Origin: Luteibacter mycovicinus
Lineage (GTDB): Bacteria; Pseudomonadota; Gammaproteobacteria; Xanthomonadales; Rhodanobacteraceae
Reading direction: 5' to 3'
DNA length: 64,000 nt
Assembly: GCF_000745235.1 (NCBI RefSeq)
Contig: NZ_JQNL01000001.1
Span: 1,054,001-1,118,000, forward strand
The notes under the pieces were generated by a model. It had not been told where the DNA came from. It made no database searches and saw only the letters and a program-made list of their open reading frames with translations. The translations under genes and the position numbers were made by a program. Shown here in pieces: positions 1 through 64,000 of this stretch. The first letter of the stretch is position 1, and every line of letters starts with the position of its first letter.

Positions 1-1
1 G

Positions 2-280
2 GTGGTCTGCGTCATCAATCCGAAGAACGATCCCGTCGTCACCGAGGCGGCCGAGTCGCTTTATCAGGAACTGTCGCAGGCCGGCATCGACACCGCATTC
101 GACGACCGCGGACTCCGTACCGGTCCGATGCTTGCCGACATGGAACTGATCGGTATTCCGCACCGTATCGTCGTGAGCGGCCGCGGCCTCGAGGCCGGGA
201 CGTTCGAGTATCGCGCCCGCACGGAAGCCGAATCGCGCAACATTACGCGCGAAGAACTGCTCGCCCTGCTCGAGGCGTAA
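2..280 (+). CDS. proS: Prolyl-tRNA synthetase, C-terminal end (partial)
   Basis: This is the last 92 codons of a gene that begins left of the window. Prolyl-tRNA synthetase charges tRNA-Pro in the cytoplasm. The visible part is the class IIa anticodon-binding domain: the stretch [10 protein letters not shown] followed by [18 protein letters not shown] matches the conserved core that reads 'DDR..RPG.KFADADLIGIPHR' in bacterial ProS, and the chain ends in the usual short helix after FEYRAR. The frame is open from the first bases, so the apparent GTG at position 2 is an internal valine and not a start. A strong hairpin follows the stop codon. The identification rests on the C-terminal domain alone, but that domain is characteristic. 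Confidence 0.9.
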
Positions 281-298
281 TGCTCACTGCATGACAGG

Positions 299-333
299 CG
301 CGACGGGAGCGCACGAGCCGCGCTCCCGTCGCG
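299..333. terminator. Hairpin between convergent genes, probable bidirectional terminator
   Basis: Two perfectly complementary 14-base arms (299-312 and 320-333, CGCGACGGGAGCGC and its complement) enclose a 7-base loop. The hairpin sits between the stops of proS and the convergent GH18-like gene. There is no long T-run, so termination may be inefficient or protein-assisted. Confidence 0.6.
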
Positions 334-347
334 GTTACCGGCCGCCT

Positions 348-1253
348 CTACTGGACGGCGGCATTGATCGCGTTGGCGTAGTCCGCCGTCGTACGGCCCG
401 GCGCCGAGCATTTCTGGATATCGTCGTACAGCCACATGAAGCCGCCCGGGATACCGGCGCTCTGTTTCCAGGCAGTCATCTTCGACTGCACGGTCGCCGG
501 CGAATCGCCAGCGCTGCAGCCCGTGCCGTTCTTCGACCAGAGCCCCGGAATGACCGGCATGCCGAGCGCGCTCGTCCACTGCGCCGGATCGTTGCCCGTG
601 CCACCCGCGTAGTCCTGCAGGTAGATCTTGTCCACGGCACTGCCCAGGTTGGCTTTGAGCGAAGCCCAGAAGCTGCGATTGGTATAAGGCGCGAACGTGA
701 TCTTGTAGCCGAGCCCCGCCAGCATCTGACCGAAGGCCGTCGCCGATGCCAGATCGTAGGCGCTCTCGTCGTCGAAATTCGCCGCGTCGGCGCCCGTGAT
801 CTGTTTCAGCAACTGGAAGTTACGGTAAAGGATGCTGTCCGGCCCCGTACCCGCTCCCGCTCCGGTACCGTTGACCAGCGCCTGGATACTCTCGAAGTCC
901 GTCGTACCGCCGGCACCGATCGACACCTCGATCCGGTTCACCGACGTCGGCGCCTGCTTTAGCGTCGCCAGCTCGGCTGACCAGCCCGTGTTCGGGCCGA
1001 CGTAGTTGCCGTCACTGATGAGGGGCTCGTCGTTGAGGTGCAGGTCGCCGTTGGTATCCACATGCACGCTCCACAGCATGACTGTGGTAAATCCCGATGC
1101 CCGGAGGTCATCCATGACGGGCGTACCGCCGCTGTAAAACGGGCCGCCGCCGTACACGGCGGATTCCGCCATACCCGGCGAGGAAAGGCTCATACCGCCG
1201 GCCAGGGCGACCGCGAGGGCAACACGTCGTACGCCAATGCTAATGATCGACAT
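348..1253 (-). CDS. Secreted GH18-like TIM-barrel protein
   Basis: A 301-residue protein with an N-terminal signal peptide (basic start, hydrophobic stretch ALAVALAGGM, cleavage probably after the alanine-rich region near residue 30). The body looks like a (beta/alpha)8 barrel: TTVMLWSVHV, NRIEVSIGAGG and KIYLQDYAGG are spaced as barrel strands. The segment ANFDDE (around residue 155-165) resembles the catalytic DxxDxDxE motif of family 18 glycoside hydrolases with the last D-x-E kept and an upstream aspartate replaced by asparagine. A WLYDD segment near the end fits the last strand. Two cysteines near the C-terminus (GTGCSAG, IQKCSAP) could form a disulfide. Function is inferred from fold-like features only; it could be a chitinase-like hydrolase or a binding protein. 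It is transcribed towards proS and divergent from the H-NS-family gene. Confidence 0.55.
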   Translation of the reverse strand: MSIISIGVRRVALAVALAGGMSLSSPGMAESAVYGGGPFYSGGTPVMDDLRASGFTTVMLWSVHVDTNGDLHLNDEPLISDGNYVGPNTGWSAELATLKQAPTSVNRIEVSIGAGGTTDFESIQALVNGTGAGAGTGPDSILYRNFQLLKQITGADAANFDDESAYDLASATAFGQMLAGLGYKITFAPYTNRSFWASLKANLGSAVDKIYLQDYAGGTGNDPAQWTSALGMPVIPGLWSKNGTGCSAGDSPATVQSKMTAWKQSAGIPGGFMWLYDDIQKCSAPGRTTADYANAINAAVQ

Positions 1254-1387
1254 GAGTTATTCCATTCCAGTGAACGGCGCCGCTGTAGGGTTATTCCGAT
1301 AATCGGCTCCGATTGCGCTGAGAGTCCCACGGTAAGCTGCCATTATTCCGCCACTTGGTTCACAATTCCGACCCGAGCGTGTGTGAA

Positions 1388-1406
1388 ATTAATCGCATCG
1401 ATTAAT
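1388..1406. promoter_or_regulatory. AT-rich palindrome upstream of the H-NS-family gene, candidate operator
   Basis: ATTAATCG and CGATTAAT form a perfect 8-3-8 inverted repeat in a GC-rich genome, ending 39 bases before the start codon at 1446. Position and symmetry suggest a dimeric regulator site overlapping the promoter or leader. Confidence 0.45.
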
Positions 1407-1445
1407 ACGTCGATTTACTGTGAAACCAGAACAGGGAGAATGCCC

Positions 1446-1769
1446 ATGGCCGTCGATATCAAGAACCTCAGCCACAATCAGCTCAACGAGCTGATCGCCA
1501 AGGCCCAGTCCCGCCAAACCGAGCTGCGCAGGGAAAAAGTTTCCGCACTGCGCGACAAAATCAATGAATTGATCCGCGCCGAAGGTTTCACCTTCGACGA
1601 CGTTTTCGGCGCCCGCGCCCCGAAATCCAAACGCGCCGGCACGGTGGTAGCTGCCAAATACCGTAATCCGGATAACGAGGAACAGACCTGGTCGGGCCGC
1701 GGCAAGCGTCCGCGCTGGTTCAATGACGCGCTGAAGGCCGGTAAAAAGGAAAGCGATCTGCTGGTGTGA
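1446..1769 (+). CDS. H-NS histone family DNA-binding protein
   Basis: A 107-residue nucleoid protein. The N-terminal half (NQLNELIAKAQSRQTELRREK) is a helical oligomerisation region. The C-terminal half contains the H-NS family DNA-binding core: KYRNPDNEEQTWSGRGKRP followed by RWF, where TWSGRG.RP.W is the family signature. H-NS-like proteins bind AT-rich DNA and silence horizontally acquired genes; in xanthomonads relatives of this size (XrvA-like) affect virulence genes. The ATG at 1446 is preferred over an ATG six bases earlier because an AGGGAG Shine-Dalgarno lies about eight bases ahead of it. An AT-rich palindrome lies in the leader and a terminator follows. Confidence 0.85.
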   Translation: MAVDIKNLSHNQLNELIAKAQSRQTELRREKVSALRDKINELIRAEGFTFDDVFGARAPKSKRAGTVVAAKYRNPDNEEQTWSGRGKRPRWFNDALKAGKKESDLLV

Positions 1770-1791
1770 TTTACATGCCGACATAAACCAG

Positions 1792-1826
1792 AAAAATGGC
1801 CTTGCGAATGCGGGGCCTTTTTTTTG
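1792..1826 (+). terminator. Probable intrinsic terminator of the H-NS-family gene
   Basis: AAAAATGGCC and GGGGCC followed by eight T residues form a short stem of A-T and G-C pairs with a T-run, 22 bases after the stop codon at 1769. Confidence 0.6.
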
Positions 1827-1910
1827 GCGAGTTGGCGAGATGTTTGTTGGAGCGGGGGCTCGGCTTGCGCCTTCGCGTTTGGTTTTGTCGCGGCGTGTAG
1901 TGTCGCGTTG

Positions 1911-2153
1911 AAGAGCCGGCGGGTGCCACCCTCGCGTCCACGCCTGCGGCGACCCCTCAGGGAAAGGCCGCTCCGCGGCCGTGTATCAATGGCCTTCGGC
2001 CGGGTCGGGCTCCGACTGGGGGTTTTCGAGTCGGCTGTCCCTGCCTCCCCGAAAACGGCCGGTCATCCCTGACCGGCCCCGCTCTCGCGGCCTCTTCCAG
2101 TCGGAGCCCTCGCCTGCGGCTACCGGACGCGAGGGTGGCACCCGCCGGCTCTT
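1911..2153 (+). repeat. Hairpin element, copy A, with perfect 29-base terminal inverted repeats
   Basis: The ends 1911-1939 and 2125-2153 are perfectly complementary over 29 bases (AAGAGCCGGCGGGTGCCACC... and its complement). Nested inside are a second perfect 13-base stem (2007-2019 with 2097-2109, GGGCTCCGACTGG) and an inner hairpin GGCCGGTC/GACCGGCC near 2058-2079. The whole element could fold into one long, bulged cruciform or RNA hairpin. No ORF or transposase is present. Confidence 0.8.
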
Positions 2154-2258
2154 TGGGGGACTGAGGTTGCGGGTGGGTCGAGCGGCGGTGCGCTTCGTTG
2201 GCAGGGAACGCTCGCTTGCCTGGGGCCCATGGCCTCGTTCGCCTTAGTGAGGCTGAGG

Positions 2259-2345
2259 GTTCGCGAACAGGGTTCGCTCCTACCGCACGGCGACCGCAAT
2301 GGGGGGATACATGGCGGCCTGTAGGAGCGCGCCCTGCGCGCGAAA
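2259..2345. repeat. Inverted pair of REP sequences at the palindrome centre
   Basis: 2259-2284 reads on the minus strand GGTAGGAGCGAACCCTGTTC..., and 2320-2345 reads on the plus strand GTAGGAGCGCGCCCTGCGCG.... Both have the GTAGGAGC head and an internal palindrome typical of REP/SMAG elements of Stenotrophomonas and relatives. Confidence 0.75.
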
Positions 2346-2404
2346 AGCCAACGAAGCGAAGAAGCCACACCCCGCTCGACCACCAACCCACCTCGGTACA
2401 CCAA

Positions 2405-2645
2405 AGAGACGGCGGGGGTGACCCTCGAGGCCGGTAGCCGCAGGCGAGAGCTTCGACTGGACAAGGCCGCGAAGCCGGGCCGGTCAGGGATGACCGGCCG
2501 TTTTCGGGGAGGCAGGGACAGCCGACTCGAAAACCCCCAGGCGAAGCCCGACCCGGCCGAAGGCCATTGATATACGGCCGCGGTAGCGGCCCTTCCCTGA
2601 GGGGTCGACGAAGGCGTGGCCTCGAGGGTCACCCCCGCCGGCTCT
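2405..2645 (-). repeat. Hairpin element, copy B, inverted relative to copy A
   Basis: On the minus strand this copy is clearly homologous to copy A over its full length. Its 28-base ends (2405-2432 and 2618-2645) are complementary with one mismatch. Compared with copy A the end sequence differs at five positions (GGGTGCCACC against GGGGGTGACC, CGCGTCC against CGAGGCC), and at all five the opposite arm carries the compensating base. The inner 13-base stem has one compensated and two uncompensated changes. Confidence 0.8.
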
Positions 2646-2692
2646 CCAACGCGACACAACACGCTCGCGACGAATCCAAACGCGATGGCGCA

Positions 2693-2716
2693 AGCCGAGC
2701 CGAGCCGAGCCGAGCC
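2693..2716. repeat. AGCCG pentanucleotide microsatellite
   Basis: Four full AGCCG units plus AGCC in tandem at the outer end of the right cassette copy; the left copy has no such expansion. Confidence 0.8.
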
Positions 2717-2793
2717 CGCGAGATCGAAAGCGCACCCTTGACGCTCCCCCGCCCCGGGCGTAAACCGGGCGGATTATCCTCGGAGTCAACCAC

Positions 2794-3174
2794 ATGCCCC
2801 TCGTCCGAATCGATGTCCGCCGTGGCAAGGATGCCGCCTATCGCAGCGCGCTCGGTAACGCTGTTCATGACGCTCTGGTCAGCATCGGCGTGCCGCACGA
2901 TGACCGTTTCCAGGTCATCGCCGAACACGATGCGGAAGGTCTCGTCTACGACGCGCACTACCTCGGTATCGAACGCACTGACGACATCGTCATCGTGCAG
3001 ATCACCTTCAACGACACGCGCACCCTCGACCAGAAGAAAGCGCTGTATCAGGCGATCGCGGAAAACCTGGGCAAGTCACCAGGCGTGAAAGCGGGCGACG
3101 TTTTCGTCAGTCTCGTCGAGGTGAAGAAGGAAAACTGGTCGTTTGGCAACGGCGTGGCGCAGTACGCCAGCTGA
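2794..3174 (+). CDS. Tautomerase family protein
   Basis: A 126-residue member of the tautomerase (4-oxalocrotonate tautomerase/MIF) superfamily. The sequence starts Met-Pro, and after removal of Met this Pro is the catalytic base of the family. PLVRIDVRRG is the first strand; IVIVQITFNDTRT and the second half GDVFVSLVEVKKENWSFGNG repeat the beta-alpha-beta pattern expected of a fused two-subunit chain, and the ENWSFGNG motif is typical of the ~130-residue 'tautomerase_3-like' group. The physiological substrate cannot be told from sequence. A CGGAG Shine-Dalgarno precedes the ATG. The gene is convergent with thrE, only 4 bases apart, so transcripts probably overlap. Confidence 0.8.
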   Translation: MPLVRIDVRRGKDAAYRSALGNAVHDALVSIGVPHDDRFQVIAEHDAEGLVYDAHYLGIERTDDIVIVQITFNDTRTLDQKKALYQAIAENLGKSPGVKAGDVFVSLVEVKKENWSFGNGVAQYAS

Positions 3175-3178
3175 CGGC

Positions 3179-4462
3179 TCAGAGAGAACGGCGCGGCGCG
3201 ACGATCAGGTCGCCGAACAACAGGCCCGCCACCAGTGACACCAGCAGCGTGACGCCGAGCAGACCCGTATCCATGCCCAGTGAGGCATCGCGATCCAGCA
3301 GGTAGGACACGCTGCGGAAGCTTACCGAGCCCGGCACCAGCAGGATGATGCCGGGCTCGCGTACCACGGCGCCCGGTTGCTGGGCGTAGCGCGCATAGAC
3401 ATTGCTGAGTGAGCCCAGCAGCAGACCGCCGACAAACACGCCGAACGGCGCGCCCGGCAGCGAGCCCGAAATGCTGCCGCCCCAACGCGTGGCGAGATAA
3501 CCGAGAATGACGGCCCCCATCACGACCAGCCAGTCGCGCCGGGCGGCGCGGAACAGGATGGCGAACGAGAACGCGCCGACCGCGAGCATCGGCCAGTCGG
3601 CCCAGCCGGGAAGTGGCGGCAGCGAATAATCGCGCGACACGATACCGAAGGCCTCGCACAGCTGGCTGGCGGCCACGGTACCGAAGGTCAGCTTCAGCAG
3701 CGTGGCTACCGCGCCACCCATGCGCGCGACACCGGCCACGAGATGTTGACTGGAAATTTCGCGCACGGCCGTGGTCAGCGCCATGCCGGGCATCAGCACG
3801 ATCAGGCTGCCGAGGATCACCGACTTGACCGCCAGCGGCACCAGGTAAGCGCTGACGACGATCGCGATGGCTGTGGCGACCATGGCGCTGATCGCATCGC
3901 TGGCGGCGGCGAGCCGTGGTCGGCTGCCCGACGCGACGGTAATCGAACCGATGAGAACGCCGATGAAACCCGCGGTGACCAGATCGGGCCACGCACTGTG
4001 CAACAGCAGGCCGACGACGGTGGCCGCGCAGAGGCCATAGCTCGCGATCACGCCGAGCTCGGCACGGAAGGTTTCCGGTGCACCCAGCTTACGTAACAGG
4101 TGAAAGCCTTCGCGCAGTTCCATCCGGCCGTCGATCACGACGTCGGCGATGCGGTCGGCCTCGCAGAGGCGCGCGAGGTTGACGTCGCCGGGCGGCAGGC
4201 GCATGACCTGCGTAACCTGGGCGACGCCGTCGTCGCCCTGCCCCAGATCGGCGAACGACACGATGATCGCGGTGGGGCTGGACCAGACCTCGGCGGAAAG
4301 GCCGAGACGCTGCGCGGAGCGACCGATGGCGGTCTCCAGGCGTGGTGCGGTGGTGCCGTACTGGTGCAGGCGACGCGCCAGCTCGGTGAGGAACGCGATG
4401 CGGGTGTTGATCGCCGTGGTGGCGAAGCTCACCGGAACGGTCAGCGGTGCGACCTCAGGCAA
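3179..4462 (-). CDS. thrE: Threonine/serine exporter (ThrE family, fused two-domain form)
   Basis: A 427-residue inner-membrane protein exporting threonine and serine by analogy with Corynebacterium ThrE. The N-terminal third is a soluble domain (FLTELARRLHQYGTTAPRLE, SFADLGQG), followed by about ten hydrophobic helices, with the conserved LMPGMALTTAVREI in the first membrane half and the second smaller domain (GAVILGYLATRWGG, LLLVPGSVSFRSV) at the end. Both domains, separate genes in some bacteria, are fused here. The frame opens with a TTG at 4462 that overlaps the nfeD stop by 8 bases; an in-frame GTG at 4432 is an alternative start. It is the last gene of an SPFH-nfeD-thrE operon. Confidence 0.85.
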   Translation of the reverse strand: MPEVAPLTVPVSFATTAINTRIAFLTELARRLHQYGTTAPRLETAIGRSAQRLGLSAEVWSSPTAIIVSFADLGQGDDGVAQVTQVMRLPPGDVNLARLCEADRIADVVIDGRMELREGFHLLRKLGAPETFRAELGVIASYGLCAATVVGLLLHSAWPDLVTAGFIGVLIGSITVASGSRPRLAAASDAISAMVATAIAIVVSAYLVPLAVKSVILGSLIVLMPGMALTTAVREISSQHLVAGVARMGGAVATLLKLTFGTVAASQLCEAFGIVSRDYSLPPLPGWADWPMLAVGAFSFAILFRAARRDWLVVMGAVILGYLATRWGGSISGSLPGAPFGVFVGGLLLGSLSNVYARYAQQPGAVVREPGIILLVPGSVSFRSVSYLLDRDASLGMDTGLLGVTLLVSLVAGLLFGDLIVAPRRSL

Positions 4463-4907
4463 CGTCCACCGCCTTCACGCGCAGGGTGGTGCCGTCGATG
4501 CCGATGACCTCGACGGTGGCACCCAGGGGGAGATCCGGACCGGTAACCAGCCACATCCCGTCGCCCACCTTCGCCTTGCCGCGACCCTGCACGATCGGCT
4601 CGCACAGCGTGTAACGCTGACCGATCAGCTGTTCGCCACGACGGTTGAGCCGCTCGTTGCCGGCCGGAACACGGTTGAGCCGCGGCCGCACCCATTTCCA
4701 GTAAAGGAAGCAGGAGGCGAATGCGAGGATCACGAAAATCACGGCCTGTGCAAGCGCGGTCAGACCGGGGACGGCCAACAGCACGACGCCCATGACCGCC
4801 GCGGCGAGACCGATCCACAGCATGAAGTAACCCGGCAACAGCACCTCGCCGCCGAGCAGCAGCAAGGCGGCGATCCACCACAGGTAATGCAGCGCGATCT
4901 GGCTCAT
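4455..4907 (-). CDS. NfeD family membrane protein
   Basis: A 150-residue short-type NfeD protein. Two closely spaced hydrophobic segments (LWWIAALLLLGGEVLLPGYF and a pair around AVIFVILAFASC) precede a C-terminal OB-fold domain of five strands: GQRYTLCEPI, GRGKAKVGDG, LVTGPDLPLGATVEVIGID, LRVKAV. NfeD proteins work with SPFH (stomatin/flotillin) partners in membrane microdomains or quality control, and the SPFH gene lies 4 bases upstream here. It has no protease domain, unlike the long NfeD form. The stop overlaps the start of thrE by 8 bases. Confidence 0.88.
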   Translation of the reverse strand: MSQIALHYLWWIAALLLLGGEVLLPGYFMLWIGLAAAVMGVVLLAVPGLTALAQAVIFVILAFASCFLYWKWVRPRLNRVPAGNERLNRRGEQLIGQRYTLCEPIVQGRGKAKVGDGMWLVTGPDLPLGATVEVIGIDGTTLRVKAVDVA

Positions 4908-4911
4908 GGCG

Positions 4912-5886
4912 TCAGCGGGGCAGTGGCGGGGTGCGATTGACGGTGCCGTCGCCCTGCGGCGGGCGCTGCTGTTGCTGCGTGGCCAGCGAGGATTTGGCCA
5001 GCTCGGCGATGCCCGCCAGCGAACCGAGGATGCCCGTGGCTTCCATCGGCAGCAGCAACGTCTTCTGGTTGGGCGACTTGGCCATTTCCTTCAGCGCCTC
5101 GACGTAATTGTTGGCCACGAAGTAATTCAGTGCGTTGACGTCGCCATGCGAGATGGCGTTGGAGACCATCGTCGTCGCCTTGGCTTCGGCCTCGGCGAGG
5201 CGCTCGCGTGCTTCGGCTTCGCGGAAAGCGGCCTCTTTTTTGCCCTCGGCGCTCAGGATGGCGGACTGCTTTTCGCCTTCCGCCTTGAGGATGGCCGCCT
5301 GACGGAAGCCCTCGGCATCGAGGATGTTGGCGCGCTTCTCGCGCTCGGCCTTCATCTGCCGGGCCATCGCGTCGACCAGATCGCGCGGCGGCGAGATGTC
5401 CTTGATTTCGATACGGGTGACCTTGACGCCCCACGGATGCGTGGCCTCGTCGATCACGCCCAGCAGCTTGGCATTGATCGCGTCGCGCTGGCTGAGGCTC
5501 TCGTCGAGATCCATCGAACCGAGCACGGTACGGATATTGGTCATGATCAGCGCCAGCGCCGCGCCTTCGAGGTTCGCGACTTCATACGCGGCCTTGGCGG
5601 CATCCAGCACCTGGTAGAAGACGACGCCATCCACGCGGACCACCGCGTTGTCCTTGGTGATGACGTCCTGCGAGGGAACCTCGAGGACCTGCTCCATCAT
5701 GTTCATCTTGCGACCGATCGCGTAGACGAAGGGAATCAGAAAATGCAGACCCGGTGTCAGCGTGCCGGTGTACTTGCCGAACATCTCGACCGTCCACTCG
5801 TAGCCCTGAGGCACGATGCGGATCAGCTTCGCCAGCACGGTGACGGCAACCACCACGACGACGAACGCGACGACGATATTTCCCAT
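4912..5886 (-). CDS. SPFH domain protein (stomatin/QmcA-like)
   Basis: A 324-residue inner-membrane protein with one N-terminal anchor ([20 protein letters not shown]), then the SPFH/band 7 domain ([81 protein letters not shown]), all hallmark stomatin motifs. A long charged coiled coil follows (residues about 195-265, [14 protein letters not shown]...), then a Gln/Pro-rich tail. The ATG at 5886 was chosen because it directly precedes the anchor and has a GGGAG-type ribosome site; the frame is open further upstream but that part overlaps the kinase gene. First gene of the operon with nfeD and thrE. Confidence 0.9.
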
Positions 5887-5938
5887 GGCCCTTCGCTCCC
5901 TATTTCCGGTGTCTTGCCGGGAGTATAGGCGAAGCGAC

Positions 5939-7330
5939 TCAGGCCGGACCGGCGGGAAGCAACAGGGTGACGCGAAGGCCGCCGCCGTCGCGGTTGGACA
6001 GCGCGATCCGGCCGCCATGGGCTTCCGAAATTTCTCGGGCAAGCGCCAGCCCAAGGCCGGTACCCGAGCGCTTGGTCGAATAAAAAGGCAATAACGCCTG
6101 CGCCAGGACGGTGTCGCTCATGCCCGGACCGCGGTCGGCCACCTCGATCAGGGTTTCGCGGCCGATGTGGTGGACCGCCAGGCTGACCTCCGTGGCCTCC
6201 CCGCCGGCCTCGTGCGCGTTCTTGATCAGATTGATCAGCACCTGCTCGACCTGGGTGCGATCGAACCACCCCGGATGCTCGGGCAAGGGCGCCGCAAGGC
6301 GAAATTCTGCGTGCAGAGCCAGATCGTCGAGAAATGGCGCCCAGGGGACCTCGCGGGCCTGCGGCGCGGGCAGTTTGGCAAAGCTGGCGTAGCCGGCAAT
6401 GAAACTGTGCAGGTGTTTCGCGCGGTCGCCGATGGAGGCGAATACGCCGGGCAAGCGGGCGAGATCGCCGCGACGTGCGAGTTCGGCACCGGAATGCGAC
6501 AGCGACGAGATGGGCGCCAGGGAATTGTTGAGTTCGTGACTGATGACGCGGATGACCCGTTTCCACGTGTGTACTTCCTGGCGGGAAAGCTCACGCGTCA
6601 TGCGACGGTACAGCTGAAGCCGGTGAGGCCGCCCCTGCAGACGGAAGCCCCGCTGCGAAAGGTGGAAGGTCTCTTCGCTGCCATCCATCTCGACATTGAA
6701 CAACGCGTCCTCGCCGGCGCCGGCGGCATCGCGAAGGTTGGCGGGCATGGCTTCGAGCACCGTCGCGAAGTCGAGACCCGCCAACGCCCGGCCTTCGTTG
6801 AAGAGATGCCTCGCCGCGATGTTCGCGTAGGTGACCTTGCCTGTCGCATCGGTCAACACGAGGGCGACGGGCGTGTTCTGTACCACGGTGTCCAGCAGCA
6901 ACTCGCGCTGGGCGAGATGCTGGCGTTGTTCGCGCAGCGTCTGGCCAAGCGCGTTGTGCATGTGGATCAGGTCGCCGAGTTCGTCGTTGCGGCCCGATCC
7001 GATCGAGATGCTGAAGTCGCCATCGCGATAACTGGCCAGTGCGCTTTCCAGGGCGCGCATCAGACGACGCAGGGGCTCGACCAGAAGGTGCGCCACCCAG
7101 GCCGAGAGCGGCAGCAACACCAGAAGACAGATGACCAGGGCCGTGGTGCCGTCGAACGCCTCGATCGGCCCCGGCGTGGGCACTTTGCCGGTCTTGTCAG
7201 GCACCGCGCGCATCCACGCCAGCACCTGCGGGAACGGCCAGATGGAAACGCCCGCGAACACCAGCGCGCCGACGATGGCCGATGCGGCCACCACGATCGT
7301 CATGCGTCCCTCTAGCGTGAGCGTCCTCAT
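5939..7330 (-). CDS. NtrY-like sensor histidine kinase
   Basis: A 463-residue membrane kinase. Two transmembrane segments ([20 protein letters not shown] near residue 10-30 and a second around 70-90) bracket a short ~35-residue periplasmic loop. Next come a HAMP region, a PAS domain ([19 protein letters not shown]), the dimerisation/phosphoacceptor helix with His265 in ISHELNNSL, and the HATPase domain ([28 protein letters not shown]). The HELNN form of the H-box is typical of NtrY/AtoS-type kinases that pair with sigma-54 activators. The ATG at 7330 lies 10 bases after the stop of the regulator gene. The small sensor loop suggests it senses within the membrane or through its transporter partners. 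Confidence 0.88.
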
Positions 7331-7340
7331 CGGCGGCGCG

Positions 7341-8675
7341 TCAGACAGCCAGCCCGTATCGCTCCATCCGCCGGTAGAGCGCTTGCCGTGACAGGCCCAG
7401 GCTGTTCGCGGCGCGACTGATGACCCCGCCCGCCGAGGCCAGGGCCGCTTCGACCGACTCGCGGCTGGGTTCGTCGAGGTTGCGCGTGGCGTTCGCCGAC
7501 GGCGGCGGCAGGTTGAGGTGTACCGGCTCGATGCGACCGTCCGGTGCCAGCAGCGCCGCACGCGCGATGGCGTTTTTCAGCTCACGTACGTTGCCCGGCC
7601 AGGAGTGCGCCAGCAGGGCTTCGCGAGCGTCTTCGGTCAATGTGGCCTTGCCGTCCAGGAAATGCCCGGCCAGCGGCAGGATATCGTCGCTGCGCTCGGA
7701 GAGCGGAGGGAGGTTCACGTCGATGACGTTGAGGCGGTAATAGAGGTCTTCGCGGAAGGTGCCCGCGGCGATCATCGCCTTGAGGTCGGCATTGGTCGCG
7801 CTGACCAGGCGCACCTTGACCTGTCGCGTCCGTCCCGAACCCAGTCGCTCGAACTGGCCCGTCTCGAGCACGCGCAGCAGCTTCATCTGCCCCGGCAGCG
7901 GCAGGTTGCCGATCTCGTCGAGGAACAACGTGCCGCCATGAGCCATCTCGAAGCGGCCCTCCCGCGCCTTGTTGGCGCCCGTATACGCGCCGGCCTCGGC
8001 ACCGAAGAGCTCGGCCTCGATCAGCTCCCCGGGAAGCGCACCGCAATTGACCGCGACGAACGGCCCGTGCCGCACGGCGGAATTGGCGTGCACGATCGCG
8101 GCGATGCGTTCCTTGCCGGCACCGTTGGGACCGGTCACCAGCACGGATACGTCGGAACGCGCGACCTGACATGCGAGCTCGATCGTGCGGCTCATGGCCT
8201 CGGAAGCGAATACCAGGCCATCGAGTTCGTAGCGGCTTTCCAGAGCTTCGCGCCGGCGACGGCGTTCGACATGGACGCGCGTGGCCTCGCGGTTGGCTTC
8301 GGCCAGTTCCAGCAGGTTTTCCACCGTCGCCAGCAGCTTGTTGTCATCCCACGGCTTGGCCAGATAATCGGAAGCGCCGGCCTTGACCAGTTCCACCGCG
8401 GCTTCGAGGTGCGTCCACGCCGTGAGCAGGATCACCGGCAGGTCGGTGTAACGCGCGCGGATGGCCTTGAACAGCGCGATGCCTTCCTCCCCCGACGTGG
8501 TGTCGGCGGTGAAGTTCATGTCCTGAATGACGACATCGATCCGTTCACGGCCAAGCATCGCCAGGCCTTCTTCGGGTGTGAGCGCGACAAGGGGCCGGAT
8601 CTCGCGGAGGCTGAGAGCAAGCGAAAGGGCCTCGCCGACGGCGGGGTTGTCGTCAATGATCAGTACGCAGCGCAT
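7341..8675 (-). CDS. Sigma-54-dependent response regulator (NtrC family)
   Basis: A 444-residue activator. Receiver domain at 1-120 with the acidic pair Asp8-Asp9 and phospho-acceptor Asp52 (VVIQDMNF), Thr in LLTAW and Lys in YLAKPWDD. The AAA+ domain starts with an unusual Walker A (TGPNGAGKER instead of GESGTGKE), then the sigma-54 contact loop, which reads GAYTGA instead of GAFTGA, and Walker B GGTLFLDEIG. The C-terminal Fis-type helix-turn-helix is ISRAANSLGLSRQALYRRM. The ATG at 8675 was preferred to one five codons earlier because the protein starts as RRs do at MRCVLIIDDN. It very probably controls the -24/-12 promoter in front of the cluster through the three palindromes near 15974-16022. 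Confidence 0.9.
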   Translation of the reverse strand: MRCVLIIDDNPAVGEALSLALSLREIRPLVALTPEEGLAMLGRERIDVVIQDMNFTADTTSGEEGIALFKAIRARYTDLPVILLTAWTHLEAAVELVKAGASDYLAKPWDDNKLLATVENLLELAEANREATRVHVERRRRREALESRYELDGLVFASEAMSRTIELACQVARSDVSVLVTGPNGAGKERIAAIVHANSAVRHGPFVAVNCGALPGELIEAELFGAEAGAYTGANKAREGRFEMAHGGTLFLDEIGNLPLPGQMKLLRVLETGQFERLGSGRTRQVKVRLVSATNADLKAMIAAGTFREDLYYRLNVIDVNLPPLSERSDDILPLAGHFLDGKATLTEDAREALLAHSWPGNVRELKNAIARAALLAPDGRIEPVHLNLPPPSANATRNLDEPSRESVEAALASAGGVISRAANSLGLSRQALYRRMERYGLAV

Positions 8676-8678
8676 GTG

Positions 8679-8724
8679 AACCTTTGGCATGCAGGCATGG
8701 ATGCTTCTCGATGACCAAAAGGTT
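8679..8724 (-). promoter_or_regulatory. Possible ribosome-site-masking hairpin before the regulator gene
   Basis: On the minus strand AACCTTTTGG (8715-8724) can pair with CCAAAGGTT (8679-8687) with one bulged base. The right arm carries the AAGG ribosome site just before the ATG at 8675, so pairing would hide it and could lower regulator translation relative to the transporter genes. Structure prediction by eye only. Confidence 0.3.
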
Positions 8725-8750
8725 GAAAGCCTTTCGCATGAATCTTCATT

Positions 8751-9968
8751 CTAACCACGTGTCGCGACCACCGGGGGAACCGCCGCCGCGCGCAGGGCCG
8801 GGGCCAGCACGGCGGCCTGCCCGAGAAGCCAGAGGATGATCGCCCCGGCCGGCAGGTAGACCAGCGGAAGCCTCGGCACTTCGTATTGCCACATCAGCAG
8901 CAGGTTTATCCCATAAGCCAGCACCATGCCTACGCCAATCCCGATGCTGGCCAGCAGGAAGTTTTCGGTCTGAAAGTAACGCAGCACATCGACCCGGCGC
9001 GCGCCCAGTGCCCGCCGTACGCCGATCTGCCGACGCCGCTGGCCAACCCAGAAGCTGGCCAGACCGACGATGCCCAGCGCGGTCACCGTGAGCAGTGCGA
9101 TACACACACCGACCAGCAAGACGGCCATGGCACGATCGCTGGCGAAATACGCGTCGCGAATGTCGCTGTAACGCTGTTTGCCGGTGACCACCCGTCGCGG
9201 GTCGAGCTGGCGAAGTTTGGCCGCGGCGGCCGTCAGTACGCGGTCCGCCTCCCCCGGTTTCACTCGCAGTAAGAAGGCCGCGCCCATCGCCGGATACTCC
9301 CGCAGCGGCACCATCGTGCTGAAGGCGGCCTGCCCACGGTCGCCGCCCCCGGCGCGCGACAGTCGTTTCACGACACCGACCACACGCATCTCGTTATCGC
9401 CGACGAACACGCTTCGACCGATCGGATGCCCGTCGGGGAAAAGCCGGTCGGCGGCGTCTTTCGAAAGGATGATCGACGGGGCCACCTTGACCTTCGCGCT
9501 GACGACATCGTCCATCCAGCGATACTCGTCGGGGCGGAACCACCGGCCTTCGGCCAGCTGCACACCCATGACCTCGCCGATGCGCTCGCCGTAGAAATTG
9601 CCGGTATTCAGGCTCGACACATGCTGATCGCGCTGAAGACCGACGCCACTGTTCCAGCTGCGGTCGCCGAAAGGCACCGAGTTGGCCACGGTGGCGTCTT
9701 CCACACCCGGGATCTCGCGAAGAGCGGCCAGATCCGCGAGGGTGCGTGCATGCATGTCGGTGTGGATACCGATGTCACCCACTTCGATACGCACCAGACG
9801 TTCTTCGTCGACACCACTGGGCGTGTCCATCCACGCCAGCCGGTCGCGCACCAGGAAAACCGCGTTGCAGACGATCGCGCACGTCAGGGCGATCTGCAGA
9901 ACGAGCAGCGTGCAGGTGAAGCGATGGCGTCGCAGTGTGGAGAGGATAGGTCCGATCTGCATGTTCAT
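8751..9968 (-). CDS. ABC transporter permease, FtsX/MacB type (type B, copy 2)
   Basis: A 405-residue inner-membrane permease with MacB topology: one N-terminal helix (about 17-37, LLVLQIALTCAIVCNAV), a large periplasmic domain (about 45-280) and three C-terminal helices. The family signature on the cytoplasmic loop is SFWVGQRRRQIGVRRALGA, very similar to the gene at 11287. The start at 9968 is one base from the stop of the preceding permease, so translation is coupled. It is the last of four permeases before the regulator gene, after a 75-base gap. The protein ends near PPVVATRG, as its paralogue ends at SPVEATRSV. Substrate unknown. Confidence 0.85.
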   Translation of the reverse strand: MNMQIGPILSTLRRHRFTCTLLVLQIALTCAIVCNAVFLVRDRLAWMDTPSGVDEERLVRIEVGDIGIHTDMHARTLADLAALREIPGVEDATVANSVPFGDRSWNSGVGLQRDQHVSSLNTGNFYGERIGEVMGVQLAEGRWFRPDEYRWMDDVVSAKVKVAPSIILSKDAADRLFPDGHPIGRSVFVGDNEMRVVGVVKRLSRAGGGDRGQAAFSTMVPLREYPAMGAAFLLRVKPGEADRVLTAAAAKLRQLDPRRVVTGKQRYSDIRDAYFASDRAMAVLLVGVCIALLTVTALGIVGLASFWVGQRRRQIGVRRALGARRVDVLRYFQTENFLLASIGIGVGMVLAYGINLLLMWQYEVPRLPLVYLPAGAIILWLLGQAAVLAPALRAAAVPPVVATRG

Positions 9969-9969
9969 G

Positions 9970-11271
9970 TCATTGACTCTTCAGCTGCAGCGCGGGCGTG
10001 ATGCTGCACGCGCGCCAGGCGGGAAGCAGGCCGGCGATCAACGTAGCGATCACCGAAAGCAGCAACGTGGCGACGAGCATGGCCAGATCGAGATGAGCCA
10101 GCCGGGCGAACGCATCGGGCTGCCTTCGCACCAGGGCGAGTCCGGCCCACGCGAGGATCAGCCCACCCACGCCTCCGGCCACACCGATCAGGCCGGCCTC
10201 GGTGAGCAATTGCGCAAACACGCTGCGCCGTGACGCGCCCAGTGCCCGCCGCACACCGACTTCGCCGGCGCGTCGCATGAATTTGGCCAGCATCAGCCCC
10301 ACGGTGTTGACCAGGCACACGACAAAAAATCCGAGGGCAAGCCACACCTGCAGGCGGACGTCACTCGGAACGACCTTCTGCTCTTCCAGGAAAGCGAGCA
10401 GGCCGGTCACCTCCGGGTGCTGGGGACGCTGAAAACGGCCAAGCGCCGCCTGCTCGTGCGCGTAGCCATCGAGGTAGCGACGATACGCTTCGAGGTGCGC
10501 CGCACTGTCGAGCTGCACCCAGTACTGCAGCCAGGTGCACGAGGCACGTTCCATCTCGTTTTCGGCGGTCGATCCCTCGCCCCAGCAGCTGATCCCACCG
10601 TCTCGGCCCATCTCCAGCGCGCGGGCCGTCGAGAGCGGGACGAACACGCCTTCGCTGCCCGAAAAGCTGCCGGTATAGATATCGTAGAAATGCGGCACGG
10701 GTCGCCAGACATCGAGCACGCCGATGATGCGAAGATCCGCCCCGTTAGCGCGTATCGTCCGGCCGACGCTGTTGGTGCCGCCGAACAGCCGGGCGTTCAG
10801 ATCGGCGCCGATCACGGCCACGTGTGCCCTGGACTCGTCCTCCGCATCGCTCCACGGCTGCCCGTAGCGGAATGGCACAGCGAACATCGGGAAGAAGTCC
10901 GCCGTCGTATAGCGCGCGTGCTCGATAAACGGATCCATGGCCTGGTCGTCGGACTGGACCGGTACCGTGCCACCCACCATCAGGGCCTGCCGGTCCGCCC
11001 GACGGTCCTTCAGCAAGCGCATGCCGTCGATCCAGGTCACCTGCACGGGGAGCTTCGTATCCTCCGCGTGGCTCAGATCGCGAGGGTCCATCCGGGGCAT
11101 GTAGATCGATCCACTGCGTTCCGGCAGCGGATCCCCCGACAGCACGTGCAGGACGGTCAGGGTGGTCATGCTCGCGCCGATCCCCAGCGCGACGGCGAGA
11201 ATCATGAGCGCCGTCAGCGCCCTGCTCCGCCTCAGGCTGCGAAAGGCGAGTTCCAGGTAGTAGGCGAACAT
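9970..11271 (-). CDS. ABC transporter permease, FtsX/MacB type (type A, copy 2)
   Basis: A 433-residue permease with N-terminal helix (ALTALMILAVALGIGASM), periplasmic domain with the FFPMFAVPFRYG segment found in both type A copies, and three C-terminal helices after the loop FMRRAGEVGVRRALGASR. It is clearly paralogous to the gene at 12512, which also starts MFxYYLxLxxRSLRR; the ATG at 11271 was chosen by that comparison, although an in-frame GTG exists at 11283. It lies 15 bases after the type B copy 1 stop. Type A and type B differ in length and loop sequence, so each A-B pair probably forms a heterodimer. Confidence 0.84.
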   Translation of the reverse strand: MFAYYLELAFRSLRRSRALTALMILAVALGIGASMTTLTVLHVLSGDPLPERSGSIYMPRMDPRDLSHAEDTKLPVQVTWIDGMRLLKDRRADRQALMVGGTVPVQSDDQAMDPFIEHARYTTADFFPMFAVPFRYGQPWSDAEDESRAHVAVIGADLNARLFGGTNSVGRTIRANGADLRIIGVLDVWRPVPHFYDIYTGSFSGSEGVFVPLSTARALEMGRDGGISCWGEGSTAENEMERASCTWLQYWVQLDSAAHLEAYRRYLDGYAHEQAALGRFQRPQHPEVTGLLAFLEEQKVVPSDVRLQVWLALGFFVVCLVNTVGLMLAKFMRRAGEVGVRRALGASRRSVFAQLLTEAGLIGVAGGVGGLILAWAGLALVRRQPDAFARLAHLDLAMLVATLLLSVIATLIAGLLPAWRACSITPALQLKSQ

Positions 11272-11286
11272 CGATACACCCACGCG

Positions 11287-12501
11287 TCAGACGCTCCGCG
11301 TCGCTTCGACGGGCGACACCCGCGAGGCGCGCAACGCCGGCGCGAACACCGCCGCCTGACCGAGGCCGAGCAGCGCGACCACACCGACCATGACGTACGT
11401 GAACGAAAGCCGCTTCATCTCGAAATGCGTGAACATCCACTGGCTCAGCCCCAGCGCGAGCATCGTGCCGACGACCACGCCGGCGAGCGCGATCAGGAAG
11501 TTCTCGGTCATGAAGTAACTGAGGATATCGCTGCGCTTCGCCCCCAATGCGCGCCGCACACCGATCTGCTTACGCCGCTGCCCGACCCAGAAGCTGGACA
11601 GGCCCACGATGCCCGCCGCCGTGATGGCCAGCAGCACGCCGCAGACGACGCTCATCAGGATCGCCATGCCGCGATCCGCCTCATAGGCGTTCGCACGTAC
11701 CGTTTCGAAGGTACGGATGCCGTATTTTTCGGGAAGGACACGCATGCGGTTGACGTCGAACAGGACTTTGGGAACGCTCTTGAATACGGCGTCCTGCTGG
11801 CCCGGCTTGGTACGGATCATGAAACTCTGTCCGCCGTCGTTGAACGTCAGCGGCATGATCGTCACGCTGTCCATGAAGTCCATGTCGACCCACGGAACGG
11901 TCAGCTTCGCCACGATGCCGATGATGGTCGACGGCTTCCCGCCTCGGTAATAGATGACCTTGCCCAGCGCATCGCCGTTGGGGAAAAGTTTGTCGGCCAG
12001 CGTCTTGGTCACGATCACCTGCGGCGGGGACGGCGACTCCTGGCGCTCGAACGAGCCGACCTCGGAAGCCGTGAAATTCCGGCCGGCGATGAGCTGCACG
12101 CCCAGCGTCTTGAGCGTGTGCTCGTCGCCGAAGTAAAGCGCGGTCTGCGCGCCGCCCTTGGTCGCATCCGGTGCCGTGCGCGCCGTCAATGACCAGCCAC
12201 CCCGGCGCAGCGGATACGTATTGGTGACATACGCATCTTCCACGCCGGGCATGGCGCGAATGGCCTGGATGTCCGTCCTGATGATCGGAAGGTAGGTCGA
12301 GGGCGCGCCTACATACCGGTTCTGCACGGCGATCAGGTTCGACTCATTCATGCCTGTGGGACGGTTCGCCCGTTCGACGCGCTCATGCACGATGAACAGG
12401 GCATTGCAGACGATGGCCAGGGTCAGCGCGATCTGCAGCGCGATGAGGATGGTGCCGGCCTTATGCCGACGCAGCGCGGCGAGGATGGGAAGTATCTGCA
12501 C
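11287..12501 (-). CDS. ABC transporter permease, FtsX/MacB type (type B, copy 1)
   Basis: A 404-residue permease: N-terminal helix (ILIALQIALTLAIVCNALFI), periplasmic domain about residues 45-280, three C-terminal helices (ILMSVVCGVLLAITAAGIVG, LIALAGVVVGTMLALGL, VMVGVVALLGLGQAAVF). The coupling loop SFWVGQRRKQIGVRRALGAK is nearly identical to the other type B protein. It starts 10 bases after the stop of the type A copy 1 gene. Its ATG is preceded by a GAGGATTTCATCG-like leader. No own ATPase domain is attached, unlike MacB, so it must use the separate ATPase encoded at 13852. Confidence 0.86.
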   Translation of the reverse strand: MQILPILAALRRHKAGTILIALQIALTLAIVCNALFIVHERVERANRPTGMNESNLIAVQNRYVGAPSTYLPIIRTDIQAIRAMPGVEDAYVTNTYPLRRGGWSLTARTAPDATKGGAQTALYFGDEHTLKTLGVQLIAGRNFTASEVGSFERQESPSPPQVIVTKTLADKLFPNGDALGKVIYYRGGKPSTIIGIVAKLTVPWVDMDFMDSVTIMPLTFNDGGQSFMIRTKPGQQDAVFKSVPKVLFDVNRMRVLPEKYGIRTFETVRANAYEADRGMAILMSVVCGVLLAITAAGIVGLSSFWVGQRRKQIGVRRALGAKRSDILSYFMTENFLIALAGVVVGTMLALGLSQWMFTHFEMKRLSFTYVMVGVVALLGLGQAAVFAPALRASRVSPVEATRSV

Positions 12502-12511
12502 GATGAAATCC

Positions 12512-13819
12512 TCAGTTCGACTTCAGCTGCCAGGCGGGCTGCACTTGAGCGGCGCGCCAGGTCGGATAGAAAGCGGCGATGATCGACGCGGCGATCGACA
12601 CCACGAGCGTGAGCAGCACGAGCATCGGGTCCAGTGTGGCCAGCCGGGCGATGGGCTCGGGGAAGACCAGTCCCACGCCGAGCACACCCAGCCCGGTAAG
12701 AATCAGGCCCAGGACGCCCCCTGCGACGCCGATCGTGCCCGCCTCGATCAGGAACTGCGCGTAGATATGCAGCCGTGACGCGCCCAGCGCCCGGCGAACG
12801 CCGATTTCAGGTGCCCGACGCATGAACTTCGCCAGCAGCAGGCCGACCGTGTTGACCAGGCAGATCACCAGGAAGCCCAGCGATACGACCAGCGACACCT
12901 GCGACTCCGGCGGAACGACGTTCTGCACCGACAACCAGTCCATCACGTCACGCACGCGCCCGTTGGGTGCCCAGCGAAAACGGCCAGCACGTTGTTGTTC
13001 GGCGCCATAGCCGGCGATGTACTGACGGTAGGACTCCGCCGCGGCACGGGTCGGCAGCTCCGCCCAGAGCGACAGCCAGATGCACTCGGAACGCAGATAG
13101 TTGTCCCAGCCTTCACCGGGATCGGCGACACAGTTGTTGTTGCCACTATTGGGCAGTTTGAGATCGACAGCCCGGTTGAATGGCACATACACCGAGGCGC
13201 CATCGTTGAACCCGCTCGTATTGGGCACGTCGAAGAACAGCGGCTGCGGCGCCCAGTCCTGGATCACGCCGCTGATGCGGAACAGATGGCCATCGATGTT
13301 GATCTGCTTGCCAACGCTCTGGCCGCCGTCGAACAGCTTGTCGTTCAGCGTCTTCGAGATCACAGCGACGCTGGCATGGCGCTCGTCGTCGTCCAGCGTC
13401 CATGCCTGTCCCTGGATGAAGGGCACATCGAACATCGGGAAGAAGTCGGCACCTGTCGCGTACGCACCTTCGCGCACCGGTAGACGGCTCGGGTCTTCCG
13501 GGATCACGGAAATGCCGATCGGATAGGTCACCGTCTGCCGTTCGGCCTTGTGTGCCCGCAGCAGCGCCATCGCGTCCTGGTACGACAATGCCGGGGGTGG
13601 CTCGCCCTTCTCCGTATTCTCGGGACCCCAGTTGTCGACCTGCACGTTGTAGAGCACGGCCGACTTCTGTGGAATCGGATCCCGCGACGTCGCGCGGAAC
13701 ACCGAGTACGTCGTCATCGACGCGGCCACGCCGAAGCCGATGGCCATCACCATCAGTGCGGTGAGGACCGGGTTGCGCCGCAGGCTGCGCATACCGAGTT
13801 GGAGGTAGTAACTGAACAT
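12512..13819 (-). CDS. ABC transporter permease, FtsX/MacB type (type A, copy 1)
   Basis: A 435-residue permease starting MFSYYLQLGMRSLRRN, with N-terminal helix (VLTALMVMAIGFGVAASMT), a periplasmic domain including DFFPMFDVPFIQGQ, and three C-terminal helices after the coupling loop FMRRAPEIGVRRALGASR. It lies 32 bases downstream of the ATPase stop with GGGGGAATCC serving as ribosome site. FtsX-type permeases with a large periplasmic domain usually act as mechanotransmission or lipoprotein/peptide/macrolide extrusion systems driven by a cytoplasmic ATPase and a periplasmic adaptor; the substrate here is unknown. Confidence 0.86.
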   Translation of the reverse strand: MFSYYLQLGMRSLRRNPVLTALMVMAIGFGVAASMTTYSVFRATSRDPIPQKSAVLYNVQVDNWGPENTEKGEPPPALSYQDAMALLRAHKAERQTVTYPIGISVIPEDPSRLPVREGAYATGADFFPMFDVPFIQGQAWTLDDDERHASVAVISKTLNDKLFDGGQSVGKQINIDGHLFRISGVIQDWAPQPLFFDVPNTSGFNDGASVYVPFNRAVDLKLPNSGNNNCVADPGEGWDNYLRSECIWLSLWAELPTRAAAESYRQYIAGYGAEQQRAGRFRWAPNGRVRDVMDWLSVQNVVPPESQVSLVVSLGFLVICLVNTVGLLLAKFMRRAPEIGVRRALGASRLHIYAQFLIEAGTIGVAGGVLGLILTGLGVLGVGLVFPEPIARLATLDPMLVLLTLVVSIAASIIAAFYPTWRAAQVQPAWQLKSN

Positions 13820-13851
13820 GGACGGATTCCCCCGGAGAAGCGGCGGTACGA

Positions 13852-14562
13852 TCAGGAGTGGGCGACGTTGGGATGCGAGTGGAAGCGCGGTTCTTCAGCG
13901 AGGTCGACCACCTGGCCGTCGATCACGTGGACGTTGCGCTGCGCGCGTGCGGCGAGTTCCGGATCGTGAGTCACCATGACGATGGTGGCGCCTTCACGGT
14001 GGATCTCTTCCAGCAGTTCCATCACGCCGCGGGCCATCTGCGTATCGAGGTTACCGGTCGGTTCGTCGGCCAGAAGAAGACGCGGTGAGCCGGCGAGTGC
14101 GCGGGCGATGGCGACACGCTGCTGCTGACCGCCGGAGAGTTCGGCCGGGTAATGCCTCGCGCGCGAGGCCAGGCCGACACGCTCGAGCGCGTCCATGATG
14201 CGCTGCTTGCGCTCGGCGGCTTTCATGCCGCGATAGCGCAGCGGCACTTCGACGTTGTCGAACACGTTGAGGTCGGGGATCAGGTTGAACGCCTGGAAGA
14301 TGAAGCCGATCTTCTCGTTGCGGATCTTCGAGCGGGCGTTATCGTCGAGCTTGCTCACTTCGACGCCGTCCAGGTGGTACTCGCCACCGGTGAACGTCTC
14401 GAGCAGGCCGGCGATGGTGAGGAAGGTGGTCTTGCCCGAGCCGGACGGTCCGGTGACGGCCACGAACTCGCCTTCCTTCACATCGATGTTGAAGTCGCGC
14501 AGGGCGTAGGTCTCGACGACTTCCGTGCGGTAGACCTTGGCGAGATGGTTCATCTTGAGCAT
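13852..14562 (-). CDS. ABC transporter ATP-binding protein (MacB/LolD type)
   Basis: A 236-residue ATPase of the MacB/LolD/FtsE group. Walker A GPSGSGKTT, Q-loop FIFQAFNLIPDL, signature LSGGQQQRVAIARAL, Walker B LLLADEPTGNLD, H-loop MVTHDPE are all intact. The NLD sequence after Walker B is typical of this group. The ATG at 14562 follows a GAGGGAAAC ribosome site; the frame is open further upstream but that part is not protein-like. It is the only ATPase in the cluster and must energise all four permeases. The adaptor gene ends 34 bases upstream. Confidence 0.93.
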   Translation of the reverse strand: MLKMNHLAKVYRTEVVETYALRDFNIDVKEGEFVAVTGPSGSGKTTFLTIAGLLETFTGGEYHLDGVEVSKLDDNARSKIRNEKIGFIFQAFNLIPDLNVFDNVEVPLRYRGMKAAERKQRIMDALERVGLASRARHYPAELSGGQQQRVAIARALAGSPRLLLADEPTGNLDTQMARGVMELLEEIHREGATIVMVTHDPELAARAQRNVHVIDGQVVDLAEEPRFHSHPNVAHS

Positions 14563-14596
14563 GACGTTTCCCTCGGTGGATGAATGGTTGGAACGG

Positions 14597-15868
14597 TTAA
14601 CGGCTGATGGCGATGTGCTTGGCGGTGCCAAAGGTGTCCGCCCCGGAGATGACGATCTTGTCGCCCTCCTTCAGGCCGTCCAGAATCTCGACCTTGTCGA
14701 TGCTGCTGGCACCGACACGGATATCGCGACGATCGGCCATGCCGTCGGCCACGACGTAAGCGTAGCGGCCGGCGCTTTCGTCCACGAACGAGCCGCGCTC
14801 GACGGTCAGTACGTTGTCGCGTTTGTCGAGCAGGATACGCACGGACATGCGCTGGCTCTGGCGCAGCTGCTTGGGTGTATCGCCGTCGAAACGCAGTCGC
14901 GCCGCGACTTCGCCATTGACCACCTCGGGCGAGATCGCGCTCACCTTCCCGTCCCACACCTTGCCGTTACCGGTGATCTCACCGGGCATGCCGATCGCGA
15001 GGTCGCGCGCGAAGCTCTCCGGCACTTTCATCTCGACTTCGAGGGCGGACAGATCGATGACGCTCAGCAGCTGGGCATCCTTGGCGACCGTGGCGCGCTC
15101 GGCGATGAACAGCTGACCGACCTGCCCGTCGACGGGCGACTTCACGTTGAGGTCGTCGACCTGGCGCTCGAGGTCTTTCACCAGCAGCAGCTGACGGTCG
15201 TGGGCCAGCTTCTTCGACTGCACGTCGAAAGTCAGGCTGTCGTTATCCGTCGCCAGGTCGGACTTCGCGTGCTTCGTGGTGATCGCCGCCTTATCCAGCG
15301 TGGACTTGGCCTTCTCCACTTCGGCGGCCGGCACGGCACCCTTGTCGAACGCGCTCTGGTAGCGCTTGAGGTCACGCTCGGCGGCGGTCTGATCGATGGT
15401 CGCGTTATCGAACGCCTTCTGCAGCTCGGAGCGCTTCTTCGTCGCGTCGATCTGCGCGCGCAGGAACTCCACTTCCATCGCATCGGCCGCCGACTGCTCC
15501 TGCGCGAGCTTGCTGGTGAGTTCGGGGCTGGTGATGACGGCGAGCGGCTGATTCTTCGTCACCACGTCGCCCGCATGCACTTTCAGCACGACCGCACCGG
15601 CGGACGCGGCATACATCGTCGGGCTCACGGCGGCGACCACTTTGCCTTCCGCCGCGATGTCGCGAACGAAGGGGCCACGGGTGACGGTGCCGAACGAGAG
15701 GCGCGAGGCGCTGACCGACGAATCCGCGGAGAACATCGTCGCGACCTTCGGCGCCGCGAAAACGAGTGCGGCCATGACCACCACGCCCGCGCCACCGAGC
15801 AGCAGTTTGCGCCGATGGCTCGGGCGGACTTCGACGAGGCGGTCCTGTGCGGAGGTGTCGCGGATCAT
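14597..15868 (-). CDS. Periplasmic adaptor (MacA/HlyD type membrane fusion protein)
   Basis: A 423-residue membrane-anchored adaptor linking the inner-membrane transporter to an outer-membrane channel. One N-terminal helix (LLLGGAGVVVMAALVFAAP) is followed by the barrel-sandwich half (PTMYAASAGAVVLKVHAGDV), a long alpha-hairpin (about residues 105-225, AQEQSAADAMEVEFLRAQID...), the returning lipoyl half (VKSPVDGQVGQLF), a beta-barrel domain and a membrane-proximal domain ending KEGDKIVISGADTFG. First gene of the export operon, directly behind the sigma-54 promoter; AGGGA lies about eight bases before the ATG. No outer-membrane TolC-like gene is present in the window. Confidence 0.9.
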   Translation of the reverse strand: MIRDTSAQDRLVEVRPSHRRKLLLGGAGVVVMAALVFAAPKVATMFSADSSVSASRLSFGTVTRGPFVRDIAAEGKVVAAVSPTMYAASAGAVVLKVHAGDVVTKNQPLAVITSPELTSKLAQEQSAADAMEVEFLRAQIDATKKRSELQKAFDNATIDQTAAERDLKRYQSAFDKGAVPAAEVEKAKSTLDKAAITTKHAKSDLATDNDSLTFDVQSKKLAHDRQLLLVKDLERQVDDLNVKSPVDGQVGQLFIAERATVAKDAQLLSVIDLSALEVEMKVPESFARDLAIGMPGEITGNGKVWDGKVSAISPEVVNGEVAARLRFDGDTPKQLRQSQRMSVRILLDKRDNVLTVERGSFVDESAGRYAYVVADGMADRRDIRVGASSIDKVEILDGLKEGDKIVISGADTFGTAKHIAISR

Positions 15869-15901
15869 GTTGGGTATCCCTGGTGATTTCCAGGGAGTAG
15901 C

Positions 15902-15918
15902 AGCAAGCGGCGTGCCAA
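15902..15918 (-). promoter_or_regulatory. Sigma-54 (-24/-12) promoter of the export operon
   Basis: The minus strand reads TTGGCACGCCGCTTGCT. This matches the -24/-12 consensus (TGGCACG-N4-TTGCW) at every conserved base, with exactly ten bases between GG and GC. Predicted transcription start is near 15891, giving a leader of about 23 bases before the adaptor start at 15868. Confidence 0.9.
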
Positions 15919-15973
15919 CACGAAATACTAAATCAGATCATAGCCTTGCAAGGAATCCGGCGTGTGAGACGTG

Positions 15974-16022
15974 TGTCCGCGGACAAAGTGTCCGGACACC
16001 CGCGGGTGGCGGACACGTCCGC
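15974..16022. promoter_or_regulatory. Three palindromic upstream activator sites
   Basis: TGTCCGCGGACA (15974-15985) and GTGTCCGGACAC (15988-15999) are perfect 12-base palindromes; GCGGACACGTCCGC (16009-16022) is near-perfect. All share TGTCC/GGACA half-sites. They lie about 80-130 bases upstream of the predicted start, the usual place for enhancer sites of NtrC-type activators, and are likely bound by the regulator encoded at 7341-8675. Confidence 0.75.
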
Positions 16023-16030
16023 GCGAGGCA

Positions 16031-16594
16031 TCAGCCAGCGATGCCCACGGATTCGGACATCGCGATATCCCGCGCCACACCGTGGCCGAGCGTGGATATG
16101 CATGCGTCGCGCGCACCAAGCACCGTGAAGCCACTCATCCGTCGGCGGGTGAAGGTGAGCACGCGCGCGCGCGATGCACGCAACCATTCGCGGTTCGGCG
16201 ATCGCCGCGCCGGCGCCGCGATCGGTGAGGCGTCGGCGAACAGGCCATCCCAGGCGAGGTAGTCCGTGTCGGGCAGCAGATAGATGCGGGCGACGGTGTC
16301 GCCTTCGGCGCTGACGCAGTCGATCCACTCGCGCGGCCCTTCCGCCGTGATGGCGCAGGTCAGGCCCACGTAGCGGGCGACCAGCAGTGGCGCCAGATCG
16401 GCCGATTCCACGAGGCAGCCGTCGGCGGCCGGCGCGCTGAGCGCACAGCCGGACAGCGGCGGTGCCAGGTACAGCACACCGCCCAGCTGCCCCAGGCCCT
16501 CGAACAGGGTCCGCGGTGCCAGCGCCAGCCAGCGCGTGGTCGAGGTGGTACGGGCGCGCGAGAGCACGCCGAAGGACGATAGCCAGCCGAACAT
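16031..16594 (-). CDS. Unknown protein downstream of hemP
   Basis: A 187-residue protein not recognised with confidence. It has no clear signal peptide. The middle (REWIDCVSAEGDTVARIYLL followed by PDTDYLAWDGLF) looks like a strand-rich half of a small alpha/beta domain and loosely resembles heme-handling ChuX/HemS-type sequences, but this is weak. The C-terminal third is rich in arginine. The ATG at 16594 has a strong GGGAGG site. It lies 89 bases behind hemP and is probably cotranscribed under the same Fur box, so a role in heme or iron metabolism is an inference from context only. Its stop codon is 9 bases from the sigma-54 upstream sites of the next operon. Confidence 0.6.
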   Translation of the reverse strand: MFGWLSSFGVLSRARTTSTTRWLALAPRTLFEGLGQLGGVLYLAPPLSGCALSAPAADGCLVESADLAPLLVARYVGLTCAITAEGPREWIDCVSAEGDTVARIYLLPDTDYLAWDGLFADASPIAAPARRSPNREWLRASRARVLTFTRRRMSGFTVLGARDACISTLGHGVARDIAMSESVGIAG

Positions 16595-16683
16595 GTCGCC
16601 TCCCGGTATGGGACGAGGAACGGAGGCCTGGCTTGCGCGGTCCGGGGAGGTCCCGCGTGGCTTGGCGTCGGGGAGAAGTGCGC

Positions 16684-16884
16684 TTACTTGGTAAGGATCA
16701 GCTTGTCGTTGCGAGTCAGGCGCAGGTGGTACTCGCTGCCCTGGTGCTCGATGACGAGCTCACGCGAACCGTCGAGGAGGTTCTTGCTCTCGATGCGCCG
16801 CGTCGCGACGGGGGTCGCCATGCGAAGGGGTACGACCTTGTCTCGGCCGCCGTTGTCGGTCAGGGGAAGCGTTCTCAGCAACAT
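16684..16884 (-). CDS. hemP: Hemin uptake protein HemP
   Basis: A 66-residue protein with the HemP family core: RRIESKNLLDGSRELVIEH then YHLRLTRNDKLILTK at the C-terminus, where (S/R)xxLL.G.REL.I.H.G..Y.LR.T..GKLILTK is the family pattern. HemP is a small iron-regulated protein encoded next to heme receptors and needed for heme uptake in several proteobacteria. The ATG at 16884 has GGAG eight bases ahead; the longer frame would run into the Fur site. No TonB-dependent heme receptor gene adjoins it here. Confidence 0.9.
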   Translation of the reverse strand: MLLRTLPLTDNGGRDKVVPLRMATPVATRRIESKNLLDGSRELVIEHQGSEYHLRLTRNDKLILTK

Positions 16885-16913
16885 GGTCAGCTCCGCGGTT
16901 GAGGGTGCGGAGT

Positions 16914-16932
16914 TGATGATAATGATTCTCAA
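16914..16932. promoter_or_regulatory. Fur box upstream of hemP
   Basis: TGATGATAATGATTCTCAA contains GATAATGAT followed by a degenerate ATTATC-type half, matching most positions of the Fur consensus GATAATGATAATCATTATC. It lies about 30 bases upstream of the hemP start, over the expected promoter. Confidence 0.8.
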
Positions 16933-16963
16933 TTACCTGTCAACAGGCAATGGGGTCTCTGCT

Positions 16964-16989
16964 GAGAAAACGCCGCCCGACGGCGGCGT
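16964..16989 (-). terminator. Intrinsic terminator of the Pil-Chp operon
   Basis: On the minus strand ACGCCGCC, loop GTCG, GGCGGCGT is followed by TTTCTC, starting 4 bases after the chpC stop codon. It insulates hemP from the operon upstream. Confidence 0.85.
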
Positions 16990-16993
16990 CGTT

Positions 16994-17485
16994 TCAGCCC
17001 TCGCCGGCGAGCCGCGGGGCGTCGGCAAGCATCCCGGCCAGCGTCCGCTCCAGTTCTTCGAGGTCCGGAATGATCGCGGTGTCGTCCCGGACGAGCACCC
17101 GCGCACGCACACCGAACGGCAGGTCATGCCCGTCGTGGGTCGGCAACAGAAGCTCGGCATTGAGCGTGGTCAGGCGCGGGAAGCCGTGGGTCACCACGGC
17201 GATGTACGGCAGCCCTGCCGTATTGCCGAGCGCCTTCAGCACGGCGACGCGGGCGGCCTGCGGCGGTGCGTCGTCGGGCAGGCGGGCCACATGGTCGAAA
17301 CGCACCAGCGGAATGCTCCAGCCACGCCAGGCGATGCGCCCCAGCAGCCAATCGGGCGCATCGGCGACCGGCTCGACGCCAGCCAGGGTAATGACTTCCG
17401 CCACCGCGGCGTTCGGCAGCAGCAGGCGTACGCCCGCGCTGGGAATCAGGACGCAGCGGATCTCTCGCGGTAACGGCTCGCTCAT
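16994..17485 (-). CDS. chpC: CheW-like protein ChpC
   Basis: A 163-residue CheW-domain protein. Segments EIRCVLIPSAGVRLLLPNAA, LGRIAWRGWSIPLVRFD and the terminal helix ELERTLAGML fit the CheW fold of two five-stranded barrels. In Pseudomonas the Pil-Chp cluster ends with ChpC, a second CheW-like linker thought to couple alternative receptors to ChpA. The start overlaps the stop of the ChpB-like gene by four bases (ATGA). A terminator follows at once. Confidence 0.8.
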   Translation of the reverse strand: MSEPLPREIRCVLIPSAGVRLLLPNAAVAEVITLAGVEPVADAPDWLLGRIAWRGWSIPLVRFDHVARLPDDAPPQAARVAVLKALGNTAGLPYIAVVTHGFPRLTTLNAELLLPTHDGHDLPFGVRARVLVRDDTAIIPDLEELERTLAGMLADAPRLAGEG

Positions 17486-19197
17486 GGGAATTCCTCGATC
17501 AGTTTCTGCGCCAGCGCCGCGACGTCGCCGGCATAGGCCGCCACACGCTCTTCGCGGATACCCGCGACCATGTGGCCATGCGCCTCTTCCACCGGCACGC
17601 TTTCCACCCAGACGCGACCGCCGGCGTCATAAACCGCCTGCGCTCCCGCCACGGCATCGTTCCCGCGACCGGCGAACACGATGGCCAGCGCGTCGCCACC
17701 GAACCCGCCGGCCAGCGTGCTCAGGACACCGTCGATCGACGGGCCCGCACTGCCGGTCGCGCTGGCGTCCTCGCGCACCGTGACGCTGCCGTCGCGGCGG
17801 ATCTGTACGTGCGACCCGCGCGGCACCACCAAGCGCTCGCCGTGGGCCGTATGGTCCTGCTCGCCGGCGATTCGCAGATCGCCCAGACGACGCGCGAATG
17901 CCTGGGTGTCGTCATGATGCGCGACGACGAGAAGCACCGCGGGAAGACGTGCGGGGACCGCGGCCAGGAACGCGGCGATCGACGCTTCGCTTTCGCCTGC
18001 GCCGCCGAGGGCGATCACCCGGCGCACGGCACGCGAGCTGCCTTCGAGGAACATCTCGTGAGAGAACTCGCCATCGGTGCGCGGCGCGATGGCTTCTTCC
18101 ATCGAGACCAGTTCGAGCGTGAAGCCCGCCTCGATGCCGTGCGTCCCGTCGTCGACGATGTCCTGTGCGAGGTATTCCGCAGCCGTGAGCGTTTCGATAC
18201 CGAACTCCGAAGCGGGCGGGCGAGCCACCGTTTCGGGCACGACGGCGTCGTGGTCGATCAGGTCCCATTCGGGCGCCGGGGGCGGTACGTATTCGGTGGC
18301 GCGGCCTTCGATCTCCAGCTTCGGCGTGCCTGCCTGCGCCGTGCCCGGCAGGGCATCGTCCTCAGGTGCGAGCGAGAACTGGCTCAGGTCGAATTCGCGT
18401 TCCGGTGCGGGCGACGGCGGCGGCGTTTCGTCGATGACCTCGAAGCCGGACAGATCGAGCGACGCCAACTCGGTCAGTTCGACCGGTGCGGACGGCACCT
18501 CGTCCAGGCCGTCCGTGCTGATCGCGGAGGCATCGGTGTCGGCCAGCAGCGCTTCGAGTTCGGCGGCGAGCTCCGTCGGATCGGCCCCCTCACCGTCGTG
18601 TTCGCCCGTGGCGGACAGCGTGGTCGAAAAGGCCAGTTCGTCGGGCACATCGTCCTCGACACCCGGCACGGCATCCATCGACACAGGCGCAGGCTTGTCG
18701 ACGGATGCCATCGGCTCCTCGGGATAACCGTGCGTACCCGTGATGGCCAGGTCATCGACCAGGGGTTCGTTGAAGGTCTCTTCGGCCGGTGCGGCAACGC
18801 CGGCCATCGCGACCACACGCGGTTCGATGGCTCGGGCGTCTTCGGGGCGTGGCGGATCCATCGGTGACACGCCGACCAGCTTTGCCGCGAGATGCCGGGC
18901 CCAGCGGGCGCGGTCCCAGCCTTCCAGCGCGCGGCTCACGTCCGCATCGTTGAACACCAGGCGCGGATGTCCGCCTTCGACCGTGTCGTACAGACGGTCG
19001 AGGTCGTCATCACTGGGGTCGTCGAGGTCGACCACGACCACATCGGCCGACGAACCGACCAGTTCGGCGGGCGCGAAGGCACGAAGGTCCGATTCATAGA
19101 CGATCGTCGCGCCCTGCTCGACCAGCGCGTCGCGCAGGTGTCCGGACAGCGCTGAGTCGTCGAACAGTAACGCCACCAGGGGCGCACGATCACCCAT
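17482..19197 (-). CDS. chpB: ChpB-like protein: degenerate receiver plus CheB methylesterase domain
   Basis: A 571-residue protein. Residues 1-120 look like a receiver-derived domain (VALLFDDSALSGHLRDALVE, DVVVVDLDD), then comes a long acidic, Pro/Ala-rich linker (about 130-370), then a CheB methylesterase-like domain (RRVIALGGAGESEASIAAFL onwards). In CheB the catalytic serine sits in G-A-S-T-G-G; here the aligned segment reads LGGAGESEA with glycine at the serine position. The His (VVAHH) and Asp (GRGNDAVAG) positions seem kept. Catalysis is therefore doubtful; it may serve as a scaffold. The start at 19197 overlaps the chpA stop by 8 bases. Position between chpA and chpC matches ChpB. Confidence 0.75.
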   Translation of the reverse strand: MGDRAPLVALLFDDSALSGHLRDALVEQGATIVYESDLRAFAPAELVGSSADVVVVDLDDPSDDDLDRLYDTVEGGHPRLVFNDADVSRALEGWDRARWARHLAAKLVGVSPMDPPRPEDARAIEPRVVAMAGVAAPAEETFNEPLVDDLAITGTHGYPEEPMASVDKPAPVSMDAVPGVEDDVPDELAFSTTLSATGEHDGEGADPTELAAELEALLADTDASAISTDGLDEVPSAPVELTELASLDLSGFEVIDETPPPSPAPEREFDLSQFSLAPEDDALPGTAQAGTPKLEIEGRATEYVPPPAPEWDLIDHDAVVPETVARPPASEFGIETLTAAEYLAQDIVDDGTHGIEAGFTLELVSMEEAIAPRTDGEFSHEMFLEGSSRAVRRVIALGGAGESEASIAAFLAAVPARLPAVLLVVAHHDDTQAFARRLGDLRIAGEQDHTAHGERLVVPRGSHVQIRRDGSVTVREDASATGSAGPSIDGVLSTLAGGFGGDALAIVFAGRGNDAVAGAQAVYDAGGRVWVESVPVEEAHGHMVAGIREERVAAYAGDVAALAQKLIEEFP

Positions 19198-22100
19198 GGT
19201 GAACTCCGAGCACATCGTTGATCTGGATGACCAGATCGTTTTCCTGATACGGCTTGCCGATGTAACGGTCCACGCCGATGTCGAACGCGCGCTGACGATG
19301 TTTGTCGCCGGTACGCGAGGTGATCATGATGATGGGCACGCCCGCCAGACGCTCATCGGCCTTCATCTGCGTCGCCAGTTCATAGCCGTCCATGCGTGGC
19401 ATCTCGATGTCGAGCAGCATCAGGTCGGGCACGCGCTCATTGAGCTTTTCGAGCGCGTCGATACCGTCCTTCGCCGTCATCACCTCGAACTCGTGACGCT
19501 CCAGCACGCGGCCGGTGACCTTGCGCATGGTGATCGAATCGTCGACCACCATGACCAGCGGCTTCACGCGGATCTCGTCCTGCGCGCGCGGTGCGTGCGG
19601 GATGGCCGCCTCGGCTTCGAAGGCGCGGCGAGCCATGCCATGACGCACCAGGGGCGCGAGGTCGAGAATCATCAGCACCGAACCGTCGCCCATGATCGTC
19701 GCGCCGAGGATACCCGGCACCGAGCTGACCTGCGGACCGACCGGCTTGACCACGATTTCGCGCGAGCCGAGCACGGCATCGACACGGATCGCGGCACGCA
19801 GGTCGCCCGAGCGAGCGAGCAGCAGCGGAATATCGCCCTCGTCCGGCGACGCGACGATATGCACGCCCAGCAGCTGCGGCAGGTCGTGGATGGCGAACTC
19901 TTCACCCAGATAGTCGAACGCGGGCTGCTCGTCGGCCATGCGGTGGGCAAGCTCGTTCGGCTCCACACGCGCCACGCCGTTGACCGAGGTCATCGGGATG
20001 GCGAAGTTCGTTTCACCGATGCGCACGATCAGGGCCTGGGTCACCGCGAGGGTGAACGGCAGGCGCATCACGAAGGTCGTACCGCTGCCCTTCTCCGATT
20101 CGATCGCCAGCGTGCCGCCGAGCTGCTTGATCTCGTTGGCGACCACGTCCATACCGACACCACGACCGGCTACCTGGGTGACCTTCTCCGCGGTGGAGAA
20201 GCCCGGTACCTGGGTGAGCTGAAGGATCTGGTCGTCGGAAACACGGGCATCCGGACGCAGCAGGCCGCGCTCGATCGCCTTGGCGCGAATGGCATCGCGG
20301 TCCATGCCGGCACCGTCGTCGGACAGGCGTACCACGACCTCGGTGGCTTCGCGCGCCACCTGGATACGCACCGTGCCTTCCGGATGCTTACCGTTGGCTT
20401 CGCGAGTGTCCGGTGTCTCGATACCGTGGGCGACCGCGTTACGCAGCATGTGCTCGAACGGCGCCTTGATACGGTCGAGCATGTTGCGGTCCATTTCGCC
20501 GTTGGCGCCTTCCACCACCAGCTGCGCCCGCTTGCCAACGTCGTTGGCGGCCTGGCGGAGCGTGCGGCGAAGGTTGGGCACCATCGCGTCGAACGGCAAC
20601 ATGCGGGTCTGCATGAGACCTTCCTGCAGTTCCGCGTTGACCCGCTGCTGCTGGAGCAGAAGGTTTTCGGACTGACGGGTAAGCTCATCGAGGATCGTCT
20701 GCAGCGAGACCAGATCGGATACCGACTCGGCCAGCGCTCGCGAGTACTGCTGAAGCTGCGAGAAGCGATCGAGTTCGAGCGGATCGAACGTCGCCGATCC
20801 GGTATCGCGGTGTTCCTGGTGGTAACGCGCGATGATCTGCGCTTCGGTTTCGATTTCGAGCATGCGCAGCTGGCTGCGCAGACGGCTGACCGTCTGCTCG
20901 TGCTCGGTGAGCGTCGAGCGGAAGCTGGCCGTCTGCTGTTCCAGGCGCGAGCGGTAGATCGACACTTCGCCGGCGTGGTTCACCAGCGTGTCGAGCATGT
21001 CCGCGCGGACACGGATCTGTTCCTGCGACGCGCGCTGCAGTTCTTCTTCCTCGAATTCCGGCAGCAGGTCCGGCAGTTCGTGGTCGAGGACAGGAATGAC
21101 TTCCGGTTCCGGCAGGGGCTCGGTCGCCGGGATGTACTCGGCGGCCTCGCGCTCTTCACGGTAAGCCTCGGCGGTCAGCGTATCCGGTGCGATGGGCGCG
21201 CCGGCCAGGCGTGCGAACGGCTCGATGTCGGCATCGCTGAGCGCGATCGCGCGGTTCTGCGCGATGCTCTGGATCATGCCGTGCAGACGATCGAAACCGA
21301 CTTCCATCGCTTCGATGGAGGCGCGGTCGCTTTCGCGCTGGCCCGTGGCCACCGCGTCGAGCAGGGCTTCCATCGCATGCGCGAAGTCGCCGACCGGCGC
21401 CAGGCCAGCCATGCGCGCACTGCCCTTCAGCGTGTGCAGATCGCGCTGCAGCGAGGTGACGTGTTCCGCCACCTGCGGCTCGATGCGCCATGCGGCGAGC
21501 GCGCCGTCGGCGTGATCCAGAATCTCGCGGCCTTCCTCGACGAACACCTCGAGCAGGTCGGGATCGATATCGGCATACGGCGAAAGCTCCGGCACCAGGG
21601 CCGGTGCCGGCTCGTCCACCGGCGTATGCACCGGCGCGGCGACCGGTTCATGCGACTGGTCTTCGATGAGAACGGGCTCGGCCACGGCGGGCTCGGCCAC
21701 GTCTTCCGGCTGAGCCACGTCTTCCGGCTCGGCCACTTCGTCCGGCTCGGCCACTGCTCGCGGCTCAGCGGCTTCTTCCGGCTCAGCCAGCTCGAACGAT
21801 GCTTCGGACTCCGCCATGTCAGCGGCGTACGGCGCTACTTCCGGAGCCTCGGCCTGGTCGACAGGTATTTCCTCGGCCACCGGCTCGAAGACGGGCTCGG
21901 TGGGAGCCGACTCTGCCGGCGCGTCGGGACCCGCCGACGCCAGCGGATCGGGATCGACAAACGAATCCTCTTCCGACGGCGTCTCGTCGATCACTTCATC
22001 GTCGGCGGAAACGACCTCCCCGACACGCGAATCCTCGACACGCGGTTCGACGAGGCCATCGTCGGTATGCGGCACGTCACCGTCGTGCGACATCGGCTGC

Positions 22101-25100
22101 GGCAATGCTTCCGCTTCGGCTTCGGCGTTGGCTTCCGCTGCCGCGTCGACCGACGGCCCGGCCGGCGTCGTCGCCGCGGCATCGAATCCCTCCACCAGCG
22201 CGCGCCAGGCAGCCGCTTCGTCGACGTCGTACTTCGCGATCGGCTCGACCACGCCTTCCGGTTTGTCGACCTCGAAACGTTCGAACGAAGCGAGCAGCTC
22301 GGCCGTGAGATCGTCCGTGCTGTCGATCGGCTCGACGGGCGCCAGCTCGATCCCGGGAATGGCCTGACTGTCCGTCTCGGCGTCGATGTCGGCCTGAAGC
22401 TCGGCGAGCGTCAGCTCCTGCTCTTCGGACGTTTCGGATTCAGGCTCCACGTCGGCGACGACGTCGGCTTTCGTTTCGACCGCGGGCGGAGCGGCAGCCT
22501 CGAGCTCGGCCAGCTCACGGGCCAGCATCGCTTCCAGCTCGGCTTCGAGATCCCCCGGAGCGGCAGCATCCTCTTCCACGCTGTCGTCGGCGAGGGTTTC
22601 CGTGTCGAGCGACGACCCGGAGGCCACGTCGTCTTCCGGCAAGACCTCGTCCACGACCGGCGGCGGGACGTCGTCGACGACGTTCGCAACGTGCGGCACG
22701 ACGTCTTCGATGTTGTCGATGTTGTCGATGTCGGCGACGACCGGCGTCGCGGACGCCGCGTCGACGGGCGTCTCGTCCAGCGGCAGCGGATCGGGCTCGT
22801 ACAGGATGTGCGCGACCGTCGCTTCGGGCTGTTCGTCGCGCATGGCGATGATATGTGCCGCCAGCGCGGCCACGTCCGGTACGCGCGGATCCGGGGTGTC
22901 GAACTGGTCCATCACGTGATCGACGAGATCGGCCGTATCGGTCAGCGCGTCTACGCCTTCGACACGCAGCGGCAGGCCGCTGGCACGAACGCGCTTGATC
23001 AGGCCTTCCAGCGGTGCGAGCACCTGGATGAGCACCGGGATGTCGACCATACCGATGGCACCGTGCAACGTGTGCACGGCACGCAGCAGCGCGTCGTCGA
23101 CAAACAGTTCGCCGTCGCCGGCGCGGGCCAGGTTGGCACGAATGATCGTGAGGTACTGGGCCACCTCGGTACGCAGGATGTCGAGCAGCACGGCGTCGAC
23201 CGGCGGCAGCGGCGGCGCGACATACACCGGCTCGCTCGGCGCGGCTTCGACGGGCTCGGCGGGCGTCTGCCCGTAGCTGGCGAAAGCGGCGGTCGGCACG
23301 GCGGCGATGGTGTCGCGGGGCACGCGACGCTTCACCTTGGTGCGGACCTTCTGTACGGAGCTCTTCGCGACATCTTCCACGAAGGCCATGTCGCCCATCG
23401 CGAGGCGATCCGCGGTTTCCATGATCGCGGCGATCGGCGCACCCGGCGTGCTTTCGCCTTCGAGAGCGGCCTTCAGCTGCGGCAGCGCATCGATGGCATG
23501 ACGGACCAGCGCCTGCACGCCCGGATGCGGTTCGATGCTCTTGTCGAGCACGCGGTTGAGCGTGTTCTCGACCTTCCAGGCGAACTCGCCCAGAAGACGG
23601 GCGCCGACCAGACGACCGGAGCCCTTCAGCGTATGGAACGAGCGACGGATCGGAACGAGCGACTCGCTTCTTTCCGGATTGGCCAGCCACGCGCTCTGCG
23701 CGGCGCGGAGATTGTTGATCTCTTCCTCGGTTTCTTCGAGGAAGATCTCGCGGATTTCGTCGTCGATACCGTCGACCGTGATCTGGAAGCCGGCGAACTC
23801 GGCATGGCCTGCGCCGCCCACTTCCTGCTCGATTTCTTCCTCGATCTCGACCCAGTCTTCCTCGCCCGCGGCAGCGGCGGGCTCCGCAGCGGCCGCGACC
23901 GGCGACGTCGCTTCAGGCGCCGTCGCTTCGGGCGCGGCGACCGCGGCGGCCGCGGCGATTTCCGCCTCGGTCGGCGGCTCGTCGACCAGATCGAACGATT
24001 CCGCAAACGTCGATACCGTTTCGCCCGCATCGACGCTGGTCGACGGCACGGCGATGTGCTCGATCGCCTCGCTTTCGATGCGCTCGATCGCGGCTTCGCC
24101 CAGCGGCTCGGCTACGTCTTCCTCAGCGGTCGGCAGCGGCCAGTAGCCGAGCTCGGCCAGGCTCTGCTGCGTCACGTCCAGTATGTGCTCGAGGCCACCG
24201 CGGTGTTCGCGGGCGGCTTCGAGGTAATACTCGAGCGCCGCCAGTGCATCGGCAAGGCGATCCATCTGCGCGCCGTTCGGCACGCGGCGGTCGCCGAGCA
24301 GTTCACGATGAATGAACAGGCCAATGCCGTCGGCGAGTTCGCCGGGGCGCGGAGCGCCCAGCATGCGCATCGCGCCGCCGATTTCGGCCATCAGCTCTGG
24401 CGTACCGTCCAGCTGGGCGTGATCCCAGGACGACTCGACGAAGGCGACGATCGCGTCCTTGACCTTCGACGTGTTGCCCGTGGCTTCGCGCATCAGCGTG
24501 GCGAGAATGTGGCGTGCTTCGCTGCGCGGAAGCGGCGACGGACCGAGGTCGGAAACGACCTGCTCCTCGCCCTCGGCACCGAGGCGTTCGATGTGGTCGT
24601 CGAGCGAGGCTTCGACGTAGAGCAGCGCACCCGCGACATCGAGCAACGACTCTTCGTCGGGATCGCGCGCACCGGTGGCGATTTCGCCGAGGATCCGGCG
24701 CTGTTCGCCCACCACGCGGCGCGGCACACCGAGCGCAAGCATGCCCAGCGTGTCACCGACACGATCGAGTACGTCAGCCTGCGGGCCGAGCTGAGCGGGA
24801 TCGCCATCGGGGCGACGGAGGAACAGATCGAGCGATTCCTTCACGCGCAGCAGGTCTTCCTTGATCGCCACCGACACGGTGTCGAGCAGCGCGCGGTTGT
24901 GACCGGACATCGAGCCACGGGCATGCTCGACCTCGGCCGCCTGCGGCAGCAAGCCGTCGAGGCGATAGGTCTGGCGCAGTTCTTCGAGGCGTTCGCTGCC
25001 CGGCTTGGCCTGCGCGACGTAGTACAGCAGCTTGCGTGCGAGTTCGTCCGCATCGCCGTTGAGCAATGCGTCTTCGCCACCCTCCACCAGTTCACGGATG

Positions 25101-25843
25101 GAACGGTCGACGCGGCCGATCAGCTGGCGCACGTCCTTTTCGTGGGCGCGCAGCACGCCACGCTCGAGGCCCTCGAGCACACCGGCGGCGATCCACCACA
25201 GGCGACGGCCGGCGATGGTGTAGCAACGCGCGGCGATGCCGTCGAGCGTCGCACGCATGCCGAGCAGCTGACGTTCGTTGCCCTGTCCGCGGAACCAGGC
25301 CAGCAGCTGCTGCTGGAAACGCACGCGCAGTTCGGCGATCTCGGCGCGATGGCTTTCCGCCGCCGCGGGATCGTTCGCACCGGGCGCAATGGCCGGCAGC
25401 ATGGTGTCGAGGTTGGGCGTGAACAGTGCCGACTCGTGCAGCGACTGCTCGCCACGGCTCGAGCGAAGATCGTTCAGCAACGGCAGGAGCACGATGGGCA
25501 CGTCGCGGTGACCGCTCTGCAGACGCTCGAGGTAGTCGGGCATCTGCATCATGCCGCGCATGAGCGCGGCATAGGCGTCGTCGCGATGGGCCACGCGATC
25601 GTCGATCAGCGCGGCGACCAGCTGCTCCATTTCGCCGACGACCATCGCGGCGCCGTACAACTCGACCATACGCAGCGTGCCGTGGACCTGGTGAAGGTCC
25701 GCGGCACAGGTGTGCATGACGTAGGCGTCGCGGGAGTCCTCGACGTAGGACTCGAGGGCCTGGCGTGCCTTGGACAAGGCGTCGTCGAGCTCCGCCTTGA
25801 CCCAGTGCAGCGTAGTGAAATCGGTATGGTCTTGAAGTCTCAC
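19190..25843 (-). CDS. chpA: ChpA: hybrid CheA-type histidine kinase of the Pil-Chp system
   Basis: A 2217-residue chemosensory kinase. Phosphotransfer (Hpt) modules are visible at His51 (LHQVHGTLRM), His737 (FHTLKGSGRLVG), His924 (VHTLHGAIGMV) and His1470 (LHTLKGSARMAG), with degenerate helical modules between. Acidic Ala/Pro/Glu linkers separate them. Then follow dimerisation helices, the HATPase domain (LRNAVAHGIETPD, LSDDGAGMD, GFSTAEKVTQVAGRGVGMD), a CheW-like domain and a C-terminal receiver with Asp2145 (LMLLDIEMPRMDG) and Lys in YIGKPYQ. The start is a GTG at 25843, four bases after the pilJ stop, since no ATG fits between. ChpA signals to PilG and PilH to control type IV pilus extension and retraction and cAMP in Pseudomonas. 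Confidence 0.93.
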   Translation of the reverse strand: MRLQDHTDFTTLHWVKAELDDALSKARQALESYVEDSRDAYVMHTCAADLHQVHGTLRMVELYGAAMVVGEMEQLVAALIDDRVAHRDDAYAALMRGMMQMPDYLERLQSGHRDVPIVLLPLLNDLRSSRGEQSLHESALFTPNLDTMLPAIAPGANDPAAAESHRAEIAELRVRFQQQLLAWFRGQGNERQLLGMRATLDGIAARCYTIAGRRLWWIAAGVLEGLERGVLRAHEKDVRQLIGRVDRSIRELVEGGEDALLNGDADELARKLLYYVAQAKPGSERLEELRQTYRLDGLLPQAAEVEHARGSMSGHNRALLDTVSVAIKEDLLRVKESLDLFLRRPDGDPAQLGPQADVLDRVGDTLGMLALGVPRRVVGEQRRILGEIATGARDPDEESLLDVAGALLYVEASLDDHIERLGAEGEEQVVSDLGPSPLPRSEARHILATLMREATGNTSKVKDAIVAFVESSWDHAQLDGTPELMAEIGGAMRMLGAPRPGELADGIGLFIHRELLGDRRVPNGAQMDRLADALAALEYYLEAAREHRGGLEHILDVTQQSLAELGYWPLPTAEEDVAEPLGEAAIERIESEAIEHIAVPSTSVDAGETVSTFAESFDLVDEPPTEAEIAAAAAVAAPEATAPEATSPVAAAAEPAAAAGEEDWVEIEEEIEQEVGGAGHAEFAGFQITVDGIDDEIREIFLEETEEEINNLRAAQSAWLANPERSESLVPIRRSFHTLKGSGRLVGARLLGEFAWKVENTLNRVLDKSIEPHPGVQALVRHAIDALPQLKAALEGESTPGAPIAAIMETADRLAMGDMAFVEDVAKSSVQKVRTKVKRRVPRDTIAAVPTAAFASYGQTPAEPVEAAPSEPVYVAPPLPPVDAVLLDILRTEVAQYLTIIRANLARAGDGELFVDDALLRAVHTLHGAIGMVDIPVLIQVLAPLEGLIKRVRASGLPLRVEGVDALTDTADLVDHVMDQFDTPDPRVPDVAALAAHIIAMRDEQPEATVAHILYEPDPLPLDETPVDAASATPVVADIDNIDNIEDVVPHVANVVDDVPPPVVDEVLPEDDVASGSSLDTETLADDSVEEDAAAPGDLEAELEAMLARELAELEAAAPPAVETKADVVADVEPESETSEEQELTLAELQADIDAETDSQAIPGIELAPVEPIDSTDDLTAELLASFERFEVDKPEGVVEPIAKYDVDEAAAWRALVEGFDAAATTPAGPSVDAAAEANAEAEAEALPQPMSHDGDVPHTDDGLVEPRVEDSRVGEVVSADDEVIDETPSEEDSFVDPDPLASAGPDAPAESAPTEPVFEPVAEEIPVDQAEAPEVAPYAADMAESEASFELAEPEEAAEPRAVAEPDEVAEPEDVAQPEDVAEPAVAEPVLIEDQSHEPVAAPVHTPVDEPAPALVPELSPYADIDPDLLEVFVEEGREILDHADGALAAWRIEPQVAEHVTSLQRDLHTLKGSARMAGLAPVGDFAHAMEALLDAVATGQRESDRASIEAMEVGFDRLHGMIQSIAQNRAIALSDADIEPFARLAGAPIAPDTLTAEAYREEREAAEYIPATEPLPEPEVIPVLDHELPDLLPEFEEEELQRASQEQIRVRADMLDTLVNHAGEVSIYRSRLEQQTASFRSTLTEHEQTVSRLRSQLRMLEIETEAQIIARYHQEHRDTGSATFDPLELDRFSQLQQYSRALAESVSDLVSLQTILDELTRQSENLLLQQQRVNAELQEGLMQTRMLPFDAMVPNLRRTLRQAANDVGKRAQLVVEGANGEMDRNMLDRIKAPFEHMLRNAVAHGIETPDTREANGKHPEGTVRIQVAREATEVVVRLSDDGAGMDRDAIRAKAIERGLLRPDARVSDDQILQLTQVPGFSTAEKVTQVAGRGVGMDVVANEIKQLGGTLAIESEKGSGTTFVMRLPFTLAVTQALIVRIGETNFAIPMTSVNGVARVEPNELAHRMADEQPAFDYLGEEFAIHDLPQLLGVHIVASPDEGDIPLLLARSGDLRAAIRVDAVLGSREIVVKPVGPQVSSVPGILGATIMGDGSVLMILDLAPLVRHGMARRAFEAEAAIPHAPRAQDEIRVKPLVMVVDDSITMRKVTGRVLERHEFEVMTAKDGIDALEKLNERVPDLMLLDIEMPRMDGYELATQMKADERLAGVPIIMITSRTGDKHRQRAFDIGVDRYIGKPYQENDLVIQINDVLGVHHG
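21674..21789 (-). repeat. 18-base tandem repeats in a ChpA linker
   Basis: About six diverged 18-base units (variants of CCGGCTCGGCCACGTCTT on the plus strand) encode repeated AEPEDV-like hexapeptides in an acidic linker between phosphotransfer modules. Confidence 0.75.
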
Positions 25844-25847
25844 TGCA

Positions 25848-27881
25848 TTAGCCCGGCAGCTTGAAGTTCGCGACGGACAGTCGCAGGTCGTTCGCCAGCT
25901 GTGCCAGGTTTCCGATCGACTCGGCCGTCTGACTCGCACCCAGCGAGGTCTGCGAGGTGATCTCCTGGATGACGTTCATCGTCGCCGAGGTATCCGTTGC
26001 CGCGGCCGACTGCTGGCGGGCAGCGGCGGAGATGTTCTGAATCAGTGCGGACAGATCGTTCGAGACGCGCTCGATGTCGCCCAGCGCGGTACCCGCGTCC
26101 TCGGCCAGTCGCGCACCCGCCACCACCTCGGCGGTGGTCTGCTCCATGGAGCTGACCGCCTCGTTGGTATCGGACTGAATGGTCTGGACCAGCGTTTCGA
26201 TTCGCTTCGTGGCGCTGGCGGAACGTTCGGCGAGTCGCTGGACTTCGTCCGCGACGACCGCGAAACCGCGACCCGCTTCACCGGCCGACGCCGCCTGGAT
26301 GGCTGCGTTCAACGCGAGGATGTTGGTCTGCTCGGCAATGTCGTTGATCAGTTCGACGATCGAGCCGATTTCCTGCGAAGACTCGCCCAGTCGCTTGATT
26401 CGCTTCGAGGTTTCCTGGATCTGGTCACGGATCGAGTCCATGCCCTGAATCGTTTCCCGCACCACTTCCGCGCCACGCGATGCGATCTGCACCGAGCGCT
26501 GCGCCACGTCCGCCGACTCGGCCGAATCCTTCGACACCGTATCCATCGAGGTGGCGATCTGGTTGATGGCGGAGGTCGCCGAGGTGATCTGCTGCGCCTG
26601 CTGTTCCGCCGCGTCGGCGAGGTGCATCGCGGTGGCCTGGGTTTCCTGCGCTGCCGCCGAGACCCGCACCGCCGTTTCGTTAATCGTGGTGACGAGGTTG
26701 CGCATCTCGTCGACCGCGGAGTTCATGGCGTCCGCGATGGCGCCCGTGATGTCCTCGGTCACCGTGGCCTTGATGGTCAGGTCGCCTTCGGCGAGCGAGC
26801 CCATCTCGTCCAGCAGCCGCATAATCGCGGTCTGGTTACGCTGATTGAGTTCGGACGTGGTTTCCAGGCGGCGACGCTGATCGCGCACGAGGTTGTAGAC
26901 CAGCAACAGGGCGAACGCCACCGCGCCGATGGCGCCGATCAGGCCCCACCATACGTTCGGGAACAGGCGGGTCAGCGGCAACCTGGCGATCTGGTCGGCG
27001 GACTCGTTCGCACGCAGCAACACGGTCTGCGAATCCAGCGACGCCTGGTTACCGGCGCGCTTCACGTCCTGCAGGTTCGGCGACGCCGAGACCAGCTGGG
27101 TGACGGGATCGACCAGGTCGCCCCACGACGTCTGCATGTCGGTCAGGATCTTGTGTGCATTGCTGTCGGAGATGGCACGGACACCGCCGTCCGGGTTGCC
27201 ATCGATCAGGCCCTTGAGCACCGAACCGTACAGCTGCGCATCGCGCGACAGGCCGTCAGCGGCGGACTGCGCACCGTCGCCACCCTGCAGGATTTCCTGC
27301 ACGCGGCGGATCATGCGGTCAGCCATGAGCATCCAGCGCGCGATGGTGAAAGTCTGCTCCACCGAAGCGTTTTTCTGCTGGACGATGTTGAGCACCTCGT
27401 CGGTACGCGCGTTCAGCAGCGGCATCTGCCTGGAGAACAGATCGGCGCGCTCACCCGACGACAGGACGAGGTCTTTATTGGAGAGAATCTTGCCGATGTC
27501 CGCGTCGAGCTGGTGCCAGGCGTTGGCCAGCGCGCCCACCGAGCGACCGGCCTGCGAGCCGTTGTCGTCCGCGTAAGCTGGCATGCCGGTCTTGTCGTCG
27601 CCCTTGACCAGGCGTTGCACCGCCGAATCGATCGTATTCCGGGTGGCCGACAGTTCGCGGAAGGAGTCGCGGTTGCCGTCGGATGCCTCGAGCGCGTACT
27701 TCGCGGTCTGCTGCGAAAGCACCTGAACCTGGGTCGTCAACGCGATGGCTTCGCGATCCTCACCGTTCCTGGTGTTCAGCCACCAGAAGTCGACCGACGC
27801 CAAACCGATCGCCAGGAGAAGAAACACGATAACGATCGTGTAGCCACGTTCCCGGCCTGCGCCGCCTGCTGTCGTGCTCAT
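25848..27881 (-). CDS. pilJ: PilJ: methyl-accepting chemotaxis protein of the Pil-Chp system
   Basis: A 677-residue receptor. N-terminal helix ([20 protein letters not shown]), periplasmic part about residues 35-305 made of two PilJ-type helical modules, second helix (about 312-335, [20 protein letters not shown]), HAMP region, and a cytoplasmic signalling hairpin with the tip sequence [17 protein letters not shown] and [19 protein letters not shown], the invariant MCP core. The ATG at 27881 follows a GAGGT site. A 171-base gap separates it from pilI; chpA follows after four bases with no pilK between. In Pseudomonas PilJ transmits pilus-surface contact signals to ChpA. Confidence 0.93.
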
Positions 27882-28052
27882 ATCTACCTCACCCAAACCT
27901 GGCAAAGCTAGCCACCGGCGCCTCGAGGCTGCCGGCAAGACGAAGCGACCGAAGTGATCGCCCCCCCGTTCCCAATGCGAAAGCGGCCAAGCCACCTCCG
28001 CCCATCCTGTAACGGGCCGGCCAAGAGGCCGCCCCGTCCCCCTGGAGACGCC

Positions 28053-28598
28053 TTACAGCGCCGCCTGCCGGAAATCCGGCGCACGAACCAGACGGCTCAT
28101 GCTGAACAGCCCGAACGATTGCTCGCCAAGTGTCACGTTTTCAGCCACGAACCGCGTCAGGCGCGGATCGCGTTCGTCTTCGCCCGAACCGCGCTGGGCG
28201 TCGTCCATCGTCCGCTGGCCGAAAACCTCGTCGACCAGCAGCCCCACCGTGCCGCCGTGCTGGCGTACGAGAAGCAGACGCGTACGTTCGGAAGACGGCG
28301 TACGTTCGTCGAACAGGAACCGGCCCAGATCGATCGCCGGCACCAGGTTGCCTCGCACGTTCGCCACGCCCATCAGCCAGGGCTGCGTGCCTGGGACGTT
28401 GGTCAGCGAGGGAACCGCCAGCAGTTCGTTGATTTCCTCGATGCCGCTGACGAAGGCGCGCCGACCCACGCGGAACCCGATGCCACGCCACAGGCCCGTC
28501 GAGTCGACGTGCGCCGGCGCATCGGCCGAATGCGCCAGACAGGCGCGTTCGTAGAAGGCGAGCAGTTCGAAGGGCGACGTTGCAACGTTCTCGCTCAT
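28053..28598 (-). CDS. pilI: PilI: CheW-type coupling protein
   Basis: A 181-residue CheW-domain protein linking PilJ to ChpA. The CheW fold is evident in GIGFRVGRRAFVSGIEEINE, PWLMGVANVRGNLVPAIDLG and GGTVGLLVDEVFGQRTM. It lies 7 bases after pilH and has an extra N-terminal helix of about 30 residues (FELLAFYERACLAH) as in Pseudomonas PilI. It belongs to the same operon as pilG, pilH, pilJ and chpA. Confidence 0.92.
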   Translation of the reverse strand: MSENVATSPFELLAFYERACLAHSADAPAHVDSTGLWRGIGFRVGRRAFVSGIEEINELLAVPSLTNVPGTQPWLMGVANVRGNLVPAIDLGRFLFDERTPSSERTRLLLVRQHGGTVGLLVDEVFGQRTMDDAQRGSGEDERDPRLTRFVAENVTLGEQSFGLFSMSRLVRAPDFRQAAL

Positions 28599-28605
28599 AT
28601 CGCCC

Positions 28606-28980
28606 TCAGTGCGTCTTGTTCGGGAGCAGGCTGGCGATGGTCGAGAGAAGCTCCTTCTCGTTTACCGGCTTGGTGATGAAGGCCTTCGCACCCTGGCGCA
28701 GGCCCCACACGCGGTCGGTCTCCATCGATTTGGTCGTGATCATCACCACGGGCACGTCCGCCGTGGCCGGGTCGCGGCTCAGCGAACGGGTGGCCTGGAA
28801 GCCGTTCATGCCGGGCATGATGACGTCCATGATGACCAGATCGGGCTTGTTCTCCTGGATCCGCGCGATGCCTGCTTCGGCATTGTCCACGCTGGAAACG
28901 GAAAAACCCGCCTTTTCGAGCAGCGTGGTGAACACGCGTACGTCGGTGGGCGAGTCGTCGATGATTAGGATATTTGCCAC
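28606..28980 (-). CDS. pilH: PilH: single-domain response regulator
   Basis: A 124-residue CheY-like receiver. Acidic pair in NILIIDDSPTDV, phospho-acceptor Asp in LVIMDVIMPGMNG, Thr in VMITTK and Lys in FITKPVN are all present. In Pseudomonas PilH is the phosphate sink or retraction-side regulator of the Pil-Chp system. It lies 37 bases behind pilG. Confidence 0.93.
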   Translation of the reverse strand: MANILIIDDSPTDVRVFTTLLEKAGFSVSSVDNAEAGIARIQENKPDLVIMDVIMPGMNGFQATRSLSRDPATADVPVVMITTKSMETDRVWGLRQGAKAFITKPVNEKELLSTIASLLPNKTH

Positions 28981-29017
28981 ACGTCCCCCTGGACGTCGTT
29001 AAGCGAGATCAGGTCGG

Positions 29018-29419
29018 TCAGCTCGCCGTCGCATAGCGGTGAATCGCGCCGAGAAGTTCGTCGCGGGTGAATGGCTTGGTGAGGTACTGCTCGGCCCCGA
29101 CGATGCGACCTCGCGCCTTGTCGAACAGGCCATCCTTGGAGGACAGCATGATTACCGGCGTACCGCGGAACTGGGCGTTGTTCTTGATCAGCGCGCAGGT
29201 CTGATACCCGTCCAGGCGCGGCATCATGATGTCAACGAAGATGATGTTCGGTTTCTGGTCCGAGATCTTCGCCAGCGCCTCGAAGCCGTCGACGGCGGTG
29301 AGGACGTCGCAGCCTTCCTTCTTCAACAGCGTTTCCGCCGTGCGCCGGATGGTTTTCGAATCGTCGATGACCATGACCTTCAAACCGGTCAGGTCGGTAC
29401 CGCGTCCGCTTTCGTTCAC
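29018..29419 (-). CDS. pilG: PilG: single-domain response regulator
   Basis: A 133-residue CheY-like receiver with a short N-terminal extension. VMVIDDSKTIRRTAETLLKK, Asp in IIFVDIMMPRLDG, MLSSKDG and YLTKPFTRDEL match PilG closely. It signals for pilus extension in Pseudomonas, acting on PilB through FimX or related factors. First gene of the operon; the divergent gshB neighbour is the same as in Pseudomonas. Confidence 0.94.
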   Translation of the reverse strand: MNESGRGTDLTGLKVMVIDDSKTIRRTAETLLKKEGCDVLTAVDGFEALAKISDQKPNIIFVDIMMPRLDGYQTCALIKNNAQFRGTPVIMLSSKDGLFDKARGRIVGAEQYLTKPFTRDELLGAIHRYATAS

Positions 29420-29674
29420 TGCGCCCCCGTGCCACGCAAAAAAAACCGCAAATCCCCGCGCAGGATAGCCCCTTTCCGGGGCGTGTTCCGTGCGCTGGGT
29501 CGTCGTCCGGAACCTGCGTCCCGGCGGCCCGCTCTTCGGCGTTCCTCCCGACCGCTGTTTAATGGTTGGTGAGAGTTACGTCAAGATGAATTGTTCTTAA
29601 AAGGGGGACGGGCTTGTGAAATGGACCCTCCCGCTCCACTAGACTTGGCACCTTTCCTGCTCGCCGGACCCGCC

Positions 29675-30619
29675 ATGTCCCTCACCGTCGCCGTCCTGAT
29701 GGACCCGATCCGCGCCATCAAGATCGCCAAGGACTCCACCTTCGCCATGTTGCTGGAGGCTTCGCGCCGCGGCCACACCCTTTTTTACATGGAGCAGGGC
29801 GACCTGGCCCTGCGCGACGGCGAGGCCTGGGCACGCCTGCGGCCGCTCACCGTGAAAGACGATCCCGCCGGTTGGTACACGCTGGGCGAAGCCGCCTGGC
29901 GCCCCCTTGGCGAGATAGACATCGTGCTGGCCCGCAAGGATCCGCCGGTCGATGCCCAGTTCGTCTACGACACCATGGTGCTGGAGCGCGCCCAGCGGGC
30001 GGGCGCCAGGGTCGTCAACGACCCGCGCAGCCTGCGCGACTGCAACGAGAAGCTGTTCGCGCTGGATTTCCCGCAGTGCATCGCCCCGACGCTGGTCTCG
30101 CGCGACCGTGGCGACCTCAAGGCCTTCGTCGCCCTTCACGGCGAGGCGGTCCTGAAGCCGCTGGACGGGATGGGCGGTCGCGGAATCTTCCGCGTCCGGG
30201 CCGGCGACAGCAACCTCAACTCGATGCTGGAGACCCTCCTGGGTCCGGCAGGCCACGACTTCGTCATCGCGCAGAAGTACATCCCGGAGATCACGTCGGG
30301 TGACAAGCGCATCCTGCTGATCGACGGCGAACCGGTGCCTTATGCCCTCGCACGCATTCCCCAGGGCGACGAATTCCGCGGCAACCTGGCGGCCGGTGGC
30401 CGTGGCGAAGGCGTGCCGCTGTCCGAGCGTGACCGCTGGATCGCCGCCCAGGTGGCGCCCGAGTTGCTGCGTCGCGGCCTCCGCTTCGTCGGTCTGGACG
30501 TCATCGGCGACTACCTGACCGAGATCAACGTCACATCTCCGACCTGTATCCGGGAACTGGATGCCCAGTTCGGCATTAACATCGCGGGGCTGATGTTCGA
30601 CGCAATCGAGGCCCGATGA
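29675..30619 (+). CDS. gshB: Glutathione synthetase
   Basis: A 314-residue ATP-grasp enzyme that joins gamma-glutamylcysteine and glycine, the second step of glutathione synthesis. It matches E. coli GshB throughout: VAVLMDPIRAIKIAKDSTFA, ARKDPPVDAQFVYDTMVLE, SLRDCNEKLFALDF, KPLDGMGGRGIFRV (ATP-binding loop), EITSGDKRILLIDGEP and EINVTSPTCIRELDAQFG near the end. The ATG at 29675 aligns with the E. coli start, although in-frame starts exist upstream. The tonB gene overlaps its stop by four bases. The divergent promoter region towards pilG (29420-29674) shows no clear regulatory motif by eye. Confidence 0.95.
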   Translation: MSLTVAVLMDPIRAIKIAKDSTFAMLLEASRRGHTLFYMEQGDLALRDGEAWARLRPLTVKDDPAGWYTLGEAAWRPLGEIDIVLARKDPPVDAQFVYDTMVLERAQRAGARVVNDPRSLRDCNEKLFALDFPQCIAPTLVSRDRGDLKAFVALHGEAVLKPLDGMGGRGIFRVRAGDSNLNSMLETLLGPAGHDFVIAQKYIPEITSGDKRILLIDGEPVPYALARIPQGDEFRGNLAAGGRGEGVPLSERDRWIAAQVAPELLRRGLRFVGLDVIGDYLTEINVTSPTCIRELDAQFGINIAGLMFDAIEAR

Positions 30620-31476
30620 CGACCCGCACCACCGGCGCCGACCTGTTCGGCGCGACCCTGCTGTTCTCGCTGCTGCTGCACGGTGTCGTCATCCTCGGCA
30701 TCACCTTCGACGCGGAGAAGCCCAAACCGAGCGTTCCCACGCTCGACGTCACCCTCGTGGACGTCGCCAACCAGGAGCCGCCTGACAAGGCCGACTTCCT
30801 GGCCCAGGCGAACAACGCGGGCGGCGGTGACAAGGACAAGGCGGCGCGTCCGTCGGAGCCGGTGTCCGGCCCGCTGCCGACTCCCGTGCGCGGCGTCACG
30901 CCCGAGCCGAAAGAAGCGCAGGCACCCGCGCCTCAGGACCGCACGCCGCAGCAGTTGCTGACGAGTTCCGGTGAAACCGCCTTCGCGGTCGATACGACGA
31001 AACAGCAGACCGAGCACCAGGAGCACCCGCTGCCCGTGTCGGACGAGGAGATCCAGCGCAAGCTGGAGATGGCTCGCCTGTCGGCCGAGGTGCGCGAACA
31101 GTCACAGGCCTACGCCAAGCGACCGAAAAAGAAATTCATTTCGTCCAACACGCGCGAGTACGTCTACGCCGCTTACATGAAGGGCTGGGTGGGTCGTGTG
31201 GAGCGGGTGGGCAACCTCAACTACCCGGACGAAGCCCGCCGCCAGGGGCTGTATGGCGAGCTGGTCCTCACCGTCGGTCTGAACAAGGACGGCTCGATCA
31301 AGAGCATGGACGTGATCAAGAGTTCAGGCCATAAGCTGCTCGATGACGCCGCCCAGCGCATCGTCCGGCTGGCGGCACCCTTCCCCTCGCTGCCGGCTGA
31401 CAAGACGAAGGTGGATGAGTTGTACATCACCCGGACGTGGCAGTTTTTGCCGGGGAATGTTTTGAGGAACTACTGA
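30616..31476 (+). CDS. tonB: TonB family energy transducer
   Basis: A 286-residue periplasm-spanning protein. One N-terminal signal anchor (LFGATLLFSLLLHGVVILGI, with the SxxxH-like spacing of TonB anchors), a Pro/Lys/Glu-rich linker (about 35-110), a helical part and the C-terminal TonB domain (LNYPDEARRQGLYGELVLTV, DGSIKSMDVIKSSGHKLLD, ending ITRTWQF). Its place between gshB and yqgE is conserved in Pseudomonas and relatives. It overlaps gshB by four bases. A REP array follows the stop. ExbB/ExbD genes are not adjacent, so it may use a system elsewhere. Confidence 0.88.
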   Translation: MTTRTTGADLFGATLLFSLLLHGVVILGITFDAEKPKPSVPTLDVTLVDVANQEPPDKADFLAQANNAGGGDKDKAARPSEPVSGPLPTPVRGVTPEPKEAQAPAPQDRTPQQLLTSSGETAFAVDTTKQQTEHQEHPLPVSDEEIQRKLEMARLSAEVREQSQAYAKRPKKKFISSNTREYVYAAYMKGWVGRVERVGNLNYPDEARRQGLYGELVLTVGLNKDGSIKSMDVIKSSGHKLLDDAAQRIVRLAAPFPSLPADKTKVDELYITRTWQFLPGNVLRNY

Positions 31477-31501
31477 GGCGGGGGGCCGGGCTGAAGCCCG
31501 G

Positions 31502-31630
31502 GTCGCGCGCGGGGCGCGCTCCTACAGGGACCTTATCGCGCGCAGGGCGCGCTCCTACAGGGGCCGGGTCGCGCGCGGGGCGCGCTGCTACGGGGCGAGG
31601 CGCCTTGTAGGAGCGCGCCCTGCGCGCGAT
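31502..31630. repeat. Cluster of four REP sequences
   Basis: Three copies on the minus strand (31502-31525, 31535-31558, 31568-31591, the last with GTAG changed to GTAGC) and one on the plus strand (31607-31630) share the form GTAGGAGCGCGCC..GCGCGCGA. They fill the space after tonB and may act as a transcription terminator or mRNA stabiliser. Confidence 0.85.
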
Positions 31631-31645
31631 TCACGCCAACGCGAT

Positions 31646-31975
31646 TCACAATGCCGGCAGCAGTTGATCCGCCTCACTCACGTAGGCCTTCTGCGCCTTC
31701 CTGTCCCAGACACACAGCTCCCGCCCCGGCCGGTTCTTCATGTGCTTCTGCGGATAACGCCCCGCCAGCACCAGCGCCGTCACCGGCACCCGGTCGTCAT
31801 ACGCGATAGGCCGCCCCACCGGCTTCACATCCTTCAGGCCGCTTGCCGCGACGCAGGCCTGCGTCAGCCGTTGGTCATAGTCCTTCCATGCCGACGGCGT
31901 CGAAGCCTGCGCCAGCGAAGCGGCGAGCGCGCCGGTCGCCGCTACAAAACCCTTTGCGAACATCATCTTCTTCAC
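31646..31975 (-). CDS. Small secreted protein of unknown function
   Basis: A 109-residue protein with a signal peptide (KKMMFAKGFVAATGALAASL, likely cut after AQA near residue 24). The mature part has two cysteines (QACVAAS and ELCVWDRK) that could form a disulfide, and the motif ELCVWDRKAQKAYVSEAD near the end. The start is a GTG at 31975 with GGAGG seven bases ahead; the two ATGs are three and four codons downstream. It is divergent from yqgE with about 90 bases between. No family is recognised. It interrupts the otherwise conserved tonB-yqgE order. Confidence 0.7.
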   Translation of the reverse strand: MKKMMFAKGFVAATGALAASLAQASTPSAWKDYDQRLTQACVAASGLKDVKPVGRPIAYDDRVPVTALVLAGRYPQKHMKNRPGRELCVWDRKAQKAYVSEADQLLPAL

Positions 31976-32066
31976 GAGTTTGCCTCCTTGTGACCGGGCG
32001 CACACGGTACCTCGGGCGCGCTGAACCCATCCGCACGCCCGGGCGAACAGCGGCTACAATGTGGTC

Positions 32067-32633
32067 ATGACGATCGCCAACACATTCGCGGGTCAATTCC
32101 TCATCGCGATGCCCTCGCTGGCCGAACCGCCGTTCGCGCGTGGCGTCGCGTTTCTTTGCCAGCACGGCGAAGACGGAGCGGTCGGGCTGCTGATCAACCA
32201 GATCTCCGAATACCGCCTGGGCGATGTGCTCGCGCAGATGAAGCTGGAGTGCGAGGACCCCGAGATCGCCGACTACCCGGTACTCATCGGCGGGCCGGTG
32301 CAGCAGGAACGCGGATTCGTCCTCCATCGCGAGCCGGGCAACTGGGACTCCAGCTACCGGGTAAACGAGGACTGGTCCGTCACCACCTCGCGCGACATCC
32401 TGGTCGCCATGGCCAAGGGCGAAGGCCCCCGCCGCGCGGTGGTCACGCTCGGCTACGCGGGCTGGGAAGCCGGCCAGCTCGAACAGGAAGTCATGGACAA
32501 CGCCTGGCTCACCACGCGCGCTGACGAGCACATCATTTTCGACACACCGCTCGACGAGCGCTGGGTCGCCGCGGCCCGCAAGCTGGGCATGCAGGACCCC
32601 TCCCAGCTGACCGGCTACGCCGGTCACGCCTGA
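32067..32633 (+). CDS. yqgE: YqgE/AlgH family protein
   Basis: A 188-residue cytoplasmic protein of the UPF0301 family. FLIAMPSLAEPPFARGVAFL, GAVGLLINQ, VLIGGPVQQERGFVLH and ALVTLGYAGWEAGQLEQE-like segments are the conserved core. The molecular role is not established; in Pseudomonas AlgH influences alginate expression. It lies 13 bases before ruvX, an arrangement kept in most gammaproteobacteria. The ATG at 32067 is taken as start; a GTG two codons earlier is possible, and no clear Shine-Dalgarno is visible. Confidence 0.9.
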   Translation: MTIANTFAGQFLIAMPSLAEPPFARGVAFLCQHGEDGAVGLLINQISEYRLGDVLAQMKLECEDPEIADYPVLIGGPVQQERGFVLHREPGNWDSSYRVNEDWSVTTSRDILVAMAKGEGPRRAVVTLGYAGWEAGQLEQEVMDNAWLTTRADEHIIFDTPLDERWVAAARKLGMQDPSQLTGYAGHA

Positions 32634-32646
32634 GCATCCGTTCGCG

Positions 32647-33066
32647 ATGAGTTGCCTGTTCGGTTTCGATGTCGGCACCAAGGTCGTCGGCGTCGCCGTC
32701 GGCAACCGCCTTACCGGAACGGCCCGCGGCATCGCCGCGGTGCCGGTGCGCGACGGCCAGCCCGACTGGCAGGCGCTCGACACGCTTCGCCGCGAGTGGC
32801 TGCCCGAGGCGCTGATCGTCGGCCTGCCCCTCGACAACGAGGGCAAGGAACAACCGATGACCCGCACCGCCCGCCGTTTCGCCGAGCGCATCGGCGAGCG
32901 CTACGCCCTGCCCGTGACCTTCGCCGACGAGCGCATGAGCTCGCAGGAGGCCGCGCGCCGCTTCGCCGCCGGACGCGCCGCGGGCACGCGCAAGCGCTCC
33001 GATGTCCGCTCGATCGATGCCGAGGCCGCCGCGGTCATCCTCGAGTCTTATCTTCTGCAGTCATGA
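32647..33066 (+). CDS. ruvX: RuvX/YqgF: RNase H-fold nuclease, putative Holliday junction resolvase
   Basis: A 139-residue RNase H-fold protein. The catalytic-site motifs are FGFDVGTKVVGVAVG at the N-terminus, LIVGLPLDNEGKE, VTFADERMSS, and SIDAEAAAVIL at the C-terminus, matching E. coli YqgF. The family has been linked to pre-16S rRNA 5' end processing and to Holliday junction resolution. It lies directly upstream of pyrB, where many relatives carry pyrR. Confidence 0.92.
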   Translation: MSCLFGFDVGTKVVGVAVGNRLTGTARGIAAVPVRDGQPDWQALDTLRREWLPEALIVGLPLDNEGKEQPMTRTARRFAERIGERYALPVTFADERMSSQEAARRFAAGRAAGTRKRSDVRSIDAEAAAVILESYLLQS

Positions 33067-33090
33067 TCCATCCCCCACCTTGAGGCCGTC

Positions 33091-34017
33091 ATGTCCCAAC
33101 GCCTGCGCCATCTGACCACCCTCGAGAACCTGCCGCGCGAAACGATCGAGCGCCTGCTCGACCGCGCGAACTCCATGCGCGACGCCAGCGCCCATGGCAC
33201 GCGCAAGCTGGACCTGCTCGGCGGTCGTACCGTGCTCAACCTGTTCTTCGAGCCCTCGACGCGCACGCGTACGTCGTTCGAACTGGCCGCGCGTCGCCTC
33301 GGCGCCGATGTCGTCAATTTCGACATCGGGCTGTCCTCGACCAGCAAGGGCGAAGAACTGTTCGACACCCTGCACACGCTCGAAGCCATGCATCTCGACG
33401 CCATCGTCGTCCGCCACAAGGTCTCCGGAACGCCCGAGGAACTGGTAAGGCACGCGATGAGCGGCGTGTCCGTGGTGAATGCCGGCGACGGCAACCGCGC
33501 CCACCCGACGCAGGGCCTGCTAGATGCGCTGACCATCCGCAACCACCACCCGGACATGCGCAAGGTCAAGGTTGCCATCTGCGGCGACGTGCGCCACTCG
33601 CGTGTCGCCCGCTCCGACGTCCATGTGCTGAGCGCACTCGGCGTGAAGGACGTCCGTATCGTGGGGCCGACCGCGCTGCTGCCCACCGAAGGCGAGTTGA
33701 ACGGCGTCACGTACCACGAGGATTTCGACGAGGCGATCGCCGGTGTCGACGCCGTGATCATGCTGCGCCTGCAGAAAGAGCGCATGGCCTCGACGGACCT
33801 CCCGGACGAAGCGGCCTACTTCGAGCGCTATGGCCTTGACACCAGGCGCCTCGCCCGGGCGGCGAAGGGGTGCCTGGTGATGCACCCGGGCCCGATCAAC
33901 CGTGGCATCGAGATCGCCTCCGACGTCGCCGATGGCGCCCAGTCGCGGATCCTCGAGCAGGTCGGCAACGGGGTGTTCGTGCGGATGGCGGTTCTTTGCG
34001 AAGTGCTCGGCCGCTAA
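33091..34017 (+). CDS. pyrB: Aspartate carbamoyltransferase catalytic subunit
   Basis: A 308-residue enzyme that makes carbamoyl aspartate, the committed step of pyrimidine synthesis. Carbamoyl phosphate loop FFEPSTRTRTSFE, AGDGNRAHPTQGLLD (HPTQ), the 80s-loop lysine in SSTSKGEE, aspartate-binding MLRLQKER and the closing HPGPINRGIEI are intact. It starts 24 bases after ruvX. No pyrI regulatory subunit and no inactive pyrC-like partner follow, unlike in Pseudomonas; next comes a lipoprotein gene. Confidence 0.96.
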   Translation: MSQRLRHLTTLENLPRETIERLLDRANSMRDASAHGTRKLDLLGGRTVLNLFFEPSTRTRTSFELAARRLGADVVNFDIGLSSTSKGEELFDTLHTLEAMHLDAIVVRHKVSGTPEELVRHAMSGVSVVNAGDGNRAHPTQGLLDALTIRNHHPDMRKVKVAICGDVRHSRVARSDVHVLSALGVKDVRIVGPTALLPTEGELNGVTYHEDFDEAIAGVDAVIMLRLQKERMASTDLPDEAAYFERYGLDTRRLARAAKGCLVMHPGPINRGIEIASDVADGAQSRILEQVGNGVFVRMAVLCEVLGR

Positions 34018-34069
34018 CCGGCACCGCGCCTTGCGTTCCGGCATAATGCCGGGACCTAGGGACCAAACA

Positions 34070-35830
34070 ATGGGATACAGAATGCGACCGACCAAGCGAC
34101 TTCTCGCGCTCGGCGTCGCCAGCTTGCTGCTGGCGGCCTGCGGCCACAAAGACAAGGATGCCCCTCTGGCCTTCGTGCCGGCGGATACGCCGTACGTGGT
34201 CGCAAGCCTCGACAAGCTCGACGACGACGCCTATGAGGCCATGCTGGCCCAGGCCAACAGCGAGCTGCCGGGCCAGGTGGGTCAGATGAAGGCCTTCGCC
34301 TCGGACCTCGAGAGCAAGGGCAACAAGGACGGCGCCAACCTCGTCAATGCGCTGGCCGCCGAGTTCGACGGCAAGACCGCCGAGGCCGCCCTGAAGAACA
34401 TGGGCCTGGATGCGAAGAACGGCACGGCCTTCTACGGCCTCGGTCTCGCTCCGGTCGCGCGCATCACGCTGGCCGATACCGCCGCGTGGGACGCCTTCGT
34501 CGGTCGCCTGGAAACCGCCTATGGCAAGAAGCTCGAGACCGCCGATGCCGGTGGCCAGCCGTACCGCCACGTCGCCCTGTCCGACTCGGGCATCCAGCTG
34601 ATCATCGCCACCGTCGGTAAGCAGGCCGTCGTTTCGCTGCTGCCGGCCGACGCGGCCCAGCCGCTGATCCGTCAGGCGCTCGGTGCCGATCGCCCGGAAA
34701 AGAGCATCCAGGAAGACGGCCGCCTTGCCGATCTGGCCAAGGACAAGGGTTATAAGGACTACGCCGTCGGCCAGGTCGACCTGACCCGTCTGCTGCCCCT
34801 GATCGCCACGGGCAAGGATCCGCTGTTCGCGACCTTCCTCAAGCACCAGTCGGCCAAGACCGGCGAGCCTGTGCCCACGCTGCCGCCGAGCTGCCAGAGC
34901 GAAGCGTCGCGCATCGCCGCGCGCGTGCCCTCCGTCAGCTTCGGCTACACCCGCCTCGACCTGCACCACCAGGAGCAGCGCGTGGACATCGCGCTGGCCG
35001 ACGACATCACCAAGGCCTTCTCCGGTCTCAAGGTCGAAGTCCCGGGCCTGGGTAGCGACGCGACCGGCGCGTTCGACATCAGCCTCGCGCTGCCCGTCGA
35101 ACAGCTGCGCACGTTCTTCACCGCGCAGGCGGAAGCCGTAGCGGCCAAGCCGTTCGAATGCCCGGCCTTCGCCAGCATGAATGACAGCTTCGCCAAAATG
35201 GGTTCGACCATGCAGCAGGCGGCCATCCCGCCGATCGGCGACCTGCGCGGGCTTCGCGTGCTGATCGACTCGTTCAAGCCTGCCGCCAACGCGCAGCAGA
35301 TGCCGCAGCTCACCGGCCGTGTCGTGATCGCGACGCGTAACCCGGCGGGCCTGCTGGCCATGGGTCAGGCGATGCTCGGCGGCGACTTCAAGCTGGCCGG
35401 CGACGGCAAGCCGGTCGCTCTGCCGCCGAACATCAGCGGCATGCTCGGTATGCCGGGCTGGGCCGCCATGAACGGCCAGGCCATCGCCATCGGCCTGGGT
35501 GCCGGCGAAGACGCCAAGCTCGACGACGTCCTCATGGGCAGCACGGGTGACGCGGGCCGCGTCTCCCGCCTGCATCTCAACGGCGACATGTACCGCTCGT
35601 GGGTCGACGTGATGGCCGATAAGGCTCAGGCCTTCGCCAGCAACATGACGGAAGCCGCCGGTGCCGATGGCGCTCCGGACGGCCAGGCCGACACCGCCGC
35701 GGCGGCTCAGCGCTCCAAGGCCCAGTTCGATGCGATGAAGGCTCAGGCCGCCCGCGTCGTGCAGGTCTCGGGCGAGTCGCATGTCGACGAGAAGGGCCTG
35801 GTGATCTCGGGCGCGGTCGAATACAAGTAA
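34070..35830 (+). CDS. Large lipoprotein of unknown function
   Basis: A 586-residue exported lipoprotein. The N-terminus has basic residues, a hydrophobic stretch and a perfect lipobox (ASLLLAAC, Cys24 with this start). After the cysteine the sequence GHKDKDAP lacks Asp at +2, so outer-membrane sorting is expected. The body is rich in Ala, Lys and Asp with no recognised domain; AFVPADTPYVVASLDKLDDD and the repeated 'FxAxxxDxAxFxxAL'-like layout recall DUF3352-like substrates of unknown role. Two ATGs fit: 34070 with AGGGA about eight bases ahead, and 34082. It is preceded by pyrB at 52 bases and ends with a strong terminator. Confidence 0.75.
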   Translation: MGYRMRPTKRLLALGVASLLLAACGHKDKDAPLAFVPADTPYVVASLDKLDDDAYEAMLAQANSELPGQVGQMKAFASDLESKGNKDGANLVNALAAEFDGKTAEAALKNMGLDAKNGTAFYGLGLAPVARITLADTAAWDAFVGRLETAYGKKLETADAGGQPYRHVALSDSGIQLIIATVGKQAVVSLLPADAAQPLIRQALGADRPEKSIQEDGRLADLAKDKGYKDYAVGQVDLTRLLPLIATGKDPLFATFLKHQSAKTGEPVPTLPPSCQSEASRIAARVPSVSFGYTRLDLHHQEQRVDIALADDITKAFSGLKVEVPGLGSDATGAFDISLALPVEQLRTFFTAQAEAVAAKPFECPAFASMNDSFAKMGSTMQQAAIPPIGDLRGLRVLIDSFKPAANAQQMPQLTGRVVIATRNPAGLLAMGQAMLGGDFKLAGDGKPVALPPNISGMLGMPGWAAMNGQAIAIGLGAGEDAKLDDVLMGSTGDAGRVSRLHLNGDMYRSWVDVMADKAQAFASNMTEAAGADGAPDGQADTAAAAQRSKAQFDAMKAQAARVVQVSGESHVDEKGLVISGAVEYK

Positions 35831-35854
35831 GCCGCGTTACGGCGCCAAAGACGA

Positions 35855-35882
35855 AGGCGGCCCTCCGGGGCCGCCTTTTTTA
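35855..35882 (+). terminator. Intrinsic terminator of the lipoprotein gene
   Basis: GGCGGCC, loop CTCCG, GGGCCGCC and a run of T residues, 25 bases after the stop codon. Confidence 0.92.
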
Positions 35883-36047
35883 TGCGCTGAGCAGACACTG
35901 ATCACCCTTTCGGCAAAGCTGAACGGAGCGGTTTTTCGGGCACGAATCGTTCACGGATGCGCTGTTTCCATAGGCCCCGCGACACGGCAGCCACAGTGCG
36001 CGGCGCCGTCGCCAGTCCCATCACAGATTCGTATAAAGGAGTTCCCC

Positions 36048-36413
36048 ATGAACCATTCGAACCTCCGTAAGGCCCTGTTCGCCGCCGCTCTCGTTGCCGG
36101 TCTCGGCACGGTCCCGTTCGCTCAGGTCAATGCACAGGACTCCGCGGCGGCCACGAGCAAGGGCGACAACCAGACGGTCGCCGGCAAGGCGGACGACACG
36201 TGGATCACCACCAAGGTGAAGTCCGAATTCGCCGCCAACAAGAGCGTCAAGGCCACCGACATTTCGGTCTCGACCGCTGACGGCGTCGTCACTCTGACCG
36301 GTACGGTCGCCACGGCGAAGGAAAAGAGCCACGCCGAGATGATCGCCAAGAAGATCAAGGGCGTGAAGAGCGTCGACGCGAGCGGCCTGACCGTGTCGGC
36401 TGCCGCACAGTAA
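36048..36413 (+). CDS. Periplasmic BON-domain protein (OsmY-like)
   Basis: A 121-residue exported protein. Signal peptide (KALFAAALVAGLGTVPFAQV, cut probably after VNA near residue 30), then a single BON domain (DDTWITTKVKSEFAANKSVK, ISVSTADGVVTLTGTV, AKKIKGVKSVD). BON proteins such as OsmY bind membranes or support envelope stress tolerance; OsmY has two domains, this one has one. A strong AAAGGAG site precedes the ATG and a strong terminator follows, so it is a single-gene unit. The 217-base upstream region (35831-36047) holds the previous terminator and an unassigned promoter. Confidence 0.88.
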   Translation: MNHSNLRKALFAAALVAGLGTVPFAQVNAQDSAAATSKGDNQTVAGKADDTWITTKVKSEFAANKSVKATDISVSTADGVVTLTGTVATAKEKSHAEMIAKKIKGVKSVDASGLTVSAAAQ

Positions 36414-36434
36414 GACTTCGCTTCGGCGGAATCG

Positions 36435-36463
36435 AAAAGGGAGCCGAAAGGCTCCCTTTTTTT
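36435..36463 (+). terminator. Intrinsic terminator of the BON-domain gene
   Basis: GGGAGCC, tetraloop GAAA, GGCTCCC followed by seven T residues and preceded by AAAA, which makes it likely to work in both directions between the convergent pilU and BON genes. Confidence 0.95.
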
Positions 36464-36506
36464 ATGCGGTCCCGGGCAGCCTTCGCGCTCGCCTGATCCG
36501 ATGGCC

Positions 36507-36526
36507 GCCAGCCAGTCCTGCTGGCG
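36507..36526. repeat. Degenerate REP remnant
   Basis: GCCAGCCAGTCCTGCTGGCG is a 7-base-arm palindrome resembling the 'GGAGCCAGC.CTGCTGGCGA' REP class seen elsewhere in the window. It lies just downstream of the pilU stop. Confidence 0.45.
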
Positions 36527-36536
36527 ACGCGCCCGC

Positions 36537-37700
36537 CTACCGGCTCAGCATCCCGCCGAACGTCTGCTTGTCGTTCGTCGAGTCGATCTCGACACCTTCC
36601 AGCCCCTGCGACAGCGTATGCGCATCGCCGCCCTGGGCCAGCTTGATCCGCAGGCGCACTTCGTTCGAACTGTCCGCGTGACGCAGCGCGTCTTCGTAAG
36701 AGATCTCACCAGCGTGGTACAGCTCGACCAGGCTCTGGTCGAACGTCCGCATGCCGAGCTGATTCGAGTCGCGCATCAGCTCCTTGAGCTTATGCACCTC
36801 ACCCTGGCGGATGTAATCCTGCGCGAGCGGCGTGCCCAGAAGCACTTCCACCGCGACGCGGCGCGACTTGCCGTCCGGCGTCGGGATCAGCTGCTGAGCG
36901 ACGATGCCCTTGAGGTTCAGCGAGAGATCCATGAACAACGCGCTGCGACGATCCTCCGGGAAGAAGTGGAGGATACGGTCCAGCGCCTGGTTGGCATTGT
37001 TCGCATGCAGCGTGCACAGGCACAGGTGGCCCGTCTCCGAGAAGTTGATCGCGTGCTCCATCGTCTCGCGCGTACGCACCTCGCCGATCATGATGACGTC
37101 GGGCGCCTGGCGCAGCGTGTTTTTCAGCGCGTTTTCCCAGTTGTCGGTATCGATGCCGAGTTCGCGCTGGGTGATGATGCAGCCTTCGTGCTTGTGCACG
37201 TATTCGATCGGGTCTTCGATCGTGATGATGTGACCCGTGGAGTTCTGGTTGCGGTAGCCGATCATCGACGCGAGCGACGTGGACTTACCGGTACCGGTAC
37301 CACCGACGAAGATGATGATGCCGCGCTTGGTCATCGCCAGCTGCTTGATGATCGGCGGCAGACTCAGTTCTTCCGGCGTGGGGATCTTCGACTCGATCCG
37401 GCGCAGCACCATACCGACGCAGTTGCGCTGGTAGAAGCACGACACACGGAAACGTCCGACCCCCGAGGCGCTGATGGCGAACTGGCACTCGTGGGTCTTT
37501 TCGAACTCTTCGCGCTGGGCGGGCGTCATCACGTTCAGCACCATGTCGCGCGACTGCTGCGCGGACAGCGGGCTCTGCGTGATGGGAACGATGCGTCCCT
37601 GGACCTTCATGGAAGGTGCGACGCCGGCGGTGATGAACAGGTCGGATGCCTGCTTATGCACCATCAGCTTCAGAAAAGAGGTGAAATCGAATTCGCTCAT
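36537..37700 (-). CDS. pilU: PilU: type IV pilus retraction ATPase, PilT paralogue
   Basis: A 387-residue secretion ATPase. N-terminal PAS-like domain (ASDLFITAGVAPSMKVQGRI), Walker A VGGTGTGKSTS, Asp box IEDPIEYVHKHEG, Walker B PDVIMIGEVR and His box TGHLCLCTLHANNA. The PilT-specific AIRNLIRE motif is absent, replaced by LAQDYIRQ, which separates PilU from PilT. The C-terminal tail is longer than in PilT, as usual. PilU assists PilT-dependent retraction. It follows pilT by 93 bases. Confidence 0.95.
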   Translation of the reverse strand: MSEFDFTSFLKLMVHKQASDLFITAGVAPSMKVQGRIVPITQSPLSAQQSRDMVLNVMTPAQREEFEKTHECQFAISASGVGRFRVSCFYQRNCVGMVLRRIESKIPTPEELSLPPIIKQLAMTKRGIIIFVGGTGTGKSTSLASMIGYRNQNSTGHIITIEDPIEYVHKHEGCIITQRELGIDTDNWENALKNTLRQAPDVIMIGEVRTRETMEHAINFSETGHLCLCTLHANNANQALDRILHFFPEDRRSALFMDLSLNLKGIVAQQLIPTPDGKSRRVAVEVLLGTPLAQDYIRQGEVHKLKELMRDSNQLGMRTFDQSLVELYHAGEISYEDALRHADSSNEVRLRIKLAQGGDAHTLSQGLEGVEIDSTNDKQTFGGMLSR

Positions 37701-37793
37701 GGCGGTCTGGTCCCCGTGTGCCGGACCGGGCCGGCGCCCCTGTCGCGATCATATACCGGCGACGGGGGCGCTTGCAGCGGACTGTTTCACGCC

Positions 37794-38831
37794 TTAGCGG
37801 AACGATTCCTTGTTCTTGGCGTACATCATGCCTTCCTGGCGGGTGATCTGGCCGCGCTTGACCAGATCGAGCAGGTTCTGGTCGAGGGTCTGCATGCCGT
37901 ACTGCTGACCGGTCTGGATCGCCGAGTACATCTGGGCGACCTTATCCTCGCGGATCAGGTTACGGATGGCCGGGATGCCGACCATGATCTCGTGGGCCGC
38001 CAGACGACCGCCACCCACCTTCTTCAGCAGGGACTGCGAAATGACCGCGCGCAACGACTCGGACAGCATCGAGCGGACCATCGGCTTTTCGCCTGCCGGG
38101 AACACGTCGATGATGCGGTCGATGGTCTTGGCGGCCGACGAGGTATGCAGCGTACCGAACACCAGATGGCCGGTTTCCGCGGCGGTCAGCGCCAGGCGGA
38201 TGGTCTCCAGATCGCGAAGCTCGCCGACCAGGATGTAGTCGGGATCCTCACGCAGTGCCGAACGCAGGGCCTCGTTGAAGCCATGGGTGTCGCGGTGCAC
38301 TTCACGCTGGTTCACCAGGCACTTCTGCGAGGTATGCACGAACTCGATCGGATCCTCGACGGTGAGCAGGTGACCGTATTCGTTCTTGTTGATGTGATCG
38401 ACCATCGCCGCCAGCGTCGTGGACTTGCCCGAACCGGTCGGCCCGGTGACCAGGATCAGGCCCTGCGGCTGTTCGATCAGCTCGCGGAAGATCTTCGGTG
38501 CGCCGAGGTCTTCCAGCGTGAGCACCTCGGAAGGAATGGTACGGAACACCGCGCCGGCACCACGGTTGTGGTTGAAGGCGTTGACGCGGAAGCGCGCCAG
38601 CCCGGGGATCTCGAACGAGAAGTCGGTCTCGAGGAACTCTTCGAAGTCGCGGCGCTGCTTGTCCGACATGATGTCGTAGATCAGCGAATGGACCTGCTTG
38701 TGCTCCAGCGCGGGGATATTGATACGCCGCACGTCACCATCGACGCGGATCATGGGCGGCAGGCCCGCGGAGAGGTGCAGGTCGGAGGCCTTGTTCTTCA
38801 CTGAGAAGGCAAGGAGTTCGGCGATATCCAT
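37794..38831 (-). CDS. pilT: PilT: type IV pilus retraction ATPase
   Basis: A 345-residue hexameric ATPase that depolymerises pili and powers twitching. N-terminal ASDLHLSAGLPPMIRVDGDV, Walker A GPTGSGKSTT, Asp box VEDPIEFVHTS, Walker B DPDYILVGELRD, His box TGHLVFGTLHTSSA and the retraction motif PAIRNLIRE are all present. The start at 38831 matches the family start MDIAELL; the open frame upstream overlaps proC and is not coding. The gene is divergent from proC (117-base gap), as in Pseudomonas, but yggS, usual between them, is missing. Confidence 0.97.
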   Translation of the reverse strand: MDIAELLAFSVKNKASDLHLSAGLPPMIRVDGDVRRINIPALEHKQVHSLIYDIMSDKQRRDFEEFLETDFSFEIPGLARFRVNAFNHNRGAGAVFRTIPSEVLTLEDLGAPKIFRELIEQPQGLILVTGPTGSGKSTTLAAMVDHINKNEYGHLLTVEDPIEFVHTSQKCLVNQREVHRDTHGFNEALRSALREDPDYILVGELRDLETIRLALTAAETGHLVFGTLHTSSAAKTIDRIIDVFPAGEKPMVRSMLSESLRAVISQSLLKKVGGGRLAAHEIMVGIPAIRNLIREDKVAQMYSAIQTGQQYGMQTLDQNLLDLVKRGQITRQEGMMYAKNKESFR

Positions 38832-38948
38832 GAGGGTCCCCTTTCGATGTGGGGCATAGGTAAACACGCCGGAGGGTCGGCGGCAAGGCGCGGCACCATA
38901 TATGCTTCGGTGACTGTGAAAACCATCGCGAACGGAGCGGACCACCCC

Positions 38949-39773
38949 ATGAATCGGATCGCCTTTATCGGCGGCGGCAACATGGCCACGGCCTTGATCG
39001 CCGGCATGCTTCGCCACGGCGCCCAGCCCGGCGGCATCGCGGTGGCCGAGCCCCGCGCCGAGGCACTGCAGGAGCTCTCCCGCGAATACGGCGTGGCCAC
39101 CTACACCGACAACCTCGACGCCGCCGAAGGCGCGTCGATCCTCGTGCTGGCGGTCAAGCCGCAGATGATGGCCGAGGTCTGCCGTGGCCTCCGTCCGGCG
39201 GTACAGAAATACCGGCCGGTGATCATCTCCATCGCGGCGGGCATCCGCATCGCCCAGCTCGAGCGCTGGTTCGATGCCGCCCTGCCCGTGGTGCGCTCCA
39301 TGCCCAATACGCCCGCCATGTTCGGCGCCGGCGCCACCGGGCTGTTCGCCAACGGGCGGGTGAGCGCACCGCAGCGGGCCGAGGCGCAGCACGTGCTGGA
39401 CGCGGGCGGCCTGACCGTGTGGGTGCCTGACGAGGACCAGCTGGATATCGTCACCGCCCTCTCCGGCTCGGGCCCGGCGTATTTCTTCCTGATGGTCGAG
39501 GCACTGGAAAACGCGGCATTTTCTCAAGGGCTGTCCCGTGAGACGGCCCGGGCCCTCGCTGCGCAGACGGCGTTCGGCGCCGGGCGCATGCTGGTCGAAT
39601 CCGGTGAGAGCGCCGCCACGCTGCGGCAACGCGTCACCTCCCCCAACGGCACCACCCAGGCTGCGCTGGAGAGCTTTCGCGACGATCATTTCCCTGCCAT
39701 CGTGGCGCGGGCGGTCGACGCGGCGCGCCGACGCGGCTTTCAACTATCCGAAGACATGGAATCGAACACGTGA
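38949..39773 (+). CDS. proC: Pyrroline-5-carboxylate reductase
   Basis: A 274-residue NAD(P)H-dependent enzyme for the last step of proline synthesis. Rossmann loop IAFIGGGNMATALIAGML, VLAVKPQMM, VVRSMPNTPAMFGAGATGLF and the C-terminal signature ALSGSGPAYFFLMVEALENA with SPNGTTQAALE are diagnostic. The ATG at 38949 aligns with the family start. The yggT gene overlaps its stop by four bases (GTGA). Confidence 0.96.
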   Translation: MNRIAFIGGGNMATALIAGMLRHGAQPGGIAVAEPRAEALQELSREYGVATYTDNLDAAEGASILVLAVKPQMMAEVCRGLRPAVQKYRPVIISIAAGIRIAQLERWFDAALPVVRSMPNTPAMFGAGATGLFANGRVSAPQRAEAQHVLDAGGLTVWVPDEDQLDIVTALSGSGPAYFFLMVEALENAAFSQGLSRETARALAAQTAFGAGRMLVESGESAATLRQRVTSPNGTTQAALESFRDDHFPAIVARAVDAARRRGFQLSEDMESNT

Positions 39774-40351
39774 ACTACCTGACCAACGCCGGCGGCCTGC
39801 TCCTTGAAGTCGCTTTCGGCGCACTCGTCACGCTCTTCATCCTGCGCATCCTCGCCGAAGCGTACCGGGCCGACTTCCACAACCCGATCTGCCAGTTCCT
39901 CTACCGGTTCACCAACCCGGTGCTGCGACCGCTGCGCAAGGTGCTGCCGCCCGTGCGACGGGTGAACACCGGCGGCATCGTGATCGTGTACCTGCTCGAG
40001 TGCGTCAAGTGGCTGCTGATCGCCGCCATGGCGGGCATCGCGCCGAACGTCCTCGGCCTGGCGATCACCGGCCTGGGCGAGACGCTGGATATCTTCCTGC
40101 TGACCTGGGTGGTGCTGGTCTTCGTCTGGTCGATCATGAGCATGCTATCGACCGATCGCTACCACCCGGTGGCGCGTCTGGTCACGAGCCTGGCCGAGCC
40201 ACTGGTGAGGCCGCTGCGTGGGCGCATGACGATCGGCGGGCTGGATTTCTCGCCGACCGTGGTGATTCTCGGCCTGATCCTGGCGCGGATGCTGATTGCC
40301 GCACCGATCAAGGACTGGGGCGTGTCCATGATGATGGGGGCGGCAGGCTGA
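39770..40351 (+). CDS. yggT: YggT family membrane protein
   Basis: A 193-residue inner-membrane protein with two YGGT repeats, each a pair of hydrophobic helices with the motif FxNPxxxPLRK: YRFTNPVLRPLRKVLPPV in the first half and ARLVTSLAEPLVRPLRGRM in the second. YggT has been linked to osmotic tolerance, and homologues to division in other groups, but the biochemical role is unknown. It starts with GTG overlapping proC, showing coupled translation. A REP hairpin follows and overlaps the end of convergent relA. Confidence 0.9.
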   Translation: MNYLTNAGGLLLEVAFGALVTLFILRILAEAYRADFHNPICQFLYRFTNPVLRPLRKVLPPVRRVNTGGIVIVYLLECVKWLLIAAMAGIAPNVLGLAITGLGETLDIFLLTWVVLVFVWSIMSMLSTDRYHPVARLVTSLAEPLVRPLRGRMTIGGLDFSPTVVILGLILARMLIAAPIKDWGVSMMMGAAG

Positions 40352-40352
40352 A

Positions 40353-40386
40353 GGCAGGAGCGCGCCCGGCGCGCTCCTACCTGCCT
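40353..40386. repeat. REP hairpin overlapping the relA stop codon
   Basis: GGCAGGAGCGCGCC and GGCGCGCTCCTACCTGCC form a near-perfect palindrome between the convergent yggT and relA genes. The relA stop (TAG on the minus strand, 40377-40379) lies inside the right arm, so the REP supplies the last bases of relA and probably terminates both transcripts. Confidence 0.8.
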
Positions 40387-42506
40387 CCCACCCTCCGCGC
40401 ATCCGTCACGTTGGACAGCGCGCTCAACCGACCGAGCAGCGTCGAGAGCTGCTCATAGTCCTTCACTCGCAGCGTAAAGCGCATGTCGACCTCGCCCGTC
40501 CGCACATGCACGCGGCTGGAGGACGCGACGATATGCGGTCCGGTGTTGCTGATCGTGGTGGCGACATCCTTCTGCAGACCCTTCCGGTCGTAACCGCGCA
40601 GCTCGATGTCGATCTCGTAACTCTGCACCTCCACGCGGCCCCAGCTCACGTCGATGACGCGTTCGGGGCTGCGGCGTGCGAGCCGTGCCAGGCTGGCGCA
40701 ATCGGAGCGATGAACCGATACGCCACGTCCGCGGGTGATGAAGCCACGCACCGGGTCGCCCGGCAGCGGCTGGCAGCAGCGCGCAAGCGTCGTGAGCAGA
40801 TTGCCCAGGCCCTCGATCGACAGCGCCCCGCGGTCGTGCTGGGCGGCGCGCGACGCGACGGGGTTGCCCGACTGCGTGATCTCCGGTTCCACCGGCTCCT
40901 GCAGTGAACGCGCCACCTGCCCCAGCGTGACCTCACCGAGTGCGATGGTGACGTAGAGCTCGTCGACCGACTTCAGGCGGAAGTGCGTGGCCAGCTTGGC
41001 CAGATCGACGTCGTCGAGCGCCAGCCGGCGCAGCTCCTTCTCGAGGGTGATCTTGCCCGTCACGATGTTGGCGTCGTGCGCCTCGCGCCGGAACCAGCCG
41101 CGCACCTTTTCCTTCGCGCGCGACGTATGCAGGTAACCGTGATGGGCCGAGAGCCAGTCACGGCTCGGCTCCGACACCTTGGTGGTGAGGATCTCGATGC
41201 GGTCGCCGCTACGCGGCTGCGTGGTCAGCGGCACGATGCGGCCGTTGAGCTTCGCGCCACGGCAGCGATGACCGACCTCGGTATGGATGTGGTACGCGAA
41301 ATCGAGCACGGTCGCACCCCGCGGCATGTCGATGACCTCGCCCTTGGGCGACAGCACATACACGCGGTCTTCCATCAGCTCGGTTTCGAAGCCCGCGGCG
41401 AGTTCGGCCTCGTCTTCACCGCGCGGTTCGAGCAGCTTGCGCATCCAGGCGATCTTCGCCTCGAATTCCGCATCGGCACCGCCGCCTTCCTTGTAACGCC
41501 AGTGCGCGGCCACGCCGAGTTCGTTAGCGCGGTGCATCTCGTGCGTACGGATCTGCACTTCCAGCGTCTTACCCTGCGGGCCCAGCACGGCGGTATGCAG
41601 CGACCGGTAACCGTTGCCCTTGGGTCGCGCGACGTAGTCGTCGAACTCGCCCGGCAGATGCGGCCACAGGCTGTGGACGAGACCCAGCGCCGCGTAACAG
41701 TCGGCGACGCTGTCGACGAGGATGCGAACCGCGCGGATGTCGTAGAGGTCGGAGAACTCCAGCCCCTTCTTCTTCATCTTCTTCCAGATGGAGAAAATGT
41801 GCTTCGGACGACCGGCGAGATCGGCATGCACGCCGGCACCGTCGAGCGTCTCGCGCAGCGTCGTCAGGCTCGCGGCGATAAACGTCTCGCGATCGGTGCG
41901 GCGCTCGTCGAGCAGCCGCGCGATACGGCGGTAGGTGTCCGGCTCCAGGTAACGGAAGGCGAGATCCTCCAGCTCCCATTTCAGCTGCCAGATACCGAGG
42001 CGATTGGCGAGCGGCGCATGGATGTCGGACGTGAGCTGGGCCAGTTCACGACGTTCGTGATCCGGCAAGGCCATGGCGGTGCGCATCGCGGCGAGCTGGC
42101 GCGCGAGCAGGACGAACACGACGCGGAGATCGCGGATGATCGCCAGCAACAGGCGGCGCAGGCCTTCCGCGCCGCTGGCCGGACCGCGCTGCGCATGCAG
42201 TGCCCAGACCTTTTCCGCTTCGCCCTGCCCTTCGACCAGGCGGCGCAGTGTGGGCGCCCATGTCTTGGCCGCCTCGTCGGCCGCGCCGGGCAGCCCGTTG
42301 ACCAGCGAAAACCACAGTGCCGAGGCGCAGGTTTCGTCATCGCAGCCGAGCAGGCGCAACAGCTCGATGACGGTCTCGCCTTCGGCCCGCGCCGCCACGG
42401 GCAGCACGGCACAGGCCTCGCGGGCACGCTCGGTCAGCGGCATCGCGTTGCCTTTCGCCTCCGGGGAGCGCATCTCGCTCATGGCTTCATCCTCGCGGGT
42501 TTTCAT
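40377..42506 (-). CDS. relA: RelA: (p)ppGpp synthetase
   Basis: A 709-residue ribosome-associated synthetase of the stringent response. The HD hydrolase region is degenerate, with no HD pair near residues 60-110, as in RelA. The synthetase domain has RPKHIFSIWKKMKKKG, FSDLYDIRAVRI, GEFDDYVARPKGNGYRSLHT (the ExDD acidic RelA form) and VQIRTHEMH. Then a TGS domain (LSPKGEVIDMPRGATVLDFA), zinc-finger-like region (CCQPLPGDP) and a C-terminal ACT domain. The start ATG at 42506 overlaps the hrpA stop by four bases; ATG 42482 is an alternative. The stop lies inside a REP. Confidence 0.95.
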   Translation of the reverse strand: MKTREDEAMSEMRSPEAKGNAMPLTERAREACAVLPVAARAEGETVIELLRLLGCDDETCASALWFSLVNGLPGAADEAAKTWAPTLRRLVEGQGEAEKVWALHAQRGPASGAEGLRRLLLAIIRDLRVVFVLLARQLAAMRTAMALPDHERRELAQLTSDIHAPLANRLGIWQLKWELEDLAFRYLEPDTYRRIARLLDERRTDRETFIAASLTTLRETLDGAGVHADLAGRPKHIFSIWKKMKKKGLEFSDLYDIRAVRILVDSVADCYAALGLVHSLWPHLPGEFDDYVARPKGNGYRSLHTAVLGPQGKTLEVQIRTHEMHRANELGVAAHWRYKEGGGADAEFEAKIAWMRKLLEPRGEDEAELAAGFETELMEDRVYVLSPKGEVIDMPRGATVLDFAYHIHTEVGHRCRGAKLNGRIVPLTTQPRSGDRIEILTTKVSEPSRDWLSAHHGYLHTSRAKEKVRGWFRREAHDANIVTGKITLEKELRRLALDDVDLAKLATHFRLKSVDELYVTIALGEVTLGQVARSLQEPVEPEITQSGNPVASRAAQHDRGALSIEGLGNLLTTLARCCQPLPGDPVRGFITRGRGVSVHRSDCASLARLARRSPERVIDVSWGRVEVQSYEIDIELRGYDRKGLQKDVATTISNTGPHIVASSSRVHVRTGEVDMRFTLRVKDYEQLSTLLGRLSALSNVTDARRVGGR

Positions 42507-45500
42507 CGTGACGCCGCCTGCGCGGTTTCCAGTGCCTTCGCCAGCCGTTTGGCTGAAACCGGCTCGGCCGTTTTCAGCTCCTGGGCAAACAGGGACACGC
42601 GCCATTCTTCGAGCAACCAGCGTAGCTCGCTCCAGTCCGTCGCATCCAGCGCGGTGCCGCCGCCTTGCAGCAGCGCGCGCCAGTACGGCAGCACCTGCAG
42701 CATACGCGACTGGTCACGCGCCGGATCCTGGCGGAGACGCTCGCCACGCAGACGCATGGCTTTCAGGTACCGAGGGATATGCGCGAGCCGGGTGGTCGGC
42801 AGTTCCCGCAGAAACCCTGGCTGCAACAAGGCCGCGAGTTGCTCGCGCAGGTCGTCGTAGCTGGCCCTGGCGAAGCCCATCAGTGGCGGCTCCATCCACG
42901 GCTTGAGTTCGGCCTGTGCCTCGATAATCGGCTCGGCGAGCTTCTGCCGCGCCATCGCGGCGCCGAACAGTTTCTGGGCGAATTCCGTGCGCAAGGCTTC
43001 GAAGGCACCCTGGGTGCGCATGTCGAGCCTGCGACCTTCGAGCAGGTCGCTGAAGCCACCCTCCACGAGGTCCTCGCGCAGACCGTCGACACTGCCCATC
43101 GGCGCGTATTTGAGCGACAGCGGGTTGGCGATCGGCAACTGCCGTTTCGCGCGCTTGAATTCAGGCCCGAGCGCTTCACGCAGCAGCCGCTCCACACCAC
43201 CCGCATGCGCTTCAGCGGCCTCGTCGGCGCGCTCGAAGACACGCAACGCCACCGCCTCGCCGAGGTCGACCAGCGCGGGGTAGGCCTTCAGGCCGGCTTC
43301 GGACGTCACTTCCGCAGGGATCGATTCGAAGTCCCACGTGACGATGTCCTCGCGCGTGAGTTCGATGTCGGTCTTGCGCGAGAACGCTTCGCGCGCCTTG
43401 CCTTCCCACTGGGCACGAATCGCCGCGAGGTCACGGCCTTCGGCCACGGTGCGACCGTTTTCGTCGTGCACGCGGTAGCGCATCAGCAGGTGCGGCGGAA
43501 GTTCCGCATCGGCGAACGCCGCGGCGTCGACGTCGACACCCGTGGTTTTCTTCAGAAAACGGGCCAGCGCCAGCGGCAGGGATTCGTCACGCGGCGACTC
43601 GGCTTCGGCGAACGCGCGTGCGAAATCCGGCGCGGGCACGAAGTTGCGCCGCAGCGCCTTCGGCAATGCACGGATCAGCTCGGCCACCTTGTCGGCGAGC
43701 AGGCCAGCGACCAGCCACTCGCCCCGCGCCGTCGGCAACGCATTGAGGAAAGCCAGCGGCACATTCACGGTGACGCCATCGGCGTGATCGCCGGGGACGA
43801 AGCGGTATTCGAGCCGGTAGCGGTGCTGACCGATATCGAGGGAGGCGGGGAACGCCTTCGGATCGAGCCCGCTGCCCGTGTCCATCACATCGGCGAGCGT
43901 CCAGCGCAAGGCGGCCTGTTCACCCGGCGATGCCTTCCGGTACCACGCGTCGAGCGCGCGTACGTCGGCGATCTCCTCAGGCAGCTTACCGTCGAAGAAG
44001 GCGACCAGGTCGTCGTCGGAACGCAGCAGCCCGGCGCGGCGCTGCTTGGCTTCGATGTCATGCGCCTGCTCGAGCACGCGCGCATTGGCACGGACGAAGT
44101 CGGCGCGACTGTCGATATCCGCACGCACCAGCGCCTCGCGCAGAAAGATCTCGTGCGCCAGCCTGGGATCCTGCCGGTGGAAGGTCACCGGACGACGCTC
44201 GACCAGCACCAGGCCGAACAGCGTGACCTGTTCGTACGCCACGACGGTACCGCGCTTGCGCGACCAGTGGGCGTCGCGCGCCGTGGCGCGGACGAGGTGA
44301 CTGGCCTGTGTTTCGATCCACGCCGGATCGACCCGCGCGTTCATCATCGCCCAGATGCGCCCCCCGATATCCAGGATCTGCGCGGCGAAGATCCATGCCG
44401 GCGGCGACTTGGCCAGCGCGGAACCGGGGAAGACCTGGAAGCGGCGCTCGCGCGTCCCGCGGAAGATGCCCTTCTCGTCCTTGTGGCCGACCTGGGTCGG
44501 CAGGCCCGCGAGGAGGCTGCGGTGCACGGCTTCGAAGAGCGCGTCCGCGTTGCCCTCTCCCTGGTGGGAGCCAACCCTGTTGGCGATCTCCCCGCTTTGG
44601 TGGGAGCTGACCCTGTTGGCGATCTCCCCGCTTTGGTGGGAGCCATCCCTGTTGGCGCCCGCACGGTTGCGGCGGCGCTTATCGCCAGCAGGGCTGGCTC
44701 CTGCCACAGCCGGCTTGCCCTGGCCTGCCTTGTCCTCGGACTTATCCCGGTCCGACCAGCCGAGGTCGCGCGTCACCAGCACGAGCTGCCGGTGCAGCTC
44801 GCGCCATTCGCGCATGCGCATGAAGCTCAGGAAGTGACGTGAGCACCAGTCGCGCAGCTTCGACGAGGTGAGTTCCTCGGCCGCGGACAGATAGCCGCGC
44901 CACAGATTCAGCACGCCGACGAAGTCGGATTTCGGATCGGCAAACTGTGCATGAGCCGCATCGGCCTGGCCGCGCGCTTCCGGCGGACGCTCGCGTGGGT
45001 CCTGGATGCTGAGGAACGCGACGATCGTGGTCAGTTCGGCCAGCGAACCAAGCCGACGCGCTTCCACCAGCATGCGCGCCAGCTGCACATCGATCGGCAG
45101 ACGCGCGACGGTACGCCCGGTCGCCGTGAGGCGGCGGTCGTCGTCGATCGCACCGATCTCGGCGAGGCGGCGGTAGCCATCGGCCACGATGCGGGGATCC
45201 GGCGCTTCGAGGAACGGAAAGTCCTCCACCTCGCCCAGATCCAGCGCCAGCATGCGCAGGATCACGTTGGCGAGCGAGGATCGGAGCAGTTCCGGGTCCG
45301 TGAACTCCGGACGGAGATTGAAGTCGGCTTCTTCGTAAAGCCGATAGCAGATGCCCGGTCCCACGCGTCCGCAGCGGCCCTTGCGCTGGTTGGCGGCGGC
45401 CTGCGAAATGGGCTCGATATGCAGCCGCTCCAGCTGTCCCCGCTGGCTGTAGCGTTTGACGCGCGCGGTACCGGGATCCACGACATACCTGATGCGCGGC

Positions 45501-46576
45501 ACGGTCAACGAGGTTTCGGCCACGTTGGTCGCCAGCACGATGCGCCGCTTCGGCCCGGGGCGGAACACACGATCCTGCTCGCTGGCGGAGAGTCGCGCGT
45601 AGAGCGCCACCACCTCGGTCTCACGGTACTGCTTGCGCGACAACAACAGATGGGTGTCGCGAATTTCGCGCTCGCCGGGCAGGAATACCAGCACGTCACC
45701 ACGCGGATCCTCACGCGTGATGTCGTCCATCGCGTCCGCGATCTGCTGCGCGACATTGCCTTCGCCGCGCTCACCGGGCGGCCGGTAGCGAACCTCGACC
45801 GGGTAGGTACGCCCCTCGACCTCGACCACCGGCGCATTGCCGAAATGCGTGGCGAAGCGCTCGGTGTCGATCGTCGCCGAGGTCACGATGATCTTCAGGT
45901 CCGGCCGGCGCTCGGCCAGCCGCCGGAGGTAGCCCAACAGAAAGTCGATGTTGAGGCTGCGCTCGTGCGCCTCGTCGATGATGATCGTGTCGTAGGCGGA
46001 CAGCCAGGGATCCGACTGGGTCTCGGCCAGGAGGATGCCGTCGGTCATGAACTTGACCAGCGCCTGATCGGACACCTTCTCGGTGAAGCGCACCTGGAAG
46101 CCGACCTTGTCGCCCAGCGGCGTGCCCAGCTCCTCGGCCACGCGCGTGGCGACCGAACGTGCGGCAAGACGCCGCGGCTGCGTGCAACCGATCAGCCCCG
46201 CCTCGCCGCGCCCGGCCGCAAGGCACAGCTTCGGCAACTGCGTGGTCTTGCCCGAGCCGGTCTCACCGGCCAGCACGACGACCTGATTTTCGCGAATCAG
46301 CTTGATGATGTCTTCCGCGCGCGCCGCGATGGGCAGCGAGGCATCCACCGTGATCGCCGGCTTGGACGCGGCTCGTGCCGCGCGCCGCGCGCGCGACACC
46401 TCGATATCGGCGGCGAGGGCGTCCACGCGGGATGGATCCGGCTTGCGCTGGAGACCGCGCCAGCGCCCGAGCAGGCGACCGAAATCGCGGCTGGCCACGT
46501 GATTGAGCGCATCGCGCATCGCGCGCAGGCGCGGATCGGGCGACGGGGAACGGGCGGGAGGTGTGGTTGTACTCAT
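42503..46576 (-). CDS. hrpA: HrpA: ATP-dependent DEAH-box RNA helicase with REP-encoded insertion
   Basis: A 1357-residue helicase. Walker A LAGETGSGKTTQLPKL, DEAH box (IIIDEAHERSLNIDFL), motif III SATI, motif VI QRKGRCGRVGPG, then ratchet/OB regions and the HrpA-specific C-terminal half. In E. coli HrpA rescues stalled ribosomes. Residues about 624-672 (just before ALFEAVHRSLLAGL) form an insertion with repeated SHQSGEIANRV units, encoded by REP-like DNA kept in frame; the flanking part is also Lys/Arg/Gly-rich and looks disordered. Both sides align with normal HrpA, so the protein is probably functional. It is divergent from the Dps gene and overlaps relA by four bases. Confidence 0.93.
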   Translation of the reverse strand: MSTTTPPARSPSPDPRLRAMRDALNHVASRDFGRLLGRWRGLQRKPDPSRVDALAADIEVSRARRAARAASKPAITVDASLPIAARAEDIIKLIRENQVVVLAGETGSGKTTQLPKLCLAAGRGEAGLIGCTQPRRLAARSVATRVAEELGTPLGDKVGFQVRFTEKVSDQALVKFMTDGILLAETQSDPWLSAYDTIIIDEAHERSLNIDFLLGYLRRLAERRPDLKIIVTSATIDTERFATHFGNAPVVEVEGRTYPVEVRYRPPGERGEGNVAQQIADAMDDITREDPRGDVLVFLPGEREIRDTHLLLSRKQYRETEVVALYARLSASEQDRVFRPGPKRRIVLATNVAETSLTVPRIRYVVDPGTARVKRYSQRGQLERLHIEPISQAAANQRKGRCGRVGPGICYRLYEEADFNLRPEFTDPELLRSSLANVILRMLALDLGEVEDFPFLEAPDPRIVADGYRRLAEIGAIDDDRRLTATGRTVARLPIDVQLARMLVEARRLGSLAELTTIVAFLSIQDPRERPPEARGQADAAHAQFADPKSDFVGVLNLWRGYLSAAEELTSSKLRDWCSRHFLSFMRMREWRELHRQLVLVTRDLGWSDRDKSEDKAGQGKPAVAGASPAGDKRRRNRAGANRDGSHQSGEIANRVSSHQSGEIANRVGSHQGEGNADALFEAVHRSLLAGLPTQVGHKDEKGIFRGTRERRFQVFPGSALAKSPPAWIFAAQILDIGGRIWAMMNARVDPAWIETQASHLVRATARDAHWSRKRGTVVAYEQVTLFGLVLVERRPVTFHRQDPRLAHEIFLREALVRADIDSRADFVRANARVLEQAHDIEAKQRRAGLLRSDDDLVAFFDGKLPEEIADVRALDAWYRKASPGEQAALRWTLADVMDTGSGLDPKAFPASLDIGQHRYRLEYRFVPGDHADGVTVNVPLAFLNALPTARGEWLVAGLLADKVAELIRALPKALRRNFVPAPDFARAFAEAESPRDESLPLALARFLKKTTGVDVDAAAFADAELPPHLLMRYRVHDENGRTVAEGRDLAAIRAQWEGKAREAFSRKTDIELTREDIVTWDFESIPAEVTSEAGLKAYPALVDLGEAVALRVFERADEAAEAHAGGVERLLREALGPEFKRAKRQLPIANPLSLKYAPMGSVDGLREDLVEGGFSDLLEGRRLDMRTQGAFEALRTEFAQKLFGAAMARQKLAEPIIEAQAELKPWMEPPLMGFARASYDDLREQLAALLQPGFLRELPTTRLAHIPRYLKAMRLRGERLRQDPARDQSRMLQVLPYWRALLQGGGTALDATDWSELRWLLEEWRVSLFAQELKTAEPVSAKRLAKALETAQAASR
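44562..44706. repeat. In-frame REP-derived tandem repeats inside hrpA
   Basis: Units of 36 bases start at 44562, 44598 and 44634 (TGGTGGGAGCCAACCCTGTT followed by GGCGATCTCCCCGCTT); the third is partial. A fourth, inverted REP-like palindrome is at 44682-44706 (GCCAGCAGGGCTGGCTCCTG). The unit is 12 codons long, so repeat-number change keeps the hrpA frame. Confidence 0.85.
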
Positions 46577-46589
46577 GGGGACGCCAATA

Positions 46590-46604
46590 ATAGCGTGCGC
46601 CTAT
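46590..46604. promoter_or_regulatory. OxyR-like half-site between hrpA and the Dps gene
   Basis: ATAG-N7-CTAT (ATAGCGTGCGCCTAT) matches one dimer half of the OxyR recognition pattern. The next expected block in phase reads ATCG (3 of 4) and the last is poor. It lies 90 bases before the Dps start; a weak -10 (TTAAGAT) is near 46649-46655. Confidence 0.4.
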
Positions 46605-46694
46605 GGACGGCATCGGAACGTTTCATTTCACCTCGTCCGGTCCGAACGTTAAGATTTCAATCCAAAGCAAGATCATTCCAAGGAGAGTCGTGAG

Positions 46695-47162
46695 ATGGCC
46701 ATCGATATCGGTATTGCCAAGAAAGACCGTGAAGCGGTCGCGAAGCACCTGTCCAAGCTGCTGGCGGACACGTATTCGCTGTATCTGAAGACCCACAACT
46801 TCCATTGGAACGTGACCGGGCCGCAGTTCAACAGCCTCCACGCCATGTTCGAGGTGCAGTACAACGCCCTGTGGCTGGCCGCCGACGAGGTCGCCGAGCG
46901 GATCCGCATCCTCGACGTGTTCGCCCCGGGCTCCTACAGCCAGTTCGGCAAGCTCACCTCGATCAAGGAAGAATCGGGCGTGCCCGAGTGGAAGGACATG
47001 GTGGCCCAGCTGGTCGAAGGCCACGAGATCGCCGCCGCCACCTCGCGTGACACGATCAAGGGTGCCGAGGCCGCAGGTGACGAAGGCACCGCCGACATGG
47101 TCACCGGGCGCCTCAAGGAACACGAGAAGACCGCCTGGATGCTGCGCTCCCTCCTGAAATAA
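46695..47162 (+). CDS. dps: Dps family ferritin-like DNA-protection protein
   Basis: A 155-residue four-helix-bundle protein that forms 12-mers, oxidises ferrous iron with peroxide and stores it. The ferroxidase-site pattern is clear: [14 protein letters not shown] with its histidines, and [16 protein letters not shown] supplying Asp and Glu from the neighbouring subunit. The N-terminus is short with few lysines, so DNA binding may be weak. An AAGGAGAG site precedes the ATG, and an OxyR-like site lies upstream, fitting peroxide induction. An inverted REP pair follows. Confidence 0.92.
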
Positions 47163-47173
47163 GCGGCAGCCCC

Positions 47174-47253
47174 TGTAGGAGCGCGCCTTGCGCGCGATGG
47201 ATTTCCCGCATCCCCCGCCCTGTTGGCTTTTCGCGCGCGGGGCGCGCTCCTAC
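47174..47253. repeat. Inverted pair of REP sequences (REPIN-like)
   Basis: A plus-strand REP (47174-47198, GTAGGAGCGCGCCTTGCGCG) and a minus-strand REP (47231-47253) face each other across about 32 bases after the Dps stop. They can fold into one large hairpin. Confidence 0.85.
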
Positions 47254-47399
47254 CCGCTTGCGGCCCCCGGTTTCGGCTTTTTCTCTGAGGCCAGCCTGAC
47301 CGGCTTTGCTGCAATGCGTTGAGCCGGTCCCTCGCGTTGGTTAAGCTCCCCCGGTTACCTTCTGACTCCATTTGGGGGCCGACCGGTCCGGGGATTGTT

Positions 47400-50036
47400 T
47401 TGAGCTCAGCCACCAAGACCGAACGAAGCCATCCGATTCTCGCCGCGCTGATCCTCGCGATCCTCGTCGCGGGCCTTAACTTCGGCCTCTGGCTGGTAGC
47501 CAATCTGCCCAACGGGCCGACCGACTGGCACGGCCCGATCCCGGGCTTCGCGTTCACCGCCTACCAGCGCTACCAGAACCCGATGAAGGGCGACTTCGCC
47601 ACGGATCCGGAGATCGACAGCGATCTCAGGCTGGTCCGAAAGTATTCGCCCCGCATCCGCACTTACTCGATGCTGGAGAACCCGCAGACGGTTCGCCTGG
47701 CCGCGAAGGAAGGTCTGGACGTCATGGCGGGTGCCAACATCGACACGCGCCTCGAAAACAACGAGCGCGAGATCGAAGCGCTGATCGCCCAGGCCAACCG
47801 CTATCCCAAGACGATCACCCGGGTCATCGTGGGCAACGAGTCGCTGTTCCGCGGCGACATGAAGCCCGAGCAGATCATGGCGTACCTCGACCGGGTCCGT
47901 GCCGCGGTGCACCAACCGGTTTCCGTGGCCGAGCCGTTCCACGTCTGGATCCAGAACCCGGAGCTGGCGAACCACGTCGACTTCATCACGGTCCACCTCT
48001 TCCCCTACTGGAACGGCATCGAGACCCGTGCCGGCGTCGCCGACTCCATCGGCACCCGCAACGAGGACGGCAGCAACAACACCGACGGCAGCTACCAGGC
48101 CCTGCAGAAGACCTTCCCCGGCAAGCACATCGTCATCGGCGAGATCGGCTGGCCGTCCAACGGCGACCGCAACAAGTACGCGTACCCCAGCGTCTCCAAC
48201 GAGGCGATCTTCCTCCGTGAATTCTTCAACGTGGCCAAGCGCAAGGGCATCGACGACTACTACGTCCTCGAAGCCATCGATCAGCCGTGGAAGGAAAACC
48301 TGGGCGAAGGCCGCACCGGCGCCTACTGGGGCATGTTCAACGCCGACCGCCAGCTGAAGTTCCCCTTCACCGGCCCGGTCACCGAGGACGTGGGCTGGCC
48401 CTGGAAGGCGCTCGCCGCGTCGGTCATCGCGTTCTTCCCGATGCTGTGGTTCGGCCTGCGCTTCAGCCGCTTCAAGCTGATGGGGCGCCTGTTCTTCATG
48501 GCGCTGATCCAGCTGGCCTGCGGCCTGATCGTCTGGTCGGCGACCCTGCCGTTCAATTTCTACCTCAGCCCGTTCGACTGGGCGATGCTGATCCTGCTGT
48601 TCCCCGCGCAGATCGCCATCCTCGGCATCCTGCTGATCAACGGCTTCGAGTTCACCGAGGTCCTCTGGGCCCGCAGCTGGATCCGTCATGCGGGCATGCT
48701 GCCCAAGGACCCGGTCGAGCGTCAGCCCTTCGTTTCCATCCACCTGGCCTGCCACAACGAGCCGCCGGAGATGGTCCAGATGACCCTGGACTCGCTGGCC
48801 GCGCTGGACTACGAGAACTACGAAGTCCTGGTGCTGGACAACAACACCAAGGACCCGGCGGTCTGGGAGCCGGTCAAGGCGTACTGCGAGCAGCTCGGCC
48901 CGAAGTTCCGCTTCTTCCACCTCGAACCGTGGCCCGGCTACAAGGCCGGCGCGCTGAACTTCGGCCTGACCGCGACCGACGAGCGCGCCGATGTGGTGGC
49001 CGTCATCGATGCCGATTACGTGGTGCGTGAAGACTGGCTCGCCTCCCTCACAGGTTACTTCCACGACTCGAAGGTCGCCGTGGTGCAGTGCCCGCAGGCC
49101 CACCGCGACTTCGAGAAGAACCGCTTCCGCCGCATGACCGCCTGGGAATTCGACGGCTTCTTCCGCATCGGCATGCACCACCGCAACGAGCGCAACGCGA
49201 TCATCCAGCATGGCACCATGACCATGGTCCGTCGCTCGGCGCTGGAAGGCACCGGCGGCTGGTCCGAATGGACCATCTGCGAAGACGCCGAACTCGGCCT
49301 GCGCCTGATGCATTCGGGTTACGAGCTGGTCTACGTCGACGAGCTGATGGGCAAGGGCCTCACCCCGGCGGACTTCAAGGCGTACAAGAGCCAGCGCTAC
49401 CGCTGGGCGTTCGGCGCCATGCAGATCCTCAAGGGCCGCTGGAACTGGATGACCCGCAAGGGTCCGCTCTCCGCCGGTCAGCGTTTCCACTTCCTCACCG
49501 GCTGGTTCAGCTGGTTCGCCGACGCGCTGCATTTCATCTTCACGATGATGGGTCTGCTCTGGACCGCGGGCATGATCTACGCGCCGGAGTACTTCAACCT
49601 GCCGATGCAGCTGTTCATGATCCCCGTGATCGGCTTCTTCTTCGCCAAGGCTATCTTCGGTGTGGTGCTGTACCGGGCACGTGTCCCGTGCGGCTGGTAC
49701 GACACCATCATGGCATCGGTGGCCAGCATGGGCCTGTCGCACGCCATCGCGCGCGGCATCCTGCATGGCCTGACGCGTGAGAAGACCGCATTCGTGGTGA
49801 CGGCCAAGAGCCGGCGCATGGGTGGCAGCAGCTTCGCCGCCTTCGCACCGGTGCGCGAAGAAGGCCTCATGGCCATCGCCCTGCTCTGCGCCGTGATCGG
49901 CATGGCCATGCATTACGGCACGGCCTATACGGAAAGCGAGCTGTGGATGTTCATCCTGGCCGCGCAGTCGATTCCGTACGTGTCCGCTCTGGTCGGCGCG
50001 TGGATCGCGCATACCTCGGGTGACGAGGCCGGTTGA
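47400..50036 (+). CDS. ndvB: Membrane beta-glucan synthase, GH17-GT2 fusion (NdvB type)
   Basis: An 878-residue inner-membrane enzyme. After one N-terminal helix (LAALILAILVAGLNFGLWLV) comes a periplasmic glycoside hydrolase family 17-like domain (about 40-330) with RVIVGNESLF (acid/base Glu) and IVIGEIGWPSNGDRN (nucleophile Glu). Two to three helices lead to a cytoplasmic GT2 domain (DNNTKDPAVW, VVAVIDADYV with DxD, and the processive motif QxxRW as SQRYRWAFGAM), followed by further helices. Pseudomonas NdvB and rhizobial cyclic beta-(1,3) glucan synthases share this layout; the products are periplasmic glucans. The start is most likely TTG 47400 behind GGGGA, since no ATG fits. The gene stands alone. 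Confidence 0.85.
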   Translation: MSSATKTERSHPILAALILAILVAGLNFGLWLVANLPNGPTDWHGPIPGFAFTAYQRYQNPMKGDFATDPEIDSDLRLVRKYSPRIRTYSMLENPQTVRLAAKEGLDVMAGANIDTRLENNEREIEALIAQANRYPKTITRVIVGNESLFRGDMKPEQIMAYLDRVRAAVHQPVSVAEPFHVWIQNPELANHVDFITVHLFPYWNGIETRAGVADSIGTRNEDGSNNTDGSYQALQKTFPGKHIVIGEIGWPSNGDRNKYAYPSVSNEAIFLREFFNVAKRKGIDDYYVLEAIDQPWKENLGEGRTGAYWGMFNADRQLKFPFTGPVTEDVGWPWKALAASVIAFFPMLWFGLRFSRFKLMGRLFFMALIQLACGLIVWSATLPFNFYLSPFDWAMLILLFPAQIAILGILLINGFEFTEVLWARSWIRHAGMLPKDPVERQPFVSIHLACHNEPPEMVQMTLDSLAALDYENYEVLVLDNNTKDPAVWEPVKAYCEQLGPKFRFFHLEPWPGYKAGALNFGLTATDERADVVAVIDADYVVREDWLASLTGYFHDSKVAVVQCPQAHRDFEKNRFRRMTAWEFDGFFRIGMHHRNERNAIIQHGTMTMVRRSALEGTGGWSEWTICEDAELGLRLMHSGYELVYVDELMGKGLTPADFKAYKSQRYRWAFGAMQILKGRWNWMTRKGPLSAGQRFHFLTGWFSWFADALHFIFTMMGLLWTAGMIYAPEYFNLPMQLFMIPVIGFFFAKAIFGVVLYRARVPCGWYDTIMASVASMGLSHAIARGILHGLTREKTAFVVTAKSRRMGGSSFAAFAPVREEGLMAIALLCAVIGMAMHYGTAYTESELWMFILAAQSIPYVSALVGAWIAHTSGDEAG

Positions 50037-50185
50037 TTCAGCCTCGTTCACGTTTGTGTATCGACCTTACACGCCCGTCGCGGTAAGTTACGCCAAGACC
50101 TGACGTCAGGGGACGCTGGATGCGACCCCGCCTGGCTGCCGTCCTCGCGACGGCGTTTGTGAATCACGATCGGAACAGGACGCTC

Positions 50186-51952
50186 ATGCGCCTTACCAGA
50201 CGCCATGGACTGCTGCTTCTGCCGTGGTTCCTCCTGCCCACGCTCGCGCATGCCGGCATCGTTCTCCGTGTCGACGGTGTCGACGAGAACCTGAAGAACG
50301 CCGTGGTCGCCGGCGTCGACCTCTCCCAGTACGCCAAACGCGACGTCACCGCCGCGCAGGTTCGCCGCCTTTACGAGAAGGCGCCCGACCAGGTGCAGAC
50401 CGCGCTTCGCCCCTACGGCTACTACGAAGCGACGGCGACGGGCGACCTCAACCAGGTCGGCAACGACTGGCAGGTGACGCTGCATGTGGTCCCCGGTACG
50501 CCGGTGAAGATCACGAAGGTGATTGTCACGGTCGATGACGACGCGAAGAAGGTGCCGACGATCCGTCGCGCCGTCCGCGGTGTCGAAAACCTCAAAGACC
50601 AGCCCATGAACGACGGCGCCTACGACGGCGCGCGCGACGCGGTCAGCGGCGCGCTGACCGCCACGGGTTACCTGGACGCCAGGCTCGTCACGCACAGCGT
50701 GGAAGTGAACCGGGCCGAGCACAGCGCCACGGTTAACCTGAAGTGGGAAGCCGGCCAGCGGTATCGGTACGGCCACGTCGTCTTCAAGAACTCGCAGTTC
50801 CGCGACGGTTTCCTCGATCGCTACGTGCCGTTCAAGAGCGGCGACTACTTCTCGCAGGGCCAGCTTCTGGAACTGCAACAGGCGTTGAACGGCGCCGACT
50901 ATTTCGCCGTCGTCAACGTCATCCCCGATACGGACAACGCGAAGGAAGGCACGATCGACATCGACGTCGAACTGGCGCCGGCCAAGCGGACCATCTACAC
51001 GGGCGGTCCGTTCTTCGGCACGGATACCGGCCCCGGCCTGCGCGGCGGTATCGAGAAGCGCTGGATCAACGATCGCGGTCACAAGTGGAAGAATGAGCTG
51101 GTCGTCGCCACACGCCTGAAGACGATCTCCACGCTGTACCAGATCCCCATGCCCGGCCCCAACCAGCGCAGCTTCAACTTCGGCGCGAATTACCGCGACG
51201 CCAACACCGTGACCTCGCAGTCGCGCACGTTGCAGCTGGTCGCCAACGAGACGCGCCTGTGGCATGGCTGGACGCGCACGCTCGGCGTCAGCGCCTTGTC
51301 CGGCACCTTCACCGTCGGCAAGCGTGGCGATGAAGCCGACAGCGCCGCGGGCCTCGAACACGGTCGCAGCACCCTGCTCTACCCCGAGGTGACGCTGAGC
51401 AGGAAGAAGGGCGACAACCCGACCTTCGTGCGCAGCGGCTGGTCGATCACCGTCACCGGACGCAGCACCGTGGGCGGTCTGCTCTCCGACGCCAGCTTCT
51501 CGCAGGTGATCGGCGACGTGAAATGGATTCAGTCGTTCTGGGGCCGCAACCGTCTGATCCTGCGCGGCACCGCCGGCAAGATCTGGACCGACAACTTCAG
51601 CGATCTGCCGCCGCAGCTGCGCTTCTTCGCCGGTGGCGATCGCTCCGTGCGCGGTTACGACTTCGAGAGCATCGGTCCGCGTAACAGCTACGGTCGCGTG
51701 ATCGGTGGCGAAGGTCTGCTGGTCGGCAGCACCGAGGTCGAGCACTACTTCACCCGCAACTGGGGCATGGCCGCCTTCGTCGACGCCGGCAACGCGTTCA
51801 CGGGCACCGATTACAGCCCGCGCATCGGCGCCGGTTTGGGCGTCCGCTGGCTGTCACCGGTCGGCATGATCCGCGCGGATGTCGGCGTGCCGGTCGGCGA
51901 CAAGAACGAACACGGCATCCACCTTCACGTCGTCATCGGGCCCGACCTGTGA
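50186..51952 (+). CDS. tamA: TamA: Omp85-family outer-membrane assembly protein
   Basis: A 588-residue outer-membrane protein. Signal peptide (RRHGLLLLPWFLLPTLAHA), three POTRA-like modules (about 25-260, with YEATATGDLNQVGNDWQVTL), then a 16-strand barrel with the Omp85 signature FFAGGDRSVRGYDFESIGP and a terminal GIHLHVVIGPDL strand. TamA works with TamB in inserting certain outer-membrane proteins and in lipid transport to the outer membrane. The ATG at 50186 (AGGA ahead) begins the signal peptide. The tamB start overlaps its stop by four bases. Confidence 0.95.
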   Translation: MRLTRRHGLLLLPWFLLPTLAHAGIVLRVDGVDENLKNAVVAGVDLSQYAKRDVTAAQVRRLYEKAPDQVQTALRPYGYYEATATGDLNQVGNDWQVTLHVVPGTPVKITKVIVTVDDDAKKVPTIRRAVRGVENLKDQPMNDGAYDGARDAVSGALTATGYLDARLVTHSVEVNRAEHSATVNLKWEAGQRYRYGHVVFKNSQFRDGFLDRYVPFKSGDYFSQGQLLELQQALNGADYFAVVNVIPDTDNAKEGTIDIDVELAPAKRTIYTGGPFFGTDTGPGLRGGIEKRWINDRGHKWKNELVVATRLKTISTLYQIPMPGPNQRSFNFGANYRDANTVTSQSRTLQLVANETRLWHGWTRTLGVSALSGTFTVGKRGDEADSAAGLEHGRSTLLYPEVTLSRKKGDNPTFVRSGWSITVTGRSTVGGLLSDASFSQVIGDVKWIQSFWGRNRLILRGTAGKIWTDNFSDLPPQLRFFAGGDRSVRGYDFESIGPRNSYGRVIGGEGLLVGSTEVEHYFTRNWGMAAFVDAGNAFTGTDYSPRIGAGLGVRWLSPVGMIRADVGVPVGDKNEHGIHLHVVIGPDL

Positions 51953-54900
51953 GCAGCACCGGCATGAAATGGTTTCTCCGTATCGGTATCGCGCTCGGTG
52001 CGCTGCTGCTCGTCGTCGTGCTGGCCTTGTGGTGGATGGTCGGCACGGCATCCGGCCTGCGCTTTGCGCTCGCCCGTGCACAGGGTTTCACCGACAACGC
52101 CCTGACCGTCGACAAAGCCGAAGGTCGTCTCGCCGGCCCGCTCGATCTCGCTGGCGTCCGCTACCGCGACGGAAAGGGCATGGACGTGCGCGTCGCGTCG
52201 GCGCACCTCGACTTCTCGTTCGGCGCACTGCTGCGCAAGACGGCGCACGTGTACACGCTCACCGCCGACGGGATCGACGTGGCGCTGGGCCCCAGCGAGC
52301 CCGACACGCAGCCGTCCGAGCCGTTCTCGCTCAAGCCGCCGCTCGACATCGTGCTGGACAAGGTCAAGGTCGGGCACGTCCGCGTGACCCGGCAGGGCCA
52401 GCCGCTGTTCGAGTCCAACTCGCTTGATCTCGCCGGGTCATGGACCGCGAAAGGCATTGCCCTGAAGACGCTCGCGCTGCGTGCGCCCGATGGTCAGGCC
52501 GACCTCGGTGGCACGCTGGCGGTGGGCAAGAACTATCAGGGTGACGGCAAGGCCAGCTTCCGCTGGAAAATCGGCGATATCGATTACGCGGGCAATGTCG
52601 AAGCGCATAGCGACGGCGACAAGGCCCACACCATCGTCAAGCTCACGCTCCCGCTCGTCGCGCAGGTCGATGCGAATCTGACGCAGAGCGGCGACTTCCC
52701 GTGGACGGCGTCCATCGACGCGCCCCGCTTCGATCCCAAGCCGCTGATCGGCGACAGCAGCCTGACCTCGCTCGGCCTGGCCGTGAAAGGCAGCGGCGAC
52801 CGCTACGGCGCCAACCTCACCGGCGATCTCGACCTCAACGATTACAGGGTGCATCTCGCCCCGCTGAAGGCCGCGTTCGACCACGAGTACAAGCGCCTGA
52901 CGCTGGACGAACTCACGGTCGGCTCACCGCAGGTCAAGGGGTCGCTCACGGCAAAGGGCACCGTGGAGATTGCCGCCACGCCGTTGTCGGCGGATCTCGC
53001 GCTCAACTGGAAGGACGTACTGGTCCCGGCCAGCGTCGCCGGCCAGGATCTCGCCAGCACCGGCCAGCTCGGGTTCAAGGGCAGCGCCGAGGCGTACCAC
53101 GCCGCGGGCGATATCGACATCGGCCCGCCCGGTCACGTCGGCAAGTTCACGCTCGATGTCGACGGCAAGCCCGACCTCATCACGATGCACACCGTGCAGC
53201 TCAAGCAGGCCAACGGCAGCCTCGGCGCCAGCGGCACGCTGACGCTGCAGCCCGCGCTCGCGTGGAAACTCGACGTCAAGGGCGACCGCTTCGATCCTGG
53301 CCAGTTGCTTGCCGAATGGCCGGGTGCGCTGAATCTCGACATGTCGACCGAAGGTCGTCTGGTCGACAACCAGCCGCTGGGCACGCTCACGCTGCGCAAG
53401 CTCGACGGCACACTGCGCCAGCGTCCGCTGCGCGGCAACGGCGAGCTCACACTGAAACCCAGCGAAGTCGTCAACGGCACGCTCGACGTTGCCTCCGGCG
53501 GCAGCACGATCCGTCTGGATGCCAGGGGCGACACTTCGAACGACGCGACGCTGAAGCTCGCCATCGCCTCGCTCGGGGACTGGCTGCCTGACGCGGGTGG
53601 ACGCGTGCAGGGTGACATTTCGGCGAAGGGCAATGTGCCGAAGCTTGCGGTGAAAGCGAACGTGCGCGGCAGCGCCATCGTCTACGCAGGGCAGAAGATC
53701 GACGCATTGACCGTCGATGCCGATGTGCCCGACGTGAGCGCGCCGGGCGGCAAGCTCGCCGTTGTCGGTACCGGCGTCAATGCGGGTGGGTTGCTGTTCG
53801 AGCGCCTTGCCGTCAACGCCAACGGCACGCAAGAGAAGCACCAGCTTAGTATCGACGCGAAGGGCCGCCCGCTCACCGCCGACCTGCAGCTGTCGGGCGG
53901 CCTGCGCGACGGCGCCTGGAACGGCACGCTGTCCACGCTCAACATCGACTACCAGAACCTGCCGCGCTGGCGCCTGCAGAACGCGAGCCAGCTCGCGTAC
54001 AAGGACGGCGCGATGAGCATGAGCGATCTGTGCCTCACGGCCGGCGATCCGCTGCTCTGTGTGGCTGCCAAGCAGGACAAGGGTGGCAACCTCGACGCGA
54101 GCTACCGCCTGCGTCAGGTGCCGCTGGCCTTGCTCATGACCGCCGCCGAGGCGTCGGACAGCCCGATGCGTGCCGACGGCATCATCGAAGGTGACGGCAG
54201 CATTCGTCGCACCGCCGCCGGCGCCCTGTCAGGTCAGGCGAATGTTCACTCCGCACACGGCACGGTCGCTTATGCCGACCACGCCGACCAGCCTCTGCTG
54301 GTATACGACAACCTGACGGCCAATGCGCAGCTTGCGCCCGATAATCAGCGTTTGACGCTCAGCGCCAACCTCAATGACGGCGGTACGCTGGCCGGCAACG
54401 TATCGCTCACCGGCGCGCAGCAGGCGCTCGGCGGCAACGTTGCGCTGCATCTGAAGAACCTTGGCCTCATCGAGCTGTTCACGACGGAACTCGCCGAAGT
54501 GAAGGGCGGCCTCGATGCGAACTTCAACCTCGGCGGCACCGTTGCCAATCCTGCCGTCACCGGCCAGGCCGTGGTCGATAGCTTCGCGGCGGAAGTACCG
54601 AGCGCCGGCCTCAAGCTGAAGGACGGCCGCTTCAGCGTAAACACCACCGATGCGAAGAACTTCGCTGTCGACGGTACGGTGCGCTCCGGCGACGGCACGC
54701 TCGGCATCAAAGGCACCGCGCTGATCGGTACCGGCGCGACAATGCGCATCGGCGTGGAAGGCTCCAAATTCACCGCCGTCGACATCCCCGCGGCGAAGGC
54801 GATCATTTCGCCCAACCTGACGATCGTGCAGGATGCGAAGGGCATGAACGTCACCGGCAAGGTCGGTATCGATCTGGCGGACGTCAACGTCGAGCGACTG

Positions 54901-55710
54901 CCCGGTTCCGGCGCGACCAAGGCGTCGCCCGACGTCGTGGTCGTCGATGACAAACAGCAGGAGGCCGCCGCTGAAGCGACGCCGATCAGCGCGGATATCC
55001 GCGTCGATCTGGGGCAGAAGGTTCACCTGGTCGGTTTCGGCATCGATGGTCGTATCACCGGTCAGCTCGATGTACGTGAGCGCCCGGGTCGTGCGACGAC
55101 GGGTCAGGGCCAGATCGGCGTCGACGGTACCTATAAGGCCTACGGTCAGGACCTGAAGATCGAACAGGGTCAGCTGTTGTTCGCCAGCACGCCCATCGAC
55201 AATCCCGGCCTCAATATCCGCGCGGCGCGTACGCTCAACCCGAATGCCACGATCGACGACGGGCAGAAGGTCGGCCTGTACGTCTCCGGCACCGCGCAGC
55301 GCCCCATCCTCACCGTGTTCTCGAACCCCGTGATGGAACAGTCCGATGCCCTCTCCTACCTCGTCACCGGCAAGCCGCTGTCGCAGGTGAAGGGTGGCGA
55401 AGGGAACATGGTGGGTGCCGCCGCGCAGGCGCTGGGCTCGGCCGCTGGCGACCTGCTGGCGAAGAGTGTCGGCTCGAAGATCGGTGTCGACGACATCGGC
55501 GTATCGAACAACGATGCGCTAGGTGGCACCTCGGCATTCACCGTGGGCAAGTACCTCTCACCCCGGCTCTACCTCAGCTACGGCGTGGGCCTGTTCGACC
55601 CGGGTCAGGTCATCACCCTGCGCTACCTCTTCAGCCACAAGTGGAACTTCGAAGCGCAGAACGCGACAGACTTCAGCCGCGCCAGCCTCAACTACCGCCT
55701 CGAACGCTGA
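51949..55710 (+). CDS. tamB: TamB: inner-membrane anchored translocation/lipid-transport protein
   Basis: A 1253-residue protein with one N-terminal anchor (FLRIGIALGALLLVVVLAL) and a very long beta-helical body of repeated 8-20 residue strands (GTLTLQPALAWKLDVKG, NGELTLKPSEVVNGTLDV and many others), which forms a periplasm-spanning groove. The C-terminal TamB domain is present (GQIGVDGTYKAYGQDLKIEQ, QSDALSYLVTGKPLSQV, KYLSPRLYLSYGVGLF, ending FSRASLNYRLER). The GTG at 51949 overlaps tamA; ATG 51964 is an alternative start. Related AsmA-like proteins carry phospholipids to the outer membrane. A hairpin follows. Confidence 0.95.
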   Translation: MSSTGMKWFLRIGIALGALLLVVVLALWWMVGTASGLRFALARAQGFTDNALTVDKAEGRLAGPLDLAGVRYRDGKGMDVRVASAHLDFSFGALLRKTAHVYTLTADGIDVALGPSEPDTQPSEPFSLKPPLDIVLDKVKVGHVRVTRQGQPLFESNSLDLAGSWTAKGIALKTLALRAPDGQADLGGTLAVGKNYQGDGKASFRWKIGDIDYAGNVEAHSDGDKAHTIVKLTLPLVAQVDANLTQSGDFPWTASIDAPRFDPKPLIGDSSLTSLGLAVKGSGDRYGANLTGDLDLNDYRVHLAPLKAAFDHEYKRLTLDELTVGSPQVKGSLTAKGTVEIAATPLSADLALNWKDVLVPASVAGQDLASTGQLGFKGSAEAYHAAGDIDIGPPGHVGKFTLDVDGKPDLITMHTVQLKQANGSLGASGTLTLQPALAWKLDVKGDRFDPGQLLAEWPGALNLDMSTEGRLVDNQPLGTLTLRKLDGTLRQRPLRGNGELTLKPSEVVNGTLDVASGGSTIRLDARGDTSNDATLKLAIASLGDWLPDAGGRVQGDISAKGNVPKLAVKANVRGSAIVYAGQKIDALTVDADVPDVSAPGGKLAVVGTGVNAGGLLFERLAVNANGTQEKHQLSIDAKGRPLTADLQLSGGLRDGAWNGTLSTLNIDYQNLPRWRLQNASQLAYKDGAMSMSDLCLTAGDPLLCVAAKQDKGGNLDASYRLRQVPLALLMTAAEASDSPMRADGIIEGDGSIRRTAAGALSGQANVHSAHGTVAYADHADQPLLVYDNLTANAQLAPDNQRLTLSANLNDGGTLAGNVSLTGAQQALGGNVALHLKNLGLIELFTTELAEVKGGLDANFNLGGTVANPAVTGQAVVDSFAAEVPSAGLKLKDGRFSVNTTDAKNFAVDGTVRSGDGTLGIKGTALIGTGATMRIGVEGSKFTAVDIPAAKAIISPNLTIVQDAKGMNVTGKVGIDLADVNVERLPGSGATKASPDVVVVDDKQQEAAAEATPISADIRVDLGQKVHLVGFGIDGRITGQLDVRERPGRATTGQGQIGVDGTYKAYGQDLKIEQGQLLFASTPIDNPGLNIRAARTLNPNATIDDGQKVGLYVSGTAQRPILTVFSNPVMEQSDALSYLVTGKPLSQVKGGEGNMVGAAAQALGSAAGDLLAKSVGSKIGVDDIGVSNNDALGGTSAFTVGKYLSPRLYLSYGVGLFDPGQVITLRYLFSHKWNFEAQNATDFSRASLNYRLER

Positions 55711-55716
55711 CCGATG

Positions 55717-55742
55717 GTGCCGCGTCCCCCAGGCCGCGGCAC
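55717..55742 (+). terminator. Hairpin after tamB, possible terminator
   Basis: GTGCCGCG and CGCGGCAC enclose a 10-base loop 6 bases after the tamB stop. There is no T-run. Confidence 0.5.
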
Positions 55743-55748
55743 ACAAAG

Positions 55749-55773
55749 GTAGGAGCCAGCCTGCTGGCGAACC
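55749..55773 (+). repeat. REP sequence
   Basis: GTAGGAGCCAGCCTGCTGGC followed by GAACC: GTAG head and 7-base palindrome, between tamB and the oxidoreductase gene. Confidence 0.75.
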
Positions 55774-55881
55774 CTCAACGCCGCTAAAGCCGACGAGGCG
55801 ATGCCTCACACGTGGTTCCCACCCCCATCACGATCCACATGATTCCCTCGTCCCGATGGATACAGATATCGGAGACGAGTC

Positions 55882-58176
55882 ATGACATCCCGCAAAGCCG
55901 AAGAGATCCAGCACGAAGGCGCTTCCGGTGGCTGGGGCTCCGTCTCCGGTATGGCCAAGGTGCTCCTGCGAGAAAAGCCAACGCCGGCCTCCCTCGACAC
56001 CCTGCTTCACCAGAACAAACCCCACGGCTTCATGTGTACATCGTGCGCCTGGGGCAAGCCAAAACATCCGCACAAATTCGAATTCTGCGAGAACGGCGCC
56101 AAGTCGACCCTATGGGAGCTGACATCGGATCGCTGCACGCCCGACTTCTTCGCCGCCCATACGGTTACGGAGTTGCTCGGCTGGCAGGACTACGACCTCG
56201 AAATGCAGGGTCGCCTGACCGAGCCCATGCGCTACGACGCGGCGACGGATAAATACCTCGCCTGCACCTGGGACGAAGCTTTCACAGGCATCGGAGCGAC
56301 ACTCAGGACGCTGGACCCGAAGTCCGTTATTTTCTACGCCTCCGGCAAGTCCGCACTCGAACAGTCCTACCTCTACGGACTTACCGCGCGCTTCTACGGC
56401 AACAACAACCTGCCCGACAGCTCGAACATGTGTCACGAAACGACCTCGGTCGGCCTGAAGCAGGTCATCGGGTCACCGGTCGGCACCTGCATACTCGAAG
56501 ACTTCGAGACGTGCGACGTGATCCTCTACTTCGGCCAGAACCCGGGCACCAACAGTCCGCGCTTTCTCCATCCGCTGCAGGAAGCCGTTAAGCGGGGCTG
56601 CAAGATCCTCACGTTCAATCCCGTACGCGAACAAGGCTTGGTTCGCTTCATCAATCCGCAGAACCCGATGCAGATGCTGAGCGGCCACGCCACCGAGCTG
56701 TCGCACATGTATCTGCAGGTGCGCCCGGGCGGCGACATCGCGGCAATGATGGGTATGTGCAAGCATGCGTTCGCCCTCGATGCGGCCCGTCGCGAAGGTG
56801 GCGAAGACGGTGTCTTCGACCGTGACTTCATCGCCCAGCACACCAGCGAGTTCGACGACTTCGCCACGAAGGTACATGCGACCGCGTGGCACGATATCGA
56901 ACGCGAATCCGGTCTTACGCGTGCGGACCTCGAAGCCGCCGCGGACGTCTACGCCACCGCGAAGAACGTCATTGCCGTCTACGGCATGGGACTGACGCAG
57001 CATGTCCACGGAACTCAGTCCATCGGCATGCTGGTGAACATGCTGCTGCTTGGCGGTCATATCGGCCGCGACGGGGCGGGCGCATGCCCGGTGCGTGGTC
57101 ATTCCAACGTTCAGGGCCAGCGTACGGTCGGCATCTCGGAGAAGCCGGAGCTGGTACCGCTCGATGTCCTTGCAAGGCAGTTCGACTTCGAGCCGCCGCG
57201 CGACAAGGGTATGGGTACGGTGGAAACCTGCGAAGGCATTCTCGCCGGCACGGTGAAAGGATTTATCAGCCTTGGGGGCAATTTCGTCCGAGCCATTCCC
57301 GACCAGGAGATCGTGGAGACCGCGTGGTCCGCGCAGGCGATCACGGTCTATATCGCGACCAAGCTCAATCGCAGCCATCTCGTGCATGGCAAGGCCTCCT
57401 ATCTCCTGCCCTGCCTCGCGCGTTCCGAGGACGACGTGCAGGCGTCGGGAAGCCAGTCCGTATCGATGGAGGACAGCTTCAGCCACATCCATGGCTCGAT
57501 CGGCAAGCGGAAACCGGCCAGTGAGCACCTGCGATCCGAGGTCGCCATCGTCGCCGGCATCGCCAAGGCGACGCTGCCTCCCAACCCGACATGGCGCTGG
57601 GATGAGTGGACCGCCGACTACGGCAAGATCCGCGATCTGATCGAAGCGACGTACCCGGACCAGTTCAAGGATTACAACGCGCGCATGTTCGATGCCGGCG
57701 GCTTCTATCGCGGGAATCCGGCGCGTGAACGTGACTGGAAAACAGAGACCGGCAAGGCAAGGTTCACCACGCCGACCGTCCTCTCGGCCGTCGGCGTCGG
57801 TGACGCGCCTGGCCGGTACCACCTGATCACGATGCGGTCCAACGATCAGTTCAACACGACGATCTACGGACATAGTGACCGGTTGCGTGGGCTCGAGGGC
57901 TCGCGATCCGTGTTGCTGATGAACCCGCAGGATATCGAGCGCGATGGGCTCCACGTGGGTGACGTGGTGACGCTGGTTGGCGATGCTGGCGACGGCGCCG
58001 AACGGTCGGTGGGAGGCCTCACCGTTACGGCGTTCAATCTGCCTTCGGGCTGCGTCGGCGGGTACTACCCGGAAATGAACCCGCTTATGCCCTTGTGGTA
58101 CCACGACGTGGATTCGAAGACGCCCGCGGCCAAGGGCGTGCCGGTGCGAATCTCCGTCGGAAAAGAACCCACATGA
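55882..58176 (+). CDS. FdhF/YdeP family molybdopterin oxidoreductase
   Basis: A 764-residue cytoplasmic protein related to E. coli YdeP and formate dehydrogenase H. The N-terminus has the family motif CTSCAWGKPKHPHKFEFCEN, with a CxxC pair and one more cysteine in place of the usual four-cysteine [4Fe-4S] motif. Molybdopterin-guanine-dinucleotide binding segments include NNLPDSSNMCHETTSVGL, ILYFGQNPGTNSPRF and the C-terminal MRSNDQFNTTIYGHSDRLRG. Length is typical (YdeP 759). YdeP affects acid resistance in E. coli; the substrate is unknown. No fdhD or molybdenum-cofactor gene is adjacent. Its start is the ATG at 55882 behind a GGAGACGAG leader. Confidence 0.88.
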   Translation: MTSRKAEEIQHEGASGGWGSVSGMAKVLLREKPTPASLDTLLHQNKPHGFMCTSCAWGKPKHPHKFEFCENGAKSTLWELTSDRCTPDFFAAHTVTELLGWQDYDLEMQGRLTEPMRYDAATDKYLACTWDEAFTGIGATLRTLDPKSVIFYASGKSALEQSYLYGLTARFYGNNNLPDSSNMCHETTSVGLKQVIGSPVGTCILEDFETCDVILYFGQNPGTNSPRFLHPLQEAVKRGCKILTFNPVREQGLVRFINPQNPMQMLSGHATELSHMYLQVRPGGDIAAMMGMCKHAFALDAARREGGEDGVFDRDFIAQHTSEFDDFATKVHATAWHDIERESGLTRADLEAAADVYATAKNVIAVYGMGLTQHVHGTQSIGMLVNMLLLGGHIGRDGAGACPVRGHSNVQGQRTVGISEKPELVPLDVLARQFDFEPPRDKGMGTVETCEGILAGTVKGFISLGGNFVRAIPDQEIVETAWSAQAITVYIATKLNRSHLVHGKASYLLPCLARSEDDVQASGSQSVSMEDSFSHIHGSIGKRKPASEHLRSEVAIVAGIAKATLPPNPTWRWDEWTADYGKIRDLIEATYPDQFKDYNARMFDAGGFYRGNPARERDWKTETGKARFTTPTVLSAVGVGDAPGRYHLITMRSNDQFNTTIYGHSDRLRGLEGSRSVLLMNPQDIERDGLHVGDVVTLVGDAGDGAERSVGGLTVTAFNLPSGCVGGYYPEMNPLMPLWYHDVDSKTPAAKGVPVRISVGKEPT

Positions 58177-58260
58177 TCGGAGGACGCGGGATCAGCGCAC
58201 GCGTGCGTCTCCGTCCTTATTGAAATGCCGATCGGTGGACGAACGCGGAAAATGTGCGGG

Positions 58261-58662
58261 TCAAGCGTGCCGAGAAAAATACTCTTTCGCCCGCCGGTTG
58301 ACGTAGAAATAGAGAGCAATCGCCGTCAGCTGCGCTACGCCAAACAATAGAGATGAAACGACTTCCCACTCATCGAAGGGAATCCTATTGATGGCCTGGA
58401 CAGCGAACGCGCATGGGTACAGAAGCAAAAATCCCAGCAGGTAGCACTCTCGGCTGAACCGGGCACGCTTGAGGATCATCACTCCGGATCCGACCAAGGT
58501 GCTGATCGCCAGTGTGAACAGCTCCCCGCTTCCGTTCGTCCACCACTCATGGGCACCTATACTGCGATCTCCGATCATGGCACCCCCAGGCAGAATCGTG
58601 GCGATCACGAAAGCGCCCGATGCCAAGGAGATAGCCGTCAGGAATCTCAGAATGCCAGGCAT
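58261..58662 (-). CDS. Small membrane protein of unknown function, low GC
   Basis: A 133-residue protein with four predicted membrane helices (FLTAISLASGAFVIATIL, LFTLAISTLVGSGVMIL, YLLGFLLLYPCAFAV, VVSSLLFGVAQLTAIALYF) and a basic tail (NRRAKEYFSRHA). No family recognised. The start at ATG 58662 is a guess; the frame continues upstream to possible GTG (58692) or TTG (58716) starts, and none has a convincing ribosome site. Base and codon use is visibly richer in A and T than in neighbours, suggesting recent acquisition. It lies alone between convergent ydeP-like and the chemotaxis operon end. Confidence 0.55.
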   Translation of the reverse strand: MPGILRFLTAISLASGAFVIATILPGGAMIGDRSIGAHEWWTNGSGELFTLAISTLVGSGVMILKRARFSRECYLLGFLLLYPCAFAVQAINRIPFDEWEVVSSLLFGVAQLTAIALYFYVNRRAKEYFSRHA

Positions 58663-58818
58663 CGATTTGAGCTCACTCACAAGTTGGGTCACATCGCAGA
58701 AGAGGCTGTCGTTCAAGTATCACGCAACGCCTCCGGCTGCGAGAGCAATATGCCGGCGGTGAATTGTTTTTCAGCCGCATCTGCAAGGTTCGCAGATCGC
58801 CCGGTGACGCAATTGAAA

Positions 58819-59223
58819 TCAGCGCCCCGAATGCAACCGATGCAGCAACTCAGCCTCAGTCAACGAAATCCCACATGTCTCCGCAATGTCCTTCGGCGAA
58901 GCCCCCTGCCGGGCCAGTCGCTGCGCGAGTGCCAGCGACCGGTCACTCGTGCTCCCCGGCTCGGAAGCAATCGTCACCGTCGGCGCACGACGCACCTGCT
59001 CTTCAATATCGCCAAGGCGATTCTCGAGGCGACGAAGCATCGTGTTGAGCGCCGTCGGATCGATGGCGGGTTCGGCCAGCGGTGCGGGAGTCTGCACGGG
59101 TTCGGTGACGGGCGCGGGTGCCGGTTTCGCGGGCGCGTTACCGAGGCGGCGGAACACCAGCAGCAGGCCGACCAGGTTCAGGGCGGCGAGTGCGATGAGG
59201 ATGTATCCGACGATCGGGTTCAT
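58819..59223 (-). CDS. DUF2802 family membrane protein of the chemotaxis operon
   Basis: A 134-residue protein: N-terminal helix (IVGYILIALAALNLVGLLLV), a Pro/Ala/Glu linker, a coiled coil (LNTMLRRLENRLGDIEEQVR) and a C-terminal helix-turn-helix-like part (ALAQRLARQGASPKDIAETC) that resembles the DUF2802 end. Such genes close the chemotaxis operon after cheW in Pseudomonas and Vibrio. Function is unknown. It is separated from cheW by 145 bases containing a REP, so it may have its own expression level. Confidence 0.75.
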   Translation of the reverse strand: MNPIVGYILIALAALNLVGLLLVFRRLGNAPAKPAPAPVTEPVQTPAPLAEPAIDPTALNTMLRRLENRLGDIEEQVRRAPTVTIASEPGSTSDRSLALAQRLARQGASPKDIAETCGISLTEAELLHRLHSGR

Positions 59224-59312
59224 GCGGGGTGGCTTCCGGGGTTAGCGGGGACACGGTAACTCAGTGGGGGGGAATTCTGAAGATGCAGGTTTGTGCGGTG
59301 GTGGGAGGCCTG

Positions 59313-59335
59313 TCGCCAGCAGGGCTGGCTCCTAC
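59313..59335 (-). repeat. REP sequence between cheW and the DUF2802 gene
   Basis: Minus strand GTAGGAGCCAGCCCTGCTGG followed by CGA: GTAG head with 7-base palindrome. Likely lowers transcription into the last gene. Confidence 0.8.
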
Positions 59336-59368
59336 AAAGAGCGGGGGCGGTAACCTCTGCCGCCGCAG

Positions 59369-59818
59369 TCAGGCGCGGCAGAGGCGGGGGACGTCGACGA
59401 GGGCGATGAAGCCGTCGTCGCGGGTGATGACGCCGGTGACGGGGTCGTCGCGGCGGTTCGCGCGGCCGGGCGGTGGCGGGTCGACTTCGTCGGCGTCGAA
59501 CTGAAGCATCTCTCCGATCACGTCGATGAGCATGCCGACCGCCGTTCCGCTGTCTTCGAAGACGATGACGCGGCGCGCGTCTTCCGCGCCCGGTTCGAGT
59601 GCGCCGTCGAGGCCGAAGCGGCGACGGCCGTCCAGCACGGGTACGATCTGACCGCGCAGGTTGACGATGCCGAGAACGTCTTCAGGACCACCCGGCACCG
59701 GCGTGATGTCACCCGGACGGATGACTTCGCGCACGCTGTTCAGCGCCACGGCGTAACGCTGCCCCTTGAGTGAAAAGCCCAGCCAGGCGCCCTGCGCGTT
59801 GTGTTGCGAGTCGGTCAC
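59369..59818 (-). CDS. cheW: CheW chemotaxis coupling protein
   Basis: A 149-residue CheW that couples receptors to CheA. WLGFSLKGQRYAVALNSVRE, VLGIVNLRGQIVPVLDGRRR, VGMLIDVIGEMLQFDADEVD are standard CheW segments. The start is GTG 59818, overlapping the stop of the upstream gene by four bases; the longer open frame is out of family. The C-terminus ends in a helix VDVPRLC. Confidence 0.93.
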   Translation of the reverse strand: MTDSQHNAQGAWLGFSLKGQRYAVALNSVREVIRPGDITPVPGGPEDVLGIVNLRGQIVPVLDGRRRFGLDGALEPGAEDARRVIVFEDSGTAVGMLIDVIGEMLQFDADEVDPPPPGRANRRDDPVTGVITRDDGFIALVDVPRLCRA

Positions 59819-60390
59819 GGACCCAGCTCCTTTTCCAGCCATTCGATCAGCGCCGTGGTGTTGACCACGCCGCACTTGGGTTCTTGCGACATGCCGGCCA
59901 GCCAGGGCCGCGTGGTCGCGCCGGTGCGCCACTGGATGGCGTCGGCCTCGAGTTCCACCGGCTCGTCGACGACGATGCAGGCGATCGCCCAGCCGCGATG
60001 GCCGAGCAGAACGACCGATGACGACAGCGCTCCCGCCATATCCGGCGAGATGATCGCCGCCAGATCCGCGACCCGCGCTTCACCGCTGGGATGACGCCAG
60101 CGCCCGAGGCATACCGGGTTCGGTACATTGGGCGGCGACAAAGGCGGTATGGGCAGGACGTGACTCACGTCGGCCATCGGCACGGCCAGCTTGACGCCGG
60201 CGGCAACGCAAAGCAGGTAACGGTTGTCGACGACCGGCGCAGCGGACTCGGACGACGCGTTGCGCCAGGTCTCGATGGCCACCACTTTGACTTCGTTCGG
60301 AGGCACCACGGCCGGCACCGCCGCAGGCGTGAGCAGCTCGGCAAGATAGTCGGCGACGATCTGCTCGGCATCCTGCATGGCGCGCATCAC
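59815..60390 (-). CDS. CheW-domain protein, ParP-like
   Basis: A 191-residue protein with an N-terminal helical/variable part (DAEQIVADYLAELLTPAAVP) and a C-terminal CheW-like domain (YLLCVAAGVKLAVPMADVSH, LGHRGWAIACIVVDEPVELE). Position between parA and cheW matches ParP of Vibrio and PA1463 of Pseudomonas, which link chemoreceptor arrays and CheA to the polar ParC/ParA ATPase. The sequence after WLAGMSQEPKCGVVNTTALIE is less typical of CheW. It starts with GTG in a GTGA overlap with parA and overlaps cheW in the same way. Confidence 0.75.
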   Translation of the reverse strand: MMRAMQDAEQIVADYLAELLTPAAVPAVVPPNEVKVVAIETWRNASSESAAPVVDNRYLLCVAAGVKLAVPMADVSHVLPIPPLSPPNVPNPVCLGRWRHPSGEARVADLAAIISPDMAGALSSSVVLLGHRGWAIACIVVDEPVELEADAIQWRTGATTRPWLAGMSQEPKCGVVNTTALIEWLEKELGP

Positions 60391-61214
60391 GCGGCGGCAT
60401 CCGTCGCGGGCGCGGTGGCCGACGCAACGGTGGAAGCGGCATCAACCGCGGGAGGCGCCAGCAATTCATCGAGCAACTGGCGATACGCCAGACCGCCGCG
60501 ACGTGCGGCCGGCCACGAGGCGAGCGGCACACCGGCCGCACTGGCTTCGCGGATCTGCGTATCGGTAGGAATGACGGCCTGACTGACGCTGTCGCCGTAT
60601 TGCTCGCGCAACTGATCCAGGCAGACGCGCGAGGCGTGCGTCCGCGAATCGAACATCGTCGGCACAATCGTGCGTGGCAGCGGACGACCGCGCGAGCGCT
60701 CGATCATCGACAGGCTGCGCAGCATGCGCTCGAGACCGGCCAGCGCCAGTGCTTCGGTCTGTGTCGGCACCAGCAGACGATCGCTCGCCGCCAGTGCGTT
60801 GACCATCAGCACGCCGAGCGTGGGCGGGCAATCGAGCAGCACATGGTCGAAGTCGGGCGCGAGCTCGGCGAGCGCCTGGGTAAGCACCAGCCCCATACCC
60901 GGACGCGTACCCAGCTGACGGTCCAGCGTGATCATCGCGGGCGACGCAGGCAGCACACTCAACCGGTCCCACTGCGTGGCGTGCACCAGCGTGCGCACCG
61001 GCAGCGGCATCGCACTGTTACCGATGCCGAACAGATCGTAGACGCTGCCATGCGCCCCGCCTTCGACGCCGATGTAACCGGACAGCGAGGCATGCGGATC
61101 CATGTCGATGAGCAGCGTGCGCTTGCCGGACGCGGCGAGCAGACTGCCCAGCGCGACCGTGGTCGTGGTTTTTCCGACGCCGCCCTTCTGGTTGGAGACC
61201 GCCCAGGTGATCAT
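60387..61214 (-). CDS. parA: ParA-type ATPase of the chemotaxis operon (ParC-like)
   Basis: A 275-residue MinD/ParA ATPase. Deviant Walker A SNQKGGVGKTTTTVAL, switch I RTLLIDMDPHASLSGYI, Walker B DHVLLDCPPTLGVLM. Its position after motD and before the ParP-like gene matches the orphan ParA (ParC in Vibrio) that places chemotaxis arrays at the flagellar pole. A variable Ala-rich tail (SATAPATDAAA) ends the protein. Its start overlaps the motD stop by one base. Confidence 0.9.
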   Translation of the reverse strand: MITWAVSNQKGGVGKTTTTVALGSLLAASGKRTLLIDMDPHASLSGYIGVEGGAHGSVYDLFGIGNSAMPLPVRTLVHATQWDRLSVLPASPAMITLDRQLGTRPGMGLVLTQALAELAPDFDHVLLDCPPTLGVLMVNALAASDRLLVPTQTEALALAGLERMLRSLSMIERSRGRPLPRTIVPTMFDSRTHASRVCLDQLREQYGDSVSQAVIPTDTQIREASAAGVPLASWPAARRGGLAYRQLLDELLAPPAVDAASTVASATAPATDAAA

Positions 61215-62119
61215 CAGCGATTTCCCCCGGCCGGCGCGGCCGCGGCATCGCTGTAGAAACGCGACGGGGCCGCCTTGTCGCTCATCACGACAATCAGCAC
61301 GCGGCGGTTCCGGTTGCGTCCGTCGTCGGTATCGTTCGCCACGATCGGACGAAACTCGCCCCAGCCGACGATACCCACGCGATGCGGATCCACACCCGTC
61401 GTCGTCAGCAGACGCGCCACGGTAGCGGCGCGTGCCGCGGACAGCTCCCAGTTGGACGGGAACGTCGGCGTGGCGATCGGCGTGTTATCCGTATAGCCCT
61501 CGATACGCATCGGGTTCGGAAACGGCGCGAGGATGCCGGCCAGCTTGCGCAGCACGTCATCGGCCGGCGCCTGCAGTCTGGCGACACCGACCGGGAACAG
61601 CATGTCGGTCTTGACCTCGATCTCGAGCCAGTCCGGCGTCTGCCGCACGTTGACCAGACTCTTGTCGATCAGCGGCTTCATCGCCCGCTTCACTTCGTCG
61701 GAAATCTGGCTGAGGCTGGCGTCCTCGGTCTTGCCGACCGTGGTGTTCGCCGCCGTCGCGGTATTCGTGCTGGCCGCTTCCTGACGCTCGGCGGCGGCGC
61801 CTTCGTGACCGGGCAGCGGCAGGTTGCGCGGCGGAACGGGCACGTCGATGCGGGCGATGGGCGCGGCGGCCGGCGCACGCGACTGATTCGGCAACGGCAC
61901 CTGCGCGGCGGGCGTCGCCTCGCGGATCGGCTCGATCACCTTGCCCGTGCCGTTGAAGGCTTCGTTGATGGACTGCGCCATCACCTTGAACTTGGTTTCG
62001 TTGACGGCCGATACCGCGTACATCACCACGAACAACGCGAGCAGCAACGTGATCAGATCGCCATAGGGGATCGCCCAGCGCTCGTGATTGATGTGCTCTT
62101 CGTGGTGGCGGCGCTTCAC
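61214..62119 (-). CDS. motD: Flagellar stator protein MotD (MotB family)
   Basis: A 301-residue stator subunit. N-terminal helix with the proton-channel Asp (ERWAIPYGDLITLLLALFVV), a plug/linker rich in Pro and Ala, and a C-terminal OmpA-like peptidoglycan-binding domain (LFPVGVARLQAPADDVLRK, MRIEGYTDNTPIATPTFPSN, LSAARAATVARLL, NRRVLIVVMSD). It starts with GTG 62119, overlapping motC by four bases. Confidence 0.92.
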   Translation of the reverse strand: MKRRHHEEHINHERWAIPYGDLITLLLALFVVMYAVSAVNETKFKVMAQSINEAFNGTGKVIEPIREATPAAQVPLPNQSRAPAAAPIARIDVPVPPRNLPLPGHEGAAAERQEAASTNTATAANTTVGKTEDASLSQISDEVKRAMKPLIDKSLVNVRQTPDWLEIEVKTDMLFPVGVARLQAPADDVLRKLAGILAPFPNPMRIEGYTDNTPIATPTFPSNWELSAARAATVARLLTTTGVDPHRVGIVGWGEFRPIVANDTDDGRNRNRRVLIVVMSDKAAPSRFYSDAAAAPAGGNR

Positions 62120-62856
62120 GAGAGAAACCCCTGAAGCTTGCTCTCGATGTGCCGCGGGTTATCGCCCTGGGCGATCGAGACGAGGCCTTCGACGAGGATC
62201 TCGCGCATCTGCGACCGCTGACGGGCCAGGCCTTTCAGGCGTGACGCCATGGGCAGCGCCAGCAGATTGGCCAGGCCGATACCGTAAATGGTGGCGACGA
62301 AGGCGGCCGCGATGCCGTGGCCGAGCTTGCTCGGTTCGGCCAGGTTCTGCATGACCGACATGAGGCCCATGACGGCACCGATGATGCCCATCGTCGGCGA
62401 GTACGCACCGGCGTTTTCGTACACCTTGGCGGCTTCGATGTCGTTGTGCTCGCGTGCGAGCACTTCCACCTCGAGCACGGAGCGCATGGCGTCCGGCTCG
62501 GTGCCATCCACCAAAAGCTGAAGCCCCTTACGGATGAAGGGGTCCGATTCGCGCTCGATGGCAGGTTCCAGCCCGAGCAGGCCGGTGCGCCGGGATATCT
62601 CGCTCCAGCCGACGATGCGGCTGACGAGGTTTTCCGATTCGATATCCGGCGGGCGATACACCCACGGCAGCATGCTCCACGCACGCTTGAGTACCGGCCC
62701 CGGCGTCTGCACCAGCAGCGCGGCCAGGGTGCCGAGGAAGACGATGACGAACGCCGCCGGGTTCCACAGGGCATCGAGACTCGAGCCTTTGAGGATGGTC
62801 CCCACGATGATGACCACGAAGGCCAGGATCGTGCCGACGACGCTCACGATATCCAT
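62116..62856 (-). CDS. motC: Flagellar stator protein MotC (MotA family)
   Basis: A 246-residue inner-membrane stator protein with four helices: near the N-terminus (TILAFVVIIVGTILKG), FVIVFLGTLAALLVQTP, then after a cytoplasmic loop (RKGLQLLVDG, VLAREHNDIE) the pair SPTMGIIGAVMGLMSVMQNL and HGIAAAFVATIYGIGLANLL, with the conserved prolines. Together with MotD it forms the second proton-driven stator set in the Pseudomonas layout. It follows cheA after one base. Confidence 0.93.
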   Translation of the reverse strand: MDIVSVVGTILAFVVIIVGTILKGSSLDALWNPAAFVIVFLGTLAALLVQTPGPVLKRAWSMLPWVYRPPDIESENLVSRIVGWSEISRRTGLLGLEPAIERESDPFIRKGLQLLVDGTEPDAMRSVLEVEVLAREHNDIEAAKVYENAGAYSPTMGIIGAVMGLMSVMQNLAEPSKLGHGIAAAFVATIYGIGLANLLALPMASRLKGLARQRSQMREILVEGLVSIAQGDNPRHIESKLQGFLS

Positions 62857-62857
62857 G

Positions 62858-64000
62858 TCAGACAGCCATCCTCAATGAAGGCAGCACCTGCCCACTGTCA
62901 TCGGCCAGACCGGCAAGGTCGAGCACGAGGGAGATACGCCCGTCACCGGTGATGGTCGCCCCGGCGACACCTGGAACGTCCTTGAGGAACGGGCCCAGCG
63001 GCTTGGCCATGACGTCTTCGCGGCCGAGCACTTCGTCGACCAGGCAACCCAGTGTCTGGTGACCGATCTGCACGACGACGACATGGCCGCCCTTCCCACT
63101 CACCCCGGCCCAGTGACCGAGGTCGGCGAGCGGCAAGGCGCGCTGACGGTGCGACGCGACGATGCGGCCGTCGAGCTCCTGGATCTGACCGGGAACGAGC
63201 TCGAACACTTCGGTGACATTGGACAGCGGGAGCGAAAGCAGACGATGACCGACGCGAACCATCAGCACGCGCATGATCGCCAGCGTCAGCGGCACCGACA
63301 GGCGTACCGTGCTGCCATGACCGACACGCGAGTCGATGGACAGCGTGCCGCCCAGTTCGACGATCTTGGTCTTGACCACGTCCATGCCGACGCCGCGGCC
63401 GGAAATGTCGGACACCGTGCTGGCGGTCGAGAAGCCCGGGCGGAAGACGATTTCGTAGCATTCGCGCTCGTCCAGACGCGCGGCCTGCTCGGCGTCCATC
63501 AGGCCCTTTTCGACGGCCTTGCGGCGCAGGACCTCGGGATCCATGCCCTTGCCGTCGTCGGTGACGGTAATGACGATGCGGTCGCCGTACTGGCCAGCGG
63601 CGAGGCGCACCGTGCCCAGACGCGACTTGCCTTCGGCCGCGCGCACGTCAGGCATCTCGATGCCGTGATCCACCGCGTTACGCAGCAAATGCACGAGCGG
63701 ATCGGCGAGCGCCTCGACCACGGTGCGATCGATATCGGTTTCTTCGCCTTCCGTGACGAGTTCGATCTCTTTACCGAGCTGGCGGGCGAGGTCACGAATG
63801 ATGCGCGGGAAACGGGAGAACAGTTTGCCGACGGGCTGCATGCGCATGCGCAGCACCGCATTCTGCAAGTCTTCCGCCACGCGCTCCAGCTCGCCGATGG
63901 CACGTTCCATCGGATCGTTACCACCGCGCGGGGCGAGGCTGGTGAGGCGGTTGCGCACGAGCACGAGCTCGCCCGCGGCGTCGACCAGGCTGTCGAGACG
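62858..64000 (-). CDS. cheA: CheA chemotaxis histidine kinase, C-terminal part (partial)
   Basis: The last 381 codons of a gene that begins right of the window. Visible are part of the dimerisation domain (GELVLVRNRLTSLAP), the HATPase core (LLRNAVDHGIEMPDVR, TDDGKGMDPE, GFSTASTVSDISGRGVGMD) and the CheW-like regulatory domain (LMVRVGHRLLSLPLSNVTE, VVQIGHQTLGCLVDEVLGRE). The His-containing phosphotransfer domain lies outside. It is the flagellar-type CheA, distinct from the ChpA at 19190-25843. motC starts one base after its stop with no cheB in between, unlike Pseudomonas. Confidence 0.93.
   Translation of the reverse strand, partial: RLDSLVDAAGELVLVRNRLTSLAPRGGNDPMERAIGELERVAEDLQNAVLRMRMQPVGKLFSRFPRIIRDLARQLGKEIELVTEGEETDIDRTVVEALADPLVHLLRNAVDHGIEMPDVRAAEGKSRLGTVRLAAGQYGDRIVITVTDDGKGMDPEVLRRKAVEKGLMDAEQAARLDERECYEIVFRPGFSTASTVSDISGRGVGMDVVKTKIVELGGTLSIDSRVGHGSTVRLSVPLTLAIMRVLMVRVGHRLLSLPLSNVTEVFELVPGQIQELDGRIVASHRQRALPLADLGHWAGVSGKGGHVVVVQIGHQTLGCLVDEVLGREDVMAKPLGPFLKDVPGVAGATITGDGRISLVLDLAGLADDSGQVLPSLRMAV

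Follow-up and report, generated by a model that had tools for sequence, protein, structure and literature searches.

An operon for a tripartite-type exporter of the soil bacterium Luteibacter mycovicinus appears, from its sequence, to be one member of a regulon that also includes a permease pair, small membrane peptides and, in relatives, secreted hydrolases. The operon and its promoter lie in the window, the whole 64,000-nucleotide stretch of DNA analysed here, to which coordinates refer unless a genome position is given. Across genomes, we observed conservation of an upstream palindromic site (UAS), its association with a sigma-54 promoter, clustered spacings between the two, co-occurrence with an NtrC-type regulator and a recurring gene content. 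We infer a circuit of binding, looping, activation and in vivo autoregulation, in which the regulator encoded at 7341–8690 would bind the 12-mer TGTCCGCGGACA and adjoining TGTCCG half-sites, reach the sigma-54 polymerase at 15902–15917 via a looped spacer and switch on its own operon of adaptor, ATPase, permease pairs, regulator and kinase. As the regulator gene sits in the operon that its product would activate, the circuit would be autoregulatory. In its own genome, the regulator would also activate a second permease pair and two genes for single-transmembrane (TM) peptides, all with an exact UAS, and further targets would be a third peptide with a one-mismatch UAS and possibly TolC; in relatives, a DUF4440 protein and secreted hydrolases would join the targets. 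As predictions, the promoter, the operator and autoregulation have good support, and we consider the regulator, UAS and sigma-54 explanation as a whole highly probable. The elements of the promoter and the genes of the operon are as follows.

16009–16022, no strand assigned: third site, GCGGACACGTCCGC, with everted half-sites GGAC..GTCC and one TGTCC on the minus strand (at −111)
15989–15998, no strand assigned: UAS 2, TGTCCGGACA, exact, without spacer
15974–15985, no strand assigned: UAS 1, the conserved 12-mer TGTCCGCGGACA, exact, 56 bp upstream of the sigma-54 site
15918–15973, no strand assigned: 56 bp spacer between TGTCCGCGGACA and the sigma-54 site
15902–15917, minus strand: sigma-54 promoter TGGCACGCCGCTTGCT (−24/−12), exact match to TGGCACG-N4-TTGCT
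14597–15868, minus strand: periplasmic adaptor (HlyD/MacA type), 423 aa, ATG 15868; Pfam HlyD_D23 and HlyD_3, NCBIfam RND_mfp, MacA chains in PDB
13852–14562, minus strand: ABC ATPase, 236 aa, likely start ATG 14562 (from the reading frame); Pfam ABC_tran
12512–13819, minus strand: permease A1, MacB_PCD and FtsX; aligns with the first half of ADOP
11287–12501, minus strand: permease B1, MacB_PCD and FtsX; aligns with the second half of ADOP
9970–11283, minus strand: permease A2, MacB_PCD and FtsX
8751–9968, minus strand: permease B2, MacB_PCD and FtsX
7341–8690, minus strand: NtrC-type response regulator; receiver (D57, T90, K112), AAA+ with GAYTGA, Fis HTH
5939–7330, minus strand: histidine kinase, 463 aa, ATG 7330; two TM helices, short loop, HAMP, HELNN, HATPase

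The gene order on the minus strand is thus adaptor, ATPase, permeases A1, B1, A2 and B2, regulator and kinase, and the adaptor, ATPase, four permeases, NtrC-type regulator and HELNN kinase of the original prediction were all found. The adaptor passes the RND_mfp model (TIGR01730) with 115.8 bits against a cut-off of 94.9. The ATPase query used in searches was seven residues longer than the likely protein, beginning at 14583, which is not a start codon. Two permease pairs lie between the single ATPase gene and the regulator here and three in G011, and in other relatives there are six (G025 and G027) or seven (G031 and G033) per ATPase gene; these counts come from six operons, with pairs spanning two sequence pieces counted by coordinates. 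About 50 bases past the kinase stop, the gene for an SPFH/Band_7 protein begins (4912–5886, minus strand), which may be co-transcribed. Elsewhere in the window, a 2249 aa frame (19190–25939, minus strand) resembles a chemotaxis kinase of the ChpA/PilL type and has repeated Hpt-like stretches, judged from the translation only.

The near-perfect sigma-54 promoter originally proposed proved an exact match at 15902–15917 on the minus strand, with the GG-N10-GC spacing (tested pattern TGGCACG-N4-TTGCW). The transcription start expected from its −12 element, about 15891, and the adaptor ATG at 15868 agree with the positions first given. The whole genome has six exact matches, this being the sole one in the window and also the only one of the six with TGTCC/GGACA half-sites within 180 bp upstream (half-site check on 30 of the 46 genomic matches with at most one mismatch, all six exact ones among them). 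Counted alone, the pattern is uninformative: matches were in no excess in the window (9 with up to two mismatches versus 12.01 expected) or in the genome (46 with up to one mismatch versus 88 in the reversed control). The genome encodes rpoN, with one Sigma54_DBD match above cut-off. No Rfam family matched at the gathering score between 4000 and 20000 of the window, and an inverted repeat in the 5′ untranslated region, considered as a conserved element, was set aside, since it is not generally kept in 22 Luteibacter leaders.

Three TGTCC/GGACA palindromes had been proposed upstream of this promoter. TGTCCGCGGACA and TGTCCGGACA are exact; the third site is everted, and with its half-site order reversed it contributes one TGTCC half-site, not a third copy of the palindrome. 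The proposed binding motif TGTCC-N2-GGACA therefore fits just one of the three sites, the second having no spacer, and needs correction. In its place, the conserved element, judged by sequence comparison, is the 12-mer with additional TGTCCG half-sites. Palindromes of the form TGTCC-N0..4-GGACA occur four times in the window versus 0.30 expected from shuffles, and 22 times in the genome versus 7 in a reversed control. The other two in the window (19139–19148 and 20998–21011) lie inside coding frames and are probably due to chance.

Searches for homologous adaptor genes gave 54 matches with at least 38 percent identity; upstream regions were compared for 46 of these, and eight were excluded. 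The 12-mer lay within 250 bp of 36 of the 46 adaptors: 22/22 in Luteibacter, 12/14 in other members of the family and 2/10 at loci from other families. All 36 of these promoters also have a sigma-54 site, and TGGCAY-N5-YTGC was found no more than 130 bp from the start codon in 38/46. In the 80 bp above the 12-mer, the 36 promoters hold 92 TGTCCG/CGGACA half-sites, where block shuffles give 3.2. Of the 22 Luteibacter adaptor promoters, 15 retain TGTCCGGACA. The expectation that the palindromes would recur ahead of homologous adaptors was thus borne out for the 12-mer and, within Luteibacter, largely for TGTCCGGACA, though not as three copies of one motif. By this comparison, the UAS tag appears conserved across the family Rhodanobacteraceae and beyond.

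The distance between UAS and promoter falls into discrete clusters. Among 197 distinct segments, 5 have spacers of 43–45 bp, 33 of 51–58 (peak 56) and 157 of 63–69 (peak 67), with single outliers at 74 and 84, and none at 46–50, 59–62 or 70–73. As the pattern searches spanned every spacer from 45 to 74, the gaps are not a search artefact; the sequences behind these and the co-occurrence counts are related and not independent, and the spacer clusters carry no p-value. Luteibacter adaptor promoters (n = 22) have 18 spacers at 56–58, two at 44–45 and two at 66; other adaptor promoters (n = 13) have 10 at 66–69, the remaining three being 63, 54 and 53. We read the clusters near 45, 56 and 67 bp as helical phasing, and adaptor promoters appear to have been shifted by whole helical turns.

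An IHF site is strong only in part of the set. The sequence WATCARNNNNTTR, which we take as the IHF consensus, occurs in 20/23 Luteibacter peptide promoters as grouped; two of the three misses, L167 and L170, represent other subtypes caught by the grouping rule, which assigned L158 elsewhere. Luteibacter peptide spacers (L138, L143–L157, L160–L163 and L076; also L158) share a near-invariant block, TGACAAACCTCATRCGAATCAGCTGATTG, and without L158 the full consensus is present in 20/21 promoters with this block. Elsewhere, the exact site occurs in 4/17 other peptide promoters, 4/35 adaptor promoters and 0/22 permease or other promoters. The window spacer (15918–15973) has no match to the consensus, and with exact sites this scarce beyond the Luteibacter peptide promoters, we claim no IHF site for the window.

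In the 4,625,266-base genome, TGTCCGCGGACA has three copies, each ahead of a sigma-54-like site, of which one is exact and two have a single mismatch. These and two looser candidates make up the predicted targets:

Window, minus strand: exporter operon promoter, copy 1 of TGTCCGCGGACA in the genome, with the exact sigma-54 site
Genome 1927809–1927903: permease pair (L076), copy of TGTCCGCGGACA with a one-mismatch sigma-54 site
Genome 1934204: peptide genes of 27 and 64 aa, then a TrmL-like gene; copy of TGTCCGCGGACA with a one-mismatch sigma-54 site (last position)
Genome 906694: 43 aa peptide, one-mismatch UAS, spacer 66
Genome 2208023: TolC, tentative; one-mismatch UAS, spacer 121 to a weaker sigma-54 match

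On this basis, TolC can be counted only tentatively as a regulon member in the Luteibacter genome. A TolC-like gene has its own UAS in five or more relatives (L137, L171, L176, L178 and L184; Pfam, run on L137 only, gave OEP). The pattern UAS-N45..75-TGGC-N8-TGC was found in 37/61 genomes (the organism's own and 60 relatives) and its reverse in 0/61. In a class-wide sample, the UAS with the sigma-54 pattern occurred in 6/369 genomes, two of which (G144 and G267) are outside the order and share a mutually near-identical segment.

A motif-only scan of the genome collection returned at least 119 stretches, with at least 80 loci listed. Of those 80, 34 precede exporter operons and another 34 peptide genes; 4 lie before permease pairs, 1 before a DUF4440 gene and 7 before other targets: an incomplete adaptor-like start (L235), two S33-type hydrolases, two DUF885 genes, one S10-type gene and L246, whose product had no Pfam match (Pfam was run on L188, L232, L246 and L247; L255 and L264 were named by likeness). 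DUF885 and DUF4440 genes also occur within the exporter operon of G023 and G037, which backs their assignment to the regulon. Secreted hydrolases are also encoded after some of the peptide genes, on the same strand: NlpC/P60 (L192), beta-lactamase family (L132 and L197), carboxylesterase (L212) and M23 (L243). Among the 80 loci listed, the named records are mostly from genera of the Rhodanobacteraceae (Dyella, Rhodanobacter, Luteibacter, Frateuria and others); Burkholderiales are represented among the rest by Roseateles, Paucibacter, Mitsuaria, Pelomonas and Rubrivivax. Ten pieces of the Roseateles-type group were examined, and TolC lies inside the operon in all seven that are long enough; the regulator is 68 percent identical in both pieces that reach its gene (L252 and L260). 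One record titled Candidatus Eremiobacteraeota (L198) has a Rhodanobacteraceae-like peptide–TrmL promoter region and is possibly a misbinned contig.

The regulator follows the motif. Of the 61 genomes, 47 have an ortholog with at least 65 percent identity, the remaining matches (E up to 1e-100) being at most 49 percent identical. An ortholog was found in 36/37 motif genomes versus 11/24 others (Fisher 4e-6, for related genomes and uncorrected for kinship), and the one motif genome lacking it, G007, is 80 percent complete. That 11 of the 24 genomes without the full pattern keep the ortholog suggests motif drift in distant families. G039 and G030 have the ortholog at a locus not linked to the adaptor, although G039 retains the 12-mer. 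The self-regulating operon of the original prediction, encoding its own NtrC-type regulator, thus holds as a prediction from sequence comparison; efflux of a toxic compound and induction by the exporter's own substrate are conjectures. Among the best 25 of 109 NCBIfam matches, the regulator passed no curated cut-off, that of the ZraR equivalog included; the top match was TIGR02915 (PEP-CTERM response regulator; 351.9 bits versus a cut-off of 502.6), followed by AtoC and NtrC, and the nearest PDB chains are NtrC-family regulators. By hydropathy and alignment, the kinase has little or no periplasmic domain: its TM1–TM2 loop is about 30–35 aa, of which about 26 alignment columns are gaps in 8/17 sequences, with the starts of distant kinases in this 17-sequence alignment set by alignment extension and hence uncertain.

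The small peptides fall into three length classes, all with M-(K/N/Q)-x-E followed by a single hydrophobic segment. Most long peptides end in C-x-(L/V)P-x-DG-x-x-C, a motif that is degenerate in the organism's own genome; the 27 aa forms are barely more than a TM helix, and the 43 aa forms are without the Cys motif. None matched Pfam or NCBIfam, and among the homologs (24 and 18) none is named beyond 'hypothetical protein'. Changes by codon position were 2113/916/3787 in the long class (2631 synonymous versus 2512 non-synonymous codon differences) and 787/539/888 in the 27 aa class (544 versus 1051), so that coding is well supported for the former and less so for the latter. At least three copies of the 43 aa peptide gene, preceded by a UAS and a sigma-54 site, occur in G011 (L140–L142) and at least four in G014 (L165–L168).

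Parts of the system resemble characterized ones. NtrC, ZraR, AtoC and PrsR systems likewise combine a receiver, an AAA+ domain with GAYTGA and a Fis HTH with palindromes upstream of a sigma-54 promoter; the operator TGTCCGCGGACA and the exporter, peptide and hydrolase targets set the present system apart. The MacA-like adaptor and the MacB_PCD/FtsX permeases recall MacAB-TolC, as does, in relatives, OEP/TolC in the operon or under the same UAS; in the Luteibacter genome, TolC with its one-mismatch UAS is a candidate partner. However, ATPase and permeases are separate genes here rather than a MacB with fused ATPase, two to seven alternating permease pairs accompany each ATPase gene in the six operons, and the MacA and MacB NCBIfam equivalog cut-offs were not reached. 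ADOP (TIGR03434) corresponds in its two halves to A1 and B1, but as two genes (154 and 192 bits versus a cut-off of 622), which are found here alongside an ATPase and a sigma-54 two-component system. Weak matches to the darobactin exporter DarBCD (adaptor to DarC, permease B1 to DarB) fell far under cut-offs. Among the papers listed from the open-licence literature searched, none was seen to describe the regulon or motif; the available part of Francke 2011 (PMC3162934) makes no mention of ABC transporter, efflux, HlyD, permease or 'palindrom', nor that of PMC9040847, on Luteibacter, of MacB.

The system plausibly serves export and peptide handling in the manner of MacAB-TolC, as a response to an envelope signal. 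Because the kinase has so little outside the cytoplasm, our guess is that it reads transporter activity or the membrane state. The Bce transporter is FtsX-type. The available part of PMC10314905 describes Bce modules (BceAB-RS), with a kinase without dedicated sensing domain, flux-sensing and a proposed positive feedback loop. The kinase here, too, is without a periplasmic sensor domain; in contrast to Bce modules, control is of the NtrC/sigma-54 type, with adaptor, TolC and a dispersed regulon, and kinase–transporter coupling is here only a candidate.

It is conceivable, at somewhat under an even chance, that the regulon protects against membrane-active compounds or peptides, in which case the sensor-less kinase would read permease cycling in a Bce-like manner. 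The short kinase loop, the FtsX/MacB-type permeases encoded in the same operon and the UAS common to secreted peptidase-like proteins are in line with this, as is the flux-sensing precedent. However, the response regulator is NtrC-type and comes with an adaptor and TolC, a combination that we do not know from Bce modules, and the starts of the distant kinases, set by alignment extension, are uncertain.

Small membrane peptides such as MgrB, SafA and AcrZ act as modulators, and the peptides of this regulon could do the same to the kinase or the permeases, the exporter's cargo being something else; we give this a little less than half the weight. The hydrophobic segment common to every length class and a kinase consisting, outside the cytoplasm, of little beyond TM helices both fit, although the topology of the peptides is inferred and the C-terminal Cys motif is left without a role. 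Alternatively, the peptides could be exported cargo, with a TM leader and a two-Cys C-terminal part (C-x-LPPDGV-x-CPR) that the exporter would release. Peptide genes are the commonest dispersed targets, level with exporter operons among the listed loci, and most long peptides share the two-Cys motif; against this, the 27 aa forms, the 43 aa forms and the degenerate motif in the organism's own genome make cargo unlikely, and the TM helix, as the part common to all classes, points rather to an accessory membrane peptide or one that modulates the kinase.

The operon's own regulator is our preferred activator at the UAS. Another activator acting there, for example the paralog at genome position 500120, is improbable: it adjoins a sigma-54-like site with TGTCC-N7-GGACA palindromes, but their spacing is wider, and it is the operon's regulator that tracks the motif across genomes and keeps 68 percent identity in L252 and L260. 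This second NtrC-type activator (genome 499584–500620, L026) ends just before the site, which has one mismatch, two such palindromes and a secreted proline-rich protein downstream, and is possibly a sister system distinguished by operator spacing. That the palindromes are mere chance, for which the 22 genomic occurrences, some within coding frames, might speak, is contradicted by conservation, spacing, target classes and reversed-pattern controls to the point of being negligible.

The system could be a Gram-negative Bce counterpart built from other parts: a sensor-less kinase reading the membrane or a MacAB-like exporter, an NtrC-type activator that has its own 12-bp operator, and a regulon of interchangeable permease pairs and tiny membrane peptides that tune the kinase or are cargo. 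We offer this tentatively, as a possibility with about one chance in three. The analysis supplies a concrete predicted operator, regulator and target list for a conserved system in Rhodanobacteraceae and Roseateles-like bacteria, and reveals operons in which a single ATPase gene accompanies as many as seven permease pairs. For studies of enhancer geometry, the clustered spacings are a natural series, and uncharacterised peptides and secreted hydrolases would be tied to a single predicted response.
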